Origin: a virus
Direction: 5' to 3' (one strand)
Length of the DNA: 64,000 bases
IMG/VR virus record: IMGVR_UViG_3300021178_000002
Span: 1-64,000 of that record
Shown: piece by piece, positions 1-64,000 of the stretch
Layout of the letters: each line of letters opens with the position of its first letter
Numbering within the stretch: position 1 is the stretch's first letter
Position numbers and translations under genes: made by a program
Notes under the pieces: model-generated
Database searches by the model: none
Seen by the model: only the letters and a program-made list of their open reading frames with translations
Told to the model about the DNA's origin: nothing

Positions 1-393
1 TGTTGGCGATGGCGGCGGAGGGGGAGGTGTTGGACTGGGGTCAGGTGTCGGTGTCGGTGTCGGCGTGGGAGCAGGTGAGTCGGTCGGTGACGGAAGAGGA
101 GTGGGAGTTGCATCCGGCGTTGCTGCGGGTGGTGGTGCCTGTATGGGCGGCGCTGGTTGTACAGGTGCGGGTGTAGAACTTGGCAGCGGATTGACCACGG
201 TGGCGACCAGAGGCGGAGTAGGTGACGACAGATCGGTGGGCAGCGGCGAGTCGGTCGACGCTGCGCTGGCAGCTGTGCCGATGGCTCCACGCGCGTGGAG
301 AGCGGCGTGGCTGAAGACCAGGACGCCGACCATGGTGGCGGCGATGGCGATGGCGGCAAGGCCGCCGACGGTGTTGGCGATTTTGCGTTTCAT
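1..393 (-). CDS. Partial secreted or membrane-anchored proline-rich protein
   Basis: Starts at an ATG behind an AAGGA box and stays open to the window edge (131 codons visible), so the C-terminus is missing. A basic MKRK start is followed by a hydrophobic segment at about residues 8-30 (signal peptide or membrane anchor). From about residue 50 the chain is almost only Pro, Thr, Ser and Ala, with PTPTPTP and PPPPPP runs. Such stretches usually act as extended spacers across a cell wall or between domains. No catalytic domain is visible in this part. The start overlaps the stop of the upstream gene (ATGA). Function unknown. Confidence 0.7.
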   Translation of the reverse strand, partial: MKRKIANTVGGLAAIAIAATMVGVLVFSHAALHARGAIGTAASAASTDSPLPTDLSSPTPPLVATVVNPLPSSTPAPVQPAPPIQAPPPAATPDATPTPLPSPTDSPAPTPTPTPTPDPSPTPPPPPPSPT

Positions 394-563
394 TTGAATC
401 CTTCGTAACGCAGGATGGTGTCGATCATGCTCCTGCGTGAAGCCTCTGATCGGGGCATGGTGTAGCCACCGAAGGGATTGCATTTGCGCATCTCCTTGAG
501 CAGCTGTGGTGAGCGTAGACGGTCGAGCGCGGCGCGGCGGTGGTCTTTGTTGGTGTCGGTCAC
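390..563 (-). CDS. Small basic protein, 57 aa, unknown function
   Basis: A GTG-started frame that fits exactly between its neighbours: GTGA overlap with the stop of the upstream gene and ATGA overlap with the start of the downstream gene. This packing is the main reason to call it. The product is basic at the N-terminus (KDHRRAALDRLRS) and otherwise shows no transmembrane segment or zinc motif. No family recognised. Confidence 0.6.
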   Translation of the reverse strand: MTDTNKDHRRAALDRLRSPQLLKEMRKCNPFGGYTMPRSEASRRSMIDTILRYEGFK

Positions 564-874
564 TGGGTTCCCTCTCCGCCGGCGAGGCTGGCCAGGCTGA
601 AGAGCTTGCCATCGACGATGCGATGGGTGACGGGCAGGTCGCAGGATTCGACCTCGAAGCGTGTCATGCCCATCCAGCGATGGTAGAGGTCGCGGCCGTA
701 GATCTGCGCCTCGCCAGCGGTGGCGAAGCAGAGCGCGTTGTAGTACGGACCGTCGGGGTCGGAGCCGTCGTTGACGTAGACGGCAATCCTGAATGACTCC
801 GTGTCGTAGCTGGCGAAGAAGGGAGCGCCATCGTCGTCGAGGCGGTGGACGGCGAGCGTGTCGTGATCAAGCAT
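560..874 (-). CDS. Hypothetical acidic protein, 104 aa
   Basis: The ATG at 874 (MLDHDTLAVHR) was chosen because a strong GGAGGACA box lies just upstream. An earlier in-frame start would run further into the previous gene. The stop overlaps the next start (GTGA). The chain is acidic and mixed alpha/beta in composition, with no membrane segment or metal motif. No family recognised. It belongs to the leftward run of tightly coupled small genes. Confidence 0.7.
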   Translation of the reverse strand: MLDHDTLAVHRLDDDGAPFFASYDTESFRIAVYVNDGSDPDGPYYNALCFATAGEAQIYGRDLYHRWMGMTRFEVESCDLPVTHRIVDGKLFSLASLAGGEGTQ

Positions 875-1079
875 GGGTGTTGTCCTCCAAACAGGCAGCA
901 TGCACCAGCTGCCGGGTGGTCGCTTCGATGTAGAAGCGTTTCTCGTAGCCGATCTCGGTGTTGCAGAAGTGGCACTGGGAGGCGGCGTCTTTGCGGGTGG
1001 CAGCGCAGTCGGTGTGCTCGCAGGGATCTATGCACGGTCCGAACTTGGTCCCCGGCGCGGGGATCCTACCGGCTGCCAT
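867..1079 (-). CDS. Small cysteine/histidine-rich, probably zinc-binding protein
   Basis: 70 residues from the ATG at 1079 (MAAGRIPAP). Cysteines come in spaced groups: FGPCIDPCEHTDC, then SQCHFCNTE, then a late AACLED. The CxxC/CxH spacing suggests one or two zinc sites, as in small phage zinc ribbons or HNH-like fingers, but the HNH catalytic residues are not evident. It overlaps its neighbours at both ends (13 bases upstream, 8 downstream), so it is probably translated by coupling. Target unknown. Confidence 0.7.
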   Translation of the reverse strand: MAAGRIPAPGTKFGPCIDPCEHTDCAATRKDAASQCHFCNTEIGYEKRFYIEATTRQLVHAACLEDNTHA

Positions 1080-1263
1080 GGATGTGCACCGAATAGAGGG
1101 TGAACCCGAAGTGACCGCAGTCGGCCTGCATCTTGCCGCCGGTGGAGATGGTGGCACCGATTGAGTGGTTGCGCTCGTCGGCGGGGATGACTGTGGAAGA
1201 AAGGACCTTGCGTCCCTTGACGCAGTCGCGGCAGACCAGTTCGATGGTGGATTTGAAGGTCAT
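1066..1263 (-). CDS. Hypothetical small cysteine-containing protein, 65 aa
   Basis: ATG start overlapping the upstream stop (ATGA), with GGAGAAGG as ribosome binding site inside the upstream gene. The N-terminus has CRDC (about residues 11-14) and a later CGHFGF, which could hold one metal, but there are too few ligands to be sure. The C-terminus is beta-rich in composition. No family recognised. Confidence 0.7.
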   Translation of the reverse strand: MTFKSTIELVCRDCVKGRKVLSSTVIPADERNHSIGATISTGGKMQADCGHFGFTLYSVHIHGSR

Positions 1264-1484
1264 GAGGCCTTCTCCTTGACGAGCATGTCAAGCTCGTCGA
1301 TGTAGGCCTTCCAGTAGGCGATGGAGAGACCTCGGCCGTGGCCGAGTTCGCCGGAGCGCTCCCAGTTGCGGAGCTTGGTGTTGGCGTCGCGGCGGAGGGC
1401 GATGACGTTGTCGCCCTGGTTGACGTGGAGACGAGCCAGGCCACGTCCCTGGGTGCGGGCGTCGTCGTAGGGGGCCGGTGTCAT
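1260..1484 (-). CDS. Hypothetical basic alpha-helical protein, 74 aa
   Basis: ATG at 1484 (MTPAPYDDAR), overlapping the upstream stop by ATGA. The longer reading of this frame upstream is arginine-rich shadow translation and was discarded. The protein ends with a likely amphipathic helix (AYWKAYIDELDMLVKEKAS). It shows no membrane or metal motif and no recognised family. Confidence 0.65.
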   Translation of the reverse strand: MTPAPYDDARTQGRGLARLHVNQGDNVIALRRDANTKLRNWERSGELGHGRGLSIAYWKAYIDELDMLVKEKAS

Positions 1485-1813
1485 GCCATCCTCTCGTCGT
1501 TGAGCCAGACGGCTGTCGGCTTGGCTGCGTTCAGCTCCAGCCAGCGATCGATGGCGCCGCGGGCGGTGATGTCGAAGTGGTCGGTGGTATCGAAGGGCAG
1601 ATCGCCGGTCCCGACGTCGGGGAAGCGCTCGCCGATGACACGCCAGAAGGCGACGCGGGCCTCGTTGAGAATCTCGTCGGTGAGGCGTGGCGGCGTGGGC
1701 ACAGAGACGGAGACGATGGGTCCGTCGTCGCCGTCGACGATGGTGACCGTGGTGTCCAGGTGGGGGATGTGGACCTTGAAGCGGCCGTCTGTGTTCCAGG
1801 TGTTGACGATCAT
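1481..1813 (-). CDS. Hypothetical protein, 110 aa
   Basis: Starts MIVNTWNTD at 1813 and shares ATGA overlaps with both neighbours. Composition is mixed, with an alternating hydrophobic beta-like first half (VHIPHLDTTVTIVDGDDG) and a helical second half with several Trp residues. No catalytic signature or family recognised. Its position in an uninterrupted chain of coupled small cistrons suggests early, host-directed or accessory functions, which is inference only. Confidence 0.7.
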   Translation of the reverse strand: MIVNTWNTDGRFKVHIPHLDTTVTIVDGDDGPIVSVSVPTPPRLTDEILNEARVAFWRVIGERFPDVGTGDLPFDTTDHFDITARGAIDRWLELNAAKPTAVWLNDERMA

Positions 1814-1998
1814 TTGTCCTCCAGGCGTAGTGCGCGCTTGATGCGCGCGTTGCGGAGACGCACCTGCGCCAGGTCGTCGGGGCTGTAGTCGTGGGTGGCT
1901 GCCTGCTGCGTGAGGATGCCATCCAGGTGCTCTTCGAGCAGCTGCTCGAGATGGGCGACGTCGTCGTCGCGGATCCGGTAGTCCTGAAGCGTGATCAT
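1810..1998 (-). CDS. Small helical protein, 62 aa, unknown function
   Basis: ATG start and stop both sit in ATGA overlaps. The sequence is strongly helical and charged (DDDVAHLEQLLEEHLDGIL, then AQVRLRNARIKRALRLEDK), which looks like a short helical hairpin, perhaps a dimerising or protein-binding peptide. No family recognised. Confidence 0.7.
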   Translation of the reverse strand: MITLQDYRIRDDDVAHLEQLLEEHLDGILTQQAATHDYSPDDLAQVRLRNARIKRALRLEDK

Positions 1999-2339
1999 GC
2001 TTCGATCGCCTCCCCGACTTTGAGGTATCTGCCGGTGTCGACGAAGTGTTGACGGCTGGCACTGGAGACGTAGTCGATGGATCCAGGCGGCCGAGCCTCG
2101 GCCTCTTCAGCTGCGAAGTGGACACGTGCCATGGCGAGCGCGGATTCGAATTTGTCGAGCGAGGAGTGCCGACGGATCCGCGAGCCCCAATGCATAAGAT
2201 CGGTGAGCACGTCGATGAGCGCGGTGTCGACAGATTCCATGGCGTAGCCAGAACCGGAGATCTGCTTATAGGCCTGCAACGTCTTGAGGCCTCGGCGGGC
2301 GCGGGTGTTGTTGGGGTTGGACGGGCGCGGGTCTTTCAT
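1995..2339 (-). CDS. Hypothetical protein, 114 aa
   Basis: Starts MKDPRPSNPNN at 2339 with ATGA overlaps at both ends. A basic N-terminus is followed by mostly helical sequence. Nothing resembling a membrane segment or metal site is visible. No family recognised. Part of the leftward small-gene operon. Confidence 0.7.
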   Translation of the reverse strand: MKDPRPSNPNNTRARRGLKTLQAYKQISGSGYAMESVDTALIDVLTDLMHWGSRIRRHSSLDKFESALAMARVHFAAEEAEARPPGSIDYVSSASRQHFVDTGRYLKVGEAIEA

Positions 2340-2584
2340 TCGGATGTCCTCCCGACGAGCCGGTCTTGCTCGTCTGCTTCGATGTGCTGAATCGCCATGA
2401 CCTCGGCCTCGCCGGGATCGGAGGCGTCGACCGGTTCAGCCCAGCGCTGTAGCTGGCTGTCGGGACCGCTGTCGAACTCTTGATTGAGATCCTGAGAGTC
2501 GACTGCCGGGTGATCGCCGAGGACGACCGCAGCCACCACGGCCGCGTCGCTGATCCATAGCCCGTAGACGGTGTAGCGGGGCAT
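2336..2584 (-). CDS. Hypothetical acidic protein, 82 aa
   Basis: ATG at 2584 (MPRYTVYGLWI), chosen over an upstream arginine-rich extension because a GGAGGTG box sits 5' of it and the start overlaps the upstream stop in TAATG. The chain begins with a short beta-like stretch and becomes very acidic and helical. No family recognised. Confidence 0.7.
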   Translation of the reverse strand: MPRYTVYGLWISDAAVVAAVVLGDHPAVDSQDLNQEFDSGPDSQLQRWAEPVDASDPGEAEVMAIQHIEADEQDRLVGRTSE

Positions 2585-3114
2585 TAGAAGCACACCTCCT
2601 TGGAGCGCTTGAGCACGATCGGGTAGTCGGCGCCGCAGGCGTCGCAGGTGATCCAGTGGATGCTGACCACGGTCTGGCCACGGATCTCGCCGGTGGGCGT
2701 GAAGCCACCGCAGTTGCGACACTGGCCATAGCTCTGCTCGGTGCCGATCAGGCCTTGAAGCTCGTCGAGGTCACGGGCAACCAGCATGTAGTCCTCGTCG
2801 TCGATGCGGACGGCGTAGACCAGGACCTCTTCAGGGCAGTCGCCGATGTTGTGGTCATGGCTGCTGCAGCTGGCGCAGTAGAAGACCTCGTGGCCGAAGA
2901 GAAGACCGGAGGCGAGGCGGGCAAGCTGTGACTCCAGGGTCCAGCCTGCGACGTCGTGGCCTTCGATCAGCACGCCATCGCCGTAGATCCCAACGTTGAG
3001 CGCGATGTGATAGTTGGAGTAGAGGTAGCGCGCGGTGCGCTCCAGGTCGACCGGGTTGGCTTTGTAGCCGACGGAGATCAGCGCGTGGCGGTTGACGGGT
3101 GTGGTTATCGCCAT
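2584..3114 (-). CDS. Zinc-ribbon-containing hypothetical protein, 176 aa
   Basis: ATG at 3114 (MAITTPVNRH) behind an AAGGAGCG box. The middle carries FYCASCSSHDHNIGDC. The C-terminal third carries CRNCGGF and, about 25 residues later, CDACGADY, a classic CxxC...CxxC zinc ribbon. The N-terminal half is mixed alpha/beta. Zinc ribbons of this type bind nucleic acid or protein partners, but no specific role can be assigned. It is the largest of the small-gene run left of the DUF932 gene. Confidence 0.75.
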   Translation of the reverse strand: MAITTPVNRHALISVGYKANPVDLERTARYLYSNYHIALNVGIYGDGVLIEGHDVAGWTLESQLARLASGLLFGHEVFYCASCSSHDHNIGDCPEEVLVYAVRIDDEDYMLVARDLDELQGLIGTEQSYGQCRNCGGFTPTGEIRGQTVVSIHWITCDACGADYPIVLKRSKEVCF

Positions 3115-3284
3115 GGGTCGCTCCTTCCCGGCAACGGCGTGAGCCATGTGCCGGTTGTGTTCTGGGCTCGGTGCAGGATGCGCAGCATCTGGACGCGCTG
3201 CTTGAGCTTGCGGCGGGCGGCGAGGTCGAGGCGGACGCGGGCGGTGAATTGTGCCCAGGTGCCCAGGCTGTTGGCGGTGGTCAT
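3105..3284 (-). CDS. Small basic helical protein, 59 aa
   Basis: ATG at 3284 (MTTANSLGTW) in an ATGA overlap with the upstream gene; the 3' end overlaps the next gene by 10 bases. It is rich in Arg, Lys, Leu and Gln (RVRLDLAARRKLKQRVQML), so probably a single long basic helix that could touch nucleic acid. No family recognised. Confidence 0.6.
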   Translation of the reverse strand: MTTANSLGTWAQFTARVRLDLAARRKLKQRVQMLRILHRAQNTTGTWLTPLPGRSDPWR

Positions 3285-3502
3285 CGGAGCCTCAGCGTGG
3301 TGATCAGCTGGGGCCCGTTGTTGACTTCGATCGAGCCGCCGACGTAGCGCTTGGCGCAGGTGGTGCAGAGCCGGTAGGTCTGGTTCTGGGTGCCCACGTC
3401 GGTGCGGGCGACCACAACCAGGTGGGTGGCGCGCTCTGGTTTGCGGTTGCGGTTCTCTTGGGCGGCGATGCAGTCGGAGCCGAATTCGCAGGGGTCGGTC
3501 AT
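3281..3502 (-). CDS. Small zinc-finger-like protein, 73 aa
   Basis: Starts MTDPCEFGSDCIAA at 3502 and overlaps both neighbours by ATGA. The pattern CEFGSDC near the N-terminus and CTTCAKRYVGG in the second half gives four cysteines suited to one zinc. Similar short two-CxxC proteins are common in actinobacteriophage early regions. Role unknown. Confidence 0.7.
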   Translation of the reverse strand: MTDPCEFGSDCIAAQENRNRKPERATHLVVVARTDVGTQNQTYRLCTTCAKRYVGGSIEVNNGPQLITTLRLR

Positions 3503-3831
3503 CGCCGTGAGTCCCGCAGCATGTCGATCGGGGCGACGACGTCACGCAGTTCGTTGTGTGCTTGCACCAGGTGCTCACGCGCCTGCGCAAGCTCGCTGAA
3601 GAAGAAGAGCAGGTCGCGGTGGATCTGCTCGCGCTTCTGGTTGCGGATGTCGCTCGGCTCGGGGTGGCTGTCTGCGTAGGCCTCCACGATGTTGGAGCCG
3701 GTCCCGATGTCATCGCCGCGTGGGTAGTCGCGCTCGATGGCGGCGACGAGTTGGTCGCGCTGGGCGTCGAGGTTGTAGACCGTCTGCTTGAGCACGGTCA
3801 TGATGGCGCCGCCGGTGCTCGTGTAGCTCAT
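3499..3831 (-). CDS. Hypothetical helical protein, 110 aa
   Basis: The ATG at 3831 has GGAGG nine bases upstream. An in-frame ATG ten codons later (MTVLKQ) is an alternative. The sequence is largely helical with a long charged stretch ending in HLVQAHNELRDVV, possibly coiled coil. No family recognised. It is the first gene after the hairpin that follows the DUF932-like gene. Confidence 0.7.
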   Translation of the reverse strand: MSYTSTGGAIMTVLKQTVYNLDAQRDQLVAAIERDYPRGDDIGTGSNIVEAYADSHPEPSDIRNQKREQIHRDLLFFFSELAQAREHLVQAHNELRDVVAPIDMLRDSRR

Positions 3832-3867
3832 GGGTGAGTTCCTCCAGGTGACGGGGTGGACGGGGAA

Positions 3868-3896
3868 GGAGAGCCGTCCGAGGTGGGCGGCTCTCC
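3868..3896 (-). terminator. Hairpin after the DUF932-like gene
   Basis: GGAGAGCCG at 3868-3876 pairs perfectly with CGGCTCTCC at 3888-3896 (9 bp stem, 11 nt loop), 16 bases beyond the stop of the DUF932-like gene. On the minus strand it is followed by TTCCCC, so the U-tract is poor. Likely a weak terminator or a 3'-end stabiliser with partial read-through. Confidence 0.5.
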
Positions 3897-3912
3897 GGGG
3901 TCAGAGGGGTGC

Positions 3913-4911
3913 TTAGCCGACGCTGAGCAGCTGCAGGGCGCGGGCGGCGAGTTCGTCGGCGTGGCCGCCGGTGAGGGCTTCCATCCGGTTCTCTTCGGCC
4001 GTGGCGCTGTCCGTCTTGCGGCGAGTCTGCAGGTGGTTGGTGTAGAAGGTCACCGCGTTGTAGGCGCCCCAGGCGGTGTCCAGCTTGTTGGCCTGCGAGG
4101 GGTGGGTCAGGTAGACCGTGTCGAGGGTGTCGCGCAGGCGCAGGGCCCCAGACACCTTGCGGTCGTGCTCGGGGTCCTCGGAGGCGGGGACGGGCACCAG
4201 GGCCTCCAGGAAGGCGGTCCAGGCGCTGCGGCTGAGGTGGATGCCCAGCAGCTTGGTCGCGGCCGCGATCTTGATCTCGCGCGCCTCTTCGGTCTTGCGC
4301 AGCAGGCGCGTGGCCTCAGCGATCGAGTCGCGCATGTTGCGGGTGTGCTTGATCCGGAAGATCGACGAGGCACCTCCGAGTGCCATCGAGAGCGTGTTCT
4401 GGCAGACCACGACGATCTCCACGTCGGAGGCCTGCAGGGCGAGCGAACCGTCGTGCGAGGTCGAGATCAGCAGGTGGCCTTTGATCTCGTCGCCGTTGGG
4501 CAGCTTGGCCGCCTCGGGGTGCTCGAAGCACATGAAGGTGCGTGAGCCCTCGCGGAGCGAACCGCCGGTGAGCACTCCCAGCCCCAGCTGGCCAAGCGCT
4601 CCACCCAGCCCGAGGAACGATTCCTCATTGCTGAAGATCTCGTAGCTGGGTGCGGTCACGCCGACCGTCTTGCCATCGCCAGGGCGGTAGATCGCGACTG
4701 CCTGCGGCGCCTTGCGGAAGGTGCCTCGGGCCTCGTCGCGGACGTAGAGCGGGCGCTTGGTCAGGTTCCAGTCGGCGAGTCGTGCCTTGCGCATGGCGGT
4801 GGGGATGTCCAGGATGCCCTCGAAGGGATCGCCGAGACCGTGCCAGGGTGTCCCCTGCTTGGTCGAGTAGACGAGGCGGGCGCCGGATTCGTCGAATTCG
4901 AGTTCGTGCAT
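3913..4911 (-). CDS. DUF932 family phage/plasmid-like protein
   Basis: 332 residues. The start MHELEFDESGARLVYSTKQG, the GTPWHGLG block and an AIYRPGDGKTVGV...SYEIFSNEE segment match the DUF932 (TIGR03299, phage/plasmid-like protein) family as I remember it. These have usually about 300-350 residues and no established biochemical role. The gene has its own promoter (4978-5006), a GGAGGACA site and a 3' hairpin, unlike its tightly coupled neighbours, so it is probably made at a different level. A short GAGGG/CCCTC hairpin lies in its leader. Confidence 0.85.
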   Translation of the reverse strand: MHELEFDESGARLVYSTKQGTPWHGLGDPFEGILDIPTAMRKARLADWNLTKRPLYVRDEARGTFRKAPQAVAIYRPGDGKTVGVTAPSYEIFSNEESFLGLGGALGQLGLGVLTGGSLREGSRTFMCFEHPEAAKLPNGDEIKGHLLISTSHDGSLALQASDVEIVVVCQNTLSMALGGASSIFRIKHTRNMRDSIAEATRLLRKTEEAREIKIAAATKLLGIHLSRSAWTAFLEALVPVPASEDPEHDRKVSGALRLRDTLDTVYLTHPSQANKLDTAWGAYNAVTFYTNHLQTRRKTDSATAEENRMEALTGGHADELAARALQLLSVG

Positions 4912-4977
4912 GTCGGGTGTGTCCTCCAGGTGCTCGGGGTGCCTCCCGGCCGGTGAGGGTTTTGCCCTCGGGTGTAG

Positions 4978-5006
4978 AGTCTACGCGCTTCTTATCTGTC
5001 TGTCTA
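4978..5006 (-). promoter_or_regulatory. Leftward sigma70-type promoter for the DUF932-like gene
   Basis: Minus strand reads TAGACA (-35, 5001-5006), a 17-base spacer, then TAGACT (-10, 4978-4983). This is 5/6 and 4/6 to the vegetative consensus. Transcription would start about 60 bases upstream of the ATG at 4911. No experimental support. Confidence 0.5.
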
Positions 5007-5012
5007 GGGGCA

Positions 5013-5234
5013 TCATCCTCCGAGCATGACGTTGACGGGGTTATGAGCGTTGGCTTCGGATGTCGACCAGCCAAGCAGGATGGCACGGGCGACCGTGATT
5101 CCTCCGACTGGAGCGAACATCTTGCGGAGGGCGCTCCAGGTCGTGGCGGGGTGGTTGTGGTGATACCAGACCGTGTCGGGGCGAGTCATGCGGCGGATGC
5201 TGGCGGTCATCGGTCGGCGGTTGTGAGTGCTCAT
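5013..5234 (-). CDS. Hypothetical basic protein, 73 aa
   Basis: ATG at 5234, directly abutting the upstream stop. The sequence is rich in Arg, His and Thr at the N-terminus (MSTHNRRPMTASIRRM), with a Trp-containing centre and an Ala/Gly-rich end. No transmembrane segment or metal motif clear. No family recognised. Last gene before the DUF932 promoter. Confidence 0.65.
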   Translation of the reverse strand: MSTHNRRPMTASIRRMTRPDTVWYHHNHPATTWSALRKMFAPVGGITVARAILLGWSTSEANAHNPVNVMLGG

Positions 5235-5465
5235 TCAGCGTCCCTTCAGGTATTCCCAGCTTTTCAGCTGGGCAGCTTGATCGCTGGCGCGCTGGGTCTT
5301 GGCTGCTTCGATGGCTGCGGCCATGTCGTGCATGCGGATGACGGCACCTTCGATGGTCATGACGTGGTTGGCCAAGAGACGGCCGTTGTCGTTGAAGATC
5401 TGCGCTTCCACGGTGGGCTCTCCGTCTGGGTTGCGGTGCTGTGCGCTGAAGAAGATTTTGGTCAT
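5235..5465 (-). CDS. Hypothetical protein, 76 aa
   Basis: ATG at 5465 (MTKIFFSAQHR). An N-terminal beta-like segment (PTVEAQIFNDNGRLL) is followed by a helical Ala-rich half ending WEYLKGR. It is separated by one base from the upstream stop and abuts the downstream start, consistent with translational coupling. No family recognised. Confidence 0.7.
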   Translation of the reverse strand: MTKIFFSAQHRNPDGEPTVEAQIFNDNGRLLANHVMTIEGAVIRMHDMAAAIEAAKTQRASDQAAQLKSWEYLKGR

Positions 5466-5466
5466 G

Positions 5467-5730
5467 TCAGGCCTCCGGCCGGTAGCGGCCGGATTCGAGG
5501 TCGCGCAGGTCCGGACCGTTGAAGACGGGGAACTGGTCATCAAGCGCGCGCTGCCAGCGTGACCAATCGTCTGGCCATGCGCCAACGATGTCCCATTCGG
5601 CGGTTGCCTTACGGCAGGCAGCTATGACGGCCGCACGGCGCTGCTTGGGGTCGGCGATGTGAAGCGCACGGGTGAGCGCGGCCTTCTGCTTGGGGTGCTG
5701 CTTGGACATGAGCGCGTAATCGATGGTCAT
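5467..5730 (-). CDS. Hypothetical protein, 87 aa
   Basis: Starts MTIDYALMSKQH at 5730 in an ATGA overlap. Basic Ala-rich helical N-terminal half and a Trp/Asp-rich second half (WDIVGAWPDDWSRWQ). No signature motif or family recognised. Confidence 0.7.
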   Translation of the reverse strand: MTIDYALMSKQHPKQKAALTRALHIADPKQRRAAVIAACRKATAEWDIVGAWPDDWSRWQRALDDQFPVFNGPDLRDLESGRYRPEA

Positions 5731-5927
5731 GAGTGGTTGTCCTCCAGGCGAATGGTGCGCGGGGCCAGCGCGCGGATGGTGGCCACTGTGTAGGGGTGCT
5801 CACGCTCGAAGCGCTCGCACTCGCGGACGGCCGACATCAGGTCGGCGAACGATTCGTGAAGGTTGGCGCGGCGCTCAGCTTCACGGTTGGCGACGCGTGC
5901 GGCGATCGAGGTGCGGTTCGTGATCAT
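5727..5927 (-). CDS. Small helical protein, 66 aa
   Basis: ATG at 5927 behind GGAGGGCAC. Highly charged helical sequence (RVANREAERRANLHESFADL, then VRECERFEREH). The stop overlaps the next start. No family recognised. Confidence 0.7.
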   Translation of the reverse strand: MITNRTSIAARVANREAERRANLHESFADLMSAVRECERFEREHPYTVATIRALAPRTIRLEDNHS

Positions 5928-5936
5928 GTGCCCTCC

Positions 5937-6563
5937 CTAGTGGAGCTTGAATGCAAGGCGCGCGGTGGCGCGGAGCTTGGGGCTGAAGCAGAGACCGCAG
6001 TCACTGCAGGATGCGCGCTTACCGGTCTGCTCGGGGCAATGCGCTTCGGCCGGTGCTTCGGTCCAGGCGCGAACGATGCGCGCGACTGGCCAGCCGTCCG
6101 GAGGTGTCGGCATTGTCGGATCGTGCGATGCCCAGATCTTGACGTTGGGCATGCTGCGCAGGATGTCGAGCATGTCGCGGATGGGGCGAACGGTCCAGGA
6201 TCGGGTGTACGCGTAGAACGTGAGCGCAGGGTGTACGGCCGCCAGTCGCGACCACATGCCCACGTATGCAGCGCTCACGAAGTCGCCCGAGGTGTGCAGG
6301 CGGATGACGGTACCGGCGGGCAGCTTGGCAAGCTCGGCCGTGAGCATGCGCTCCAGCTGCGCAGGATGCGCGCGCCAGAGTTCGAAGTTGGCCGCGTACT
6401 TGGCTTGGACGGAGCCGAACAGGTAGTGACCTTTGCGCGCGTAGCAGATCGAAGCGCAGAAGGTCGAAGCGCCCGGGCAACTGGCGGCCGGACCGGCGGG
6501 CAGATCGAAGTGCAGTATGTCGCGGCCGAGCTTGGCGTTTCCGCGTGTCAGAAGCGCGCTCAT
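5937..6563 (-). CDS. Gp88-like cysteine-rich phage protein
   Basis: 208 residues from the ATG at 6563 (MSALLTRGNAKLG), which overlaps the upstream stop. The block CPGASTFCASICYARKGHY, the central RLHTSGDF, and a C-terminal HCPEQTGKRASCSDCGLCF match the Gene product 88 family seen in actinobacteriophages, as remembered. The clustered cysteines may hold a metal or iron-sulfur centre. Biochemical function is not established, and a distant radical-SAM or nucleotide-modifying role is speculation. Confidence 0.75.
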   Translation of the reverse strand: MSALLTRGNAKLGRDILHFDLPAGPAASCPGASTFCASICYARKGHYLFGSVQAKYAANFELWRAHPAQLERMLTAELAKLPAGTVIRLHTSGDFVSAAYVGMWSRLAAVHPALTFYAYTRSWTVRPIRDMLDILRSMPNVKIWASHDPTMPTPPDGWPVARIVRAWTEAPAEAHCPEQTGKRASCSDCGLCFSPKLRATARLAFKLH

Positions 6564-6757
6564 ATGCTCACCTTTGGGAAGAATCCCGTTTCGGTTTGGC
6601 CGGTTTCGTTGTGCTCGGCCGCGCGCGCTAGTGCGCTTCGGCGTCGCATGTAGGTACCGGATTTGAATCCGCACGTTTCGCATTCCATATCCCATCCGAT
6701 TGGGGTTGAGGTTGTCTTGCGAACGATGACGACGTGGCCGCGTGTGTATGTCGTCAT
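6560..6757 (-). CDS. Small CxxC protein, 65 aa
   Basis: ATG at 6757 (MTTYTRGHVVIVRK), coupled by ATGA at both ends. It has one CETCGFKSG motif in the centre and is basic throughout. One CxxC alone could support a zinc-bound dimer or a thiol function. No family recognised. Confidence 0.7.
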   Translation of the reverse strand: MTTYTRGHVVIVRKTTSTPIGWDMECETCGFKSGTYMRRRSALARAAEHNETGQTETGFFPKVSI

Positions 6758-6981
6758 GCTGCGAGCATCCGCATGGTTGCAAGGTCGACCGTGAGAGACG
6801 AGGTTGCGCTCGCGCAAGCTGCATAAAAGCGCTTGCGGTCGAATCGTGGATTGTCGGCCGCCAAGGTGTCCGCGATCGCGCGAACATCGGTCACCCATTG
6901 GTCTAGGTGGTGAGGCTCATCGGCGAACGGCTGAGACCGGCGGAGGGTAGAAGCGATCGAAACGTAATCACGGCGTGTCAT
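6754..6981 (-). CDS. First clear gene of the leftward operon, 75 aa, unknown function
   Basis: ATG at 6981 behind GAGGACAC. A mostly helical sequence with several Ala and Arg residues and no membrane or metal motif. It is the first convincing gene downstream of the control region, so its transcript probably starts at the promoter near 7600. No family recognised. Confidence 0.7.
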   Translation of the reverse strand: MTRRDYVSIASTLRRSQPFADEPHHLDQWVTDVRAIADTLAADNPRFDRKRFYAACASATSSLTVDLATMRMLAA

Positions 6982-7031
6982 GTGTCCTCACTTTGGTAGG
7001 TGGCTGACTGCAGCAACGGCCGAGACCGTCA

Positions 7032-7086
7032 TTAGGTGTGCTGTAGCGCTCCGTACCCTCAGATACGGCCGGACATGCACACCTAA
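7032..7086. repeat. Nested inverted repeat
   Basis: TTAGGTGTGC at 7032-7041 is the exact reverse complement of GCACACCTAA at 7077-7086. The 35-base interior can form a second stem, CCGTA with TACGG, around CCCTCAGA. The arrangement suggests a folded leader RNA of the leftward transcript or a protein-binding site. Confidence 0.6.
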
Positions 7087-7137
7087 CGGCGGTGAGACCG
7101 AACGGCCGTCAGGCTTGGAACCTAACGGACGTTGCAC

Positions 7138-7188
7138 GCGGCCGCGAGCGCTCAAACAGGCTTGGAACCTGCGAACAGTCGCGGCCGC
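7138..7188. repeat. Second nested inverted repeat
   Basis: GCGGCCGCGA at 7138-7147 is the exact reverse complement of TCGCGGCCGC at 7179-7188. Inside lies CAGG-CTTGGAA-CCTG, a short stem that is also one copy of a direct repeat present 44 bases upstream. Together with the repeat at 7032-7086 it gives two similar stem-in-stem elements in tandem. Confidence 0.6.
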
Positions 7189-7330
7189 ATGCGGTCTCAA
7201 AGGATGGGGAGAGAATCGCGCGCAGGTTTGCGGTTACCTAGTGGCCTAGGCGATGGGGAATCTGAGCCGGTACCCTGCGCGCGATGATTGGTGATCGAGG
7301 AAACGCGCGTAACGCGCGCGGTTTGAAGTG

Positions 7331-7513
7331 TCAGGTTTGACGGATTCGCAGCTTACCTAATGTGCCCATCGCATCGCACAGGCACGGCCGATCCAATTTC
7401 CCTTCGGATCGGCTCAGGGTGGTTTCGAGATTCCAACGCGCGGTCTCCCAGCCTTGAACAGTGACCCAGCTACGCACGACATGTGCGGTAACGGCTGGCG
7501 TTGCTGTAGGCAT
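7331..7513 (-). CDS. Possible small leader gene, 60 aa
   Basis: ATG at 7513 lies about 65 bases downstream of the expected start of the leftward promoter, which is the main reason to mention it. There is no good ribosome binding site (GGGGAAACGG, too far) and the residues do not resemble a family. It could equally be non-coding leader RNA. Confidence 0.25.
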   Translation of the reverse strand: MPTATPAVTAHVVRSWVTVQGWETARWNLETTLSRSEGKLDRPCLCDAMGTLGKLRIRQT

Positions 7514-7545
7514 TCAAGAGATACCGTTTCCCCTGACTGCTGATG

Positions 7546-7562
7546 GCTAGCGCCTCGCTAGC
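7546..7562. repeat. Perfect short palindrome in the leader
   Basis: GCTAGCG at 7546-7552 and CGCTAGC at 7556-7562 around CCT. It sits roughly 15-30 bases downstream of the predicted start of the leftward promoter, a usual place for a repressor operator. A weak RNA hairpin is the alternative. Confidence 0.45.
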
Positions 7563-7583
7563 TTACGATCTGACCATGACGCC

Positions 7584-7612
7584 ACACTACACCCACCCTA
7601 CACCCGTGTCAA
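7584..7612 (-). promoter_or_regulatory. Leftward sigma70-type promoter of the small-gene operon
   Basis: Minus strand: TTGACA (7607-7612), exactly 17 bases, TAGTGT (7584-7589). The -35 is perfect and the -10 is 4/6. The -10 lies inside a 13-base element, GTGGGTGTAGTGT, that recurs on the opposite strand at 7703-7715. Probably drives the genes from 6981 leftward. Confidence 0.65.
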
Positions 7613-7808
7613 GACATTTCTTAATTGGGTAGCCAGGCAACCTTTAGTAGCCGACTGCCCATAGGGAGGGGAAAGACACGCGGGCACGCGCTTACCATAT
7701 GTGTGGGTGTAGTGTCAATAGCCATGTGTGCAGGGTAGCCAAGCGACCATATGTAGCCTGTATAGGTAGGCTTGACATGGCCATGAGCGCAGGGGTGTAT
7801 AGCCAGGC
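7584..7808. repeat. Cluster of repeated boxes in the control region
   Basis: GTGGGTGTAGTGT occurs at 7584-7596 (minus) and 7703-7715 (plus), an exact 13-base pair of inverted copies. TAGCCAGGC occurs at 7630-7638 and 7800-7808, with TAGCCAAGC at 7736-7744. ACCATATGT occurs at 7694-7702 and 7746-7754. The multiplicity and promoter overlap suggest binding sites for one or more regulators. Confidence 0.5.
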
Positions 7809-7814
7809 TTGACA
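7772..7814 (+). promoter_or_regulatory. Possible rightward -35 elements
   Basis: Two perfect CTTGACA motifs read rightward, with TTGACA at 7772-7777 and 7809-7814. The first is followed by TGTATA 18 bases later; the second lacks a clear -10. Either could start the rightward transcript toward 8003, but the -10 matches are weak, so this is a low-confidence call. Confidence 0.3.
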
Positions 7815-8002
7815 CGTTGGCCAAAAGTTCTCGGCGCTATCCCATGGAGCATGCTAGGTCCTCCGCGCTACAAAATGAGAAACCAGGTGACCCCTGTTGA
7901 CTCTACACCCGATCTGGAGTACCTTGATACGGGGTGCCGGTACAGTCCAACCGGGATCCTAGGAAGTCCGGAGACGGGCGCCCCAATCCAAGGAGGACAC
8001 GC

Positions 8003-8170
8003 ATGAGAAAGTCGACATCCAAGCAGGAGTTCTTGCGCCGGCTGGAGCATCGGAGTAGTCGGTTGGGTCGGAGATGGATGCTGATGCCCGAGGGGCGCCG
8101 TGAGAAGCGTCTGGGACTCAAGGTGGCGAGGTTGGATATCCGGATCGAGGAGGTACGCAAGAAGAAGTGA
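8003..8170 (+). CDS. Small highly basic protein, 55 aa
   Basis: ATG at 8003 behind a near-perfect AAGGAGGACA. About a third of residues are Arg or Lys (FLRRLEHRSSRLGRRW...EEVRKKK), a helical, probably nucleic-acid or membrane-surface binding peptide. First gene of the rightward block. The stop overlaps the next GTG. No family recognised. Confidence 0.75.
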   Translation: MRKSTSKQEFLRRLEHRSSRLGRRWMLMPEGRREKRLGLKVARLDIRIEEVRKKK

Positions 8171-8415
8171 GCCGAGAGCTGCGCGACGCGCTGATCCTGG
8201 CCCTGATCCCGCTCGCTGCGGTGGCCTTCTCGCTCTTCGAGTGGGGCGGAATCACCAACGCGCCGTGGAGCACGATCTCCAAGTACGCCCAGGAAGACCA
8301 CAGGCTAGCGATCGCCCTTCTGATCCTGCCCTGGGTCGCAGCGGCCGTGTACAGCGCCTGGTGGATCCACCACATCTGGTTTTCGTTCATCCCGCGGCTC
8401 CACCTGCTCGGGTAA
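8167..8415 (+). CDS. Small membrane protein, two helices
   Basis: GTG start in a GTGA overlap. 82 residues with hydrophobic segments at about 8-26 (ILALIPLAAVAFSLFEW) and 48-70 (IALLILPWVAAAVYSAWWI). It could be a holin-like or superinfection-related membrane protein, but such short two-helix proteins cannot be assigned from sequence alone. Confidence 0.7.
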   Translation: MSRELRDALILALIPLAAVAFSLFEWGGITNAPWSTISKYAQEDHRLAIALLILPWVAAAVYSAWWIHHIWFSFIPRLHLLG

Positions 8416-8423
8416 GATCTCGG

Positions 8424-8498
8424 ATGGTGCTCGCCTACCCAGGGCGGAAGGTCTCGATGAAGCGTGAAGACCACGCGAAGGAGCACCCGTGTCAGTAG
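8424..8498 (+). CDS. Possible 24-residue peptide
   Basis: An ATG frame (MVLAYPGRK...) that fills the gap between two genes and overlaps the next start by 10 bases. The ribosome binding site is poor. Included only because the gap is otherwise empty. Confidence 0.2.
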   Translation: MVLAYPGRKVSMKREDHAKEHPCQ

Positions 8499-8857
8499 CC
8501 CTCACCCAGGATGACATTCCGACCGCCCTCGCCAGCTGCACCGACAAGGTCATCGTCGAGGCTCGCTTTCTCCTCGTCGAAGTGGCCTCCGTTCCGAGCT
8601 GGAACGCCAGCGACTACAACACCGCCAAGGCGGTGCGGATCAAGATGAACGCGGCCAAGCACGGAACCTTCGGTAAAGCATCGCCACAGGGGGAGCTGAC
8701 GATGCTGATTGGCAACCCGGGCGCCTTCACGGTCTTCGAGGATGCCTTCGACGAGGCGGCGACGTCCGTCATGGACCCAGCGGTTCCCGGTCCCAAGATG
8801 GGCTCCAAGCGCTTCCGGATCTACATCGTCGAAGACGAGGATCAGACGCCGGCCTAG
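8489..8857 (+). CDS. Hypothetical protein, 122 aa
   Basis: GTG at 8489 (VSVALTQDDI) with GAAGGAGC upstream. The chain is mixed alpha/beta, includes GNPGAFTVFEDAFDEA, and ends acidic. Not a membrane protein. No family recognised. Lies in the run of small genes between the control region and the terminase. Confidence 0.7.
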   Translation: MSVALTQDDIPTALASCTDKVIVEARFLLVEVASVPSWNASDYNTAKAVRIKMNAAKHGTFGKASPQGELTMLIGNPGAFTVFEDAFDEAATSVMDPAVPGPKMGSKRFRIYIVEDEDQTPA

Positions 8858-8931
8858 CTGGAGTAATCTGAGATCAGCTCACGGCCTGGGATACACCCCC
8901 CGGGCACATAGCTCCCGAGACACTCGCAGGG

Positions 8932-9015
8932 ATGGAGGAGTCACGAGCTAAGGCTGCGGGGGACGCCTGTCGAACGGTCGCTGCCAAAGTGGGACCGCGC
9001 CGAATCGACGAGTGA
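8932..9015 (+). CDS. Possible 27-residue peptide before the hairpin
   Basis: ATG frame reading MEESRAKAAGDACR and ending in TGA at the very base of the hairpin that follows. That placement, stop codon then terminator-like stem, is its only support. The ribosome binding site (GCAGGG) is too close to the ATG. Confidence 0.25.
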   Translation: MEESRAKAAGDACRTVAAKVGPRRIDE

Positions 9016-9041
9016 GGCGGATGATTGCCACCGCCTCACTC
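9010..9041 (+). terminator. Strong 11-bp hairpin
   Basis: GAGTGAGGCGG (9010-9020) pairs perfectly with CCGCCTCACTC (9031-9041) around a 10-base loop. No T-run follows, so it is not a textbook intrinsic terminator. In GC-rich actinobacteria such stems without U-tracts can still terminate. Confidence 0.5.
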
Positions 9042-9062
9042 CGCTACCATCACTGACTGAGC

Positions 9063-9221
9063 ATGTCGCACAAGCGCTCGAAGGCTCAGGAGACGGAGAA
9101 CCAGCAGTGGATAGCCAAGCATCAGCGCGAGCGGGATGAGGCTGTCAGGAAGGCCGAGGAGCAACGCCGGAATCAGCCCGTCCCCGGCTACCGCAGGATG
9201 CCGCTGGAAGAGGATTTTTGA
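9063..9221 (+). CDS. Small charged helical protein, 52 aa
   Basis: ATG at 9063, just after the hairpin. Extremely charged and helical (KRSKAQETENQQW, then RERDEAVRKAEEQRR), ending PLEEDF. Its stop lies within the -35 of the next promoter. No obvious ribosome binding site, because the start is close to the hairpin. Unknown function. Confidence 0.55.
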   Translation: MSHKRSKAQETENQQWIAKHQRERDEAVRKAEEQRRNQPVPGYRRMPLEEDF

Positions 9222-9246
9222 CAAATAACCGGGTTAATGATTTAAC
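9218..9246 (+). promoter_or_regulatory. Rightward sigma70-type promoter
   Basis: TTGACA (9218-9223), 17-base AT-rich spacer, TTTAAC (9241-9246). The surrounding sequence is markedly AT-richer than the rest of the window. It would start transcription about 14 bases before the ATG at 9267, giving a nearly leaderless message for the membrane-gene and terminase block. Confidence 0.55.
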
Positions 9247-9266
9247 ACGAGCTTCAGTGTGGAATC

Positions 9267-9527
9267 ATGGAGAGCGTGACGGCCGACGACGTTCTCAGAT
9301 TCGCCGACACAGTAGGCCGCCTCAGTCCTCTGGCCGCAGTCTTCGTCGCCTGCATCCTGCTCATCTACGTCTTCTACCGGAAGTGGCTTGTGGTCGGATC
9401 GATCCACTCTGACCTGGAAGCAAGACTTGTGAAGACTGAGCAACAAAGAGACGATGCCCTCGACCTGGCTGCTAAGCTCACCGGTATTCTGGAGGCCGGA
9501 CGCCGTGGCAGCTACAGAGGTCGCTGA
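9267..9527 (+). CDS. Single-pass membrane protein with coiled tail, 86 aa
   Basis: ATG at 9267. One hydrophobic segment at about residues 21-38 (SPLAAVFVACILLIYVFY) is followed by a charged helix (SDLEARLVKTEQQRDDALDL). The layout of helix plus cytoplasmic coil resembles many actinophage small membrane proteins found near lysis or terminase genes. Holin-like function is possible but unproven. Confidence 0.7.
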   Translation: MESVTADDVLRFADTVGRLSPLAAVFVACILLIYVFYRKWLVVGSIHSDLEARLVKTEQQRDDALDLAAKLTGILEAGRRGSYRGR

Positions 9528-9528
9528 T

Positions 9529-9711
9529 GTGCGATTCCTGAGAAGGAAGAAAAGAGGCGATGAACCCGTGAAGGCAAAGGCGGCGGTAATGCAGAGCGCC
9601 GGCACGATTCACGCCGATATGCGTTTGGAGGACCTGAAAGCCCGAGTGCGCGCACTGGAGAACGTGAAGACTGTGGTCACCGTGCGCACCCGCTCCAACT
9701 CCAGCTCTTGA
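9529..9711 (+). CDS. Small basic protein, 60 aa
   Basis: GTG at 9529, two bases after the upstream stop, with AGAGG about 10 bases before it. An in-frame GTG at 9505 is an alternative. Basic N-terminus (FLRRKKRGDE), then a helical segment (LEDLKARVRALENVK) that looks like a short coiled coil, and a Ser-rich end. No family recognised. Confidence 0.6.
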   Translation: MRFLRRKKRGDEPVKAKAAVMQSAGTIHADMRLEDLKARVRALENVKTVVTVRTRSNSSS

Positions 9712-10016
9712 TCTTCATCTCGCCGCTGCTCTTTGCCGGCGTCTCGCTGGTCGCCGCGGTACTCAACGTCGCATTTCTGTGGCGCGCTCTGGACCGCTAT
9801 CGCGCGCTTCTCCTGCTCCAGACCCAGGACCTGACGCTGAATCGCATCGGCCGCGGCTTCATCTACATCTGGGGCTTCATCGTCTTCGACGACGTGCTCC
9901 GGGTGGGGATCGGGATCGCCGTCTTCGACCACATACCGAACGCTCTCTACCTGCTTCTTCTCGCGCCTTTCGCTTCCATCCTGGTAGCCGTCATCGGACT
10001 GCGGTCGTTTCGTTAG
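9708..10016 (+). CDS. Multi-helix membrane protein, 102 aa
   Basis: TTG at 9708 overlapping the upstream stop (TTGA). Three hydrophobic stretches: residues 2-26, about 50-70 (IYIWGFIVFDDVLRVGIGI) and 80-98 (YLLLLAPFASILVAVIGL). Likely an inner-membrane protein. A holin or a modifier of host membrane processes are both possible. Confidence 0.65.
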   Translation: MIFISPLLFAGVSLVAAVLNVAFLWRALDRYRALLLLQTQDLTLNRIGRGFIYIWGFIVFDDVLRVGIGIAVFDHIPNALYLLLLAPFASILVAVIGLRSFR

Positions 10017-10029
10017 ATAATTTCCAGGG

Positions 10030-10458
10030 ATGACTCCCACCGACATCGCCCTGATTGTCGTCGCCATCATCGGCTCATCCGGATTCTCCTCGGCTGTTGC
10101 CTGGTTCCTGTCGCAACGTGCAATCAGACAGGCTGCGAAGGACGCGAGGAAAGCACAGGCTGATCAGCTGCTCGCACAGCAATTTCAGCGTGACGCCGCA
10201 GAACATGTGTTGGAGGCGGCCAAGCTTCTGGTCGATAGTGGAGCTGTCACCAAATCCAGCCTCGACCACATCACCGAGGTGACAGAGCAGACCAAGGCCA
10301 GAGGCGAGGAGACACACGCCATCGTCAATCACGAGCGGACGCTCATGAAGAAGCTGATCGCCACGCTGCGCCGGCAGATCGCTACTGACAACCCGAACGA
10401 CGACCTGGCTCAGCTGGAAGCCCAGCAGGCCACCACAGAAGCCGCTGAGGCACAATGA
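10030..10458 (+). CDS. Membrane-anchored helical protein, 142 aa
   Basis: ATG at 10030 (MTPTDIALIVVAIIG). One N-terminal hydrophobic segment (about residues 6-28) is followed by a long charged, Gln/Ala-rich, mostly helical cytoplasmic part (QAAKDARKAQADQLLAQQF). Resembles small phage membrane proteins with coiled-coil tails. A spanin-like or lysis-regulating role is possible. Confidence 0.65.
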   Translation: MTPTDIALIVVAIIGSSGFSSAVAWFLSQRAIRQAAKDARKAQADQLLAQQFQRDAAEHVLEAAKLLVDSGAVTKSSLDHITEVTEQTKARGEETHAIVNHERTLMKKLIATLRRQIATDNPNDDLAQLEAQQATTEAAEAQ

Positions 10459-10462
10459 GCCG

Positions 10463-10939
10463 ATGGATGTATCAGCGCCACTTCAACTCCTCCCCAGTTG
10501 GGGCCATCTCTTTCAGGGAGCCGCGGCCGACGACGGCATTCTGAAGATCGAAAAGCGGCTCTGGGTTGTCTGCATGAACTACGGCGAGATCGACGACACC
10601 TGGATCGACCACGACAACGTCTCCGGGCTCACCGTGGTGGCCATCAACGACGCGGCTGCAGCCGTCCTACCGGATCAGCAGGTCTTCGCGCAGACCGAGA
10701 TGGCGATTAGCTGGATGTCGCGTGGGTTGCCCTTGATCGGTCACTGCGGTGCCGGCGTCTCACGCGCGTCGTATCACAACCTGCCCGTGATCATGCATGC
10801 CAAGCAGCTCGGCTTCGATGCCGCCCTGGCCCTGCTGCGCACCGTGCGGCCTCAGGCTTCTCCGAACTCCGGCTTCGAGGCTCACCTGCGCCGTCTTGAG
10901 CCCTGGCTGACAGCTCCTGTGCTGCCCAACGGTCAGTGA
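10463..10939 (+). CDS. Protein-tyrosine/dual-specificity phosphatase-like protein
   Basis: 158 residues. GLPLIGHCGAGVSRASYHN contains the HCx5R phosphatase loop (Cys nucleophile, Arg phosphate binding), with the Ser after the loop as in dual-specificity enzymes. The upstream stretch VVAINDAAAAVLPDQQVF and a downstream helical part fit the small cysteine-phosphatase fold. An upstream general-acid Asp is plausible in the DDTWIDHD region. A phage enzyme like this could act on host phosphoproteins or nucleotides, and the substrate cannot be read from sequence. Confidence 0.7.
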   Translation: MDVSAPLQLLPSWGHLFQGAAADDGILKIEKRLWVVCMNYGEIDDTWIDHDNVSGLTVVAINDAAAAVLPDQQVFAQTEMAISWMSRGLPLIGHCGAGVSRASYHNLPVIMHAKQLGFDAALALLRTVRPQASPNSGFEAHLRRLEPWLTAPVLPNGQ

Positions 10940-11043
10940 CGTTCTGGGACTGGCTGCTGGTCGCGGCAGGCATCCTGCCACCAGTGATCCTCATCGGCTA
11001 CATGCTCTACAAAATCATCAAGGGAAGCGCAGAGATCGGTTGA
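10936..11043 (+). CDS. Tiny single-pass membrane protein, 35 aa
   Basis: GTG overlapping the phosphatase stop (GTGA). Nearly the whole chain is hydrophobic (FWDWLLVAAGILPPVILIGY) with a short Lys-containing end. Coupled translation and position suggest a membrane partner in the small-gene cassette before the terminase. Confidence 0.6.
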   Translation: MTFWDWLLVAAGILPPVILIGYMLYKIIKGSAEIG

Positions 11044-11059
11044 GGGGTAGGATGCGGCC

Positions 11060-11233
11060 ATGAGATTTATTGTCGGCGTCCTGATCGTCATCGCAATCAT
11101 CTGCGGCTTCCTGATGCTGGTGTCGTCGGCAGCGTTGGGAACGTGGACGGAGCACCTGCCCGCCATCGCCGTTCTCTGTCTGGGCTTTGCGCTCGGAATC
11201 TTGGCGTTCGGCAGTGGAGTGAACAAGCTCTAA
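11060..11233 (+). CDS. Small two-helix membrane protein, 57 aa
   Basis: ATG at 11060 (MRFIVGVLIVIAI). Hydrophobic segments at about residues 3-25 and 35-52 around a short polar loop. Typical size and topology of a class II holin, but no distinguishing motif is seen. Ends 13 bases before the terminase start. Confidence 0.65.
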   Translation: MRFIVGVLIVIAIICGFLMLVSSAALGTWTEHLPAIAVLCLGFALGILAFGSGVNKL

Positions 11234-11246
11234 GCTTCACAGCAGC

Positions 11247-12887
11247 GTGATCGACATCAACCAGCAACGGGATCCGATGTCGATCGCGGCTGACATCCTC
11301 GACAAGGGTTCGCAGTCGACGATCGAAGAGTTCTGCAATCAGGAACTCGGCGAGGAGATGTACTCCAAGCAGCGCGAGATTACGCAGTCGATCATCACCA
11401 ACCGGCGTACAGCGGTGAAGAGCTGCCACGCTGCCGGCAAGAGCTTCCTTGCCTCACGGGCTGCCGCCTGGTGGATCAAGTTCCACCGTCCCGGTGAGGC
11501 CTTCGTGGTCTCCACCGCGCCGTCCAACGACCAGGTCAAAGGCGTGCTCTGGAGGGAGATGAACCGGGTTCATAAGAAGGGCCACCTCGATGGCCACATG
11601 AACCAGACGGAGTGGTGGATCAACGACGAGCTGGTCGCATTCGGACGCAAGCCGCAGGACCAGGACCCTGGGTCATTCCAGGGCATCCACGCGCGGTACG
11701 TGCTGATCATCATCGACGAGGCCTGCTGGGTGCCAAAGGACCTCTGGATGGCTGCCGGCTCCCTTGCTGCCAACGCCAACTCGAGGATCCTGGCGATCGG
11801 CAACCCGGACGATCCCGGAAGCTATTTCTCGGAGGTCTGCAAACCAGGCTCAGGCTGGAACGTCATCCGCATCTCCTACCGCGACACACCCAACTTCTCA
11901 GGCGAGCCGGTCTCTTCACTGCTCAAAGAACTGCTTATCTCGGAGATCTACGTCGACGACATGCGCCATGAAGTCGGCGAGCAGGGGGCTCCCTTCATCT
12001 CCAAGTGCGAGGGCGAGTTTCCGACTGAGGCTGAGGATGCTGTGGTGTCGACCACCAAGCTGATGAACTGCATGCGTCCAGAGCAGTCCCACACGGCCAA
12101 GGAACTCACGCCTCACGAGTTGGGCTGGGACGTCGGCGCCGGCGGAGATAAGTCCGCGGTCAGAGAGCGCATGGGTGTCAAGGTTGGCCGCGTCTGGTAT
12201 CCCAAGGGCGGGGCTGACACCATGAAGCAGGTCGGCGAGGTCGTGAACATCATCAACCAGACCAAGGTCACCGCGATCAAGATCGACACCATCGGCGTCG
12301 GCCACGGAGCTGCTGACCGACTCGAGGAACTACGTCGTGAAGGGAAGCACAACGCCAAGGTAGTCAGAGTCAACGTCTCCACCAAGTCGACCAAGCCGCT
12401 CAAGTTCATGCGCCTGCGCGACGAGATCTGGTGGACGATCGGGCACCAGATGATCAACGAGGGAGTGCTCGATCTACACGGACTCGACGATGCCACCGTC
12501 GCTCAGCTGCTCTCCCCCAAGTATCAGCTCGACTCAGGCGGACGAGTCAACGTCGAGGCCAAAGACGAGACCAAGACACGTCTCGGACGTTCACCGGATG
12601 ACGCAGACGCACTGCTGCTCGCATTCTTCAAAGGATCCGGACAGGGATCAGCTTTTCAGGAGGCATGGCGCAAGCTTGCGGCCAAAGAGGCTGGAATGCC
12701 GGAAGCCCAACCGACGCAGCAGAGGATTGCTCATCCATCCCGCGTCTTCAGCATCATGCGAATTCCCCGCCGCGCTACACAGCGGGTGCTAACCCGGACC
12801 AGCTGCGAGCACCGCTTCCGAGGACCAACTTCGGGAGATCTGTGCGTTTTCTGCGGAACTACCAGAGAATTAGCGACAAAGCAGTGA
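11247..12887 (+). CDS. terL: Terminase large subunit
   Basis: 546 residues from a GTG at 11247 (ATG at 11277 is an alternative). The ATPase domain has Walker A SCHAAGKS (about residues 58-65) and Walker B VLIIIDEAC. The RNase H-like nuclease domain has GWDVGAGGDKS, IKIDTIGVGHGAADRL and RSPDDADALLL, supplying the expected acidic residues. Its role is to cut concatemeric DNA and pump it into proheads through the portal encoded next. Odd: the last about 60 residues carry CEHRFRGPTSGDLCVFC, a zinc-finger-like addition after the nuclease. No small terminase subunit was recognised nearby. Confidence 0.95.
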   Translation: MIDINQQRDPMSIAADILDKGSQSTIEEFCNQELGEEMYSKQREITQSIITNRRTAVKSCHAAGKSFLASRAAAWWIKFHRPGEAFVVSTAPSNDQVKGVLWREMNRVHKKGHLDGHMNQTEWWINDELVAFGRKPQDQDPGSFQGIHARYVLIIIDEACWVPKDLWMAAGSLAANANSRILAIGNPDDPGSYFSEVCKPGSGWNVIRISYRDTPNFSGEPVSSLLKELLISEIYVDDMRHEVGEQGAPFISKCEGEFPTEAEDAVVSTTKLMNCMRPEQSHTAKELTPHELGWDVGAGGDKSAVRERMGVKVGRVWYPKGGADTMKQVGEVVNIINQTKVTAIKIDTIGVGHGAADRLEELRREGKHNAKVVRVNVSTKSTKPLKFMRLRDEIWWTIGHQMINEGVLDLHGLDDATVAQLLSPKYQLDSGGRVNVEAKDETKTRLGRSPDDADALLLAFFKGSGQGSAFQEAWRKLAAKEAGMPEAQPTQQRIAHPSRVFSIMRIPRRATQRVLTRTSCEHRFRGPTSGDLCVFCGTTRELATKQ

Positions 12888-15800
12888 GCCCGACCGCAAC
12901 CAAAGACCTGCGCCGGAAGTCGAAGACGATCAAGGCGACTCCTGTGCGCAGGCCGACACGGACACCTCTCGCGCTACGCACACCAACTGAGCCGGTGAGA
13001 GTATCGATCGTTAAGCAGCCCTTCCAGCGCCGGCGCAAGTACAACGCCGAGTACATGGTCAAGGCGGTCAAGGTTGCGCTCCGGCCAGACGAGCTGACTC
13101 ATTTCCCTCAGAAAGAGCGCGAGATGATCAAGGCGGCAGCCGACAAGATTTCCCGCGGTGCCTCCATCCCTCCGTTGGGTGGCCGTGGCAATGGAGGTCG
13201 TGGTGCTGGGCCTCCGATGCCGGTCTCGGTGACGGTGCTGGCGCAGGAGGCGGCTCGCGCGTTGCGCCCGTCTTCTGGTACGACGCCAACAGACATCGAG
13301 GTCGCGCTCCGCAGGCAGGGGATCGATTGGGTTGAGCCATTTGCTCCCGGTCGACCGCTCACCCCTTACTACGGATACAACCGCCGCCTGCGTCAACAGG
13401 ACTACCGCGTCGGTCGCAACATCACCACCGATACCAGACCCGACCGCCTGCCCTTCAGTCTGCTCAAGCAGCTCAACGAGGGCTACGACATCGCGTCGAT
13501 CTGCATCCGCCACCTGATCAGCGACATGCGCGCCATGAAGCTCAGCTTCGGGCCGATGGACGACTACGACGGCGACGTCTCCAAAGAGATCCTGGTCGTC
13601 AAGCAGTTCCTGCGCAAGCCAGACGGCAACCGTCCGCTCCCGATCTGGCTGGCACAGTGGATGATGGACAACCTTCGCTACGACGCCGGCTGCCTCTATC
13701 GAGAGCGCAACGCAGCTGGCAAGCTGGTGGCTCTGAAGGTCGTTGACGGAACCACCGTGGCGCCGATCGTCGACTACTTCGGCGACCGTCCGATCCCGCC
13801 AGCGCCTTTCCTGCAGCAGTTCGTGCAGGGCATCCCGTGGGACTGGGCAACGACCGACGATGTGATCTATGAGCCGCACTGGCCGCTGCCCGAGAGTCCG
13901 TATGGCGTGGCTCCGGCGGAGACCATCATGCTCAACGCCAACACCGACGTTCGCCTCCAGCTCTTCTTCCTCCAGTTCTTCACCGCCGGCGTGGTGCCGG
14001 AGATGCTGATCGAAGCTCCCGCTGAGATGACCGACCCAGACGCAGTGGCCGAGCTGCAGGAAGACTGGGACAACTTCTACGAGTCCAACCAGACCGGACG
14101 CCACGGTGCGCACTGGGTGCCCGCGGGATCCAAGCCCCACCCTTACAAGCCGGACAAGTTCGACCCCAACCTGGCCGAATACGTAATGCGCCGCTCGGTG
14201 GCCGCATTCGGTCTGGTGCCGCAGGATCTCGGCTTCACGGAGACGGTCAACCGCTCCACCGCCGATGCTCAGGCGGACACGCAGTTCCGGATCTCCACGC
14301 TGCCCAACACCGAGATCTACGAAGCAATCCTCAACATGGTCATCCAGGACGACCTCGGCATGCCGGTGGAGATCAACTTCGACACCGGGCGAGAGAAGAA
14401 GGACCGCCTGATGGAAGCGCAGGCGCACAAGATCTACGTCGACATGGCGGCGGAGTCGCCGGACGAGGTACGCGACCAGATCCTCGGCCTGCCGGTAGAC
14501 AACGACGACCGGGTGCCTCGCTTCTTCAACTCGGAGAGGCTAGGAGTGATCCCGATCGCCTGGATCAAGTCTGTCTCTGGAATGATCGACCCGAGCACCC
14601 TCACGCCTTGGGGTCCTATTCCTCCGCAGCCATTCGTACCGATCGCCGGCCAGAAAGAGAACGTCCCACCGACGGAGCCGGAAACCCTACCGGACGGATC
14701 CCAACCCAAACAAGGCTCTACACCCAAGAAGTCAAAGCCGAAGGCAGCGGCTGCTGCTACCCCTGCGGCCCCGCTGCCCCTCCTTCCGGTCGGTACAAAG
14801 CTGCCACCGAACACCGCGGTGAACAAACCAGGTCTTCGGGCTAAGGACACGCACGAGCAGGTCGGTGAAATGCACACCGATCCGGAAGGACGAATTGATC
14901 CGGCTGGACGCCACGGAGAGCCGACCGTCAAGCTTGAAGGCGCAGCTGCACGCAACGAGTATCGAGTCGACGACGGCGGCAGGAGAGACACACCCACGGC
15001 TGGAACCACCGAAGGATCTCGTGGGCCACGACAGCCTCAGGGATCCTCCGCCCCGGCGCGCACCACTCCACCGCGGCGAGCTGCATCAGGAAACGCTGCT
15101 CAGAAGGAGGCGACAGCCGGTATCACCACTCCGAGCGCGATTGCCGGCATCGACCAGGACGGAGAGGATGACGACGATGACGCTCGAGGTATGACTGGAG
15201 CTGTCAAGCGCTTCCGGACGACGCACGAGAGCGACCTCTACGACCCGTCCGACCTTATGGAGTTGTCTTCTCCAAATCGCTTGACCGCAGAAGACCCGAA
15301 GGATGCAGAGCGCGACGACCTCGCCGACGACATGGAAGACAAAGCTGATGAGCTTCGTGCTGACCCACCGGGCAACCACCCGCTGTCAGATGCAGCTCGT
15401 AAGGACATCGCGCTCTGGCGCGGTGTGGCGCGCAAGAAGGCCAAGGACAAGAAGCCGCAGCGCAGCTTCGATTCAACCGTGATCGATCCTGGACTGCACG
15501 AATACATCCACACCAAGCTCCAGAGCGCGGCCTCGAGAGAGGACGTCGACAAGATTTTCGATTCAGTGTTGTCGCCTCGACCACCGAACCCTAAGCCTGA
15601 GCCGATGGACGTGCATCGGATCAACGGATTGGCTCTGCGCGCCGGCGACACCGGACGGGTCCTCATGCTGCAGCGCGCTCTGACGCAGGGTGACCCGGCA
15701 GCTGGGATGTGGGAATTCCCCGGTGGCCACAAGAACTACAACGAGACGGACGAGCAGGGAGCTGTTCGTGAGTGGCAGGAGGAGACCGGGATCTTCCTGC

Positions 15801-16075
15801 CCAAGAAGGCGCAACTCTTCTCCTCATGGCAAAGCTTCAACGGGCGCTACATCGGCTGGGTCTTCGAGATCCCGAAAGAATCGCACTTGAAGATCGACGG
15901 CCGCGAGGATGTCAAGAACCCCGACGGCGACTGGTTCGAGGCGGTGGCGTGGTTCGATCCTCGAGACCTCGCCAACCATCCCGGGATCCGGCCTGAATTG
16001 AAGGCAGACATCGCAGCTGTGCAGTCGGCATTGGCCTGGCCGCGCAAGAAGGCGGAAGTCGGAAACCTCGAGTAG
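12884..16075 (+). CDS. Portal protein with C-terminal NUDIX hydrolase domain
   Basis: 1063 residues from the GTG at 12884 (GTGA overlap with terL). Residues about 1-650 are portal-like: the DVRLQLFFLQFFTAGVVPEM stretch, RRSVAAFGLVPQDLGFTE, and NRSTADAQAD followed by a late basic region. Residues about 650-900 are a low-complexity Pro/Ala/Asp-rich linker and a conserved-looking helical segment. Residues about 908-1060 form a NUDIX domain with a perfect box Gx5Ex7REUxEExGU at 948-970 (G948, E954, R962, E963, E966, E967). Portals form the dodecameric DNA gateway. NUDIX enzymes hydrolyse nucleoside diphosphates linked to other groups. No stop codon or slip separates the parts, so this reads as a genuine fusion. 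Confidence 0.9.
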   Translation: MSPTATKDLRRKSKTIKATPVRRPTRTPLALRTPTEPVRVSIVKQPFQRRRKYNAEYMVKAVKVALRPDELTHFPQKEREMIKAAADKISRGASIPPLGGRGNGGRGAGPPMPVSVTVLAQEAARALRPSSGTTPTDIEVALRRQGIDWVEPFAPGRPLTPYYGYNRRLRQQDYRVGRNITTDTRPDRLPFSLLKQLNEGYDIASICIRHLISDMRAMKLSFGPMDDYDGDVSKEILVVKQFLRKPDGNRPLPIWLAQWMMDNLRYDAGCLYRERNAAGKLVALKVVDGTTVAPIVDYFGDRPIPPAPFLQQFVQGIPWDWATTDDVIYEPHWPLPESPYGVAPAETIMLNANTDVRLQLFFLQFFTAGVVPEMLIEAPAEMTDPDAVAELQEDWDNFYESNQTGRHGAHWVPAGSKPHPYKPDKFDPNLAEYVMRRSVAAFGLVPQDLGFTETVNRSTADAQADTQFRISTLPNTEIYEAILNMVIQDDLGMPVEINFDTGREKKDRLMEAQAHKIYVDMAAESPDEVRDQILGLPVDNDDRVPRFFNSERLGVIPIAWIKSVSGMIDPSTLTPWGPIPPQPFVPIAGQKENVPPTEPETLPDGSQPKQGSTPKKSKPKAAAAATPAAPLPLLPVGTKLPPNTAVNKPGLRAKDTHEQVGEMHTDPEGRIDPAGRHGEPTVKLEGAAARNEYRVDDGGRRDTPTAGTTEGSRGPRQPQGSSAPARTTPPRRAASGNAAQKEATAGITTPSAIAGIDQDGEDDDDDARGMTGAVKRFRTTHESDLYDPSDLMELSSPNRLTAEDPKDAERDDLADDMEDKADELRADPPGNHPLSDAARKDIALWRGVARKKAKDKKPQRSFDSTVIDPGLHEYIHTKLQSAASREDVDKIFDSVLSPRPPNPKPEPMDVHRINGLALRAGDTGRVLMLQRALTQGDPAAGMWEFPGGHKNYNETDEQGAVREWQEETGIFLPKKAQLFSSWQSFNGRYIGWVFEIPKESHLKIDGREDVKNPDGDWFEAVAWFDPRDLANHPGIRPELKADIAAVQSALAWPRKKAEVGNLE

Positions 16076-16121
16076 GGGTAGAGTGCAGGATGCAATCTTG
16101 TTTCAAGGAGAGATGAACTAA

Positions 16122-16349
16122 ATGTCAGTCAACATCGACAACCTGACCGCTCGACAGCGCGAGGCGGACAAGACGGTGGCCCTCGACGCCACCTCGGCTC
16201 ACAACGTGAGCCTTGTCCTCAATGACGCCGACACCGCGACCACGGTAGGAGCTGCTGGTGGTGCGACCGCGTTGCCGGCGACGCCGACCGGATACATCTT
16301 CGTCTCCGTCGCAGGCAAGGTGCAGAAGATCCCCTTCTACGCTCCGTAG
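16122..16349 (+). CDS. Small virion-region protein, 75 aa
   Basis: ATG at 16122 behind AAGGAGAGATG. Beta- and small-residue-rich with Ala/Thr/Gly stretches (TVGAAGGATALPATPTGYI). Lies between portal and prohead genes. It may be a minor head or decoration component, but no family is recognised. Confidence 0.65.
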   Translation: MSVNIDNLTARQREADKTVALDATSAHNVSLVLNDADTATTVGAAGGATALPATPTGYIFVSVAGKVQKIPFYAP

Positions 16350-16357
16350 AGGTAGAA

Positions 16358-16714
16358 ATGGACCTCTTCAAGCAACCGTCCACCGGCCTCACAGCCTCCG
16401 GAGCGTCGGCACCAATCAATGTCCCGGCGTCGATCCGGCGTCTCGAGTTCGACCTCAACATCTCTGCCTTGGCGGGGACTTCGCCAACGATCACCATCTT
16501 CGTCGAGGGCCTGGACAACGAGGGTGTTTGGTATTCGCTCTACGCTCCAACCGTGATCAGCACCGTGGTCGACACTCCGCAAAGCATTGGTCCAGGGATG
16601 CAGACCAACACCGTCATCCCTGACACCATTCGAGTACGCTGGGTCATCGGCGGATCGGCTGGTCAGACGGTCACCTGCACAATGTCTCTGATCGGACAGC
16701 CAGAGGCTCAGTAG
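16358..16714 (+). CDS. Beta-rich head-region protein, 118 aa
   Basis: ATG at 16358 with AGAGGTAGAA upstream. Alternating beta-type sequence (RRLEFDLNISAL, SPTITIFVEGLDNEGVWYSL, RVRWVIGGSAGQTVTC) resembling a jelly-roll or Ig-like sandwich. Such proteins at this position are often head decoration or stabilising proteins. This is inference from context. Confidence 0.65.
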   Translation: MDLFKQPSTGLTASGASAPINVPASIRRLEFDLNISALAGTSPTITIFVEGLDNEGVWYSLYAPTVISTVVDTPQSIGPGMQTNTVIPDTIRVRWVIGGSAGQTVTCTMSLIGQPEAQ

Positions 16715-16716
16715 GC

Positions 16717-17376
16717 GTGTGCTACAGCTGCGGGTGCATGAAGCCGGACGACCCACATGGGGATCTCCGCAACATCATCACCATGCAGCTCGATGCTGCG
16801 ACCAAGACCGACGCCTTCCAGTCCCGCAACCACGATGAGGGAATTCCGACTGCCGTAGCCAACATCACAAAGACGCTCTCGCTCTACCGCGGGAGATCAG
16901 CCGGCGTGTATCCGTTCAACTCGATGAAGGCGCTGGGCGCAGACGTCGCTCTCAAAGCGGTGAGTATGCAGCCCGAGCGTCAGTACACCCTCGCTCTCGC
17001 CTATCCGGCCAACCGTGCCGACCGTGCGGTGGCCGCCGATGGGTTCCGCGATTTCGCCTCCGCCGATGTGCTCGAGAATGCGGCCTGGACTTACCTCAAG
17101 AAGGGGGCGAAGGTTGGGCTTCTCCACCACAAAGGAACCGAGGGTGCGGGCGTGGTCGTTGAGTCTTACATCTACCGTGGACCGGACTGGGAAGTTGCTA
17201 CGCCGAGTGGAGAGAAGGCGATGATCAAGGCCGGTGATTGGTTGATCGGCACCATCTGGGATGACTCTGCGTGGCGGGCAATTAAAGCTCGAAAGCTGAC
17301 AGGGATGTCCCCACAGGCTAAAGTCAGACGTCGTATTCCCAGTACAGAGACCCTGGCTGGATTGAGGAGTGACTGA
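16717..17376 (+). CDS. XkdF-like putative prohead serine protease
   Basis: 219 residues from a GTG at 16717. The second half (GVVVESYIYRGPDWEV, KAGDWLIGTIWDDSAWRAIK, LTGMSPQAKVRRR) matches the XkdF family of putative phage serine proteases as remembered. The N-terminal part has MCYSCGCMKPDDPHGD, a short Cys/His cluster. Expected to process the prohead scaffold or capsid during maturation, fitting its place between portal and scaffold-like gene. The stop overlaps the next start (TGATG). Confidence 0.75.
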   Translation: MCYSCGCMKPDDPHGDLRNIITMQLDAATKTDAFQSRNHDEGIPTAVANITKTLSLYRGRSAGVYPFNSMKALGADVALKAVSMQPERQYTLALAYPANRADRAVAADGFRDFASADVLENAAWTYLKKGAKVGLLHHKGTEGAGVVVESYIYRGPDWEVATPSGEKAMIKAGDWLIGTIWDDSAWRAIKARKLTGMSPQAKVRRRIPSTETLAGLRSD

Positions 17377-19001
17377 TGAGCGTCGATATCACTGAGTTCG
17401 TCGAGATCGATCCCGATTCGGTCCACGCCGTGTACAAGGCAGCCAACGGCACTCCCTTCCTCATGGTCAAGCAGGTCTCCGACGGTGAGAAGCCGGCTGA
17501 CGGATCGGACGACGATGAGGACGACAAGCCAGGCGACGCGAAGAAGTCTTCGTTCGACTTCTGCGGCGATGTGGCCTGCGAAGTCTGCCTCTCTCGAGCT
17601 TCAAAAGGACGTCTCACCATGGGCGAGCGGCGTCAGATCCCCAAGTCTGACTACGCGCTCCCTGAGAAGGCCCCCGAGCATGGGTCTTACCCGATCAAGG
17701 ACAAGGCGCATGCACGAGCTGCACTTCGATTGCGTGGCCACGCCTCTCCTGAAGACCAGGCGCGTATCAAGCGCGCGGTTGCAGCGAAGTACCCCGACCT
17801 CGGCAAGGGCAAGAAAGAGAAGAAGGCCGCCAAGGAGATGGGCTCGCAGCGAACCGTCGAGCAGTCGTTCCACGGAATGCTCCCGTCCCCGGACGCACAG
17901 CAAGGCCAGACGAAGAAGAACAAGCGCGGGCTTGCCACCAACAAAGACGTGCAGCGCGCCGCCGGCAAGGCGACGCTCCCCGACGCTGGGTCTCCTCCTC
18001 AGATGGACACCGGCTTCGGTCGCACAGCTGCAGCTCAGGGGTCGACCGCCACCGACACCCAGGGCGCAGAGCGGCAGACCGAACAGGAGCGTCGTGCGAG
18101 TGCGTCGAAGGAAACGCCGGTGCATCCTGACGGCATGAACCACGACATGCACGAGGGCCGCGGTGATGCCAACCCAGAAGACGTGCCGGTCGTGACCGAC
18201 ACGGCGACGGGGTCGCTGCAGTCTCAGACTCAGATCAATACCCGGGCGAAGAAGACCGGTTCCGATGCAGTGCGCGATCAGATGACACGCCAGTCGGAGC
18301 AGGCGCAGAAGAAGTCGGGGTTCAAGTTCAAGGTCAAGAAGACCGGAAAGAAGAAGCGGAAGAAGAACGCGCCTCACGTTTTGACTGGGGCGTTGAAGCA
18401 GGACGGGCCCGAAAGGGTACTATCCGTGGCAAATGCCACGAAGGAGTTGGACGACATGACAGGCGCCGAGTTCGCGCAGACACTGATCGAAACGCTGGAT
18501 GCCCGCGATGCTCGGAAGGCCGAGGAGCGAAAGGCGAAGAAGGCAAAGGCCAAGAAGAAGGCTAAGAAGGCGAAGAAGGCCGGAGCGACGAAGCCGGTGG
18601 GAAACGAAGAGGCTGCCCAGGAGGCCGCGAAGTCGATTTCCCCCGAGAAGCTCGTCGAAGGCATCGGAGCCCGTGTCGAAGCCGCACTCAAGGAGGCGGT
18701 GGCTCCGCTGTGGGGTCGCATGCAGAACCTCGAGAACCAGCCCGCGCGTTCACGTCCAGCTCTGAACAACCTCGCCGGCACACAGTCCATCACGCGGGAC
18801 CAGAAGAACCCTGGGGGCAACCCCATGGACGTCTTCAAGCCGCTCGAGGATGCGTTCAAGTCCGAGAAAGACCCGTACAAGCGGGAGAAGATCGGCAGCG
18901 AGTTGACGAAGGCCAAGTTGGTCACGGCGGAACGGATCCGTCACGGCCATTCGGTCTCGCCCGAGGAAGCTCGGCAGCTCGTCCCTTCAGCCGTCGTCTA
19001 G
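17376..19001 (+). CDS. Putative capsid scaffold protein with DUF6582-like segment
   Basis: 541 residues. The N-terminal part contains SDYALPEKAPEHGSYPIKD and the HARAALRLRGHASPEDQA block, a small domain common in actinophage head proteins. The middle is Lys/Glu/Ala-rich low complexity (KKTGKKKRKKN, KAKAKKKAKKAKKAG), and the C-terminus is helical (ALKEAVAPLWGRMQNLE, ERIRHGHSVSPEEARQ). Highly charged helical proteins just before the major capsid gene are usually scaffolds. The high Lys content could bind DNA or other capsid parts instead. Confidence 0.65.
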   Translation: MSVDITEFVEIDPDSVHAVYKAANGTPFLMVKQVSDGEKPADGSDDDEDDKPGDAKKSSFDFCGDVACEVCLSRASKGRLTMGERRQIPKSDYALPEKAPEHGSYPIKDKAHARAALRLRGHASPEDQARIKRAVAAKYPDLGKGKKEKKAAKEMGSQRTVEQSFHGMLPSPDAQQGQTKKNKRGLATNKDVQRAAGKATLPDAGSPPQMDTGFGRTAAAQGSTATDTQGAERQTEQERRASASKETPVHPDGMNHDMHEGRGDANPEDVPVVTDTATGSLQSQTQINTRAKKTGSDAVRDQMTRQSEQAQKKSGFKFKVKKTGKKKRKKNAPHVLTGALKQDGPERVLSVANATKELDDMTGAEFAQTLIETLDARDARKAEERKAKKAKAKKKAKKAKKAGATKPVGNEEAAQEAAKSISPEKLVEGIGARVEAALKEAVAPLWGRMQNLENQPARSRPALNNLAGTQSITRDQKNPGGNPMDVFKPLEDAFKSEKDPYKREKIGSELTKAKLVTAERIRHGHSVSPEEARQLVPSAVV

Positions 19002-19049
19002 CACCGCCGACCAACTCGTAATTCCAAATCTTTAGAAGGAGAACAACCC

Positions 19050-20567
19050 ATGTCCTGGGGAGCCGACACGTTGGGCGTCTCGGAAGAGACGTTCGACATG
19101 ATCAAAGCGGCCACCTCCGGTATCGTCACCGGGACAGATCTGGCTGGAATCGATCTTCAGCCGCTGATCTCCCTGGTCCCGACGGACACGCCCTTCTTCA
19201 ACTCGACGCCGCGCGTCGGAGCGAAGCAAGGAGCGCTGTTCGCTTACTGGCAGGCGCTGCTCAACGTCAACAACCAGCAGGTCGACGTCGGTGTACCGTT
19301 CGACCAGGCGGCTGGTCTGGTCGCGATCCAGAACCAGTACGTCTTCTCGCCATTCGTCCCGCTCGGCCTGGGCGGCACCGTCACGCAGGACGCTCTTGCT
19401 CAGGCGCAGGGCTACGCTGACGCGCTCGCGGTGGCCACGCTCGAAACCATCAAGCAGGTCTTGATCGGCCTCGACATCCACCAGCTCTGCGCAACCTCAT
19501 TCGCCCTGCCGACCATCGGCACCATCACCCTCACGACCTCTACGACCGGTGGCTCGATCGCGACCGCGACCACCCTGTTCATCAAGGTGGCGGCCCGCTC
19601 TGGTGTGAACTACTACCGTGGTGGTTCGCAGATAGCGTCGGCTGAGGCCAGCCTCGTCGACGGTGCGGGCTCAACCAACTCGTTCACCGCGACCGTGCCC
19701 GCCGTCAAGGGCGCAGCCGCCTACGACTGGTACGTCTCGAGCACGACCGGCACTGAGAAGTACTACACGACCACCACGGTCAACACCGTGCTGATCACCT
19801 CGATTCCAGGCTCGACGCAGAACGTGCCGTCTCTGCCCGGGATCTTCAACGCCGGTCTTGCTGGCCCCGCCTCGGTGCCGGTAGCCGACGCGTCCTTCCA
19901 GACCTACTGGCAGAACGGCCTGATCGCCTCGATCACGGGCGACTTCGCCAGCTCCCTGGACGCGCTTGGTGTCGCTGGTACGGTGACCAACCTGGTCACC
20001 CCCGGTGCGGGCACCTCGCAGGGCGCGTACTTCAAGAGCCTGGATGGTGGCAAGCTCCACGTCGCCGGAGCGGCGCTGTTGGAGATCGACGCCATGAACC
20101 AGGCCATCTACGACACCTACCAGCTGACGGCGACCCGTTTGCTGATGGGCTCGCAGTCGATCAACGACATCGCCAACGCGGTCTTGAACAACCCGCAGGC
20201 GGTGACCTGGCTGGTCCCGACCGATTCGGATGGCCGTGCGCGCGTCGTCGCTGGTGGCGCGGTGGCGGTATATCTGAACAAAACCGTGAACGGGAAGCCC
20301 ATAACTTTGGAGCTTCAGCCGCACCTGCCGCCTGGGCAGATCATCGCGGTGGTCGACGAGATCCCCTTCCCAGGGGCCAACATCGACCAGGTGTTGTCGG
20401 TCGAGACCCAGTACGACTTCTGGCGTTTCGACTACGGAGCGAACCGTGCTGCGGGCTCCCTAGGTGGACCCCGGTACGACTTCGAAATCCGCAGCAAGCA
20501 GGCGTTCCGCAACAAGGCGGCACCCGTCATGGGCATCATCGCCAACATCGCTGCGGGCACCTCGTAA
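19050..20567 (+). CDS. Major capsid protein (HK97 fold, SU10-like)
   Basis: 505 residues, ATG behind AGAAGGAGAAC, the strongest initiation context of the late block. The N-terminal GIDLQPLISLVPTDTPFFN and central/late segments (AMNQAIYDTYQLTATRLLMG, TWLVPTDSDGRARVV, VSVETQYDF-like QVLSVETQYDFWRF) fit capsid proteins of the SU10/DUF5309 type. About residues 157-255 form a Thr/Ser-rich beta insertion (TTSTTGGSIATATT, AAYDWYVSSTTGTE) likely displayed on the capsid surface as an Ig/FN3-like domain. A hairpin follows the gene. Confidence 0.85.
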   Translation: MSWGADTLGVSEETFDMIKAATSGIVTGTDLAGIDLQPLISLVPTDTPFFNSTPRVGAKQGALFAYWQALLNVNNQQVDVGVPFDQAAGLVAIQNQYVFSPFVPLGLGGTVTQDALAQAQGYADALAVATLETIKQVLIGLDIHQLCATSFALPTIGTITLTTSTTGGSIATATTLFIKVAARSGVNYYRGGSQIASAEASLVDGAGSTNSFTATVPAVKGAAAYDWYVSSTTGTEKYYTTTTVNTVLITSIPGSTQNVPSLPGIFNAGLAGPASVPVADASFQTYWQNGLIASITGDFASSLDALGVAGTVTNLVTPGAGTSQGAYFKSLDGGKLHVAGAALLEIDAMNQAIYDTYQLTATRLLMGSQSINDIANAVLNNPQAVTWLVPTDSDGRARVVAGGAVAVYLNKTVNGKPITLELQPHLPPGQIIAVVDEIPFPGANIDQVLSVETQYDFWRFDYGANRAAGSLGGPRYDFEIRSKQAFRNKAAPVMGIIANIAAGTS

Positions 20568-20589
20568 CCCGGAGCATGGGGTAGGCCGA

Positions 20590-20640
20590 AGAGAGAGTCG
20601 CGGGGCCGGAGGTTGTCCTCCGCCGGTCACGCCTCTCTCT
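20590..20640 (+). terminator. Hairpin after the major capsid gene
   Basis: AGAGAGAG (20590-20597) pairs with CTCTCTCT (20633-20640). Inside, CGGAGG (20607-20612) pairs with CCTCCG (20617-20622) around TTGT. There is no T-run. It could partially terminate or protect the 3' end of the capsid message, as expected where capsid must be made in large excess. Confidence 0.45.
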
Positions 20641-20670
20641 GAGGCCTCCTGATTACAAAAGGAGGACGAA

Positions 20671-21030
20671 ATGGCGTTCATCAAGCACTTCCGTGAGGTT
20701 CAGTTCCGGGTCCCGGATCCGATGCGTCCGGGGCACACTGCGTTCGATCGGCGCATGGACACTTCGAAGACCCATGCGATTTCGCACAAAGGTGTGGAGT
20801 ACCACGCCGATGTCGACGGTTGGTTCGACGTTCCGCCAGACGTAGCCGCTTACTTTCTCAACTTCCCAGGCTGGTGTTCACCGGAGATGGTCGATGAAGA
20901 GGTCGTGGCCGGTAGGATTCGGGCTGATGCCGCCGACCTGCAGCCCAACACCCGCGAACAACTCGAGGCGAAAGGTAAGTCTCGTAAGCCGGCTCAGAGA
21001 CAGAAGGCGACGGCTGCCGCTCGAGCTTAG
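20671..21030 (+). CDS. Head-tail region protein, 119 aa
   Basis: ATG behind a strong AAAGGAGGACGA site. Beta-rich N-terminal two thirds (VQFRVPDPMRPGHTAFD, GVEYHADVDGWFDVPPDV) and a basic, disordered C-terminus (KGKSRKPAQRQKATAAARA). Position after the capsid gene suggests a head-completion or head-binding role. No family recognised. Confidence 0.65.
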   Translation: MAFIKHFREVQFRVPDPMRPGHTAFDRRMDTSKTHAISHKGVEYHADVDGWFDVPPDVAAYFLNFPGWCSPEMVDEEVVAGRIRADAADLQPNTREQLEAKGKSRKPAQRQKATAAARA

Positions 21031-21055
21031 CCTCGTGGAGTGTAGGGAATAGGCG

Positions 21056-22057
21056 ATGTCAGTTCCCTACACTCCAATCCCGTTTTCCATCCCGGTTCCG
21101 GTCAACCCGACCTACGGTGGTGTCCTCGGTGACATCATTCCGTACATCTCACCGAGCGCTTATCGATCCGAGCCAACCTCGATGTCGACCAACGACCTGA
21201 TCCCGTCGAGTCAGACCGCTCCCTCGAACGCAGCTGCTCAGGAACAAGCATTGGTCGACACGTTGCGTCGCTCCTCAGAGTGGACCGACCGTATTTGCTT
21301 CGGAGCTGTCGCCTCCTCCAAGCGCACCGGTCTACGCGCGTCGATCAACGTCGAGGTCGACGAGGTTCCTGTCATCCGCGGTTATCTCAAGCTCTACTGC
21401 GACATCAAGCCGATCGCCGAGGTCAGAGGCGTCGACGTCGGCCTGGTCATGGGCTCACTGAACTCGATCGGATCGTCGCTAGCATCAGCCATCAGGATCG
21501 GCCGGCGCACGATCTACGTCCCGTTCTCGATCCCCTTCCTGGCCTCCTCCTTCCGCAACTTCGGCATGGTTTTCCCGCCTGACAAGCTGGTCGTGGTCTG
21601 GTCCTATGTCGGAGGCTTCCCACACACATCTCTGGCGGCCAATATCACGCACGGGACGAACACCGCCACCCTGACAGCCACTGACGGTGCAACAGGCCTG
21701 CTCGCCGTTTATCCGGGAACCTCGATGGAGATCGTCGATGGCGTCAACACCGAGTACTTCGTGGTGCAGTCGGTCAGCAACAACATCGTTACCGCAACAA
21801 CCAACTTCGTCAACGACCACGCCATCCCTCAGGCTCCCGACTTCATCGCTGTGACCTCTGTTCCTCCAGGTGTTCGCTTGGCTACCACCTTCCTGTGTAC
21901 TGCGCTTCTGAAAACCCGTGGAGACTCAAGCATCGCACTCGAGAACATCACTTCACCGAAGGTGATTCAAAAGGTCGCCGGCGACGTCTGGGTAGACATC
22001 CAGATGGCCAAAGACATGCTCAAGCCCTACATGAGCCGTGTTAAGAAACCAAGATGA
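21056..22057 (+). CDS. Putative head-tail connector or structural protein with beta insertion
   Basis: 333 residues, ATG 24 bases after the previous stop. Pro/Ile-rich N-terminus, then a region rich in small and hydrophobic residues (VGLVMGSLNSIGSSLASAI). About residues 195-270 (NITHGTNTATLTATDGATGL... VQSVSNNIVTATTNFVNDHA) look like an Ig-type beta insert. It ends in a basic helix (QMAKDMLKPYMSRVKK). Located where connectors usually are. Overlaps the next gene by ATGA. Confidence 0.6.
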   Translation: MSVPYTPIPFSIPVPVNPTYGGVLGDIIPYISPSAYRSEPTSMSTNDLIPSSQTAPSNAAAQEQALVDTLRRSSEWTDRICFGAVASSKRTGLRASINVEVDEVPVIRGYLKLYCDIKPIAEVRGVDVGLVMGSLNSIGSSLASAIRIGRRTIYVPFSIPFLASSFRNFGMVFPPDKLVVVWSYVGGFPHTSLAANITHGTNTATLTATDGATGLLAVYPGTSMEIVDGVNTEYFVVQSVSNNIVTATTNFVNDHAIPQAPDFIAVTSVPPGVRLATTFLCTALLKTRGDSSIALENITSPKVIQKVAGDVWVDIQMAKDMLKPYMSRVKKPR

Positions 22058-22560
22058 GCCGCACAGCGGTCAGAGCTTCGATTCAGGCATATCTGTCGAA
22101 TGCGAACATCAAATTTCTGGGCACAGTCTTCGCTCACGCACCGAAGTGGACAAACGAGACCGACTTCGTGGCCAACGGCTATCCTGGCCAGGGTTCAGGC
22201 GTCGTTATCTACGTCCACCTGCGTCATCAATCGGAGTATCGCTTCGCTCTTGGAGGAGCGACCAGCGGCATGAAGATGCGGGCGTACAAGTGCAACCTGA
22301 TCTGTCTGATGAACTCCAAGAAGACGAGCGCGGAAGAGTGCGATGCCGACAACGACACCTTCCTCGACTCGCTGACAGCCGCCATTCAGGCCAATCGCAA
22401 CGCCGGCAACCCGGCGGCCGTATTTCAGTGGGGGGAGGGGGATACTCTCTACGGTGTGGACGTCATCATCGATTCCCGGTTTCCACAGCCGATCAGACAG
22501 CAGTCAATGCGTCAGTTCAGCTTGGCCGAGGTGGCCGTGCTCGAGCAGATGAACACATAG
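22054..22560 (+). CDS. Putative tail completion/terminator protein, 168 aa
   Basis: ATGA-coupled to the preceding gene. The pattern of an N-terminal helix (AVRASIQAYLSN), beta strands (GVVIYVHLRHQSEYRFAL), then TFLDSLTAAIQANRNAG and another strand is typical of small tail terminator or neck proteins. The call rests mainly on position before the tube gene. Confidence 0.6.
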   Translation: MSRTAVRASIQAYLSNANIKFLGTVFAHAPKWTNETDFVANGYPGQGSGVVIYVHLRHQSEYRFALGGATSGMKMRAYKCNLICLMNSKKTSAEECDADNDTFLDSLTAAIQANRNAGNPAAVFQWGEGDTLYGVDVIIDSRFPQPIRQQSMRQFSLAEVAVLEQMNT

Positions 22561-22570
22561 GAGCGATGCG

Positions 22571-22840
22571 ATGACAGACGTTCGAAAGACCATGACCAAC
22601 ACCGGTTTTCATACACGCCGCTGGGATAGCTTGCAACGCCTCGAGGACAGGCTCGACAAGGACGGCCAGACAACCCAGCTGGCTGGAACAACGCTCGAGC
22701 TGGATCCCGGGGAGTCCGCTCTGGTCTCCGTTCCTGCAGATTTTGAGGACGGATGGCTGAAAGAGGGTAAAGTGGTGGCGCCTAAGAAGGGTGACTCCAA
22801 GAAGGAGTCTGCCTCGTCAGAGTCGACGAAAGAGGTTTGA
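22571..22840 (+). CDS. Small structural-region protein, 89 aa
   Basis: ATG at 22571 with GGAGCG upstream. A short beta-like core (TTLELDPGESALVSVPADF) is followed by a Lys/Ser/Glu-rich, probably disordered tail. Located between a neck protein and the tube. No family recognised. Confidence 0.6.
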   Translation: MTDVRKTMTNTGFHTRRWDSLQRLEDRLDKDGQTTQLAGTTLELDPGESALVSVPADFEDGWLKEGKVVAPKKGDSKKESASSESTKEV

Positions 22841-22845
22841 GCGCG

Positions 22846-24108
22846 ATGAATCGACCGGTCGCCCCGCTCCACGGTTGGGACTCTCGCTTCCACCTTGCCG
22901 TCATCGACGGAGAAGTCCGCCGCGTCCCACGCATCGCCGGCGGAGTCAACACCGCCTACGCAACGCCTCAGACCACCATCGGCCTTATTCCCGAGGTTAC
23001 CCGCGGGGTGCCACTCGCCCCGACGTACTGGTTCAAGGTCAAAGCTCCGAAGTACAAGCCTGACCTGACCATGATCGAGGACGACACCCTGCAGGGCTCA
23101 ATGGTCAAGGTCTACGAGACCATCCCCGGGCTCCGCTACGACGCTCACGCATGGGACTCCTTCCTCTACATGGACGTGATGCCTCTGCTGGCCAAGTTCG
23201 AGCTTGGCTCATCGGACACGGTGACGGCGGCCACCGCGTCGACCACTATGAGCGCAGCTGCCGCAGGTGCTACAGCAGTCACCTTCGCAGTCTCGATCGC
23301 GGCCGGCGCCTTCATCGTCATCGACACAGGTGGCCTCCTCGAGGCGAACTACGTCAAGACCGGTGGCACATCAGCCACGCTCCAGTTCCCGCTCAACTAC
23401 GCTCACGGTGCTGCCACAACTGTCACCGTGCTGACGGGACACTCATTCTCGCTGCTCAACAACGCCGGCTCGTCCGGCAACCAGCCGACGTCGGCCACCA
23501 TCACCGACTTCGACGGTGAAGAGTGGAGGCAGCTGGCAGCAGCGCAGCTCGACAAGCTCTCGATCAAGGGCAATGCGACCGGGCTGGCCGACTACTCGAG
23601 CACCTGGTTCGCCAACCCGTCGATCACGCCCTCACCGCCGACTCCTGGCTTCACCGTGCTTGATGCGGCCGCCGGATGGACGGCGATGATCCAGATCGGT
23701 GGAGTCTCGAAGAACTACGTCATGGACTGGGAGATCGACCTGGCTCGCAATGTGAAGCCAGTTCCGGCATTGACTGGGACGCAGAGCTACTTCCTCTACT
23801 TCGCCGACGCTCTGACCTGCCCCGGAAAGCTCACCGTGATCGAGCAGTCAGGAGCCCCCGAGCTGACCCAGTACGAAGCTGGTGCGGCGTTCGCGCTCGA
23901 CATCTTCGTCTACGACAAGCAGTCGGGTGATGCCATGTACATCCACTCCTCGAAGTGCCGCTTCAAGACAGGCGAGATCGACCGCTCGAAGACGTGGGTC
24001 GAGGCCCCTCTCACGCTCGATCTGCTGCCCACATCGACAGACGCCGGCGCCGGAGGTGTGTCTCCTCTTTCGATGAAGTTTGGAAACACGCAGACTACGG
24101 CGTACTAA
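22846..24108 (+). CDS. Major tail tube protein
   Basis: 420 residues from ATG 22846 (AGAGG 10 bases upstream; TTG at 22837 is an alternative). The segments TTIGLIPEVTRGVPLAPTYW, FKVKAPKYKPDL and DGEEWRQLAAAQLDKLSIKG are typical of siphophage tube proteins, and an Ala/Thr/Gly-rich beta insert lies at about residues 125-210. A tube of this size with an inserted domain fits a long flexible tail. It is followed by the tail-assembly chaperones in canonical order. Confidence 0.8.
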   Translation: MNRPVAPLHGWDSRFHLAVIDGEVRRVPRIAGGVNTAYATPQTTIGLIPEVTRGVPLAPTYWFKVKAPKYKPDLTMIEDDTLQGSMVKVYETIPGLRYDAHAWDSFLYMDVMPLLAKFELGSSDTVTAATASTTMSAAAAGATAVTFAVSIAAGAFIVIDTGGLLEANYVKTGGTSATLQFPLNYAHGAATTVTVLTGHSFSLLNNAGSSGNQPTSATITDFDGEEWRQLAAAQLDKLSIKGNATGLADYSSTWFANPSITPSPPTPGFTVLDAAAGWTAMIQIGGVSKNYVMDWEIDLARNVKPVPALTGTQSYFLYFADALTCPGKLTVIEQSGAPELTQYEAGAAFALDIFVYDKQSGDAMYIHSSKCRFKTGEIDRSKTWVEAPLTLDLLPTSTDAGAGGVSPLSMKFGNTQTTAY

Positions 24109-24140
24109 GTTTCTCGCCGACAACCAAATAGGAGGACAAA

Positions 24141-24725
24141 ATGCGGACGATTGAAATTCCTGGTGGTATCGCGAAGATCAAGGATCAGAAGGATCTGCGA
24201 GGTCGCGATACCAAGCTGATCAAGGCCTACGCTCTGGCAGCCCAGAGCGTCTTGATGAAAATCCCCGACGAAGCTCAACCTCAGACAGGGGAGTCGAAAG
24301 AGGACGCCGGTAAGCGCCTCGAGGTGTACCTGAAGGAGCACCCTCTCCAGATGACCGGCCAGGAAGGGATGTTGATGCTCGATATGAAAGAGGCGACGAT
24401 GGTTGCCTACCTGGCATCGTGGACGCTCGACATCCCGTTGCCGACGATGGATACAATCGGAGACCTTCCCGACGAGGTCTACCAGGCGCTCGACGATGCA
24501 GTCGGTGGAGACGCGATCAAGGTGGCTGCGGCCAGCGTCGACTTCGACGTCAACCCTGACAAGAGTTCCCCTACTGGGCCCTCGAAATCCTCAGACTCCA
24601 CATCGAGGGCAGAGGTCTCCCAGGATCAGGAGTCGATCCAGAAATCGGAGAACGGTACAGATCCTTCAGCTGGCGAAAGATATTCGGTCGAACCGAAGCC
24701 GACTATGACGACACCCATTCAATAA
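24141..24725 (+). CDS. Tail assembly chaperone, short form
   Basis: 194 residues, ATG behind AGGAGGACAAA. Acidic helical protein (MRTIEIPGGIAKIKDQKDL) between tube and tape measure genes, the position of the gpG-like chaperone that coats the tape measure. Its last about 50 residues, from residue 145 on, are Ser/Asp/Thr-rich and low complexity, consistent with only being read when the ribosome does not shift. Confidence 0.75.
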   Translation: MRTIEIPGGIAKIKDQKDLRGRDTKLIKAYALAAQSVLMKIPDEAQPQTGESKEDAGKRLEVYLKEHPLQMTGQEGMLMLDMKEATMVAYLASWTLDIPLPTMDTIGDLPDEVYQALDDAVGGDAIKVAAASVDFDVNPDKSSPTGPSKSSDSTSRAEVSQDQESIQKSENGTDPSAGERYSVEPKPTMTTPIQ

Positions 24726-24802
24726 CCGTCGACTGGGATCTCGGCTTCGCCAACATGGAGGCCAAGATCCAGAAGGAAGCGATGGAAAAGGGGTCAAAAT
24801 AG
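24141..24802 (+). CDS. Tail assembly chaperone, -1 frameshifted long form (G-T)
   Basis: Same start as the short form. After a -1 slip near 24566-24572 the frame continues PYWALEILRLHIEGRGLP... to a TAG at 24800-24802, giving about 220 residues. The -1 frame is closed by TGA at 24557-24559, so the slip must occur after it. The added part contains SFSWRKIFGRTEADYD, a richer, protein-like sequence than the low-complexity 0-frame tail. This arrangement is near universal in siphophages. Confidence 0.75.
24566..24572 (+). other. Candidate -1 ribosomal slippery site
   Basis: T TCC CCT in the 0 frame; slipping back one base gives TTC CCC. Pro tRNA can re-pair perfectly; Ser tRNA on TTC has a mismatch. 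It is not an ideal XXXYYYZ heptamer, so the exact slip position within the open window is uncertain. Confidence 0.4.
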
Positions 24803-24810
24803 GCCGTGAC

Positions 24811-25278
24811 ATGCCGATCGACGTCCGAGCTGCCCAGGACGCTCTCGACCGCCTGATCGACGCGCTTCCAGCGTCGGCAGCTCGTGTCTCGAGCGAGATG
24901 GGACAGCGCGCACAGCGAGAGACCCGCGGCAACCTTGCCGATCCGCTAGGACCATTGGCGGATTCGGTTCGAGCTGAAGGCCCCGATCAGATCGGCACCT
25001 TCGCCTTTCGAACCAAGGTGGGGCCGACACTGAACTACGGCCGGCAGAGAGAACTCGGCGGACCGATCGACCCTGTCACCGAGACGGTTCTCACGGCTGC
25101 CCGCCGCGCTCCCGGATACTGGGTGTGGGACTACGGGAGCGGTCTTGTCGATGTCTTCGCGCATCACGTCGACCAGGTTGGCCAGCACTATCTGAAGAGG
25201 GGCGTAGAGAGTTCGTTCACCGCATTCGTAGGCATCGCTCGTAGGGTCTGGGGTGATCTGATGAGGGTCGCCGAGTAG
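24811..25278 (+). CDS. Hypothetical tail-region protein, 155 aa
   Basis: ATG at 24811. N-terminal helical part (AQDALDRLIDALPASAARV), a central region with NYGRQRELGGPIDP, and a C-terminal helical part (YLKRGVESSFTAFVGIARRVW). The resemblance to HK97 gp10-like completion proteins is only in size and feel. Unusual because it sits between the chaperones and the tape measure. Its stop overlaps the next GTG by one base. Confidence 0.6.
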   Translation: MPIDVRAAQDALDRLIDALPASAARVSSEMGQRAQRETRGNLADPLGPLADSVRAEGPDQIGTFAFRTKVGPTLNYGRQRELGGPIDPVTETVLTAARRAPGYWVWDYGSGLVDVFAHHVDQVGQHYLKRGVESSFTAFVGIARRVWGDLMRVAE

Positions 25279-27872
25279 TGGCCGAGACAGGAGGGACATA
25301 CCTCCCGCCAGTTATTGCCTCGCTGATCGGAGAGGTCGGTGGGCTGGCTAAGTCTCTGGTCGAGGCCAAGGCCCTGCTCGAGGACTTCTCGAAGACACCG
25401 ACCACGGCCGAGCTGGCTGTCGAACTCTCCTCTCTTGCTCAGCTCGAATTCGACTTCATGAAGGATGTTGCAGCTCTGCGGATAGCTGCGCAGGCTAGTC
25501 CGGTCGAGGTCCCTGTGACCATCAGTACGGCCTCAGCCATCGCCTCCTTCTTCAGGGTGAAGGCAATCTGGGCCGCTCTGGGATCCATTAGTGGTGGCGG
25601 AAACGCCGGAGGACTTGGCACCGCCGCAGGATTCGGTGCCGGCACCGCGATCCCATTCACGGGTTTAGCTCTTGCGAGATTCGGGTCTCTCGCTGGTCTG
25701 GCCGGCTTCGGCCTCGAGCGTGTCCTCACGCTTGCACTCGGGCTGATTGCCTCACTCACAGAGGCGTTCTTGGGACTTGGAGTAATAGCTGCCGGAACCT
25801 TCGCCACGATGGCCGTTGGCATGGGCTCGGACATGGTCGTGATGTCCTCGACCATCGCCGACACGAAGACGCTCTTTACGGCCTGGCAAGCGGTACAGCA
25901 GGCGGTCCTGCTTTACGGGGCCAACAGCCAGCAGGCACAGGCTGCTACGACGAACCTGAACAACCAGCTGAAGATCCTGGGTAACACCGCCGGTGTCCAG
26001 GCTGAGCTGGGGGTGGCCAAGCTCGCATACACCGTCGGTCAGCAATTCGATCAAGCGACGTCGCAGGCGCGTGTTCAAGCTGCCGGCTTACTGACGCAGA
26101 TCCTCTATCTGGGGCAAACCTATATCCCGCTGGTCGCAGCTGCAGCTCAGCGCAACCTGAGCATCATCAACACGGCGTTGGTGCCACTGTTCACATGGCT
26201 GAAGGGTCCGCAGGGAATGGGCATCTTCAACGACCTCGAGAACAAGTTCGCCAAGGATCTGCCCACCGCGATGGACGCCTTCGATCAGGGGATGGAGTTC
26301 CTGCTCAGATTCCTCGATCTGGCCTCCAACTACACAGGCGGGTTTATTCAAAGTTTGGACCGGCTGTTCACCTACCTCAACTCTCCGCAGGGCTGGGCTC
26401 GCGTGAAGAAGGATGTGGGAGACGTCGTCAAGGTCTTCGAGATCTGGAAGGGATTCTTCGTCATCCTGTTCAAGGATCTCGCGCTCCTCTTCGGCCAGGC
26501 TGTCGGAGTTGGAACGACCATGGCATCGATGTTGACCGGAATCCTGACCAAGCTCCATGACTACCTGTCTTCAACCTCGGGGAAGAACGCGGTCGGTAGC
26601 CTGTTCAATGCGCACAAGAACGAGATCGTAGCCATCCTCAATCTGCTGCCTCAGCTGGCTCCTATGCTCTCGATTTACCTGGCGTTGGCGGTTCCTTTGA
26701 CAACCATCGCTACTGATGTAATCAAGCTCCTCAACTTCATGCTTAGCATCCCAACGGTCGGGCCAGCCATCGCCTGGGGACTGGCTCTGATCATCATCGT
26801 GAGGCAGCTGCAGCTAATCGCACTCCTCACCGGCTTGGCAGCGCTAATCCGAGGCATCGGCCTTTCGATCCTGCTGGCTGGAGCCATCGCCTCAGGAAAT
26901 GCCCCGGCGTTTGGTCGTCTTTCAGCAGCCCTCTTCGGAGTCGATGCTGCAACAGCAGCTGCGGCCCTTCCGCTCATCATGATCGGCCTCTTGCTTATTG
27001 CGACTGGAGTTCTCGTCTACCTTCTGGTCAGTCACTGGAAGGAGCTGAGTTCTACGGTGGGAGGCATCATGAGCCTGCTCGGGACACTGTTCCACAACGC
27101 AATCGGGCAGTGGGGCGGTGTCTTCAGCGAGCTGGGAATGATCGTTCAGGCGATCGGGAAGAAGTTCACTACAGCCTTCACCACATGGGGAGATGTCTTC
27201 TCCCTACTCGGTACTGCCATCCACACGATCGCTGGGAAAATCACGACCACCTTCACCACCGCCTTCGCAACCTGGGGTGCAATCTTCAGCTTGCTGGGCA
27301 CAGCCGTCAACCTCATCGGCGTGAAGATCAGCACTGCATTCAACAACATGATCGCCACGGTCAAGGCAACCATCGGACAGTGGTACTCGATTGGCGACGG
27401 CATCGTCACCGGAGTCATCAACGGCATAAACAACAAGCTGACGTGGGCAAGGAATCAGATCGGCAACTTCTTCAACTCACTTCTCGGTGCGGCTAAACGG
27501 GCAATCGGGTATGGATCGCCAGCGAGGGTGTACACAGAGTTGGCTGCGACCATCCCTCAGGGTGTTGCACAGGGCATCAACCAAAACTCCTCTGCCGCTT
27601 TGACGGCTCTATCGTCGATGTTCAACCAAATGCAGAACCACAGCCGCATGCTGGCTGGCGCAGGTGGTTATGGGACGATGGCGTTTTCCGGCGCTGGAGG
27701 CGGTGGGAGGGGTCCCGTGAGTGTCAACATGCCGATCACCGTTCAGGTCAGCGGAGCGCAGGCGTCTACTCCCCTTGGAATCGGTGGCGCCGTTCAGAAA
27801 GCCGTCCACCAGGAGGTCGACCGCATGATCCAGCTCCTGCAGGGCGGCATCTATTCCAACCCAGGCGCATGA
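25278..27872 (+). CDS. Tape measure protein
   Basis: 864 residues from a GTG at 25278. Long, Ala/Leu/Gly-rich helical chain with several strongly hydrophobic stretches (about residues 140-190, 460-490 and 495-590, for example LLLIATGVLVYLLV), as in tape measures that pass through the host membrane. Near residues 600-720 there are repeated Trp/Phe-containing units (TAFTTWGDVFSLLGTAIHTI, TAFATWGAIFSLLGTAV). The C-terminus is Gly-rich. Length sets tail length: about 0.15 nm per residue would give roughly 130 nm. Confidence 0.9.
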   Translation: MAETGGTYLPPVIASLIGEVGGLAKSLVEAKALLEDFSKTPTTAELAVELSSLAQLEFDFMKDVAALRIAAQASPVEVPVTISTASAIASFFRVKAIWAALGSISGGGNAGGLGTAAGFGAGTAIPFTGLALARFGSLAGLAGFGLERVLTLALGLIASLTEAFLGLGVIAAGTFATMAVGMGSDMVVMSSTIADTKTLFTAWQAVQQAVLLYGANSQQAQAATTNLNNQLKILGNTAGVQAELGVAKLAYTVGQQFDQATSQARVQAAGLLTQILYLGQTYIPLVAAAAQRNLSIINTALVPLFTWLKGPQGMGIFNDLENKFAKDLPTAMDAFDQGMEFLLRFLDLASNYTGGFIQSLDRLFTYLNSPQGWARVKKDVGDVVKVFEIWKGFFVILFKDLALLFGQAVGVGTTMASMLTGILTKLHDYLSSTSGKNAVGSLFNAHKNEIVAILNLLPQLAPMLSIYLALAVPLTTIATDVIKLLNFMLSIPTVGPAIAWGLALIIIVRQLQLIALLTGLAALIRGIGLSILLAGAIASGNAPAFGRLSAALFGVDAATAAAALPLIMIGLLLIATGVLVYLLVSHWKELSSTVGGIMSLLGTLFHNAIGQWGGVFSELGMIVQAIGKKFTTAFTTWGDVFSLLGTAIHTIAGKITTTFTTAFATWGAIFSLLGTAVNLIGVKISTAFNNMIATVKATIGQWYSIGDGIVTGVINGINNKLTWARNQIGNFFNSLLGAAKRAIGYGSPARVYTELAATIPQGVAQGINQNSSAALTALSSMFNQMQNHSRMLAGAGGYGTMAFSGAGGGGRGPVSVNMPITVQVSGAQASTPLGIGGAVQKAVHQEVDRMIQLLQGGIYSNPGA

Positions 27873-28252
27873 TCGAAGACCTGAAGCAGAACCCGACCTA
27901 CCGGCTGACGTGCCCGTGGTGTAACGGCGTGCTCTATCCGATCGCCTTTACTCCCGAGTCGGCGCCGTGGGTCTGCGTCATCTGCAGCCACGCCTGGTGG
28001 GCTGCGGAGCTGAGCGAGACGGCACGCAAGCAGTTCCGCCCGTCCTTCTGCGACTTCGGCTGGGGAGCTGCTCTCGAGCCGCTGCAGGCGTTGGTGGAGC
28101 AGGAGCGCGAGGCGGCTCGAGCCCGCGGCACTTCTGTCCGCTCCGATCAGCTCCAGTCGTTGCCGCTCTCCATCCTGCAGCGGCTGCCTGGGCCAACGAC
28201 AGAAGGATTCGGAGAGCTGCTCAAGCTCGAGATCACACGTAAGGGCGGCTGA
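27869..28252 (+). CDS. Zinc-ribbon tail-region protein, 127 aa
   Basis: ATGA-coupled to the tape measure. CPWCNGVLY (about residues 15-18) and CVICSHAWW about 25 residues later form a CxxC...CxxC ribbon. The rest is helical. A zinc ribbon right after the tape measure is unusual among structural genes. It may be a small tail-tip or assembly factor. Confidence 0.7.
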   Translation: MIEDLKQNPTYRLTCPWCNGVLYPIAFTPESAPWVCVICSHAWWAAELSETARKQFRPSFCDFGWGAALEPLQALVEQEREAARARGTSVRSDQLQSLPLSILQRLPGPTTEGFGELLKLEITRKGG

Positions 28253-31200
28253 TGGCGACTCTCGGCTCTACACCGTCGTTCAACAACTACTACTTTTCAG
28301 ACTCCGGCACAAGCTGCGGAACCGCTCCCGATCAGGTCGGGTCACCAAGCTATTTCATGCCATCAGCAGGGTGGGTCACCAGCATCGTCTTCTATGCATC
28401 CGGAGACGTTGGAACCACAACGCTGACCGGAGTGTGCTGGGACAGGAACACCAACGCTGTCCTGGGGAATGGCTCTGGCGTCAGCTGCGGTACGGGAGCA
28501 CGGTCCTCGAGCGGCCAAGTATGGCGTACTGACAACTGCGGATTCTTCCTCCCCAACGGCCAGGGGTTCCAGATCGGCTGGGTGAAACCAACCGGTGGAA
28601 GCATGGTCTGGGCGACGAACGGATCTGGAGGCGGCAACTGGGGATACAACGGCACCGTCCCCGGAGCATTCGTCAACTGCGCCACCATCGGTCAGCCAGG
28701 GGCCTACATCAACTACAACCCAATCTCCAACCCGAGCGCGACCACCAATGCTGCTACGAGTGTCGGCTCGACTACAGCCACCCTCAACGGAACCGTCGGT
28801 GACGGTGGTCAGAACGGCTCCGGTGACCCCAACAGCTCGGACTACTACTTCCAGTACGGCACCGACCCGGGATTGGCCGGAGCGACCAGCACCTCACCGG
28901 TCACCTTCAACGGCACCGGTCAAGCCGCCATAGCCAACATCACGGGCTTGGTCATCAACACCACGTATTACTTCCGCGTCATCGCTGTCAACGACGCCGG
29001 CACCACCATCGCCAGCAGCATCCTGAGCTTCGCCACGTTGGGACTCCCTAATGCCCCCACGTTGACTGCACCAGCCAACGGCAACGCGCAGAACGCGCAG
29101 TCAGCCAGCGTGACCTTCGCCTGGACCTATAACACAGGAGGGGCCGGTGGAGGCGAGACGTTCTATGCGCTCAAGCTGACAACAGGCGGTGTCGACTCCT
29201 GGTGGAACGGCACCACGCTTCAAGGAACCGAGATCTACGTTGCGGAGGCGACGACCAAGACGATTGCGGCCGCCATCCTGGCCCCCTCGGTGACCTATCT
29301 TTGGACGGTGTCGAGTCAGGACGCCAACGGAAAGGGTCCCTACGCCTCTGTCTTCACACTGATCTCAGAGGGTCCCCCGGCTGCGCCCACACTGCAGGCT
29401 CCAACCAGCGGGACGTATGTGGACATGGCCGGAGCCACGCCGACCTTCAGCTGGTTGTACAACCCGGGGAACGCCGTAGGCGGCCAGACCAACTTCGCCA
29501 TCCGACAGAAGATCGCCGGCGCCGGTTCCTACTCGTATTACAACGTCGGCACATCCTCGTGGCAGGGCACCATCGTCTGGAACGCACAGACAGGACAGAG
29601 CTTCACCTTTCCCTCCGGGAAGTGGATCGACGGCAACACCTACAACTGGTCGGTGGCGACACAGGATGCAGGTGGCCAGGGAGCGTTCGCTTCTGACTTC
29701 ACGGTCACAGCTCAGGCGATCCCTGTCGTCACTCCCATCAGTCCGAGCGGATCCATCGCAACTGCCAAGCCGGTGGTGACATGGTCGGCCACTTACGGCT
29801 CACCGGCTACCGAGACCGCTTACCAAGTACGAACCTTCTCGGCTGCCCAGTACGGAGCTGGCGGCTTCAATCCGGCGACGTCGGCTGCCGCCGATGATTC
29901 TGGAGCTATTTCAAGTTCGAGCGCGACGAGCTATCAGGTTCAGAACCAACTCCCAGCCGGGACGAGCTACCGATCCTACATTCAGGTGGTGGAGACAGGA
30001 TCTGAACCAAGCGGCTTCATCGCCTTTTCTGCGTACACGGTGACACTCGATCTTCCACCGACTCCGACTCTGACTGCTGTAGCCACCACGGATCCGACCA
30101 CCGGATGTCCTCTGATCAAGCTCGCCGCCCAGTCGTTGATCAATATTCTCTCGTCGGTCGATGCCAGCTTCGAGAGTGGAATTGGATCTTTCGTGGGGAC
30201 CAACGCTGCATTAGCACAGTCGGCAACGCAGGCCGAGGATGGAAGCTTCTCGCTTCGTCTCACCGCGTCATCGGCTGCCACGATGTCTGCCTTGTCTGGC
30301 AGCTATGCAGTTCTTCCGTCCACTCAGTACACGGCCGTGGCCGGATTCAGAGCCGGATCTACAGGACGAACGGTAACCGTAGGGATCACCTGGCTCACAG
30401 CAGCCCTGGCTGTCATCAGCACCTCAACAGGGACAGGAGTTGCTGATGTCACCACGGGCTGGACTCAGGTGTCAGTCACCGCCAGTTCACCGTCGAACGC
30501 GGCCTTTGCCGAGATCGTAGTTACCGTAACTTCTCCGGCAAACACCGAGATCCACTACGTCGATCAAGTCGGTCTCTTTCCTGGTTCAGGGACAGTCTGG
30601 TCTGCCGGCGGATTCTCTGCCACCGCAGGAATTGTCATCCTTCGCTCCGACGGGGTCTATGTGAGAGGAGCGTCACCCGCCAACCCTGCCTCTCTCTCGA
30701 ATGCTATTGCTCCAGACCAGGCTGTGGTCAACGACTACGAAATCACCCCGCTGGTTGCCTACACGTACCAAGCGTTGTTGCAGGCAACAGGGGCTCAGGG
30801 TCTTGTGCAGTCGACGTATTCCTCAGCTGTCGGAGCTTCGGTCTCGACGACCAAGTGGTGGGAACTCGATCCAACCAACCCATCGAGCGCTGTGGCGGCG
30901 CAGCCAATCGCATGGAATCCATCTATCACCGAGCAGTCGGTCGCCCACCAAGTGCTGGGTCAAACGACCATGAACGTGATCTCCTCAGCGATGATGGCCA
31001 CAGACATGACGGCATCCATGGAAGTCTTCGATGCTCCGACCTACGTCGGACTCATGGCACTGGCCACCTCACAGAAGACGATCTTCTTCTCCGACCCCTA
31101 CGGTCTGAGCTACTACTTCAGGATCGCTCCAGGTCCCGGTGGGATGTCGAGCGGGATGGGCAACAAGGCACATGACACGCAGCTCCTCCCATCCACAGCA

Positions 31201-31260
31201 GCTGCTCCACACCGCACAGTCAACCTCACCGGGATTGCCCAACCCAGACCGGCTGTCTGA
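28252..31260 (+). CDS. Large FN3-containing minor tail protein
   Basis: 1002 residues. The N-terminal about 160 residues are beta-rich and Gly/Ser-rich. A repeating series of fibronectin type III-like units follows (STTATLNGTVGDGG, TTYYFRVIAVNDAG, SVTFAWTYNTGGAGG, PVVTWSATYGSPATETAYQVRTF). Around residues 640-790 a carbohydrate-binding-like module begins DASFESGIGSFVG and includes SFSLRLTASS. The C-terminal about 150 residues differ and include STTKWWELDPTNPS. Likely a tail-tip or side fibre protein binding cell-surface sugars. Confidence 0.8.
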   Translation: MATLGSTPSFNNYYFSDSGTSCGTAPDQVGSPSYFMPSAGWVTSIVFYASGDVGTTTLTGVCWDRNTNAVLGNGSGVSCGTGARSSSGQVWRTDNCGFFLPNGQGFQIGWVKPTGGSMVWATNGSGGGNWGYNGTVPGAFVNCATIGQPGAYINYNPISNPSATTNAATSVGSTTATLNGTVGDGGQNGSGDPNSSDYYFQYGTDPGLAGATSTSPVTFNGTGQAAIANITGLVINTTYYFRVIAVNDAGTTIASSILSFATLGLPNAPTLTAPANGNAQNAQSASVTFAWTYNTGGAGGGETFYALKLTTGGVDSWWNGTTLQGTEIYVAEATTKTIAAAILAPSVTYLWTVSSQDANGKGPYASVFTLISEGPPAAPTLQAPTSGTYVDMAGATPTFSWLYNPGNAVGGQTNFAIRQKIAGAGSYSYYNVGTSSWQGTIVWNAQTGQSFTFPSGKWIDGNTYNWSVATQDAGGQGAFASDFTVTAQAIPVVTPISPSGSIATAKPVVTWSATYGSPATETAYQVRTFSAAQYGAGGFNPATSAAADDSGAISSSSATSYQVQNQLPAGTSYRSYIQVVETGSEPSGFIAFSAYTVTLDLPPTPTLTAVATTDPTTGCPLIKLAAQSLINILSSVDASFESGIGSFVGTNAALAQSATQAEDGSFSLRLTASSAATMSALSGSYAVLPSTQYTAVAGFRAGSTGRTVTVGITWLTAALAVISTSTGTGVADVTTGWTQVSVTASSPSNAAFAEIVVTVTSPANTEIHYVDQVGLFPGSGTVWSAGGFSATAGIVILRSDGVYVRGASPANPASLSNAIAPDQAVVNDYEITPLVAYTYQALLQATGAQGLVQSTYSSAVGASVSTTKWWELDPTNPSSAVAAQPIAWNPSITEQSVAHQVLGQTTMNVISSAMMATDMTASMEVFDAPTYVGLMALATSQKTIFFSDPYGLSYYFRIAPGPGGMSSGMGNKAHDTQLLPSTAAAPHRTVNLTGIAQPRPAV

Positions 31261-32531
31261 TGCTCACTGCGAACACCGCCTTTCTCAACACACTGCGCTG
31301 GGGCTCGTACCTGGTGCTGGCACAGCTGCAGATCTACTACAAGGGACAGGCTTCAAACATCTACCTGCCTGTCTCGACCGCCGATTTCACAATCGATCGC
31401 AACTCCGAACAGAGGCGTTCCGGACAGCTCACCGTTGAAGTGCTACCAACGATTCCTCCTCAGACAGTGTCCCTGGATGGAAGCACGCAGGTGCCTATCC
31501 TGCCACTGACGCCGACTTCGGCTCTGGCTCCTTTCGCGCAGCAGATTGGCGTCTCTCTTCAGGTCGTTGCTGAAGGTGGAGTGATCGACCCCACACAGTG
31601 GATCCCGATGGGGATCTTTGCCATTGCCGAGAGCACGATTGATGACACCACAACCGACGTGGTAGTTACCCTCAAGCTGTTCGATCGCTCATGGGTTCTC
31701 GCCAACTGGAAGCTGGCTTCGGCCTACACGGTGCCTGCTGCCGGCGGGTCTCTGGGCACAGAGATTCAGACGCTGATCAACCACGTCTGGACGACCCAGG
31801 GTCCAGGAACTCCAGCTACTCCACCTTGGACGTACAGCATCGGTAACCCTACTGGCTACTCAGTGCCGGCTGGCACATACAACCAGGGCCAGGATCCTTG
31901 GCAGGCCTGCCTTGACATGGCCGCCTCAGCCGGGTACGAGTTGTTCTTCGACGTCAACGGCAACGTAGTCGGTCAGCCCACGCCTGGTTCTCCAGCTCGA
32001 GGTACGTTGAACTCGCTTCCGACGGTCTGGGGCTTCGATACGAACACACTGTCAGTTCAAGGGACGGAGAGCCACTCTCCTGGCGGAACCCCATTCACCA
32101 CTCCGGTCGGAATGGTGATGCAGATTCTTCGCGATGGAATCTTCAACGACTTCTGGGTCTCTGCGGTGGGCTCGAACAACTTCAGCGCTCTAAGTCAGCA
32201 GCGTGCGGCTGACACCAACACCTTGTCTCCGACGTACTACCAAGGCGTGATGGGCGACAACCCGAGCTTCATCTACGACTCTCTGATCACCACTGCGGCT
32301 CAGGCACTGGCCGAAGCTCAGTACAACCTAGGCGTCTCACTCTCCAAGGTCTGGCAGATCTCGGTCGACGCCCCTCCCAACCCGCTGTTCGACATCGACG
32401 ACGTTTTCACAGTGACCAACCCGCGGCTGGCTCTCAGTGCCCAGAAGGTGATCGTGGACACCATCCACACTTCTATCCGCTACGACGCATTGACTACCCT
32501 CAGCGGGCGCGTAATCGTTCCAGGAGCCTGA
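31260..32531 (+). CDS. Minor tail / baseplate hub-like protein, 423 aa
   Basis: Starts at the ATG overlapping the previous stop by one base. Beta-rich, with GQLTVEVLPTIPPQ, TVVVTLKLFDRSW-like TDVVVTLKLFDRSWVLANW and PLFDIDDVFTVTNPRL. This pattern fits the DUF5047-type hub proteins of actinophages that follow the large tail fibre. Probably part of the tail tip. Confidence 0.65.
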   Translation: MLTANTAFLNTLRWGSYLVLAQLQIYYKGQASNIYLPVSTADFTIDRNSEQRRSGQLTVEVLPTIPPQTVSLDGSTQVPILPLTPTSALAPFAQQIGVSLQVVAEGGVIDPTQWIPMGIFAIAESTIDDTTTDVVVTLKLFDRSWVLANWKLASAYTVPAAGGSLGTEIQTLINHVWTTQGPGTPATPPWTYSIGNPTGYSVPAGTYNQGQDPWQACLDMAASAGYELFFDVNGNVVGQPTPGSPARGTLNSLPTVWGFDTNTLSVQGTESHSPGGTPFTTPVGMVMQILRDGIFNDFWVSAVGSNNFSALSQQRAADTNTLSPTYYQGVMGDNPSFIYDSLITTAAQALAEAQYNLGVSLSKVWQISVDAPPNPLFDIDDVFTVTNPRLALSAQKVIVDTIHTSIRYDALTTLSGRVIVPGA

Positions 32532-32532
32532 G

Positions 32533-33549
32533 ATGGGTCATCGCGCAAAGATGACCCTGGCAGCTCGCCGGCTGCGCCAGAACCTGAGCGTCGACATCGG
32601 AGTCACGGGGCCCCTGCAGTGGGGAACCATTGCTTCTGTCTCAACTGGGACTCCATCGACGGTTGGGGTTTACCTTGACAGTGCTTCCGGTCAGCCGGGG
32701 GCCGCCATCACGACCGGGATCCCGTTTCTTAATGGCTACGATCCAACCGTCGGCGATGTCGTTCTGATCATGCGTATGAGCGGAGCAGCTCGCACGCAGA
32801 GAATCGTGCTTGGGACGCTCGAGGCTGGGCTCAATGGCCAGACCTCAGGAGGCGTATTCAAGGGGACTAACTACACGGCGTCTGGCGTCGCAGGCCTTCA
32901 AAATGCTGTCGCCGGAGACTGGATTGGCAGATGGTCGACAGTTGGGGCTCCAACCTTCGTTAGCTATACCCCAGTTGCCGGAGACTGGGGGCTGGACGGC
33001 AACAAAAGCATTTGGGTGTACGACGGATCTGAATGGGTAGCATCGTCGTTGGCTAGAGGGACGAGCTTCCCTGCTAGTCCCCAAACAAACGAGCATTTCT
33101 ATCGCACAGATAGTGAGTTGGAGTTTTACTACGATGGGACGCGTTGGCTAACAGCTCAGATCTTCACCTGTACGCTGGCATCAAACTTCGCCACTACCGT
33201 CAACACCTCGTATGCGCAGGCGATCCCGGCGCTCCCTACCGGCTGCACCGACATTTACGTGGTGGACCATGTGGTGGAAAGCTTCGTGGGGGCGACCAAC
33301 AACGGCCTCAACTTCTGGTCGAACAAGCTCACCAAGTACAACTCAGTCAACACCGGGACTGACATCGACACCGCGATCAGCACACCGGGCGACACGGCGA
33401 GCACATGGACGCAGCACATCTCCCATTTGAACGCGCTCCTGCTGAGCGGGACCACCTATTTCGACTGGAACGAGCAGTGGACCAAGACCGGCTCCCCGAG
33501 CCAGATCAACCCCAACAGCTACGCCACCTACAGGTTCGTGGCGACATGA
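32533..33549 (+). CDS. Minor tail protein, 338 aa
   Basis: ATG at 32533. The N-terminal about 100 residues are a beta domain (GTIASVSTGTPSTVGVYLD, GDVVLIMRMSGAARTQRIVL). A central FPASPQTNEHFYRTDSELEF with YYDGTRWLT is a short motif common in tail-tip proteins. The C-terminal half is a beta domain with DIYVVDHVVESFVGAT. Function inferred from context. Confidence 0.7.
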   Translation: MGHRAKMTLAARRLRQNLSVDIGVTGPLQWGTIASVSTGTPSTVGVYLDSASGQPGAAITTGIPFLNGYDPTVGDVVLIMRMSGAARTQRIVLGTLEAGLNGQTSGGVFKGTNYTASGVAGLQNAVAGDWIGRWSTVGAPTFVSYTPVAGDWGLDGNKSIWVYDGSEWVASSLARGTSFPASPQTNEHFYRTDSELEFYYDGTRWLTAQIFTCTLASNFATTVNTSYAQAIPALPTGCTDIYVVDHVVESFVGATNNGLNFWSNKLTKYNSVNTGTDIDTAISTPGDTASTWTQHISHLNALLLSGTTYFDWNEQWTKTGSPSQINPNSYATYRFVAT

Positions 33550-33629
33550 CACTCGGGATCATCAATCTGCTCAAGGTTCCCGAGGGGTACACTCTGCCGG
33601 TAGCTATGACAACCTCCTGGAGGGTTTGA
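33546..33629 (+). CDS. Tiny peptide, 27 aa
   Basis: ATG overlapping the previous stop (ATGA); reads MTLGIINLLKVPEGYTL and ends three bases before the next ATG. Tight packing supports translation, possibly only to couple the next gene, whose GGAGG site lies within it. Confidence 0.45.
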   Translation: MTLGIINLLKVPEGYTLPVAMTTSWRV

Positions 33630-33631
33630 CC

Positions 33632-34801
33632 ATGCGAGCGTTGATCGGCGGGATCCTCCTCTTCTTCCTTCGGCCAGCCAACGCCGCCTTCGCTCGGTGG
33701 CGGTTCAGCTCTCTCGACCGCAAGACTCAGATCCTGGTCGCCAAGCTCCTGATCGACCGCCGGCGGAGCCCATACCTGAGAGAGAAGAGGAACCGCTACC
33801 TCGTCCCGATCTTCGGGATGCCGATCGGTACTTACGGTGAACCCAAGCTCCTGGACATGCTCTTCGGGTCCTGTGTGGCCCAGTGCAACTCCACCATCGC
33901 GGCCGGCACAGCTGCCCAGACCACCTTCAACCTCAGGGGATCTGCCGGATCCGGTAACGCTGACGTCACCCCGGTCGCCAACGACGTCTGGCTCTTCGTC
34001 ACTCCAGGCGGTACTGCAGCCACCCAGAACCAGTACACCAACGCCGATGTCTTCCTGGCTACTGCCGGCACGGCGACCTCGATCACATTCGCCTCGAGGA
34101 CTGTTGTGGCTGCACGCGCTGTGGGCGACTTCGGATTCAAGCTCATGACGACTACGACCTTCACACAGCCCATCTTCCTCAACACGGTCTACGTCGGCCT
34201 GTCAACGGCTGGAGCGCAGACCACGGTGGCCGCCGGATCCGACCTCGCCACCCTGCCCACCGGCACCATCACCGTGGTCTCCACCGGTGTGGCCAACGGT
34301 GGAGCTGCTCTGACAGGTGGAGGCAGCTTCCCCTCCGGTGGCGGCCTGGCCCTCATCGACTCGAGCAACGGTCTCCAGTCCGTCACCTTCACCGGCGTCA
34401 CTGCAACCACGCTGACCGGCTGTAGCGGTGGCACGGGCATCATCGACACCTCGAGCATCGTGCTGCTGGCTCCGACCTCTGCGGTCATCCTGGCAGCCGA
34501 GCCCACAGCGACCGGATCATACGCACGAGTCGCTCAGGTCAACAACCCGACCAACTTCCCGGCCTCGAGCGGATCTGCGCCGGCGACCAAGAACAACGGA
34601 GGGACGATCAGCTTCCCCGCTTCAACTGCTGCGTTCTCGTCCGGTGCCACTGCGATCCAGCTCTACTTCATCGCTGACATCTCGACGCTCGCCGGTGGCA
34701 ACCTGCTGGCCTACGGCTACCTGACCAACCCGCAGACCGTCAACGCGTCGGGCATTACCGTCAGCTTTGCAGCCTCAGCTCTGGTCCAGACGCTGCTCTG
34801 A
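33632..34801 (+). CDS. Virion structural protein with beta repeats, 389 aa
   Basis: ATG at 33632, chosen because GGAGG lies 8 bases upstream (TTG at 33626 is weaker). A basic N-terminal about 75 residues with a hydrophobic start (MRALIGGILLFFLRPANAAF) precedes a long Thr/Ala/Gly-rich beta region (TVVAGSDLATLPTGTITVV-like sequence). Possibly a tail fibre or appendage component. No family recognised. Confidence 0.65.
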   Translation: MRALIGGILLFFLRPANAAFARWRFSSLDRKTQILVAKLLIDRRRSPYLREKRNRYLVPIFGMPIGTYGEPKLLDMLFGSCVAQCNSTIAAGTAAQTTFNLRGSAGSGNADVTPVANDVWLFVTPGGTAATQNQYTNADVFLATAGTATSITFASRTVVAARAVGDFGFKLMTTTTFTQPIFLNTVYVGLSTAGAQTTVAAGSDLATLPTGTITVVSTGVANGGAALTGGGSFPSGGGLALIDSSNGLQSVTFTGVTATTLTGCSGGTGIIDTSSIVLLAPTSAVILAAEPTATGSYARVAQVNNPTNFPASSGSAPATKNNGGTISFPASTAAFSSGATAIQLYFIADISTLAGGNLLAYGYLTNPQTVNASGITVSFAASALVQTLL

Positions 34802-35556
34802 TGGTTACTTACGACGAGTGGCGTAGCCGGTCGTACCGAGAGGACAGTCTTGCGGCGCTCCTGCGGAGATCAAATGCCATCGAGATGGCCGATATTCGCA
34901 AGGAGTGTGCACGTCTCGGTCAGCCTATGCCGACTCGTTTTCCGGCTCACTGGGCTGGGGTAGGCCCTGGAACTAACTTCAACGGTCTGGAGACGTTGGC
35001 GTCGATGAGCATTGATGGCGCGGCTTCAACTCCAGCGACCACGCCAGGGTCGTCCATCCTGACCCGTGAATGCCTTGAGCCAATCGCGCCTAGCTATTTC
35101 AAGCAGGCGGGCAATCGGTTCATGATGCGTGCTTATGGAACAGTCCTCGCGACGGCCACAATCCCGACATTCCAACTCGCTCTCCAGTGCGGCCCGACCT
35201 ACGCTAACCCCCTGACGTCAGGCCAGATGCTCGCCCAGTTCCCGTCAGCGATCACGCCTGCTGCGGCGGTCACCCATCAGTTCTTCTTGGAATGCCTGAT
35301 CACGGTGCGCGCCACCGGCTCATCGGGATCGTTGCGAGCAGTCGGTAAGGTTCTCAATGACATCCTCACCGCCGGGACGCAGGTCTGGACGCTGTTTCAG
35401 AACACGGCGGTGGACACCGCGCCGACCGCCGTCGTGATGACTGGCGCTGGCGGCCTGTTGGTGCCGATCTACTTCGACCTCTCGGCGATCCTGGGTGCAG
35501 CCACAGCCGGCAACTCGTTCACCTGTCTCGACTACGAATTGGCGAGTCTCAACTGA
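34801..35556 (+). CDS. Hypothetical structural-region protein, 251 aa
   Basis: ATG overlapping the previous stop. N-terminal charged helices, then a beta-rich second half (FMMRAYGTVLATATIPTFQL, FFLECLITVRATGSSGSLR, VVMTGAGGLLVPIYFDL). Looks like a virion capsule-type beta sandwich. Specific role unknown. Confidence 0.65.
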   Translation: MVTYDEWRSRSYREDSLAALLRRSNAIEMADIRKECARLGQPMPTRFPAHWAGVGPGTNFNGLETLASMSIDGAASTPATTPGSSILTRECLEPIAPSYFKQAGNRFMMRAYGTVLATATIPTFQLALQCGPTYANPLTSGQMLAQFPSAITPAAAVTHQFFLECLITVRATGSSGSLRAVGKVLNDILTAGTQVWTLFQNTAVDTAPTAVVMTGAGGLLVPIYFDLSAILGAATAGNSFTCLDYELASLN

Positions 35557-35557
35557 T

Positions 35558-35734
35558 GTGCGACGGTATCGTCGGAACCGAGAACAGAACGAAGTAGTCG
35601 AGCGTCTTCGTCGTCTCTCTCGCGAGGATCTGATCGCAGTATGTGATCGATTGTTCTGGGAAGTCCCGATCGAAGAATTGGTGGGCATCGTGATCCACTC
35701 GTTCGAGACCTCCAAGGCTAAGGAGTCGTCCTGA
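35558..35734 (+). CDS. Small basic protein, 58 aa
   Basis: GTG at 35558, two bases after the preceding stop. Arg-rich and helical (VRRYRRNREQNEVVERLRRL), with a more acidic end. Perhaps a small regulator or assembly peptide. An alternative ATG in another frame at 35556 closes after 13 codons. Confidence 0.5.
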   Translation: MRRYRRNREQNEVVERLRRLSREDLIAVCDRLFWEVPIEELVGIVIHSFETSKAKESS

Positions 35735-36027
35735 TGGCGACGGCCAGTCGCATCCTCTCGTCGTTCGATAATGAGGTAGGCAAGCTCAGCGTCACCTACG
35801 ACGACGTGACAGGCGTCGTCTCACAGGTCGTCGTGGTGAACGGCCACCTGACCAAGCCCCTGACCTTCACCGCGCGCTTGACCTCAGACCAGTCGATCCA
35901 GTTTCAGAAAGAGACCGTCAGCATCGCCACCGCGGTCAAGACGTTTGACGTCAGCGGGCTCGGCTGGACGATCGGCCCTCACACACCGATCTCACCTCCG
36001 CTGGACTGGGAGGTGTCGTGGGGCTAG
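35734..36027 (+). CDS. Small beta-rich protein, 97 aa
   Basis: ATG overlapping the previous stop by one base. Beta-type sequence (KLSVTYDDVTGVVSQVVVV, PLTFTARLTSDQSIQFQKET) ending in WEVSWG. Fits a small tail-decoration or fibre-attachment domain. No family recognised. Confidence 0.65.
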   Translation: MATASRILSSFDNEVGKLSVTYDDVTGVVSQVVVVNGHLTKPLTFTARLTSDQSIQFQKETVSIATAVKTFDVSGLGWTIGPHTPISPPLDWEVSWG

Positions 36028-37889
36028 TCCAGACCGGCACAATGCAGTCGTCGTCTACAGGCACTGTCAACGGAACGCTGCCCGGTAACTCGACACCAGG
36101 GAACACACTGATCGCCCAGGTCGTCTGCGACTCTGGCGGATTCACCCTCACTGCTCCAACCAACTGGGTGAAGCGCAACAGCTCGAGCTTCAACCGTGAC
36201 ACGGCGATCTGGGAATATCCCAACTACCCGAGCGCTGCATCGTCGTTCGCCTTCGTGACGTCTTCAGGCGGGGGCATAGCGGTGACGGTCACTGAGTGGA
36301 CGCCGATGACGACGGACATGTCTGCCAACGGTTCGGCGTCCAGCGGGGCTACCATCACGGCCACCGTCGCCTCGAACAAGGCTGGCGACGTCGCCTTCAC
36401 CACGTTCCTCAAGTCCGCCGCGTCAGAGACGTTCACGCTGCCCGGTGGCGGGTGGGCCTCGCTGCTCAACATCAACGCTCTGCCTCTGTCCTCGTCGAGC
36501 GGCGAAGGTGACTACAACACTGGCCTGGCATCGGGCACCGACAGCGAACTCCAGACCTCAAGCGGCACCACGACCACGTGGGACTGGACGATCGCCACCT
36601 ACACGCCAGCCCCTACACCTCCTCCCATCTCACCACAACGTGTTCGCGCTCCGCACATGAACCGTCTCGAGATCCGGCTCACAATGCCGTACCGGTCGGG
36701 GCAACGTCTCGCGTATCCGCGGCCGCCAGCTGGGACATCGTTAGCGCTCGCTGCGGTCGACGCTCAGATCTCCTCCGCCGCCGGCACGCTGATGGCCACA
36801 GCATCATTCAGCTCCAGCTCGACCGGGTCGTCTGGACAATCGGGGAGTCTCAGTGCCGCCGCGGCCGCGGCCGCCAGCTCGACCAACCTCTCGACCGACT
36901 CCGGCCAGCTGAGTCTCAAGGACGCAGTCACCAGCTCGAGCACAGGAGCCTCTACTTCGAGCGGGACATCGACGGTTGCAGCTGGACTCGTCAGCTCTTC
37001 TCCCTCAGGTAGTGGACAATCCGGCGGCCTTACAACATCAGCGGCCGCTCAGGCGAGTGGAGCCGCTCTCAGCCGAGACACGGGAGCAGCCTCCGCGGCT
37101 GACGCCATCTCCGGAGCTTCAGCTGGGACAAGTACTGGCGCCGGAACAGCCTCTGAGTCAGCTGCACTCGTCGGGACGTCGAATGGAATCTCGACTGAGA
37201 GCGGGACCTTCTCTGCAGCCGGCGCAGTGCCACTGAACAGTGTCACGCCCTCCGTCTCCACCTCGAGCGGCACCCTCACCACGTCCGTTGCTCTCAACGG
37301 AACAGGAACTGGTCAGAGCGGATCGTCGGGCGGGATCTCTGCGGCGATCAACGTCTCCGGAAGCGAAGCTGGGCTAAGCACCTCCACCGGAGTGGTTTCT
37401 CTGGCGCTGGCAGTCATCGGCCGGTCGACCGGGATCTCCGTCGAGTCGGGAACGCTGATCACAGGCAACTTCCTCTTCCTGGCCAGCGTCTCTCCATCGT
37501 TCTCAAGCACGGCCGGCACTTTCACGACCAGCAGCAGCCTGTCTGCGGCGTCTCAGGCCCAAAGCAGTCTGGTGGGCTCCATCGCATTGACTCTCGGGCT
37601 ACTCGGGATCAGCCAGTCGACGACGACATCGTCTGGGTCTCCGAGTCGCATCCTTGCTCTGGCCAGTACGTCGTTTGGAATCTCCGTCTTCACTGCGTTC
37701 AACACACCGACACCTCCGCTCTACGTCATCGTCCAGGCCTTCTCTCGTGACGGGAAAATCCACGCCTCAGCACGGGACGGAGTCATGTCTCCGGCCAGCT
37801 CGAGGGATGGTAAGGTTCAAGCCAGTTCCCGTGATGGCAAGGCTTCCGCCTCGTCCCGGGACGGGAAAACGCCCGCAGGAGTTGATTAG
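36018..37889 (+). CDS. Repeat-rich tail fibre-like protein, 623 aa
   Basis: GTG at 36018 (VGLVQTGTMQ), overlapping the previous gene by 10 bases. N-terminal about 205 residues: beta-rich domain ending in a Pro-rich hinge. Residues about 245-560: degenerate repeats of roughly 35 residues with Ser/Gly/Thr/Ala and a SGTL-like core (ASGAALSRDTGAASAADAI, STSSGTLTTSVALNG). The last about 55 residues: five units of S(R)DGK type (FSRDGKIHASARDG, SRDGKVQASSRDGKASASS). Probably an elongated fibre or stalk. Confidence 0.7.
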   Translation: MGLVQTGTMQSSSTGTVNGTLPGNSTPGNTLIAQVVCDSGGFTLTAPTNWVKRNSSSFNRDTAIWEYPNYPSAASSFAFVTSSGGGIAVTVTEWTPMTTDMSANGSASSGATITATVASNKAGDVAFTTFLKSAASETFTLPGGGWASLLNINALPLSSSSGEGDYNTGLASGTDSELQTSSGTTTTWDWTIATYTPAPTPPPISPQRVRAPHMNRLEIRLTMPYRSGQRLAYPRPPAGTSLALAAVDAQISSAAGTLMATASFSSSSTGSSGQSGSLSAAAAAAASSTNLSTDSGQLSLKDAVTSSSTGASTSSGTSTVAAGLVSSSPSGSGQSGGLTTSAAAQASGAALSRDTGAASAADAISGASAGTSTGAGTASESAALVGTSNGISTESGTFSAAGAVPLNSVTPSVSTSSGTLTTSVALNGTGTGQSGSSGGISAAINVSGSEAGLSTSTGVVSLALAVIGRSTGISVESGTLITGNFLFLASVSPSFSSTAGTFTTSSSLSAASQAQSSLVGSIALTLGLLGISQSTTTSSGSPSRILALASTSFGISVFTAFNTPTPPLYVIVQAFSRDGKIHASARDGVMSPASSRDGKVQASSRDGKASASSRDGKTPAGVD

Positions 37890-38206
37890 TGCCGATCTCG
37901 CCATGGGTAGTTGGACAGACACATCCGACCTGGCAGATCCCCTGGACCAACGAGTCTGGCCCGGTAGACCTCACCGGCGCCACCGTCACGCTCTGGATCT
38001 TTACGAGAGAAGGCACGTCGGTTCAAGGTGGCGGTACTTGCCTCGTCGCCGGCAACCCAACTCAGGGCAACGTCACCTATGCTCCAGTAGCTGGAGACAG
38101 CCCCAAGGCCGGAAGCTTCTGGATCGCTCTGAAGGCGGTCTTCGGAGACGGTTCGATCCTCTGGCAACAGCCAGCCGATACGTGGACAATTACCACCATT
38201 CCATGA
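37889..38206 (+). CDS. BppU-like N-terminal domain protein, 105 aa
   Basis: GTG overlapping the previous TAG by one base. The pattern TWQIPWTNESGPVDLTGATV, SFWIALKAVFGDGSI and a closing DTWTITTI resembles the Ig-like N-terminal domain of baseplate upper proteins that anchor receptor-binding proteins. Short enough to be a stand-alone adaptor domain. Confidence 0.6.
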   Translation: MPISPWVVGQTHPTWQIPWTNESGPVDLTGATVTLWIFTREGTSVQGGGTCLVAGNPTQGNVTYAPVAGDSPKAGSFWIALKAVFGDGSILWQQPADTWTITTIP

Positions 38207-38216
38207 GGAGAAAGAG

Positions 38217-39299
38217 ATGAGCGACGATCCAACGAAACTGGGCCCAGGCGAAGAGTGGGATGCCACCAAGGACGCAACCAAGGAGGCAGCGAAGCAGGGT
38301 GTCGACATGGGTGCTGTTGAAGGCACAGGCACCGGCGGCACCGTAACGAAGGACGACGTGACCGCTCACGTTGCTGACAAGAAGGCCCAGAAGGCCAAGG
38401 CGGCTGCGAAACCGAAAGCAGCCAAGAAGGCTGCAGCGGTTGAATCTGCTCAGGCTGAGAAAGAGCAGTCAGACCTCGACAAGGCCAAGGCCGACCAGGA
38501 GAAGAAGACACAGGCAGCTCTCCTGAAGCTCGAGAGCGAGCCCATCCCAGGCCGACGTCTCGGTCGCCTCCCCACCCCGCCGGCGATGCTCAAGAAGAAC
38601 CTCAAGCTGGCCAAGTACATGCCGGAGATCCTTCCTGCGACGCCAGCTCTGCCACTGGACGTCACCGACGGCGTCCACGACTGGCCGGTGTACCTCAACG
38701 ATCGCCTGGGCGACTGTGCCTGTGCCGCGCCGGCGCACATGGAGGAGATCTTCGCCGCCGACACCAGAAAGTTCCGCATCCCGACCGATGCCGACGTCCT
38801 AGCTCTGTACGAGCTGCAGGGCTACAACCCGGCCGATCCGTCGACGGACCAGGGCAGCTCGATGGGCAACGTGCTGATCGACTGGCGCACCCAGTGGTCT
38901 GCATCCGGCATCTACGCCTACTGCCAGGTCGACCAGAAGAACGAGGACCACGTCAAGCTCTCACTCTGGCTCTTCCGCGGTCTCTACATCGGCATCGCGC
39001 TGCCGCTGACGGCACAGGGACAGGCGATCTGGGACGTCATCCCGGACATGCCCGGTCGCAACGAGCCTGGGTCGTGGGGCGGCCACGCAGTCAGCGTGGT
39101 GGCCATCAACGCCGACAGCTCACGCGATGTGATCACCTGGGGCCAGCGCATCAAGATGACCAAGGCGTTCTGGGACGAGTACGTCGACGAGGTCTACGCG
39201 GTCGTCACCCAGGACTTGAAGGCCGGTGATAAGCTGGCCGTCAACGGGTTTGACGTGGACCAGCTCGAGGCGGATATGGCCGAGATCGGCTCGGCTTAG
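38217..39299 (+). CDS. E3-binding-like domain fused to papain-like cysteine peptidase
   Basis: 360 residues, ATG behind ATGAGGAGAAAG. Residues about 20-52 (ATKEAAKQGVDMGAVEGTG, GGTVTKDDVTAHV) match the peripheral-subunit/E3-binding motif of dehydrogenase complexes. Next is an Ala/Lys-rich helical linker (about 53-115), then a peptidase domain: LNDRLGDCACAAPAH (probable nucleophile Cys167) and SWGGHAVSVVAI (probable His290) with an Asn/Gln-containing TWGQRIKMT. The lysis-like neighbours just downstream make a cell-wall endopeptidase or a tail-tip lysin the main options. Confidence 0.65.
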   Translation: MSDDPTKLGPGEEWDATKDATKEAAKQGVDMGAVEGTGTGGTVTKDDVTAHVADKKAQKAKAAAKPKAAKKAAAVESAQAEKEQSDLDKAKADQEKKTQAALLKLESEPIPGRRLGRLPTPPAMLKKNLKLAKYMPEILPATPALPLDVTDGVHDWPVYLNDRLGDCACAAPAHMEEIFAADTRKFRIPTDADVLALYELQGYNPADPSTDQGSSMGNVLIDWRTQWSASGIYAYCQVDQKNEDHVKLSLWLFRGLYIGIALPLTAQGQAIWDVIPDMPGRNEPGSWGGHAVSVVAINADSSRDVITWGQRIKMTKAFWDEYVDEVYAVVTQDLKAGDKLAVNGFDVDQLEADMAEIGSA

Positions 39300-39319
39300 C
39301 GGAATAAAAGGAGGACACA

Positions 39320-39766
39320 TTGAAGCTCTCGGATATCAACGGCCAGCTCATCTCGCTCGTAACCTCGGCGGTCTCGTTGGTGATCGCCTTTCTCACCGCG
39401 TTCCACGTTCTGCACTTGACCACGGCGGAGAGCAACGCGATTCTGCCCGTGGCCATCGGAGCCGTCGGTCTTGGCGTCTACGCCTACAGCCTGATCCAGA
39501 GCTGGGCAACGGCGACCTACGACCAGGCTCGTGTGACCACGTTGATCACAGCCTTCGTCGCCGCTCTCATGGCTCTGCTATCAGCCTTCGGAGTCTTCAA
39601 CTTCACCGGCGAGCAGCAGGCAACCGTGCTCGGAGTCGCCGGCGGGCTCGCCTTCATGGGTGGCATCCTCTTCAGCTACCTGCACACCGGCAAGCAGGTG
39701 GCGATGTACAAGCTCCAGCTCCAGAAGCAGGGGTATGGATCCATGGCACCTCAAAGGAGTCGTTAA
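39320..39766 (+). CDS. Four-helix holin-like membrane protein, 148 aa
   Basis: TTG start with a perfect AAAAGGAGGACACA upstream. Hydrophobic segments at about residues 10-35 (LVTSAVSLVIAFLTAF), 42-65, 75-95 and 105-125, followed by a short charged tail (KQVAMYKLQLQKQ). Size and topology fit a holin, and the position after a peptidase gene supports it. Confidence 0.7.
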   Translation: MKLSDINGQLISLVTSAVSLVIAFLTAFHVLHLTTAESNAILPVAIGAVGLGVYAYSLIQSWATATYDQARVTTLITAFVAALMALLSAFGVFNFTGEQQATVLGVAGGLAFMGGILFSYLHTGKQVAMYKLQLQKQGYGSMAPQRSR

Positions 39767-39901
39767 ATGGGCTTCTTCGAAGACAACGCTGGACTGTTCT
39801 TTGCGGCCGTCCTAGTCGTCGGAGCCGTAGGAGGCTTCGTCGGCCGGAAGCTCGAGGCGTGGCTCGAGAGCTGGCGGGAGAACCGCGTCCATGGACGGTG
39901 A
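39767..39901 (+). CDS. Small single-pass membrane protein, 44 aa
   Basis: ATG directly after the previous stop. One hydrophobic segment (LFFAAVLVVGAVGGFVG) then a basic, Trp-containing tail (KLEAWLESWRENRV). Could be a second holin, an antiholin or a spanin-like element. Overlaps the next gene by 11 bases. Confidence 0.6.
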   Translation: MGFFEDNAGLFFAAVLVVGAVGGFVGRKLEAWLESWRENRVHGR

Positions 39902-40367
39902 ACCGCGTCCTCGCGGCGACGCAGAGGAACAACCGTTCACGCTTCGCGGCCACGCATTCGCTCTCGGGGCGACCATCTTGGGTGATCCAAACTCCCCCGT
40001 CTTCCTCCCGCCCAAGCACAACTACCCCGGATCGCCAGCCAACTACTGGCTCCTCGACGAGCAGCTGATCAGCAACATGCAGATCGTGGTGACCCCCGTC
40101 GACGCCACCGTCCCTGTCTTCAAGATGCCCCACGCCGTTGTCGAAGGTGTGGTCTCCGAGGTCATCAACGAGGGCGACGGCGACCATCACATCTGGCTCA
40201 CGCTTGACGGCTCGAAGTTCAAGCTGGCCTGCGAGATCGCTCCTCAGAATCCGCTCCCTCCGCCGGCCGTCAACGACCACGTCCGGATCTATGGGATCTG
40301 GCGCTACGACTTCCAGCACGGCTGGTGGGAGATTCACCCGGTCGACTTCCTCGAGCCGATCGTCTGA
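39891..40367 (+). CDS. OB-fold-like actinophage protein, 158 aa
   Basis: ATG inside the previous gene. Beta-barrel-like: VVEGVVSEVINEGDGDHHIW, LTLDGSKFKLACEIAP, NDHVRIYGIWRYDFQHGWW followed by EIHPV. This pattern recurs in actinobacterial and actinophage small proteins. May bind cell-wall or nucleic-acid ligands. Last gene before the convergent terminators. Confidence 0.65.
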   Translation: MDGEPRPRGDAEEQPFTLRGHAFALGATILGDPNSPVFLPPKHNYPGSPANYWLLDEQLISNMQIVVTPVDATVPVFKMPHAVVEGVVSEVINEGDGDHHIWLTLDGSKFKLACEIAPQNPLPPPAVNDHVRIYGIWRYDFQHGWWEIHPVDFLEPIV

Positions 40368-40383
40368 GAAGACCCGTCTGAAG

Positions 40384-40480
40384 CGGGCCGGGGGCCCGTC
40401 GAGCTTTAGAAGCTGTTAGCCGGGGGGCTAAATTAAGCCTCCCGGCTTAATTTTGGGCTCCGAGGCCCTAGGAAGCCCAA
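40384..40480. terminator. Cluster of four hairpins at the convergent junction
   Basis: In order: CGGGCC/GGCCCG (40384-40398), TTAGCC/GGCTAA (40416-40431), AAATTAAGCC/GGCTTAATTT (40430-40453, perfect 10 bp, AT-flanked so it can work in both directions) and TTGGGC/GCCCAA (40453-40480). They lie between the end of the rightward block (40367) and the end of the leftward block (40504). The third stem is the most terminator-like. Confidence 0.75.
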
Positions 40481-40503
40481 GGTGGCTCCCGCCGAATACT
40501 CTG

Positions 40504-40848
40504 TCAGACGGTTACGTGGCGGGCCGCACGGCCAGCTGGGGCTCGCAGGCGAGGCCTTTTCGCCGCTCTGGCTACCCGGGCGCTGGAGCTGCTGGCCAGC
40601 TCGAGGAGGACGTCGTCCCAGGATCGGGCCAGATCGGATGGCTTGAGACCTGCCGGCAGAGCGCTGCGATCCTTTATCCGGAGGATCGCCAGCATCGCCT
40701 CAGCCTTGGCCAGGGGGATGACGGAGCCGCTCTCCCAGTGGCTGACGTGGGTCTGCGAGCTGCTGATGGCCAGGGCGAGGTCCATCTGGGTCAAGCCCAC
40801 TTTCTGCCGGAGAACAGTGAGGGTCAGAATGTGCTTGCGCTTTTCCAT
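40504..40848 (-). CDS. XRE/Cro-type helix-turn-helix protein
   Basis: 114 residues, ATG in TGATG overlap. HTH core LRQKVGLTQMDLALAISSSQ with the THVSHWESG recognition region, typical of the XRE family that binds operators as a dimer. The C-terminal third is basic and Ala/Pro-rich (ARVARAAKRPRLRAPAGRAA), perhaps unstructured. Being last in the leftward replication operon, it could repress early promoters. The operators are not identified. Confidence 0.75.
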   Translation of the reverse strand: MEKRKHILTLTVLRQKVGLTQMDLALAISSSQTHVSHWESGSVIPLAKAEAMLAILRIKDRSALPAGLKPSDLARSWDDVLLELASSSSARVARAAKRPRLRAPAGRAARHVTV

Positions 40849-41048
40849 CAGCTGGTGGCCGAAGGCAGGGCTCCGACCTCCTCTTCGTACTCGACTGTGA
40901 CCATCAGAGAGATGCCGTCCGGGGTGGTGTCGATGCGTACCTTGGCGGTGTCCGGTGCTCCATGGCCTCCGGCGTCGTCCAGGTAGTTCTGGAGATCTCC
41001 GAGGGTGGCCTTGACCTGCTCCTGTTCAAGTGTGATCTTCCGCTTCAT
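40848..41048 (-). CDS. Small acidic protein, 66 aa
   Basis: ATG at 41048 with no strong ribosome binding site. A helical N-terminal half (ITLEQEQVKATLGDLQNYL) and a beta-like second half (ISLMVTVEYEEEV). Its stop overlaps the HTH gene start, so it may be a co-regulator. No family recognised. Confidence 0.6.
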   Translation of the reverse strand: MKRKITLEQEQVKATLGDLQNYLDDAGGHGAPDTAKVRIDTTPDGISLMVTVEYEEEVGALPSATS

Positions 41049-41069
41049 GGCTGACAGCTTACCGCATTA

Positions 41070-41453
41070 TTATTCGGGAGGCAACTGATGGGAAATCTTC
41101 CTCACGGGAATCCCCGCCGCTTCAGCTCGCCGCACCATGTCGGCCGTCCCTTTGGAATGAGCGAGGTCGTCGTGGAAGGCGAGCACCAGGTCAGGGTGTT
41201 CCTGGTCGAGCATCTCCTGGTTCCTGATCCGGCCAGCAAGGAGGTCGTAGAGCTTCCAGTTAGCTGGGTAGGGGTGGACTGGAATCCCGAGCTTCAAGCC
41301 TTCCTGCCGGCATATCTTGTCGGCCCCGTCAGCTTCTCCCTCGACGATTGTGAGCAGCTCTTGCCCTTCGACCTCGAGGATGATTTGGTAGAGCTTCTGA
41401 GCGACCATCTCGCGATCCTTCCAGTGGCGATCACCGCAGCAGAGCAGGATCAT
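41070..41453 (-). CDS. SLOG-family (DUF2493-like) protein
   Basis: 127 residues, starts MILLCCGDRHWKDREMV. The Rossmann-like start CCGDRHWKD, IVEGEADGADKICRQ, and VLAFHDDLAHSKGTADM followed by VRRAE match DUF2493 / cytoplasmic SLOG proteins, which bind nucleotide ligands. In phages and mobile elements these can sense or produce signalling nucleotides, but the ligand is unknown. Confidence 0.75.
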   Translation of the reverse strand: MILLCCGDRHWKDREMVAQKLYQIILEVEGQELLTIVEGEADGADKICRQEGLKLGIPVHPYPANWKLYDLLAGRIRNQEMLDQEHPDLVLAFHDDLAHSKGTADMVRRAEAAGIPVRKISHQLPPE

Positions 41454-41454
41454 C

Positions 41455-41667
41455 TCACTCGTTCTCGGAAAGCCACTTCACAGCAGTCATGGCTGCATTG
41501 AGGTAAGCATCCGTCGGATCCTTGCGCTGTTCCTGGCCTGGTACGTATGCGGCCCAGATAGTATCCCGCATCGGCTTTGGCAGCATGTACCAATGCCGGC
41601 GACACATGAACATCCTCGGTGGCACAGGGACATCGCAGTCCATGGCATGACAGGTATGGACGCTCAT
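41455..41667 (-). CDS. Small cysteine/histidine protein, 70 aa
   Basis: ATG at 41667 (MSVHTCHAMDCDV) in an ATGA overlap with the polymerase stop. CHAMDC and MFMCRRHWYM give four or five possible zinc ligands, followed by helical sequence (MRDTIWAAYVP). Common type in actinophages next to replication genes. Function unknown. Confidence 0.7.
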   Translation of the reverse strand: MSVHTCHAMDCDVPVPPRMFMCRRHWYMLPKPMRDTIWAAYVPGQEQRKDPTDAYLNAAMTAVKWLSENE

Positions 41668-44066
41668 CCCTTCCACTTCTCCGTCGTGCCCCATCTCTCA
41701 CCGACTTCGATCTCGACGTCGAACGGGACGTCGGTCTTAAGCAGAGTAGAGCCGGTCATTGTCCGATAGATCTGGTACAGCACGTCGTCAAGGATCTCCT
41801 TGCGGACCTCGAAGTTGATCGAGTCGTGGATCGGGAAGAGAACGTAGGCGCCTTTCGGTAGCTGATCGTGGAGCTTGATCATGGCGTCCAGGCAGATGTC
41901 AGAGGCGGTGCCCTGGATCGGGAAGTTGGCAGCCTCGCGGCCGACGGCATTGCCAGCTCCAGGTGGAATGAATGGCCAGCGTCGACGTCTCCCGAGAGGG
42001 GACTCCACGTACTGGTTCTTGAGCGCGAAGTTCTTGGTCAATTCAATCCACTGCTTGAGCTTGGGGAACCCGTTGAGGAACCGGTAGAGAAACAGCTCAG
42101 CCTCCTCGATCGACCACCACTCGGCATCAGGATCCTTGTACTCCAGCTCGGCGCCCTCGACCAGCGACTGCGGACTGCGGCCGTAAATGATGCCGAAGTC
42201 AACGTGCTTGGCCATCACCCGTTCGGCCTTGGTGACAGCCTCAGCCGGCTTCTTGAAGATCATCGAGGCGACCTCTGTGTGTATATCGCGTCCGGTCCTG
42301 AAGACCTCCTGCATCTGCTCATCGCCAGCGATCACCGCAGCGACACGCAGTTCCAGCTGAGAGTAGTCGGCGGCCACCCAGACATATCCGGGCGAAGGGA
42401 TGAAGGCGTTGCGGATGGCCGGTCCCATGAGAAGCGGGATATTCTGGATGTTGGGGGCGGCTGACGACAACCTCCCCGTCGCCGTCCCTAGAAGTTTGAA
42501 GTCGGACCGGAGCCGTCCATCGCGGCCAAGAAGATTGAGGATCTTATCGATATAGGTGGCCATGATCTTCTTGAGCAAGCGCAGCTCGACGATGTCGTTC
42601 AGCCCCTGCTTGATCACCGGATCGGTGGCCCGCTGAGAGAGCCCGAAGAGGATGTCCTTGGCCGTGGAATCCTCCGGCATCTCCATCGCCCGTTTGCCTG
42701 CCAGGTGAGGCTTGGGAGCCTTCCAATGCGTGTAGATGAGCTTGCTCAGCTGTGGTTGCGACTGCGGGTTGAACTTCTCCATCCCGAACTCAGCAGCCAA
42801 CGCTTGGATCGAAGCATTCTTTTCCTCGATCTTGGCCTGAGTAGTGACCTTCAGCTCCTCGAGGTATGGGCGATCTATCTTCACCCCGTGCAGCTCCATC
42901 TCTGCCAACGTGTAGGTCGCCGGCATGAGCAAGCTGTAGAACAAGGACGCCAGGCGAGGCGACTGCTCGTCCATCTTGGTGCGAAGGTCGCGCTTCAACT
43001 TCGAGGTGTAGCCGAGGTCGAGCGACTGGTACGCGTAGAGAGCCTGGAGGCGCTCCGTGCCCAGGCCCTGGGTGAAGTCGAAGTCGTAGTCCTCGGCGTC
43101 GTAGTGGATCCGGGCCTGTGTCTTCAGACCGTGAGACTTGTACTTGCTGAATGGACGCTCGTCCAAGGTGTAGTGCATGACCATGCAGTCGACCGCGTGA
43201 GGTCGGATGCGCTCGCCGAAGTAGGCGTCTAAGAACTGAATGTCGAACTTGGCGTTCCAGAGCCCGAACTCGCCCCCGTAGGTCTCGGTAAAGAACTGCT
43301 TCAACAACGCTTTCACAGCTGGGACCTTGAGCAGGAGGGGACTGATGATCACGCCGGCGTCGTCGTTGCCGATGCCGCAGCTGACGATGCGATGGACCAT
43401 CGGGTTGTCACCTGTGGTCTCAACGTCGATGGTGAGATCACGACGGTCCATCATCTCGAACAGGTAGCGCTCTGCTGTGGCCAGCGATCCGGGAACGACG
43501 TAGTCGACCTCGAGGTCGGGCAGCGGGGAGGAGTACTCGGTCCACTTCACGATGTCGGCGGCGAAGTCGCGGAAGTATTCAGCATCACGCAGGACGGCCG
43601 CCGGGTGGAAGGTGGGCAGCGTGTAAACCAGCCGCCCACCCCACTCCGTCCACACACCACGGCCGTGCCAGCGCGTGATCGGCATCGCTTTGTCGGCTCG
43701 CAGGACGGCAGTTAAAGCAACGCCGCCGACGGTGAGGATCTTGGTCGGCGCGACAAGCGCCAGCTCCTCCTCAAGCCGTGGGCGGCACCCTCTAATCTGT
43801 GCGATCCCCGGCGTCTTGTTACCAGGTGGATGGCAAAGCACCGTGTTGGTGTAGAAGATCTCCTGGTCGTCGACGCCGGCCTGCCGCAGGACAACCCTCA
43901 GAAGACGGCCGGCCTGCCCGACGAACGCCTGCTTGCGCTGGACCTCGGTGTTGCCCGGAGCTTCTCCAAGAATGAGCAGGCCGTCACCAGGACCGTAGCC
44001 CTGGACGGTCGGTGAGTCCTTGAGTGGACACTTCTCACAGCGGCTAGGGAGCAGAGACCGGCTCAC
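41664..44066 (-). CDS. Uracil-DNA glycosylase fused to DNA polymerase I
   Basis: 800 residues from the GTG at 44066 (GAGGAATCAG upstream). Residues about 1-165: family 4/5 UDG with CEKCPLKDS, LLILGEAPGNTEVQRKQAF, CHPPGNKTP, a fourth Cys in RGCRPRLEEEL (4Fe-4S set) and TFHPAAVLRD. About 190-390: 3'-5' exonuclease with DVETTG, NAKFDIQFL and a YQSLD motif, all catalytic acids kept. About 400-800: polymerase motifs A DYSQLELRV, B KHVDFGIIYG and C HDSINFEV. No 5' nuclease domain. The replicative polymerase of the phage, with a built-in uracil-removal activity. Confidence 0.95.
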   Translation of the reverse strand: MSRSLLPSRCEKCPLKDSPTVQGYGPGDGLLILGEAPGNTEVQRKQAFVGQAGRLLRVVLRQAGVDDQEIFYTNTVLCHPPGNKTPGIAQIRGCRPRLEEELALVAPTKILTVGGVALTAVLRADKAMPITRWHGRGVWTEWGGRLVYTLPTFHPAAVLRDAEYFRDFAADIVKWTEYSSPLPDLEVDYVVPGSLATAERYLFEMMDRRDLTIDVETTGDNPMVHRIVSCGIGNDDAGVIISPLLLKVPAVKALLKQFFTETYGGEFGLWNAKFDIQFLDAYFGERIRPHAVDCMVMHYTLDERPFSKYKSHGLKTQARIHYDAEDYDFDFTQGLGTERLQALYAYQSLDLGYTSKLKRDLRTKMDEQSPRLASLFYSLLMPATYTLAEMELHGVKIDRPYLEELKVTTQAKIEEKNASIQALAAEFGMEKFNPQSQPQLSKLIYTHWKAPKPHLAGKRAMEMPEDSTAKDILFGLSQRATDPVIKQGLNDIVELRLLKKIMATYIDKILNLLGRDGRLRSDFKLLGTATGRLSSAAPNIQNIPLLMGPAIRNAFIPSPGYVWVAADYSQLELRVAAVIAGDEQMQEVFRTGRDIHTEVASMIFKKPAEAVTKAERVMAKHVDFGIIYGRSPQSLVEGAELEYKDPDAEWWSIEEAELFLYRFLNGFPKLKQWIELTKNFALKNQYVESPLGRRRRWPFIPPGAGNAVGREAANFPIQGTASDICLDAMIKLHDQLPKGAYVLFPIHDSINFEVRKEILDDVLYQIYRTMTGSTLLKTDVPFDVEIEVGERWGTTEKWKG

Positions 44067-44388
44067 CTGATTCCTCTTCGAGGACCTCCATGATGGCAAC
44101 CGCCACCGCAGCGCAGTGGAGCGCCTCCTTCATCCGTGCCTCAGGTGTTTGCCGCTCGGGCTCATCGTCCCTGAGGACTGTCCTGGCCAGCTCACCGACC
44201 TCTTCGCTCAGCACCGCATGCCAGATGAGTAGACGCTCCTCGAGCGGGCGGGTCATGTCCCGCTCAGGAGCAGTCGCGTGCTTGACATCCTGCCGTGAGC
44301 GCTCGGCGGCAATCTTGCCAAACGCTCGGTACATGGACGGAGGAAGGAACCGCTTGCGGTTCTTCCAGTGGAACGACGGAAAGTCCAC
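44044..44388 (-). CDS. MazG-like nucleotide pyrophosphohydrolase-like protein
   Basis: 114 residues from a GTG at 44388 with GGAGG upstream. The helical pattern ERLLIWHAVLSEEVGELART, then EALHCAAVAVAIMEVLEEE, matches the phage MazG-like family that hydrolyses (d)NTPs to monophosphates. The EEVGE motif and downstream acidic helix supply metal ligands. Next to polymerase and Mom-like genes it may clean or shape the nucleotide pool. Confidence 0.7.
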   Translation of the reverse strand: MDFPSFHWKNRKRFLPPSMYRAFGKIAAERSRQDVKHATAPERDMTRPLEERLLIWHAVLSEEVGELARTVLRDDEPERQTPEARMKEALHCAAVAVAIMEVLEEESGEPVSAP

Positions 44389-44390
44389 GC

Positions 44391-44951
44391 CTATCCTCCG
44401 ATATGCTGCCAGCGACGGGCGATGTCTCGACGCGCCCGGTCAGTCAGCCCCTTAACGAACCGAAATTTCCCAGGCACCTTGACCTCTTTGAACCCGAGCG
44501 CCTCGATCGCCGCCTTGTTCAGGTGGGTTGACCCGGCGTGGAATTTGCGCCTCGCAACAATTCGCCCATCCTGATCCCTGTACCCTCGCGCCTCCTCGCT
44601 TTGGCCCGTGTAAATCCACGACGCCGCCCGGTAGACGCCGCCCTTGTGGCCGGCGTTCGGATCGGCGAAGGACACCAGGGCCTCTACGGTCGGCTCGTCC
44701 TTCCTGAAGCCCCGTACAGCCTTGGCGATAGCGCGAGTCAGCAGATCGGGTGCGTGGCCGTCAGGGGCCCAAAGACGGGTCAGCTCCCACACCTTCCCCT
44801 CGCGTCCCAGGACGAACTTGGCAAGGTAGGGGTTGGCTGGGATTGAGAACAGCACGATCGCATCCTCGAACACGTATTCCCGCGTCTTGCCCGAGGGTAG
44901 GGAATGAGTGTAGTGGTGGCGCAGGATATCCTCGCGGGTCGGCGAAATCAC
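44391..44951 (-). CDS. Mom-like DNA base modification enzyme
   Basis: 186 residues from a GTG adjacent to the upstream stop. AIVLFSIPANPYLAKFVLG, then VWELTRLWAPDGHAPDLL and ALVSFADPNAGHKGGVYRAA match the Mu Mom family (GNAT-like fold), including the SYADP/GHxGxVYxA-type core. In Mu, Mom turns adenine into N6-methylcarbamoyl-adenine and protects DNA from restriction. The basic C-terminus (FVKGLTDRARRDIARRW) could bind DNA. No Com-type regulator was recognised. Confidence 0.8.
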   Translation of the reverse strand: MISPTREDILRHHYTHSLPSGKTREYVFEDAIVLFSIPANPYLAKFVLGREGKVWELTRLWAPDGHAPDLLTRAIAKAVRGFRKDEPTVEALVSFADPNAGHKGGVYRAASWIYTGQSEEARGYRDQDGRIVARRKFHAGSTHLNKAAIEALGFKEVKVPGKFRFVKGLTDRARRDIARRWQHIGG

Positions 44952-45137
44952 TTAGCCCGCCTTATCTGCGAGAGTCACGGCCTCGTCCAGTTCCGTCAGC
45001 CCTTCACCGATCCGAGCCTTTAGGTACGGCTGCGCCTTGTCTCCGGGCGAGAAATCATCAGCCTGCCTTCTGGCGTAAACGATCTTTCGGGCAGCGGCGT
45101 ACACGCGATCTAGCGCCTTCACTCGCTCACTTTCCAT
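44952..45137 (-). CDS. Small charged helical protein, 61 aa
   Basis: ATG at 45137 behind AGGAGCG. Largely helical with alternating basic and acidic stretches (VYAAARKIVYARRQADDF, IGEGLTELDEAVTLAD). Immediately upstream of the Mom-like gene; a regulatory partner is possible but there is no Cys motif like that of Com. No family recognised. Confidence 0.65.
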   Translation of the reverse strand: MESERVKALDRVYAAARKIVYARRQADDFSPGDKAQPYLKARIGEGLTELDEAVTLADKAG

Positions 45138-45255
45138 AGTCGCTCCTATCCATGGTGATCGTGGTCACCCTCACGGTGAATGTCCAGGGCTTATCCCACC
45201 ACGCCTTCCACTTGAGCCATAGGGACGTAGCCCTAGACCTGTTAGAAGCGGTCAT
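45127..45255 (-). CDS. Possible tiny Trp-rich peptide, 42 aa
   Basis: ATGA overlap with the upstream gene and an 11-base overlap with the next start. The peptide has six Trp/Phe residues and many Arg/Lys (SLWLKWKAWWDKPWTFTVRV), an unusual amphipathic composition. Packing supports it, but the ribosome binding site is weak (GGTGAAGCG). Confidence 0.4.
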   Translation of the reverse strand: MTASNRSRATSLWLKWKAWWDKPWTFTVRVTTITMDRSDYGK

Positions 45256-45428
45256 CGCTTCACCGGCAGAAGCGCGGGATCCAAGCCCTTGATGAACTCG
45301 AATACCTCGCGGTCTTCCGTCAAGCCGTACAAGGCTCGTTCATCAAACTGCATCGCAACACCGTCATGGACTCGGATGCTCTCAAGTAGCTCCTGGGTGT
45401 GAACGACCACCGAAGCCAACTTCACCAT
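45252..45428 (-). CDS. Small protein, 58 aa
   Basis: ATG at 45428 (MVKLASVVVHTQ); a GTG at 45458 is an alternative. Hydrophobic start, then acidic helical sequence (LTEDREVFEFIKGLDP). No clear ribosome binding site before the ATG. No family recognised. Confidence 0.5.
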   Translation of the reverse strand: MVKLASVVVHTQELLESIRVHDGVAMQFDERALYGLTEDREVFEFIKGLDPALLPVKR

Positions 45429-45447
45429 GAGCGAAATTGGGTAGCTG

Positions 45448-45666
45448 CTAGTACCCACGAAGCGCCGCCTCCCGAACCAGCCGCACGGCTGCCCGTGCGT
45501 CCGCAATAGTCTTGCGATGCGTCTTGACGATCAGTCGGGCGTTGCGGAGCTTCTTGGTGCCGTGAAGATCCGCCGCCAGTTCGATGTAGTTGGCAAGCTG
45601 CTCCTGGCACGCAAGGGCAGCTTCCTGACCCTCGATGGTTCGCTCAAGCAATAGGCTGTAGCTCAC
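45448..45666 (-). CDS. Helical protein, 72 aa
   Basis: GTG at 45666 with GAGGTG upstream. Helical throughout (TIEGQEAALACQEQLANYIE, RKTIADARAAVRLVREAALR). No membrane or metal motif. No family recognised. Confidence 0.6.
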   Translation of the reverse strand: MSYSLLLERTIEGQEAALACQEQLANYIELAADLHGTKKLRNARLIVKTHRKTIADARAAVRLVREAALRGY

Positions 45667-45681
45667 TTTTCATACACCTCG

Positions 45682-46008
45682 TTATCCGCCACCCGGCATC
45701 CCCGGCTTGCCGTCGATCGGATTGCGGGGAACCCAGGTCAGCGTCGTACTGCCGTCGTACTCCGATACGAACATCACGCGGGTTGGGGTCCAAAGCCAGA
45801 TGGCATGGCAGTCAGCCCCGCCAAAGCCATCGTCGTAGATGTAGTCGAGTAGTGGCCGCGCCTCCCCCCAGGAGATCACCTTGCCCTCGACAGCCACAGC
45901 GCGATCCTCGTGACCCCAGCCGAATTTACCAATGACCACGCCCTCGACCGGCTCACCATCGAGCGCCTCGTCGATCTGCTGGGCGAAGTTGGGATCTTCT
46001 CTACTCAC
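45682..46008 (-). CDS. Hypothetical protein, 108 aa
   Basis: GTG at 46008 with GGAGG six bases upstream, overlapping the previous stop by 8 bases. Alternating beta sequence with many Trp (WLWTPTRVMFVSEYDGSTTL, SWGEARPLLDYIYDDG). Typical small beta-barrel-like actinophage protein. No recognised family. Confidence 0.65.
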   Translation of the reverse strand: MSREDPNFAQQIDEALDGEPVEGVVIGKFGWGHEDRAVAVEGKVISWGEARPLLDYIYDDGFGGADCHAIWLWTPTRVMFVSEYDGSTTLTWVPRNPIDGKPGMPGGG

Positions 46009-46438
46009 GATTACCCTCCGGGTTCAGGCGATCCTCAACCCAAGTCATTGAGCCGCCGACGCCCCCGACTCGCGGAATGGAGTTCAGGAACGAGACTGGC
46101 GGAGTCTCCCACTCTCCCTCGGAGTCTGTCTCCCACGACTTGCAGCGCTCGCACTGGCGCTGGACGGTGGCGGCCTTGGTGACCTTCCACTTGCCACCGC
46201 CCATCAGACTCGCCATGAGCACGTCGAAGATGTCCTGCCGCATCGGAGCCTCGTAGGGGTGCCATTCGCCCCACACGTGGCCCTGCTCCTTGCAAATGTC
46301 GATAGGCTTGGTCGGCCAGTCGAACTCTAGGGTGGCGTGGTGGTTCCCCTCGTGCCCCTTGGGGAGCGAGCAGTTGACGTAGTACGTGAGGTCGTCATCC
46401 TCGTACTCGTAATTACAAGCGTGGTTATGCTCGGGCAC
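46001..46438 (-). CDS. Cysteine-containing hypothetical protein, 145 aa
   Basis: GTG at 46438 (VPEHNHACNYEYE) with GAGGAGGAG upstream. Cys/His positions HACNYEY, NCSLPKGHEGNHH and QRQCERCKSWE suggest two metal sites. An EQGHVWGEWHPYEAP stretch follows the first. Perhaps a nucleic-acid-binding accessory protein. Confidence 0.65.
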   Translation of the reverse strand: MPEHNHACNYEYEDDDLTYYVNCSLPKGHEGNHHATLEFDWPTKPIDICKEQGHVWGEWHPYEAPMRQDIFDVLMASLMGGGKWKVTKAATVQRQCERCKSWETDSEGEWETPPVSFLNSIPRVGGVGGSMTWVEDRLNPEGNRE

Positions 46439-46583
46439 GGTATGTCTCCTCCTCGTCGAACTGGATTCGATGCATAGCGAACATCGGACAAGGGGGCTTC
46501 GGTCCCTTCTCGGGCACTTTGTAGACCCAGCCACATTTGCGGCATCGCGCCCACACAGTCTTTGTCTGACTGTAATCACTCAT
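46425..46583 (-). CDS. Small zinc-ribbon protein, 52 aa
   Basis: ATG at 46583 in an ATGA overlap; overlaps the next gene by 14 bases. WARCRKCGWVYKVPEKGPKP followed by PCPMF provides a CxxC and a further Cys. Single-ribbon peptides of this kind often bind zinc. Missed by a longer minimum-length scan. Confidence 0.6.
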   Translation of the reverse strand: MSDYSQTKTVWARCRKCGWVYKVPEKGPKPPCPMFAMHRIQFDEEETYRARA

Positions 46584-46765
46584 TTGATTTCACCTTCCGG
46601 GCCGACAACGATTGGCTGCGCGGTCTTGTGCTGGCAGTCCCTCTGCCAAACCCAGAACCATTCCTCCGTCGGGGACCAGGCGCGGCGTAGTACCCACGCG
46701 GCTTTGCAGGTGGGGCATTCAGGCCACGCTTTGATCTCTAGGTAGCCGGTACTTCGCTTTGTCAC
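46580..46765 (-). CDS. Small zinc-ribbon protein, 61 aa
   Basis: GTG at 46765, adjacent to the previous stop. CPTCKAAWVLRRAW and a later RDCQHKTAQP (CxH) complete a Cys3His-type site. The Trp-rich middle (EEWFWVWQRDC) is unusual. No family recognised. Confidence 0.65.
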   Translation of the reverse strand: MTKRSTGYLEIKAWPECPTCKAAWVLRRAWSPTEEWFWVWQRDCQHKTAQPIVVGPEGEIK

Positions 46766-46990
46766 CTAACGCGCCTTAACCACTAACCGCGCCTGAGCGA
46801 TAGCCTCGGAATGATCTGAGCTACCACACCCTAAGGGGAGTTCCGCAATCTCCTTGAGTGTGTCGTAGCGTCCCAGACGCCAGTAGTGACCGCTCATGTG
46901 GATGGCTGAACAGAAATCACTGTGCTGCCAGCGGGGGCGCTTACAAGCCTCGCAGTCGGCAGCCCAGAACCCATCGTCAAGGTCGTCCAA
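46766..46990 (-). CDS. Small Cys/His protein, 74 aa
   Basis: TTG at 46990 (LDDLDDGFWAADC). CEACKRPRWQHSDFC followed by IHMSGHYW gives clustered Cys and His ligands, then a helical acidic end. Weak ribosome binding site. One of several consecutive zinc-type mini-proteins. Confidence 0.6.
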   Translation of the reverse strand: MDDLDDGFWAADCEACKRPRWQHSDFCSAIHMSGHYWRLGRYDTLKEIAELPLGCGSSDHSEAIAQARLVVKAR

Positions 46991-47008
46991 TTTCTATTCG
47001 CTCGTACC

Positions 47009-47257
47009 CTAGAGGTCGGGCTCTTTCTTGACGGGCCAGATGGCCATCTCACCGGCGATGATCTCGGCTCGAGCAGCGATCTCGCTGAACTGGCCCTGAT
47101 TCTTACGAACCAGGCGAGCCCACTCGCGCACAGCCTCAGCTGCGTGCACATCCTGCGCGCGGAGCGTGAAGCAAGGCTCGCCGGCGGCTTCACAGCCAGC
47201 CGCGGTCTTCGAGTTGTAGTTGGGGTCGTCGTGCTTGGCGTAAGAGATGGGATCCAT
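47009..47257 (-). CDS. Hypothetical protein, 82 aa
   Basis: ATG at 47257 (MDPISYAKHDD) with GGAGGACAAC upstream, chosen over an earlier ATG at 47269. Two Cys (GCEAAGEPCF) and a helical second half (AVREWARLVRKNQGQFSE). First gene after a strong intrinsic terminator, so it may need its own promoter or rely on read-through. Confidence 0.65.
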   Translation of the reverse strand: MDPISYAKHDDPNYNSKTAAGCEAAGEPCFTLRAQDVHAAEAVREWARLVRKNQGQFSEIAARAEIIAGEMAIWPVKKEPDL

Positions 47258-47271
47258 GTTGTCCTCCATGG

Positions 47272-47321
47272 AAAAAGGAGCCCGGGGCAGCTGACGTCAG
47301 CTGTTGAAACCCCCGGGCTCC
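47272..47321 (-). terminator. Intrinsic terminator of the DUF669/Sak4 operon
   Basis: On the minus strand GGAGCCCGGGG (47311-47321) pairs with CCCCGGGCTCC (47277-47287, perfect 11 bp) with an inner CAGCTGA/TCAGCTG stem, directly followed by TTTTT (47272-47276). This is the best textbook Rho-independent terminator in the window. Confidence 0.85.
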
Positions 47322-47331
47322 GAAAGGATGG

Positions 47332-47913
47332 TTACTTGAAGGTCCGCGCTCCTGGCTTGCCTGCGGTGGGGAACGGTGAGCGCCGCGCGCCTGCCGCCGG
47401 TGCTGGTCCGTTCTTGGCGGCCGCCGGTGATGGCGAAGCCTTGGTCGCCGGTCTGGTCGCCGGTGCGGCCGCTGCAGCTGCGGGCTCGGGCTCCGCTTCC
47501 TGCTGCGAGAAGTCCTCGCCGTTGGGGCCGAGAATGTCGGAGATCTTGTTCGTCTGCCGGTTCTGGTACGGCTCGTTGTAGGTCTTGATCATGCAGGCCA
47601 AACCGATGACCTCCGGCTCGGTGACCTGTCCGGTCGCGTCGTCGAACTTGATGTTGACCTCCTCGGCCTGGAAGCCGAGGTTCTGGAAGACCTGCATCAT
47701 CTTCCAGAGCGCGTCGGGCTGGAAGCTGGTGACCAGGTAGGAGTGGCGACCTTCGTGCTCGCCCTCTGCGATGGCCACGTCCCAGTTGAGATACGGGTGC
47801 TCCTTCCCCGGCTTCTGCCTGAGGACGCAGTCGGTGATCACCCCAGGGTAGTCACCAGCCGGGACGGCTGCGCGACTCTGAACGTCTGCGAAGTTGACTG
47901 TGATTTCGCCCAT
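47332..47913 (-). CDS. DUF669-like single-stranded DNA-binding/annealing partner
   Basis: 193 residues. The N-terminal about 115 residues form a beta-rich domain (ITVNFADVQSRAAVPAGDY, LNWDVAIAEGEHEGRHSYL), the pattern of DUF669 proteins that accompany Sak4/AAA recombinases. The C-terminal about 65 residues are Ala/Pro-rich and disordered, ending GKPGARTFK. Likely acts as an SSB-like loader next to the ATPase. Stop-start adjacency to the Sak4 gene. Confidence 0.7.
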   Translation of the reverse strand: MGEITVNFADVQSRAAVPAGDYPGVITDCVLRQKPGKEHPYLNWDVAIAEGEHEGRHSYLVTSFQPDALWKMMQVFQNLGFQAEEVNIKFDDATGQVTEPEVIGLACMIKTYNEPYQNRQTNKISDILGPNGEDFSQQEAEPEPAAAAAAPATRPATKASPSPAAAKNGPAPAAGARRSPFPTAGKPGARTFK

Positions 47914-48741
47914 TTACGATGCTTTCCTCCGTGAACGTGTGGTGGTAGTTGCAGCAGCGGCCGCAACGGGTTCCGGCTCTGGCTCCTTGTCCTCCTGTGG
48001 TGCTACCTCCTCTTCCTCTTTCTTGGCGAAGCCGAGTACATCGAGCAGTGATCCGACGGTCGGGTCATCGATGTAGTCCGGGACTGCGTCTTCCTGCCCC
48101 CATGGCGTGCGGGTCTTCACGCGGAATTGCGCGAAGTTCTTGAGCAGCAGCGATCGTACATCGCGTGTGGTCTTGTCGGGGAGGATCTCAGTAGAGATGG
48201 TGAGGTAGCCGCAGACGTCGAACATCCCCGGCGCCTCGTCAGCCATCTGACCGGACAGCGCAGGCTTCTTCACGTTGCCCACGCGCGCCTCGCGGTCGGA
48301 CTTGTCCTGCGAGGTGGCGATGAAGTGGTACGGCAGGTCGCGGAAGGCTCTGATCAGGCGGCGCATCTGGATCGAGGCCTTGCCGTAGTCCTGGATCTCG
48401 AGCTTGTCCGGGTCGCGTGAGCTGGAGACCTCGGAGAGGATCTCCATGAGGGCGAAGATGTGGGTCTCGGAGAGGGAGTCGAGCAGGATCGTCTTGTAGC
48501 CGCCCTCCCCCTTGGCTAGTCCAGCGTAGATCTCGTTGAAGTCGTCCCAGGTCCGCACCTTGGCCATGTCGATGTCGAGTCCGGCCAGCGTTTGCTCGCC
48601 ACCCTCGAAGTCGAGGTAGAGCGCCGGCGAGGTGCGTTCATCCTCCTGAGCTGAGCCCAGGAAGTGCGTTTTCCCGGAGCCGTAAGGCCCAAAGATGAGC
48701 GCTTTGAGGTACGCGTTCTGTCCAGGTTTGGTGATGTTCAA
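47914..48741 (-). CDS. Sak4-like RecA-fold recombination ATPase
   Basis: 275 residues, TTG start behind AAGGAGGACAC. Walker A GPYGSGKT (residues 18-25), acidic FEGGEQ-like switch, Walker B TILLDSLSETH. It then has YHFIATSQDKSD, typical of Sak4 single-strand annealing/recombinase ATPases. The C-terminus is Glu/Pro/Ala-rich. With the DUF669-like gene it forms the phage recombination module. Confidence 0.8.
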   Translation of the reverse strand: MNITKPGQNAYLKALIFGPYGSGKTHFLGSAQEDERTSPALYLDFEGGEQTLAGLDIDMAKVRTWDDFNEIYAGLAKGEGGYKTILLDSLSETHIFALMEILSEVSSSRDPDKLEIQDYGKASIQMRRLIRAFRDLPYHFIATSQDKSDREARVGNVKKPALSGQMADEAPGMFDVCGYLTISTEILPDKTTRDVRSLLLKNFAQFRVKTRTPWGQEDAVPDYIDDPTVGSLLDVLGFAKKEEEEVAPQEDKEPEPEPVAAAAATTTTRSRRKAS

Positions 48742-48764
48742 GTGTCCTCCTTGATAGTCGAATT

Positions 48765-48793
48765 ATTATGAACTAAGGGCTGGCTTTGTGCAA
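48765..48793 (-). promoter_or_regulatory. Leftward promoter before the Sak4 gene
   Basis: Minus strand TTGCAC (48788-48793), 17 bases, CATAAT (48765-48770). It lies in the end of the preceding gene and would give a short leader before the GGAGGACA site. Together with the 47272-47321 terminator it makes Sak4-DUF669 a separate unit. Confidence 0.5.
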
Positions 48794-48972
48794 GCCTCTT
48801 TTACAGCCTCGACGAACTCCGGCCAGCGCTTGCCGCCCAAGTCGAAGGCCTTTGGATGCTTGTGCGGATTGACGACGACGGCGAAGGCGGCATCGACGTG
48901 GTCGCCCCAGGGGTGAGCGATCAGCCACCCGACAGCTGCTCCGATGTCCTCACGAATCGGATCGTCGTTCAC
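48766..48972 (-). CDS. Hypothetical protein, 68 aa
   Basis: GTG at 48972 (VNDDPIREDIGAAVGW) in a GTGA overlap with the upstream small gene; a longer frame from 49059 would overlap that gene heavily. The VNPHKHPKAFDLGGKRW stretch and a C-terminal helix are visible. No ribosome binding site, so it relies on coupling. No family recognised. Confidence 0.55.
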   Translation of the reverse strand: MNDDPIREDIGAAVGWLIAHPWGDHVDAAFAVVVNPHKHPKAFDLGGKRWPEFVEAVKEACTKPALSS

Positions 48973-49136
48973 TTGGGGATGGGAAGCAATCGCATGCCTG
49001 GCACCGGGCTGTACGACGGACGCTGCTCCATTGGCTTGTTCAGCACCTGCATGACGCATTCACCTTTCGGCCCAGTACGGTGCGACGCCGGCGACGGGTG
49101 CCACTGTCTGCAGCAGGGGTAGAAGACTCCGGTCAT
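48969..49136 (-). CDS. Small Cys/Pro-rich protein, 55 aa
   Basis: ATGA overlap with the preceding gene and GTGA overlap with the next one. FYPCCRQWHPSPASHRTG at the N-terminus could bind a metal; Pro/Lys-rich end. Support is mainly packing. Confidence 0.5.
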   Translation of the reverse strand: MTGVFYPCCRQWHPSPASHRTGPKGECVMQVLNKPMEQRPSYSPVPGMRLLPIPK

Positions 49137-49258
49137 GGCAGAAGGTGGTAGTAGCCGAGGATGAGGCCCAGCATCAGTCCGCCGCAGAAGCCGGAGAACG
49201 TATAGAACAGCGCCAGCTTGACCATCAATGACCGCGGGATGTAGAGGAACTTGCTCAC
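49133..49258 (-). CDS. Small membrane protein, 41 aa
   Basis: GTG in a GTGA overlap with the nuclease stop. Hydrophobic segment LFYTFSGFCGGLMLGLILG after a short basic start. Single-pass membrane peptide of unknown role. Confidence 0.55.
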   Translation of the reverse strand: MSKFLYIPRSLMVKLALFYTFSGFCGGLMLGLILGYYHLLP

Positions 49259-50322
49259 AGCCGCTTCTCTGCAGAGACGGTGAACCTGGCCTTGATCATG
49301 TCCTCGTAGTCTGAGCCATCGTTCATGGCCAGGCAAACGTCGCGGAATGGACAGCGTGGACAACGCATAGGATCTGGTGAAGGGTAGGCCTTGCGAGGAT
49401 CCTGCGCAACCGTCCGCATGTCCTGGAACGTGTAGTAGAGATCACGCTCGTAGGCCTTGATCTGCGCTAGGTTGCGGGTGGTGACCTCCCGCTTGAAGTA
49501 CTTCGACCAGGCCTGCTCCTTCAGCTGGGCCAGGATGTCGGTGTAGTCCTTAGGGTCGAGGTTCATCTCTCGCAGAGCCTGTGTGTACAACTCGAATGTG
49601 GTGCCCTGATCCTTGTCCTTTGAAAGCAACGGAGGATCGCCCTGCTTGCGCGGCTTGAGCACTCGTGGCTCGTTAGGGATCCGCTTGAGCAGCGTGTCGT
49701 AGATCATGCCCTGAGGTAGGTAGCCGCGGATCCGCCAGTACTCGTAGTGGTAGCCGGTGGTCTGCTCGTCCAGCTCGAGGTTGCGGCCCTCTGTCCAGGC
49801 CCGGGTGCTGTTCTTGTAGTCGACGATCCACTCTCCATCTCGTCCGTTCATGACGACCAGCCGGTCCATTCTGGCACTCAGCTGAGGCAGTCCCTTGAGC
49901 GCGCGGCCGCCGGGATTGTGGATGGGGACGAAGAGACGCTCCTCAAGTGATGTCGTCTTCAACTTCATGCCAGTCGAGCGGTCGAAGATGGCGTAGTTGT
50001 GGAGCATCCCGCGGCCGAGAATCACCAGCTCCTGAAACATGGGAGCCATGTCAGCCCAGAAGCCGCCGAAGCCTTGCTCCAGCTCGGGGATGCTGGCATT
50101 GCAGGCTTCGTTGAAAGCAGCGATCGCTTTCTCGACATCGCCCGTGCCGGCCAGCACTTGAAGACCGATGTGCATCTTGTCGCCGAACCAGAAGTAGTCG
50201 GTTGGAACCTTGGGAACAAGCCCACGGATCTCACCGAGATACCACGCGCGCCGACACTCTTTGAACTTCTCGACCTCGGTCACGCGTACGACCTCGAGCC
50301 GATGGGGAACGGTCACGCTCAC
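49255..50322 (-). CDS. Cas4/RecB-like iron-sulfur PD-(D/E)XK nuclease
   Basis: 355 residues, GTG start in a GTGA overlap with GGAGGACA upstream. The first Cys (FKECRRAWYL) and a C-terminal CPRCPFRDVC give four Fe-S ligands. The middle holds ARMDRLVV and IVDYKNS (PD-(D/E)XK catalytic Asp, Lys). This is the Cas4/AddB-type exonuclease family. In phages it probably resects ends for Sak4-mediated recombination or replication restart. Confidence 0.85.
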   Translation of the reverse strand: MSVTVPHRLEVVRVTEVEKFKECRRAWYLGEIRGLVPKVPTDYFWFGDKMHIGLQVLAGTGDVEKAIAAFNEACNASIPELEQGFGGFWADMAPMFQELVILGRGMLHNYAIFDRSTGMKLKTTSLEERLFVPIHNPGGRALKGLPQLSARMDRLVVMNGRDGEWIVDYKNSTRAWTEGRNLELDEQTTGYHYEYWRIRGYLPQGMIYDTLLKRIPNEPRVLKPRKQGDPPLLSKDKDQGTTFELYTQALREMNLDPKDYTDILAQLKEQAWSKYFKREVTTRNLAQIKAYERDLYYTFQDMRTVAQDPRKAYPSPDPMRCPRCPFRDVCLAMNDGSDYEDMIKARFTVSAEKRL

Positions 50323-50696
50323 TTTTGTCCTCCAAATTTGTCTTGGGCCCACCGCGTCATGCGATAGGCATCTTTTTCGTGCTGGGTCTTCAATACACCA
50401 CGCTCCGGCAGCGGGTGATGCCCGAATCGTGGCATCCAGTCGGCGGGCCGGATGACCTTCACTTCCACAGCTGCATAGAGCACACGCAGCGAGTGGATCT
50501 CCGCTTCATAGCGTTCCTGGACGTCGGGCCGTTCTCGATATGCCGGCCGCTCGATGACGACGAGGTCGACCGCCGGCACCAGCGCCTTGATCGAATAGGC
50601 CTGACCGAGTGGCACTGTTCCATGCAGGCTGAGTGCGTGGTCCCAGAGGCAGGCGTAGCCGATGGTATGCCCGAGGTCGATGGCCAGGATCTTCAC
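50319..50696 (-). CDS. RuvC-like (RNase H fold) resolvase
   Basis: 125 residues from a GTG in a GTGA overlap. VKILAIDLGHTIGYACLW matches the first RuvC strand with its Asp, VVIERPAYRERPD the second acidic position, and QHEKDAYRM the C-terminal one. Short for RuvC, but phage resolvases often are. Expected to cut Holliday junctions before packaging. Confidence 0.75.
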   Translation of the reverse strand: MKILAIDLGHTIGYACLWDHALSLHGTVPLGQAYSIKALVPAVDLVVIERPAYRERPDVQERYEAEIHSLRVLYAAVEVKVIRPADWMPRFGHHPLPERGVLKTQHEKDAYRMTRWAQDKFGGQK

Positions 50697-51133
50697 TCGT
50701 GCTCCTCGGGCAACCTGCCGCAGATCGCACACGGGAGATCGGTGGACATGTCAGGCAGCTCGTATGCGTGAAGCTTGGGGTGGTCACGCTCGTAGATCAC
50801 CTGCCTGAGGTAAATGCACAGGTCGAGGGCTTCTTGGTACGCGTCGATGAGAGGATCCCGGCCGGTGTGCGCCTTCAGCAGCTGGCCGTAGCGCTCGATG
50901 CCGATGCGCTTCCTCTCCTCGATGTCGGCGATAACAAGATCCTGCATGGCTGGGCTGCCGGACGGCTTCGGCATCGGCTGGTCCTTGATCGCGTCGTAGC
51001 CTCCGATGGACTCGGGAAGACCTAGGGCTGCGCGTACCTGGTTCGGCCTGATTCTTCCCTCTTGACCCAGCCTGAGCAGGTCAGCCATCGGCATCTCCCG
51101 CAGCTCCGCTTCGGTATAGATCTTGTCGTCCAA
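50693..51133 (-). CDS. Hypothetical all-alpha phage protein (NTP-pyrophosphatase-like)
   Basis: 146 residues from a TTG at 51133. N-terminal acidic helices, then QDLVIADIEERKRIGIERYG and DAYQEALDLCIYLRQVIY, a four-helix pattern found in a common actinophage family likely related to all-alpha NTP pyrophosphatases. Ends with CAICGRL. Just downstream of thyX, so a nucleotide role is plausible. Confidence 0.65.
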   Translation of the reverse strand: MDDKIYTEAELREMPMADLLRLGQEGRIRPNQVRAALGLPESIGGYDAIKDQPMPKPSGSPAMQDLVIADIEERKRIGIERYGQLLKAHTGRDPLIDAYQEALDLCIYLRQVIYERDHPKLHAYELPDMSTDLPCAICGRLPEEHE

Positions 51134-51134
51134 C

Positions 51135-51929
51135 TCAGACCTTCCAGTACGGCGTGATCCACTCGCCGTCAGCGTTCACTGAGTAGTCGGAGAAGAGCAT
51201 CGGAGCCCACTCCTGCATGATCTCGGCCACCTTCGAGAAGACCAGGCGGATCTCCTCCTCGGCGTCCTTGGCGGTGCGCATGGAGATGACGTGGCGCAGA
51301 GTGCGCACGTTGGCCGTCCAGACCATCGACGTCGACAGCCCGAGCGGCGCCAGCCGACGCAGGGCTGAGGTCACCTGCTTCTTGTAGGGCATGGGCAGCC
51401 CCTCCTCGTCCAGCTTGAAGACCTCGGCCGCCTGCTTCTGGAACGTCTCCAGGGCCTCGACGATGGTCACCACCGATGGACGCAGAGGCTCTAAGTACGG
51501 CGGGATCCGAAAGCCGATGTCGGTCAGCCGGACGTAGCGAAGGCTCTCTTGAGAGATGGCCACGCCGGCGCGGTGGCGAACAAGCTCGTGGGTGAAGACC
51601 CGCGAGACGTCCTCGAAGATGAAGCTGTAGTTGGCGTGCTCGAGCACCGATCCGTGTCCAACCCTGAGGATGTTGAGCAGGTAGCCTGCGCTGTCCTCGC
51701 GAACCATCGTCACGTTGGGGTTAAGCCCCGGCGCCCACGAGCGGTAGCAGATGCGACCGGCCGCTTCAACTAGCAGCTCGCCGTCAGTCATCTTGGATCG
51801 GGGGATCCCGACGCCAGCCATCCGATCTGCCCAGGCATCGCCTCCAACCGAGCGCACGTACTTCATCAGGTCGGTGTAGTGGATCGCCGGCGATGCGATC
51901 AGATGCACCTTCGGAAATGTCTCTCTCAC
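51135..51929 (-). CDS. thyX: Flavin-dependent thymidylate synthase
   Basis: 264 residues, GTG in a GTGA overlap with the helicase stop. The ThyX signature RHRAGVAISQESLRY (RHRX8S form) is present, plus GHGSVLEHANYSF upstream and SALRRLAPLGLSTSMVWTAN downstream. Makes dTMP from dUMP with FAD, NADPH and methylene-tetrahydrofolate, raising thymidine supply during replication. Consistent with the polymerase-UDG pairing that handles dUMP. Confidence 0.95.
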   Translation of the reverse strand: MRETFPKVHLIASPAIHYTDLMKYVRSVGGDAWADRMAGVGIPRSKMTDGELLVEAAGRICYRSWAPGLNPNVTMVREDSAGYLLNILRVGHGSVLEHANYSFIFEDVSRVFTHELVRHRAGVAISQESLRYVRLTDIGFRIPPYLEPLRPSVVTIVEALETFQKQAAEVFKLDEEGLPMPYKKQVTSALRRLAPLGLSTSMVWTANVRTLRHVISMRTAKDAEEEIRLVFSKVAEIMQEWAPMLFSDYSVNADGEWITPYWKV

Positions 51930-53692
51930 GCTTGTCCTCCTCGTAAATGTCTGAGCATGGTCGCCAAGTCGTCGTTGGAGACCTTGCTGATGCCCGGGAA
52001 CTTGCCGCTCAGATTGTCTTCGACCAGCTGGTCGACGGTGCCGACCGCTTTGATGGTGATCACCACCGGCCTGTGATCTAGGCCCATCCGTTTGACCCGT
52101 CTCATCGACTGCACGTAGTCGTCGGCGAACCAGGTCTTGTCGTGGTAGATGACGGTGTGCGTCATCTGCAGGTTGTGGCCCATCTTGCCGACCGGCATGG
52201 CGAGGATGAGGATGTCGATGTTGCCAGCCTTGTAGGCCTCGAACTTCTCTTCGTTGTCGGCATCGTCGCGCTTGCTGGTCGCACCGTGGATCCACTCGAT
52301 TCGATGCCGGTCATCCTTGTGCTTACGGGCTGACTCGGAGAGTCTTCTCCAGAGCGCGTCGGCACCTGGGAGCCACTGCGTCCAGATGATGGTCGGCGTG
52401 TCGAAGGCACGCGTCTCATACAGCTCGACGATGACGTCGGCCTTGATCGATTCGTCGTTTGGGTCGATGTACTTGGTGCCCTTCTTCGGTTCATCACCCG
52501 GACCGGCGATGTTGACCAGGTTGCTGGTGATCTGCTGCAGACGGATCAGCTGTGAGAGCACAATCGGAGCCTTGATCTCCCTGCCCGACTCGAGCGTGGT
52601 GATGAAGTCGGTGGCCATCTCGTCATAGGCCTTGAGCTGCTTGGGTCGCAGCTCGACCTCGATCAGCTGCGGGATCTCCTCCGGGAGCTGGTCGAGGACG
52701 TCCTTCTGATTACGGACAAACATGACGTCCTTCAGGTTGCCAATGATGTCTACGTTCTGCCGAGTGCCGGTGACCTCGGTTCCCCAGACGTCTTGAGTGA
52801 CGTAGCAAACCCGGTTGGTAAAGCGCCAGTAGGAGTTGAAACCTCGTGGATCCTGAAGGTGCAGCTGAGCCCACAGGTCGTCGGCGTACTTGGTGACTGG
52901 GTATCCTGACAACTCCCACCAGTGCTTCTGCTTCTTCGGGAAAGCCTTACGTAGCTCGAGCAAGCCGAGGTAGCGGTGGCTGTGTCGGTTCTTGACCAGC
53001 ACTGACTCATCGAGGATGACCAGGTCCCAGTCGACGGCCATGTACTGCTTCAGCCGCGGGCCGAGGTCGACGACCTTGCCCCTCTTGTCGACAACTACCT
53101 TGTCGACCACGGTGTCGTAGTTGGTCAGTGTCCACCACTGCTCAGACGGAGGTAACCCGTGACGCCGCTCCATGGCGGTGTCTCCAAACCACTTGTCCTC
53201 TTCGTTCTCCCAGCTGCGGAGAAGAGACTTCGGAGCAACGATGAGCACCTTCTTCAGTCCGAGTAACCTGGCGGCCGTCAAAGCGACGACCGTCTTGCCA
53301 AGGCCCGGAGAGAGCGCGATCAGACTGGTTGTGTGCGGTCCGTGGATGAGACGGTAGACCGCCTGCCGCTGGAACCAGTAGAGCTGCTGATAGACCAGCT
53401 TGAGAATAGGATCCCAGCCACCGCCTACCGGTTCTGCTGCCAGCTCATCGCTCATGCTCAGAGCATCCGAGGCGGCTTCTGAAATCTCCAGATCGGGAAG
53501 CTGCTCGACCACTGTCTGGGCATAGATGAGGTATGGGGGAAGCTTCCAGAAGCTGAGCTTCTTGTCCCACGAACCTGCTGCTAGATCTCCGATCCAGCTG
53601 TCCTTGGAAAACGGTGCGTGGAGGATGAAGTTGTCACCGTCGAAGTCGAGGACAGTGGTGATCTTGCGCGGGATGGTGATCCGATAGCTCAT
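51926..53692 (-). CDS. SNF2-family helicase-like ATPase
   Basis: 588 residues, ATG at 53692. Motif I SPGLGKTVVALTAARLL, motif Ia VLIVAPKSLL, motif II VILDESVLVKN, motif III ELSGYPV and a second RecA domain with HGATSKRDD, LAMPVGKMGHNLQ and QSMRRVKRMG (motifs IV-VI). SNF2/DEAD-type enzymes of phages aid replication-fork restart or recombination. An N-terminal about 110-residue extension precedes the helicase core. Confidence 0.85.
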   Translation of the reverse strand: MSYRITIPRKITTVLDFDGDNFILHAPFSKDSWIGDLAAGSWDKKLSFWKLPPYLIYAQTVVEQLPDLEISEAASDALSMSDELAAEPVGGGWDPILKLVYQQLYWFQRQAVYRLIHGPHTTSLIALSPGLGKTVVALTAARLLGLKKVLIVAPKSLLRSWENEEDKWFGDTAMERRHGLPPSEQWWTLTNYDTVVDKVVVDKRGKVVDLGPRLKQYMAVDWDLVILDESVLVKNRHSHRYLGLLELRKAFPKKQKHWWELSGYPVTKYADDLWAQLHLQDPRGFNSYWRFTNRVCYVTQDVWGTEVTGTRQNVDIIGNLKDVMFVRNQKDVLDQLPEEIPQLIEVELRPKQLKAYDEMATDFITTLESGREIKAPIVLSQLIRLQQITSNLVNIAGPGDEPKKGTKYIDPNDESIKADVIVELYETRAFDTPTIIWTQWLPGADALWRRLSESARKHKDDRHRIEWIHGATSKRDDADNEEKFEAYKAGNIDILILAMPVGKMGHNLQMTHTVIYHDKTWFADDYVQSMRRVKRMGLDHRPVVITIKAVGTVDQLVEDNLSGKFPGISKVSNDDLATMLRHLRGGQA

Positions 53693-53871
53693 CGCTTCCG
53701 ACTCAGCATGAGAGAGACGGCGATTGACACGTAACACACGACGAAGATCACACTGCCGGCGATGATCAAGACGGTTCCCCACCCTGCCTCCACCACAATG
53801 CGATCAAGAAAGAAGGCGGCCAAAGCGAGGAATGGAACTGTGAGCATTGTGCATCCGATTCGGTTCCTCAT
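53689..53871 (-). CDS. Small membrane protein, 60 aa
   Basis: ATG at 53871 (MRNRIGCTMLTVPFL). Two hydrophobic segments (about residues 8-22 and 32-55, VLIIAGSVIFVVCYVSIAV). Placed between helicases in the replication operon. Role unknown. Confidence 0.6.
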   Translation of the reverse strand: MRNRIGCTMLTVPFLALAAFFLDRIVVEAGWGTVLIIAGSVIFVVCYVSIAVSLMLSRKR

Positions 53872-54188
53872 TGCTTCCGTCCGTGCAGCAGGACTCTGAC
53901 AGTGGTGCGGTCGCGGCCGATGAAGTCGCCGATTCGATAGTGGTTCCACCCGTGCTCCGCCAGAAACTTGGCGATGCGTCGACGAGCTTCGACCATATCG
54001 ACATGGTTGTCCTGCTTGCGGACATCTTCGAGCGTGAGGTTCTGGTCGGCGAGCCACTCTTCGATTGCTTTACCGGCGGGCCCGATGTGGATTGTCCGCA
54101 CCGGCTCCGGCAGGTAGCGTCCACATCCACATGGGCATAGCTTTCTGACCGGGATGATGTCCCGGTCGGTTGAGGGCTGACCGATCAC
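53868..54188 (-). CDS. Cys-rich, HTH-like protein, 106 aa
   Basis: GTG at 54188 in a GTGA overlap. N-terminal zinc-type motif LCPCGCGRYLP. The C-terminal half (ARRRIAKFLAEHGWNHYRIG, DFIGRDRTTVRVLLHG) looks like a helix-turn-helix of the DnaA-domain/terminal-repressor sort. Possibly binds a replication or control site. Confidence 0.65.
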   Translation of the reverse strand: MIGQPSTDRDIIPVRKLCPCGCGRYLPEPVRTIHIGPAGKAIEEWLADQNLTLEDVRKQDNHVDMVEARRRIAKFLAEHGWNHYRIGDFIGRDRTTVRVLLHGRKQ

Positions 54189-54439
54189 GCGGCCGCCTTT
54201 TTCCTCGGCGCCGGCCGCCCCTTGCTCTTCAGCTGGGCTCGAACACACTTGTCGCAGCGACAGCCGTAGTTCTGGTAGCCGGTGGTAGTGCCGTGCGGGA
54301 TGTCCTCCTGAGGAGTAGTCCGCAGCTTGGCTCGGAGACTTCGCATGTACTCTCGAGCGGCCTTGCGACACTTGTCGCAGCGACACTTCAGGGTGTAGTA
54401 ACGAGTGGTGGTGCCATGCGGGGCGATGCGTCGCTTCAT
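54185..54439 (-). CDS. Tandem CxCxxC zinc-module protein, 84 aa
   Basis: ATG at 54439. Two copies of HGTTTxY followed by (x)CRCDKC (first: HGTTTRYYTLKCRCDKC, second: HGTTTGYQNYGCRCDKC), separated by a basic helix. Resembles small actinobacterial HGTxxGY/GCRCdxC proteins. The duplication suggests two identical metal sites. DNA binding is likely but unproven. Confidence 0.7.
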   Translation of the reverse strand: MKRRIAPHGTTTRYYTLKCRCDKCRKAAREYMRSLRAKLRTTPQEDIPHGTTTGYQNYGCRCDKCVRAQLKSKGRPAPRKKAAA

Positions 54440-54666
54440 GATCTCTCCTTTGCCATGTTGGCTAACAATCCGATGACGTAAAGGACGGCGATGGTTCCTA
54501 CCACGATGTAAGCGACGACCGCCCAGAAGTGTGGGAAGAGCGAAGCTGGGGCAGCAATGATGAAGAGCAGCAAGAGGACGTTCCCACATCCCCAGCAGCC
54601 GCCTCTGTTCTCGGTTTTGACGACGGTCTTCGAGCCGTCAGAGTTGGTGATGGTAGTCGTTTTCAC
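54436..54666 (-). CDS. Small membrane protein, 76 aa
   Basis: ATGA-coupled. The N-terminus is polar with CWGCG; residues about 28-68 hold two hydrophobic segments (VLLLLFIIAAPASLFPHFW, VAYIVVGTIAVLYVIGLL). Unknown function. Confidence 0.6.
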   Translation of the reverse strand: MKTTTITNSDGSKTVVKTENRGGCWGCGNVLLLLFIIAAPASLFPHFWAVVAYIVVGTIAVLYVIGLLANMAKERS

Positions 54667-56141
54667 TGGTTGATCCAGCCGAGCCCGCCCAGGTCGAGCT
54701 GCAGCTTGGCCCGCGTCACGGTGACGTAGGCGAGGCGGGTCTCCTCCTGAGAGAACTTGAAGGTGGGCGACTCCGGGTCTCGCATGAAGTCAGGACCGAC
54801 GCGTACCGACTCCCACTCCCGACCCTTGGCCTTGTGCGCCGTGCTCACGGTGACGTCCGCCACCGATTCCTCGGCGAGGTTGTCGACGATGGTGATCACA
54901 CCCTCCGCGGTGTAGGTGTCGATCAGGTTGACGAAGACCCTGAGATCGGATCCGGCGCGCTCGTTCTGCACGAACTCCTGGACCTCGTGCCAACTCTTGA
55001 AGAGCATCAGCTCGCGGTGGCTGGTTGACTGGCCGTTCTGAAGCTGGATGGCAGCTCGAGCCAGCGCGATCAGCTCTCGGCCGTTGCCGACCAGTGCTGC
55101 CTTGAGCCCCTGTCCCTGTGCGTAGATGACCTCGGCCAGGGCACCGGCGTTGGAGCGGCATAGGATGGCGCGCGGCTGTTCGATGGGACCGACCACCGAC
55201 TCGAGCTTGGTGTTGCCGGTGATGCGGAACTCCCCGAGCTTGGCCAGCCATCGGTTGGCCTCGTCGGCGATCGCTGGACCGAAACGGAACGACTGGGAGA
55301 GAGGCAGACGGCGGCCTTCGAAGTCGTCCATGGCATCGACGGCGCCCCGCCAGGCGTAGATCTGCTGTGCCGGGTCTCCAACCAGGATCTTCTGAGCGTT
55401 GTACTGGTTCTTGATGATGGCCGCGATCACGGGGTTGGCGTCCTGCGCTTCGTCGAGCAGGATGAAGTCAGCCGGAAGCTGGACGCCCGAGAGGTGCCAC
55501 ATCTTCAGGTAGTGGTCGTGCTCGAAGCGCATGCGACCGCCGTCCACCAGGTTGACGTCGTCCCAGATCTGGCGGGCATAGGGAAGCACCCTCTCGGCGA
55601 CAGCCTTGTTCTGCTTGCGTGAGAGCTTGATCTCCCAGGGCACATGCTCCAGGGAGATGAACTCGTCGGCTGACCAGCAGAAATTCTGCACGGTGTCGCC
55701 GGCGATGGTGGCAAGGTGCTTGGGCTCAAGCGAGGCCCGTGTGAACCTCTCACCCTTCTCCTCGTCCTCGTCGAGCAAGATGCCGGTCATGCCAAGCATC
55801 TCGGCCACCCGCCAGGATGGGACACGGGAGTCCGTCAGCCTGGACTGGAACTTGAAGCCCACCGCGCGGAAGGCGAGCGAGTGGGCAGTTGAGCAGTTCA
55901 CGTTGGGCGGGAAGGTGCCTTTGGCATCGGTGGCGATCGCCTTGTTGTAGGCGATGTAGAAGCCGCGGCGTGGAGCCAGCGCGCGTCCGATCATGCGCTG
56001 GGTCGAGGTCTTCCCGGAGCCTGCGCCGGCGACCACCACCAGGTCCCCACCAGTGCGCGCGGCACCGATGATGGCAGCCTGCTCGTCGGTCGGCTTCAGC
56101 TGCGGCGTGGCGGTCGGGAACTTGACGTGGATTTCTGGCAT
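54663..56141 (-). CDS. UvrD/Rep-family DNA helicase
   Basis: 492 residues, ATG behind AGGAGGACAGA. Motif I VVAGAGSGKTS, motif Ia-like STAHSLAF, motif II FILLDEAQDANP, motif III VGDPAQQIYAWRG, motif IV SQSFRFG, motif V VTVSTAHKAKG and a motif VI region RLAYVTVTRA. A superfamily-1 3'-5' helicase, shorter than host UvrD. Likely works in replication or recombination. First gene of the leftward replication operon, starting at the divergent junction. Confidence 0.9.
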   Translation of the reverse strand: MPEIHVKFPTATPQLKPTDEQAAIIGAARTGGDLVVVAGAGSGKTSTQRMIGRALAPRRGFYIAYNKAIATDAKGTFPPNVNCSTAHSLAFRAVGFKFQSRLTDSRVPSWRVAEMLGMTGILLDEDEEKGERFTRASLEPKHLATIAGDTVQNFCWSADEFISLEHVPWEIKLSRKQNKAVAERVLPYARQIWDDVNLVDGGRMRFEHDHYLKMWHLSGVQLPADFILLDEAQDANPVIAAIIKNQYNAQKILVGDPAQQIYAWRGAVDAMDDFEGRRLPLSQSFRFGPAIADEANRWLAKLGEFRITGNTKLESVVGPIEQPRAILCRSNAGALAEVIYAQGQGLKAALVGNGRELIALARAAIQLQNGQSTSHRELMLFKSWHEVQEFVQNERAGSDLRVFVNLIDTYTAEGVITIVDNLAEESVADVTVSTAHKAKGREWESVRVGPDFMRDPESPTFKFSQEETRLAYVTVTRAKLQLDLGGLGWINQ

Positions 56142-56159
56142 TCTGTCCTCCTAGGAACA

Positions 56160-56189
56160 ATAATAATTCTGGTTGTAGAGTTGTGTCAA
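56160..56189 (-). promoter_or_regulatory. Leftward promoter of the replication operon
   Basis: Minus strand TTGACA (56184-56189), 18-base spacer, TATTAT (56160-56165, 5/6). It would give a leader of about 12 bases that begins at the AGGAGG site. Matches the strong expression expected for helicase, ThyX and nuclease genes. Confidence 0.65.
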
Positions 56190-56383
56190 GGGGGTTGTTG
56201 TTGATCTATACTCCGGCAGCACCCGGAACCTGGGTGTCTCGAGGTTAACGGTCACCGCTGTTTCAGTGAGCGGAGACACGAGATCGGTTGGACGGGCTGT
56301 GCCGCCCGCTCCCCCGGTCTCCCTCGGGGCATCCAGATTCACGATGGTGCATTCTTCACCGCGACACATATGAGGCACAGCAT
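56190..56383 (+). promoter_or_regulatory. Structured leader of the primase-helicase gene
   Basis: About 190 bases between the leftward promoter and the TTG at 56384. Contains a -10-like TATACT near 56207, GTGTCTC (56234-56240) pairing with GAGACAC (56273-56279), an inner CCGCT/AGCGG stem, and a GAGG site 8 bases before the start. Looks like a regulatory leader; no known riboswitch class recognised. Confidence 0.45.
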
Positions 56384-58237
56384 TTGAGTCGTATCCGGAT
56401 CCGGGTTTCTAAGGTTCCCCTCGTCACCCTTGAACAGCTGCTCGCGCAGCCTGATGTCAAGCAGGAGTCGGAGCACTCGTGGTTCGTCACCTGCCCGTCA
56501 CACAATGACCCAAGCCCGTCGCTCCACGTCACCCGGCAGCCTGATGGGACTCCCATCTTTCACTGCTTTGCCGGATGCACCTTCGCCCAGATCGTCGAGG
56601 CCTTCCAGGGCTTCCCTGTTGAAGAAGCTGTTGTGTCCAACAGTCATCCCAACGGTAACGGCCACAAGAACGGGACCGGATCCAGTCCGCTGACGACCAA
56701 GGTGCTGGCTCCCACCCCGATCGATTGGCTGGCCTCGTACACGTCTCTGAGCCCCGACTTCCTGCTCACGCAGTCGATCGACTTCAGCCACCGCGGCAAG
56801 ATCGGCTTCGTCTTCCCACACTCCCGCGCGGTGAAGTGGCGTGAGGTCAAGGGTGGAGTCAAGGGGAGCTGGACGGTCAACGAGGACAACGCTCCTCCGC
56901 TCTGGCCGGAGCTGCCAGATGAGCTGCCAGAGGTCATCTTCCTGACCGCCGGAGAGACGGACTGTCTGTGCCTGCGAGCGACCGGCGTGGAGGCCTTCGC
57001 TCTGACCAAGGGGGAGATGGGACTCCCGCCGGCGCATCTCTTCCGAGACATGGCCCGCCGTGGGGCCCAGGAGATCGTCTACACAGCCGACGTCGACGAC
57101 ACAGGACACCAGTCAGCTGGCTTGCTGGTCCAGCGAGTCGACGAAGCGGGACTCGAATGCACCCTGCTCGACCTGACCAGCCATCTCAACGCAGCACTGG
57201 GCGAGAAGGACGTGCGTGCATTGACGCGACGCGTCGGGGTGGTCCAGCTCCGAGAGCTGCTCGAGGAGGAGTATCTTCGGCCGCCCGTCCTCCCAGGCTC
57301 GCTGGCCGACTTCGTGGCTGGAGCACCTCCCGAGATCCCCTGGCTGATGACACCGATCATCGTGCGCGGGGCGACCACGCTCTTCAGTGGCCACGCCAAG
57401 GCGGGCAAGACCACCTTCATCATCAAGGTCCTGCTCACCATGCACGAAGGCGGCGATGTCCTGGGCATGCCGGTGCATCAGGGCAAGGTGCTGATCTGGA
57501 CGGAGAACAGCCGCATGGTCTGGCGCGCCAAGGTCCACGATGCCAAGCCCGAGCAGCTCGATCACATCTTCATCCTTCCCCGCACCGACGAGCGCTTCCT
57601 GGGCAAGACCTTCGACGAGAACGTCCGCATCGTCTTCGATCTAGCAGTCCAGCTCGGGTGCTCGCTGATCGTACTCGACACCTTGACCGGCTTGGCTGCG
57701 ATCGAAGAAGAGAACGAAGCCTCTCAGGTCTCGGCCGCGCTGATCCCGGTGAGCAAGACAGCTCAGCGTCACCAGATCGCATGCGTCATGGTCCACCACC
57801 TCGGACGTTCCGGCAACGAGCGTGGATCCACTGTGTTCCTCTCCGAGCCCGACATCCTGGTCCGGCTCGATGGCGAGTACGCCGAGGAGCGGACGCTGCG
57901 GGTGAAGAACAACATGCTGATCAACCCGCCCGAAGACCTCGTCTTCAAGATGGATCCAGAGGGCAACTACGTGATCGGTGTCGCCGGCGTGAACAACGAC
58001 GATGCTCTCGCCATCCTGGATGTGATGCCGCTGACGCAGGCCGAAGCCCTCTCTCTGCAGGACATCGCCGCTGCGATGGGGCTCGGCTGGGACAAACCTA
58101 TCCGAGATTCGCTGGCTCTGCAGCTGACTCAGCTTGAAAAGGCGGGGAAGATCCGTCGCATCTCTCAGGGAGCCGGTCTCCCCGCGCTACACCACCGGGT
58201 CTCTCGCTTCGCAGTTCGAGCTACGAGGAAGAGCTAA
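56384..58237 (+). CDS. Primase-helicase (TOPRIM plus RecA-like domain)
   Basis: 617 residues from TTG 56384 (GAGG 8 bases upstream). CHC2-type zinc motif CPSHNDPSPSLHV with CFAGC (about residues 30-60), TOPRIM-like VIFLTAGETDCLCLRATG and YTADVDDTG (about 180-240), then a RecA-fold helicase domain with Walker A LFSGHAKAGKTTF and Walker B LIVLDTLTGL, and MVHHLGRSGNERG. A DnaG-RepA style fusion for priming and unwinding. The only rightward gene in this half of the window. Confidence 0.9.
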   Translation: MSRIRIRVSKVPLVTLEQLLAQPDVKQESEHSWFVTCPSHNDPSPSLHVTRQPDGTPIFHCFAGCTFAQIVEAFQGFPVEEAVVSNSHPNGNGHKNGTGSSPLTTKVLAPTPIDWLASYTSLSPDFLLTQSIDFSHRGKIGFVFPHSRAVKWREVKGGVKGSWTVNEDNAPPLWPELPDELPEVIFLTAGETDCLCLRATGVEAFALTKGEMGLPPAHLFRDMARRGAQEIVYTADVDDTGHQSAGLLVQRVDEAGLECTLLDLTSHLNAALGEKDVRALTRRVGVVQLRELLEEEYLRPPVLPGSLADFVAGAPPEIPWLMTPIIVRGATTLFSGHAKAGKTTFIIKVLLTMHEGGDVLGMPVHQGKVLIWTENSRMVWRAKVHDAKPEQLDHIFILPRTDERFLGKTFDENVRIVFDLAVQLGCSLIVLDTLTGLAAIEEENEASQVSAALIPVSKTAQRHQIACVMVHHLGRSGNERGSTVFLSEPDILVRLDGEYAEERTLRVKNNMLINPPEDLVFKMDPEGNYVIGVAGVNNDDALAILDVMPLTQAEALSLQDIAAAMGLGWDKPIRDSLALQLTQLEKAGKIRRISQGAGLPALHHRVSRFAVRATRKS

Positions 58238-58428
58238 AGCTTCTTCGCTCGCCTCGCCATGGCGTTTTCGTGTGCCTTCCTGCCGGCGCTCTGCCGCCCT
58301 CGCTGAGCAGACTCGGCGTCGTAGTGAAAGAGGTTGGGAGCTTTGTGGTTCTGTTCGCGAGCGATCCGGCTGGCCACACCTCCAATGGTCGAGTCTTCAG
58401 GTGGATCCCATACGTCTGCTTGTCTCAA
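58234..58428 (-). CDS. Small basic protein, 64 aa
   Basis: TTG at 58428 in a TTGA overlap; its stop overlaps the end of the rightward primase gene by 4 bases on the other strand. His/Arg/Lys-rich (AHENAMARRAKKL). Possibly a DNA-binding peptide. No family recognised. Confidence 0.55.
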   Translation of the reverse strand: MRQADVWDPPEDSTIGGVASRIAREQNHKAPNLFHYDAESAQRGRQSAGRKAHENAMARRAKKL

Positions 58429-58838
58429 GAGAACTGCTTCACCACCTTCACGACGACGGCGGCGATGGCCCCGAGGATGGTAAGGACGAGACCGGCTGCG
58501 AAGAGTGCGAGGAGCCCATTGTGAGGCGAGTGATCCTGATCACATGGGTCATCCTTTTTGCTTGTTCCCTTGTCTCGTAAGCGTTGAGGAGAGCGACGAC
58601 TTCTAGCTCTGGGTTTGGACCTGGAGTTGGCGGGCGGAGCGGGTGATTTGCTCGCAGCTCCTGGAGCTGGTGACGTCTTAGCTTTCTCCCGTCGCTCATC
58701 GCGCTCGATCTCTGCGTCCAACCGGCGGATGGTTTGATCCAGGCGCTCCTGGTGTGCGACCTCGACCCAGATCTCCTCGAAGTCGTCGTGGACATGCTTC
58801 TGTCCAGCTTCGGAGAGAGCAGGCCGCCGCCGCTTCAT
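58425..58838 (-). CDS. Membrane-anchored Pro/Arg-rich protein, 137 aa
   Basis: ATG at 58838. Charged helical first third (RPALSEAGQKHVHDDFEEIW), a Pro/Ala/Arg-rich linker (SPAPPANSRSKPRARSRR), then one C-terminal hydrophobic segment (GLLALFAAGLVLTILGAIAAV). Tail-anchored topology. Unknown role, near the endolysin gene. Confidence 0.6.
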   Translation of the reverse strand: MKRRRPALSEAGQKHVHDDFEEIWVEVAHQERLDQTIRRLDAEIERDERREKAKTSPAPGAASKSPAPPANSRSKPRARSRRSPQRLRDKGTSKKDDPCDQDHSPHNGLLALFAAGLVLTILGAIAAVVVKVVKQFS

Positions 58839-58847
58839 GGCGTGACA

Positions 58848-59273
58848 CTACACCGTGTACCCCCGGACTCGGAAGATAAATCCACCGAAGTTGATGTCGA
58901 CGTATCCCATGCTGGTCCCGTAATACCCAGTGGCCGTCGTGTTCGTGGTGGAACCGTAGGTCGGCACTGGAGGTCGATATGTCGGCTGGGGTGGAGGCGG
59001 CGGCGAAGGCTGAGGCGTGAGTTCGTCGATGTCCATCACCTTGAGCCCGAGAGCGATCAACCGGCGTGCCGCAAGTGTCACAGCGGTGTGCTTTTCATCT
59101 TCGGTGGGCGGCTTCTGGTCAGGACTTGAAGCTTCATAGTTGGCCACCCGGAGCAGCTTGAGGATGACCTCCAGATCCTTGTTTGGGTAGGTCTTCCGGC
59201 ACCTGGTACAGATAGTGAGGACCGGCCCACGAGTGAGCAGGCCCTCACATTTGCACACAATCCCGAGATTCAT
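58848..59273 (-). CDS. Hypothetical zinc/Pro-rich protein, 141 aa
   Basis: ATG at 59273 lying inside a perfect palindrome. CKCEG and CTRCRKTY form a ribbon at residues about 8-25. A helical centre resembling DUF2786-like segments (DEKHTAVTLAARRLIALG) precedes a Pro-rich stretch and a Tyr/Gly-rich end (GYYGTSMGYVDINFGGF). A GTG six codons on is an alternative start. Confidence 0.6.
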   Translation of the reverse strand: MNLGIVCKCEGLLTRGPVLTICTRCRKTYPNKDLEVILKLLRVANYEASSPDQKPPTEDEKHTAVTLAARRLIALGLKVMDIDELTPQPSPPPPPQPTYRPPVPTYGSTTNTTATGYYGTSMGYVDINFGGFIFRVRGYTV

Positions 59274-59279
59274 CTCGGG
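59262..59279. repeat. Perfect palindrome over a start codon
   Basis: CCCGAGAT (59262-59269) and ATCTCGGG (59272-59279) around TC. The ATG of the 141-residue gene is inside it, so the RNA hairpin would bury the start, or a dimeric protein could bind the DNA. Confidence 0.6.
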
Positions 59280-59304
59280 CGAATCTTACTTCCGTCGGTG
59301 TCCC

Positions 59305-60438
59305 TTACGGGTTGGACTTGAACCACGACTTGATCCATTCGAAGAGGGCACTGAAAAACTGCTCCCACGCTGACGGAGTCACGGGCGGCGGCGTCGGAGG
59401 TGGAGGTGTTGGAGGAACAGGCGGGGGAGGCGGTGTTGGTGGGACGGGCGGGGGTGGCGTCGGCGGAGGAGTAGGTGGAACTGGCGGAGTAGGCGGAACG
59501 ATTGCACCCTGAATGTCCGACAAGCGGAGCCCATAGCCTTCGTTGTGATCGTGGCTGTACTGCGTGATGGCGTAAGCCACGGGCCGATTCGTGCTCACGT
59601 ACGAGGTCGCAAGCGTGCCGGGTCCGACTGTCTTGCCGATGTTGGTGTCAGTCGCCATTGCCACAATCGGAATCGCACTTGCCAACTGGTAAACCGCTGG
59701 TGATGCAGTGTCTCCTGGCACGGGCGGGGGTGGCGGCGGAGGAGGGGGTGGGGGTGGGCTGTTGATGATGACTGCGCGTGCGGCGATAGCGTCTCCGTTC
59801 AAGCCGTCGTAGCACGAGGTCTGTGCGCCGTTGCACTCGTGGTGGGCGAGCCATCCACCATCCACTCCGCGATGAACGATGGGGATGCCGGTTCGCGATG
59901 AGATGTCGGCTACGAGTTCGGCGTACGCCTCGTAGAATGCGGGCGTTCGCGGCCCGTTGAAGTCGCCGCCGTCTTCCCCCTCAATCGTCACGGAGTCGAG
60001 GTTGGAGCCGGGGTTGTTTGAGTACGTACCGTTGGTCCACGCAGCGTCGGACTCGTGGACCATCTGCACGATGGAGCCATCCAGACCGACGAGGTAATGA
60101 GCGCTCGCCTGCCGTGCAACTGTCTGAAACGCCGTGATCGTGCCGGACATCCATCCGACCATGGTGTGCATGACGATCCACGAGTTGGGATCGGCCTGCG
60201 TCCACGTCGGATTGTGTCCGTCGCGGTTCGGCGAGTAGTTGGGACTCGGTACCCAGCGAATGCCGGGGAGCCCGCGCTTGACCAGCCGCGCATGAAGCGT
60301 TGCATGATGGACGGGCGGCGCCAGCTTGATAGGCTGAGCAATCTTCTTGGGGTCGCCGTCGGGTAGACCAGAAGGGTTGGGGTGCCGCTGCACCCATAGC
60401 TGCCAGAGTTCGTCATCTGTCATTAGTCGGTCACTCAT
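59305..60438 (-). CDS. N-acetylmuramoyl-L-alanine amidase endolysin with proline linkers
   Basis: 377 residues, ATG behind AAAAGGAGACG. Residues about 75-230: amidase_2 type domain (WIVMHTMVGWMSGTITAFQT, SAHYLVGLDGSIVQMV, LAHHECNGAQTSCYDGL) with His, His and Cys as likely zinc ligands. Then a 13-proline run, a about 75-residue beta segment, a second Pro/Val/Thr linker and a C-terminal amphipathic tail (SAWEQFFSALFEWIKSWF). Cleaves the muramic acid-peptide amide bond; the tail may bind wall or membrane. Confidence 0.85.
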   Translation of the reverse strand: MSDRLMTDDELWQLWVQRHPNPSGLPDGDPKKIAQPIKLAPPVHHATLHARLVKRGLPGIRWVPSPNYSPNRDGHNPTWTQADPNSWIVMHTMVGWMSGTITAFQTVARQASAHYLVGLDGSIVQMVHESDAAWTNGTYSNNPGSNLDSVTIEGEDGGDFNGPRTPAFYEAYAELVADISSRTGIPIVHRGVDGGWLAHHECNGAQTSCYDGLNGDAIAARAVIINSPPPPPPPPPPPPVPGDTASPAVYQLASAIPIVAMATDTNIGKTVGPGTLATSYVSTNRPVAYAITQYSHDHNEGYGLRLSDIQGAIVPPTPPVPPTPPPTPPPPVPPTPPPPPVPPTPPPPTPPPVTPSAWEQFFSALFEWIKSWFKSNP

Positions 60439-60450
60439 GGCGTCTCCTTT

Positions 60451-60639
60451 TCACGATTTAGCCTCCTTTGCTTTCTCTTCGATTTCTTCTGACAACCGGA
60501 TGCATTCTCGAGCTGCGTCCTGGATGGCAACTACGGTCTCGGCCATCAGCTCAGCCATGGAGTTGAGAGCATTTGCGGTCTTCACCAGTCTATGCGCCAA
60601 ACGGTTCGGACGGGACAATTTCAATTTCTGGACCGGCAT
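60451..60639 (-). CDS. Small helical protein, 62 aa
   Basis: ATG at 60639. Helical throughout, ending in a coiled Glu/Lys-rich tail (LSEEIEEKAKEAKS). Weak ribosome binding site. Separated by only 12 bases from the endolysin start; could be an antiholin-like or regulatory peptide, but there is no membrane segment. Confidence 0.55.
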   Translation of the reverse strand: MPVQKLKLSRPNRLAHRLVKTANALNSMAELMAETVVAIQDAARECIRLSEEIEEKAKEAKS

Positions 60640-60645
60640 AATGCT

Positions 60646-60870
60646 CTACACCCGCTTCTTCAATTTGGTACGTCCAATAAGGATTCGGTGCCGACGCCGT
60701 TCTCGCCAGGTTCTACGTTCGGTCCAGAAGTCGCGCGGCGGTTTGTGGAAGTGGGTGAACTGCATCATGCGTGTGTAGTGCTTTGACGGCCAGGAGATGC
60801 CATACGCCTCACGGGCCGCCTCTACCACCATGCCGGCGAGAAAGAGCGTCATGAGCAGCTGGCCGATCAA
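60646..60870 (-). CDS. Small membrane protein with basic tail, 74 aa
   Basis: TTG at 60870 in a TTGA overlap with the HerA-like stop; ATG six codons later is an alternative. Hydrophobic start (IGQLLMTLFLAGMVVEA) and a strongly basic C-terminus (FWTERRTWRERRRHRILIG). Layout of a pinholin or a membrane-anchored DNA-binding peptide; near the endolysin, so a holin is plausible. Confidence 0.55.
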   Translation of the reverse strand: MIGQLLMTLFLAGMVVEAAREAYGISWPSKHYTRMMQFTHFHKPPRDFWTERRTWRERRRHRILIGRTKLKKRV

Positions 60871-62672
60871 AGGAACACCACCGCGCTGGCCTCGAGGCCC
60901 TGACGGTTGCCACGGACAAGTCCCATCGTGCGCAGGATACTCACGTTGTTGGCAAAGCCTGAGCTGGTAGGCGACTGTCCAGAGTGGCGCGCCACGGTGT
61001 CCCATCCTGCAATGGTCGGTGAGCCGCTACTGGTGAGGTAGCGCAGGATGCGCATCTGCGGGGCTGTGATCTTGCCGGCGATCGCTCTGAGCAGGTCTTC
61101 GGTGGTCAGCGGGACGTCGGGTGCGGTGGCAGCTCGGCGGCCGTTCTCCGTGAGAGCTAGTCCACCGGACTTGTTGCCCTCGAGGAGACCCCCGACGCGG
61201 AGAACGCTCACGTTGTTGGCGAAGCCGGAGGACTTCGGCGACTGCAGTGCGAGCACGGCGATGAGTGTCCAGTGCGAGCCTCGTTGGCCAATCGATTCCA
61301 TCCACGCCAGTGCATCCAGGATGCGCTGCTGAGGAGGTGTCAGTTCATTCGTTGGCGTACCGCGGGTAGACACCTTTGAGATGTCGATCATGCGGAGAGC
61401 TTCACTCTTTCCGTGCTTCGGTGGAACGCCCACGAAGGCTGTGCCGCTCTTCGCAGGCGGCCAAGTACTCACCGCTGGGCCGGTTGAAAGGACGGCCTCG
61501 GCCAAGTCACCGAGGGCATCAGCCTTCGTGATGGTCTGGGTCTGCGTGTCGAGTTTCAGTGTGATGCGGCCCTTGGTGTCCTTCATGAACGAGTCCCACA
61601 GGCGCTGCAGCTCATCCCAGTCCGGTTCGACCAGTTCGTGGACGGTCTGCATCTGGATCTTCGGCGGAACATTCTCGAGCCTGGTGATCTCCACCGCGTA
61701 TTTCTGGGCGAGGTCAGCGAACTCGTCCAGCTGACGCTGCAGCTCGATGATCTTCCTACGCAGCTCCTTCGGGTCGTCATGCTTGGCGTGATCGATCACA
61801 GACTGCAGCTGGCCGGAGATCTTCTGCAGGTCGACGCTGCTCAGTGTCTTGGGCGTGATCATCTTTTCGCCCACCTTGGGTGTGGCCGCCGAGTCGAATG
61901 TGTGCCGCCGGCGGATGAAGTAGCGGTTGAGGAGCTTCAGCCACTCTGGTGACCAGATGTAGGCCTCACCGTCCCTGAGATGCGGCAGCTCGCTGAGAAT
62001 CTTGTCGCGCTCCTCTTTGGTGCCGTGGAACTTGATCCACTCCTCGATGGCGTCGCGGTCCTGAGGGCCGATGGTGCGGTGCGCGATCAGCGTCTCGGCC
62101 TGGGTGGTCGTGTTCTTGTTGATGGCCGCCGAGCGCTGGGAGATCGCTGTTGCGCCGATGCCGTCCATGCGGCCCCAGCGGATGAGCCGGTCGGTGGCGC
62201 CAAGCATCTTTGCCTCATCGGGCTGCGGCCTCTGAGGGATGAAGGCGTCGGCCTCCTCGAGGAAGACGTGGACGGGGACACGATCGTTGTGGTTGAGCAG
62301 GTAGGTCACGAAGTCGGTGACGAAGCGGGAGCGGTCGGCGACCGACCAGCCCTTCATCGACAGGATCATGGAGATCCGGTGCTCGATGAACAGCCGTGCC
62401 ATCAACTCGCCGGTGTGCGGGTCGAGCGGGAGATCAGGATGCCGGCCGCCAAATACGTAGATGTTGAGACCGGGCTGATCTCCTGCGAACGACGATTTGA
62501 GTCCCCACCAGGCGTCGATGGGGTCCAGGACCACAATCGGTGCCAGCTTGATCATCTCTTCGGCAAGCACGACCGCAGTGTTGGTCTTGCCCGAGCCGCG
62601 CTTGCCGAGGATCAGAAAGGTCTGGGTGACCGCGTCGTTGGGCAGCTGGAGTTTCTCTGCGAGCTTTATCAC
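60867..62672 (-). CDS. HerA/FtsK-type ATPase with duplicated C-terminal domain
   Basis: 601 residues, GTG in a GTGA overlap with the NADAR gene. Walker A LGKRGSGKTN (about residues 22-31), Walker B VHVFLEEADAF, and the HerA-like AISQRSAAINKNTTTQAETL, then IAHRTIGPQDRDAIEEWI. A coiled middle (about 290-345) follows, and two related C-terminal winged-helix-like units, each with SGFANNVSVLR / SGFANNVSILR. HerA hexamers move DNA with a nuclease partner or act in antiphage complexes. No NurA, Sir2 or DUF4297 gene is beside it here. Confidence 0.8.
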   Translation of the reverse strand: MIKLAEKLQLPNDAVTQTFLILGKRGSGKTNTAVVLAEEMIKLAPIVVLDPIDAWWGLKSSFAGDQPGLNIYVFGGRHPDLPLDPHTGELMARLFIEHRISMILSMKGWSVADRSRFVTDFVTYLLNHNDRVPVHVFLEEADAFIPQRPQPDEAKMLGATDRLIRWGRMDGIGATAISQRSAAINKNTTTQAETLIAHRTIGPQDRDAIEEWIKFHGTKEERDKILSELPHLRDGEAYIWSPEWLKLLNRYFIRRRHTFDSAATPKVGEKMITPKTLSSVDLQKISGQLQSVIDHAKHDDPKELRRKIIELQRQLDEFADLAQKYAVEITRLENVPPKIQMQTVHELVEPDWDELQRLWDSFMKDTKGRITLKLDTQTQTITKADALGDLAEAVLSTGPAVSTWPPAKSGTAFVGVPPKHGKSEALRMIDISKVSTRGTPTNELTPPQQRILDALAWMESIGQRGSHWTLIAVLALQSPKSSGFANNVSVLRVGGLLEGNKSGGLALTENGRRAATAPDVPLTTEDLLRAIAGKITAPQMRILRYLTSSGSPTIAGWDTVARHSGQSPTSSGFANNVSILRTMGLVRGNRQGLEASAVVFL

Positions 62673-63124
62673 TGCCCCGGCCTCAGCTCTTCGCGAACTT
62701 CCATCAGCAAGCGGCCAAGGTTGTTCTCACCGACCAGAGAACCATGCACGTTGCGGATGGCGCCCCAGAAGATGTCACCCCAGCTATTGCCCTCTATGAG
62801 GAGAGCGTCGCCGGTCTCCAGCAGCCTCCTGGCCATGGTCATTTCGTTGAACTTGGCACGCAACAGGTCGTGCATGAGCCCGAGCTTGTACTCCTCCCAC
62901 TCAGGACGGAGTCTCAGCTTGCGTCCTGCTTGCTTGGCAGAAGACGCTGTCTGGTAGACGGGTGAGGGCAGCTGGAATGGTCTGCGTGCAACTTGGTCCA
63001 CAGTCTTGGCAGCCTGGAAGGCGTGTTCGACCGTGGGGTACGCGTGGCCGGACCAGGTCACGATGGACGGATAGAAATTGCTGAGAAATGCGTTCTCGCC
63101 GGTGAACTTTTCGATCGACTTCAT
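62669..63124 (-). CDS. NADAR-domain (YbiA/DUF1768-like) protein
   Basis: 151 residues, ATG overlapping the previous stop. NAFLSNFYPS, YPTVEHAFQAAK, then SWGDIFWGAI and NNLGRLLMEVRE are the hallmark motifs of the NADAR superfamily. These bind or hydrolyse ADP-ribose-type compounds; some members remove ADP-ribose from DNA bases. Next to a HerA-like ATPase it could protect phage DNA against ADP-ribosylating defences. Confidence 0.85.
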   Translation of the reverse strand: MKSIEKFTGENAFLSNFYPSIVTWSGHAYPTVEHAFQAAKTVDQVARRPFQLPSPVYQTASSAKQAGRKLRLRPEWEEYKLGLMHDLLRAKFNEMTMARRLLETGDALLIEGNSWGDIFWGAIRNVHGSLVGENNLGRLLMEVREELRPGQ

Positions 63125-63459
63125 GGCTTCAGTGCCCCGTCCAGCTCGATGAAGGCGCGCGAGGCGTAGGCGCTAGCCACCGACTGTTGGAAGTGGCTGC
63201 CTGGCCGTCCGCTGGACGGCACATGCTCGATTGGTACTTTCGCCGGGTTGTCACGCACGGCCGTGGCGACATCGACGACACGCTTGGCATAATTCGGATC
63301 CGGAATCCACTCCGCTGGCCGTGGGTTACCCCACTCCGAGGTCCCACAGTCACAGAAGGCAAACGGCTCTTCCGGGTCGAATGAGTAGGGCTGCTTGCAA
63401 TCGGGACAGTAGGGCCAGTAGTAGATGGTGTTGCCGTCTTCGGAGGTGAAAGAGTCCAT
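63121..63459 (-). CDS. Zinc-ribbon protein, 112 aa
   Basis: ATG at 63459 (MDSFTSEDGN) in a TGATG overlap. CPDCKQPYSF and a FCDCGTSEWG form a CxxC...CxC ribbon (about residues 18-40). The rest is mostly polar with some helices. Unknown partner, but it is coupled to the NADAR gene. Confidence 0.65.
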   Translation of the reverse strand: MDSFTSEDGNTIYYWPYCPDCKQPYSFDPEEPFAFCDCGTSEWGNPRPAEWIPDPNYAKRVVDVATAVRDNPAKVPIEHVPSSGRPGSHFQQSVASAYASRAFIELDGALKP

Positions 63460-63989
63460 CACACTTTGTCCTCATGGCGCTTGAGAAAGATCTCATCAAC
63501 TTCGATCTCGAAATGAAAAATCTCTTCGGCGATGCGGTGGTGGTAGATGAATGCCTTTGTACGCTCCCCGAGGTTGGGGTGGAAGATGGCGACCACACGC
63601 AGTGAGTCGGCAAGGTGGTGTACGTAGTGACAGCTGCGCCACTCCAACTCTTCGCAAAGCTCGAGATCGGTAGGCAGTTTGTCCTGGCGCATGTAGTCCT
63701 TCGAGGGATCCGCGTTGTTCTGGGAGATGGTGCGGATCCACCGGTTGACCGCCTTGGTCGCCGGCAGCTCAGCATCGTCGGGCCCACGGAATCCTGAGAG
63801 CAGGATGGACTGCATCTTCCAGCCCATCGCCATTACCCAGGGTTGAAGCACACTGTGCTGCGGCTGCCCCAGGCGCATCGAGCGGCGCAGTTGGTCGATT
63901 GAGATATCACCACGATGGAGGGCGGCGCGTTGCTGCTCGCTGGTCATCTGGGCGACGAAATCGTCAGAGAACAACTCGCTCACGCTCAT
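63459..63989 (-). CDS. Conserved-looking actinophage protein, 176 aa
   Basis: ATG at 63989, whose first bases overlap a stop of a gene that continues off the window. Contains WKMQSILLSGFRGPD, and DLELCEELEWRSCHYVHHLA, a pattern I recall from other actinophage proteins without function. Largely helical with several His and Cys. First gene of the HerA-NADAR run that is complete. Confidence 0.6.
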   Translation of the reverse strand: MSVSELFSDDFVAQMTSEQQRAALHRGDISIDQLRRSMRLGQPQHSVLQPWVMAMGWKMQSILLSGFRGPDDAELPATKAVNRWIRTISQNNADPSKDYMRQDKLPTDLELCEELEWRSCHYVHHLADSLRVVAIFHPNLGERTKAFIYHHRIAEEIFHFEIEVDEIFLKRHEDKV

Positions 63990-64000
63990 CGCTGCAGCCT

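Follow-up and report, generated by a model that had tools for sequence, protein, structure and literature searches.

The product of phage Mu Mom is N6-carbamoylmethyl-adenine, and in the Mu com-mom operon the start of mom is overlapped by Com, a zinc-finger translational activator. Mu Mom is reported to be a CoA- and iron-using enzyme (acetyl-CoA, Fe2+/3+) that modifies the DNA of its own phage so that the DNA resists restriction (PMC10002423), and a further account describes it as protecting Mu DNA (PMC6483171). A Mom domain with a proposed role in adenine N6 modification has also been described in jumbo phages, where its usual form is a fusion with a restriction-type nuclease (PMC7824862); the domain is shared with the protein considered here, which differs in being stand-alone. 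Mu Mom itself (PDB: 8bv8; Pfam PF25680) has its family, its GNAT fold and its conserved residues in common with this protein, from which it differs in sequence (~24% identity) and in a serine that is replaced by Thr72.

The DNA under study, called the window below, comprises 64,000 nucleotides of a 67.8-kb uncultivated virus record in which a single Mom match was found. The features of the locus are presented in Table 1. The mom ORF is intact and its GTG start abuts the in-frame stop codon of the preceding ORF. The original prediction of a Mom-type gene was borne out, since all of the motifs it had quoted (VLFSIPANPY, VWELTRLWAP, FADPNAGHKG and VYRAA) are present and the protein matches both Pfam Mom (E = 2.3e-23; 83.4 bits, the cut-off being 27.1; residues 8–180 on profile positions 15–196 of 202) and PHROG 1384, 'Mom-like DNA modification protein' (nearly full length, E = 3.3e-31). 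The only significant sequence match in the PDB is Mu Mom 8bv8, with a phmmer E-value of 1.8e-6; a profile built from 51 relatives reaches the same entry at 7e-29.

Table 1. Features of the mom locus and the surrounding replication genes (window coordinates).
Feature	Position	Strand	Evidence
Family-A DNA polymerase with a uracil-DNA glycosylase fused to its N terminus (UDG-PolA), 811 aa	41664..44099	-	PF03167 E 4e-23 (residues 38-176), PF00476 E 2e-88 (412-804)
MazG-like ORF of 114 aa that follows mom after 2 bases	44044..44388	-	Pfam MazG E 0.5, below cut-off; PHROG 2831 E 7e-12
mom, Mom-family protein, 186 aa, GTG start, GNAT fold	44391..44951	-	Pfam, PHROG, structure model
Thr72 codon, opposite the Mu Mom serine mutated in 8bv8	44736..44738	-	Profile and pairwise alignments
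Small ORF, 61 aa, stop codon abutting mom start	44952..45137	-	No significant family match (Pfam, PHROG)
Sak4-like ssDNA-annealing ATPase	47914..48741	-	PHROG 124 E 1e-42
Exonuclease	49255..50352	-	PHROG 1218 E 7e-34
Thymidylate synthase	51135..52295	-	PHROG 85 E 5e-42, residues 130-372
DNA helicase	51926..53782	-	PHROG 62 E 2e-79
Replicative DNA helicase	54663..56141	-	PHROG 1967 E 1e-91

An AlphaFold2 model of the window Mom, calculated from an alignment of 51 Moms (the window protein and those from viral contigs), had high confidence scores (pLDDT = 95, pTM = 0.87). Its top match among solved structures is 8bv8, entitled 'phage Mu protein Mom inactive mutant S124A'. The E-value of this pair in Foldseek is 7e-10, the next GNATs following at about 1e-3, and VIA gave a Z-score of 16.7 (rmsd 3.7 over 177 residues) against 11.6 for the next GNAT. 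Judged by its sequence and its predicted structure, the gene is a true and intact Mom-family GNAT, and at that level the enzyme class is demonstrated.

The conserved residues of Mu Mom (H48, Y49, E98, R101, S136, D139 and Y149 in the 231-aa numbering) all have conserved counterparts in the window protein. H13, Y14, E56, L57, R59, S94, A96, H102, G104, Y107, A109, W112 and G116 are invariant both in the 28 subfamily members compared and in 23 other Moms, and in the alignments this set extends to Mu Mom with the exception of W112 and H102. A comparison of six Moms, Mu included, found E56, L57, R59, S94, A96, D97, G104, Y107, A109, G116 and R174 to be identical. In 8bv8, the second serine of 'NSESRAI' is changed to alanine relative to wild-type Mu Mom; thus, S124 of the entry title corresponds to residue 114 in the 231-aa numbering. 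The position opposite this serine, Thr72, is the most interesting departure of the window Mom from Mu Mom. It is threonine in 27 of 28 subfamily members and serine in the other, while among the remaining Moms serine predominates (20/23, with threonine in 3/23). Since threonine keeps the hydroxyl, activity is plausible. Two further residues are specific to the subfamily: Ser111, a position occupied by asparagine in all 23 other Moms, and His138.

Arthrobacter and Microbacterium phages carry Mom-like proteins (PHROG 1384) that belong to the same family and are ~31% identical to the window Mom along almost all of its length. Unlike the window protein, they have serine at the Thr72 position, asparagine at Ser111 and a loop that is two residues shorter. 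Their genes also adjoin one encoding a ParB-like nuclease domain, which the window mom does not. Such a gene was seen directly before a Mom-like gene in records L003 (5408-6564) and L004 (4460-5612) and may be a partner of another Mom branch. An upstream activator resembling Com was considered for the window mom and rejected: the ORF that precedes it contains no cysteine, and so is not a Com-type zinc finger, and it has no significant family match.

Hundreds of relatives came up when viral contigs were queried with Moms in general, and only 4 of the best 80 were more than 44% identical to the window protein. These four relatives and the window Mom made up a second, subfamily query, which retrieved 38 uncultivated IMG/VR contigs at 49–62% identity, a tightness that is partly built in by searching with the subfamily's own motifs, though the identity gap had been noticed earlier. 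The mark of this group is the motif RLWAPDGH; its signature residues are as in the window, and its polymerase gene order varies. The proteins are compact, about 185–215 aa, and are without the long N-terminal extension of Mu Mom. In a maximum-likelihood tree, the subfamily and the window protein formed one group on a long stem with 100/100 support. Close pairs gave dN/dS values of 0.04–0.19, which indicates purifying selection on mom within the subfamily.

No member of the subfamily was detected in 50,697 phage records, where the best identity to any Mom was 38%, or in 72,556 plasmids, where it was about 32%. Two pattern-based scans of 84,980 species genomes likewise detected none, although divergent members could escape scans of this kind. 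When a 24-kb part of the window was compared with phage records by megablast, no match emerged. Scanning the viral contigs with the window Mom alone, as a single protein, also returned nothing, whereas the alignment queries did find relatives. By its sequence, then, the window Mom belongs to a distinct, strongly supported and so far uncultured Mom subfamily.

The genomic setting provides a contrast to Mu. While Mu mom is a late gene located by gin and com at the genome end, the window mom lies near the polymerase in a replication block between positions ~41 and ~56 kb. The named genes of the block are all on the minus strand and comprise the helicases, thymidylate synthase, exonuclease, Sak4-like ATPase, mom, the MazG-like ORF and UDG-PolA. 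The N-terminal part of the thymidylate synthase ORF overlaps a helicase ORF and may not be translated. A terminase and a portal gene (11–16 kb) are on the plus strand. The portal is encoded in a 1136-aa ORF (12665-16075, plus strand) in which the portal region (residues 243–610) is joined to a C-terminal MutT/NUDIX hydrolase (981–1110), an apparent portal-NUDIX fusion. The window also has two terminase large-subunit ORFs, at 11247-12887 (plus strand) and 60867-62672 (minus strand), which match the families PHROG 2 and PHROG 2666; it is likely that just one of them is the packaging motor.

Among records that reach 20 kb or more, a family-A polymerase was found in 16 of the 20 from the subfamily, counting the window, but in only 1 of the 21 with other Moms (Fisher p = 7e-7, a value that overstates the case since related phages are non-independent samples). 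From distances computed from contig coordinates, ten subfamily records, about seven of them distinct, place the polymerase within ~1.3 kb of mom on the same strand, often as the adjacent gene. Its position varies from upstream to downstream to distant, and these differing orders suggest a repeated association. Other neighbors of mom in these records likewise serve replication and include genes for an exonuclease, an Enc34-type ssDNA-binding protein and SNF2-type helicases. Thus, the subfamily mom tends to sit in the replication block, with the polymerase itself as a recurrent neighbor.

Several individual records merit description. In L123, a C5-cytosine DNA methyltransferase (7507-9174, Pfam E = 2e-36) shares the replication block with the subfamily Mom. 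In L007, the polymerase adjoining mom (8525-11260) seems by inspection to carry an intein, with an insert running from CFGRDTRVL to IAHNC, and an HNH endonuclease ORF (9880-10647) lies inside the polymerase gene in another reading frame. In L121, the ORF just before mom (4986-5414, 142 aa) contains the Mom-like stretch 'RHYSRR' and has no Pfam match.

The original prediction placed mom beside MazG-like and polymerase-UDG genes and supposed that base modification, pool control and uracil removal may be linked. The UDG-PolA fusion is solid by Pfam, but the designation 'MazG-like' is weak: the Pfam score is 11.1 bits against a cut-off of 22, and the best PHROG (2831) has no known function. The ORF has an ExxE motif (EVGE) and lacks the second metal motif, ExxD; it may still be related to the MazG superfamily. 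By inspection, GEAPG and HPAA motifs are present in the UDG part together with four cysteines, as in the iron-sulphur (family 4) UDGs. A DNA-quality system of three parts, with Mom acting jointly with the MazG-like protein and the UDG-polymerase on the nucleotide pool and base identity, would fit the arrangement of their genes, which follow one another on a single strand and are separated by short gaps. It would also accommodate records L109 and L121, where a UDG-PolA fusion lies on the strand of mom within ~5.5 kb and ~1.3 kb of it, respectively. The subfamily speaks against this arrangement. None of the 38 records has a MazG-like homolog adjoining mom (one weak match lies ~13 kb off), the window alone has a MazG-like gene between mom and the polymerase, and a UDG occurs in only 3 of the 38. 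A scan of the viral contigs with the MazG-like protein gave one relative (34% identity), and a scan with UDG-PolA as a single protein gave no match. In cultured phages, matches begin within the UDG part and run through the polymerase; UDG-PolA fusions occur in other phages regardless of Mom. With the missing ExxD motif, these counts leave the functional linkage unsupported and a three-part system very improbable. As a conserved unit, the three genes were rejected, because the linkage is not kept across the 38 records.

Two other readings concern the Mom protein itself. A GNAT acetyltransferase acting on a protein, a tRNA or a small molecule would suit the fold, and many acetyltransferases are found among the weaker structural matches; moreover, the Microbacterium and Arthrobacter phage relatives were deposited as 'acetyltransferase', a label that many phage records carry. 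Against it, Mu Mom stands well above every other GNAT both by sequence and by structure, and the Mom-specific invariant core is retained, which makes such an activity unlikely. Less probable again, and indeed the least probable of the readings considered, is a modification-restriction pair, in which unmodified DNA is attacked by a nuclease of the phage and Mom shields the phage itself. Although such a pair has been proposed for the Mom-endonuclease fusions described in some jumbo phages (PMC7824862), the window Mom is a stand-alone domain of 186 aa, no PADLOC defence model was matched among the neighbors of mom that were tested, and the sole nuclease found by family in the replication block is a recombination-type exonuclease.

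The preferred reading, at a probability of roughly 0.75, is that the window gene encodes a Mom-type enzyme for N6-adenine modification of phage DNA against restriction, with Thr72 in place of serine and probably acting from mid-infection. By analogy with Mu, a CoA-using GNAT of this type would attach a small amide group (carbamoylmethyl in Mu) to adenines of its own phage's double-stranded DNA, at the N6 amine, and many restriction endonucleases would then no longer cut that DNA. The common Mom core consists of the invariant His13-Tyr14, Glu56, Arg59, Ser94, Asp97, His102 and Tyr107. The ELxR strand is followed by a helix that begins with Thr72, whose hydroxyl would replace the serine needed by Mu Mom. 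In Mu, modification is late, before packaging; with mom inside the replication block, it would here probably start with replication, a timing suggested by the position of the gene. The expectation in the original prediction that adenine is modified against restriction is therefore the best that can be drawn from a true Mom-family GNAT, with the chemistry taken from Mu. We infer substrate, product and protection from that phage; most likely, the window protein carries out the Mu reaction, or one close to it, on the DNA of its own phage.

At ~24% identity to Mu Mom and with a change at the essential-serine position, the transferred group could nonetheless differ, or activity could change. A more distinctive version, in which a Mom subfamily separate from the others and confined to uncultured phages works alongside replication and modifies adenine as the DNA is copied, and in which threonine for serine together with Ser111 and His138 may mean a group other than carbamoylmethyl, appears rather doubtful. 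An indirect check for restriction avoidance was uninformative, with six-base palindromes at 0.97 of expectation. Among four-base palindromes, CTAG is the most avoided in the window (1-64000), at 0.41 of the Markov expectation.

The Mom family was already known. The window gene is confirmed as a member of it, and what is new, from sequence comparisons and gene positions, is that its distinct subfamily is uncultured, departs naturally from Mu at a key residue and has its setting in the replication block. The chemistry of Mom is an old puzzle, and the case for it is based mainly on one phage. A compact subfamily with a natural serine-to-threonine change (27/28) at a position essential in Mu offers new enzymes for work on the mechanism. 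If the proteins of this subfamily do not protect DNA, the Mom annotation on hundreds of phage records will need correction; if they do, they would enlarge the set of enzymes by which environmental phages modify bases and counter restriction. The recurrent placement of mom by the DNA polymerase suggests that Mom modification need not be only a late step before packaging.
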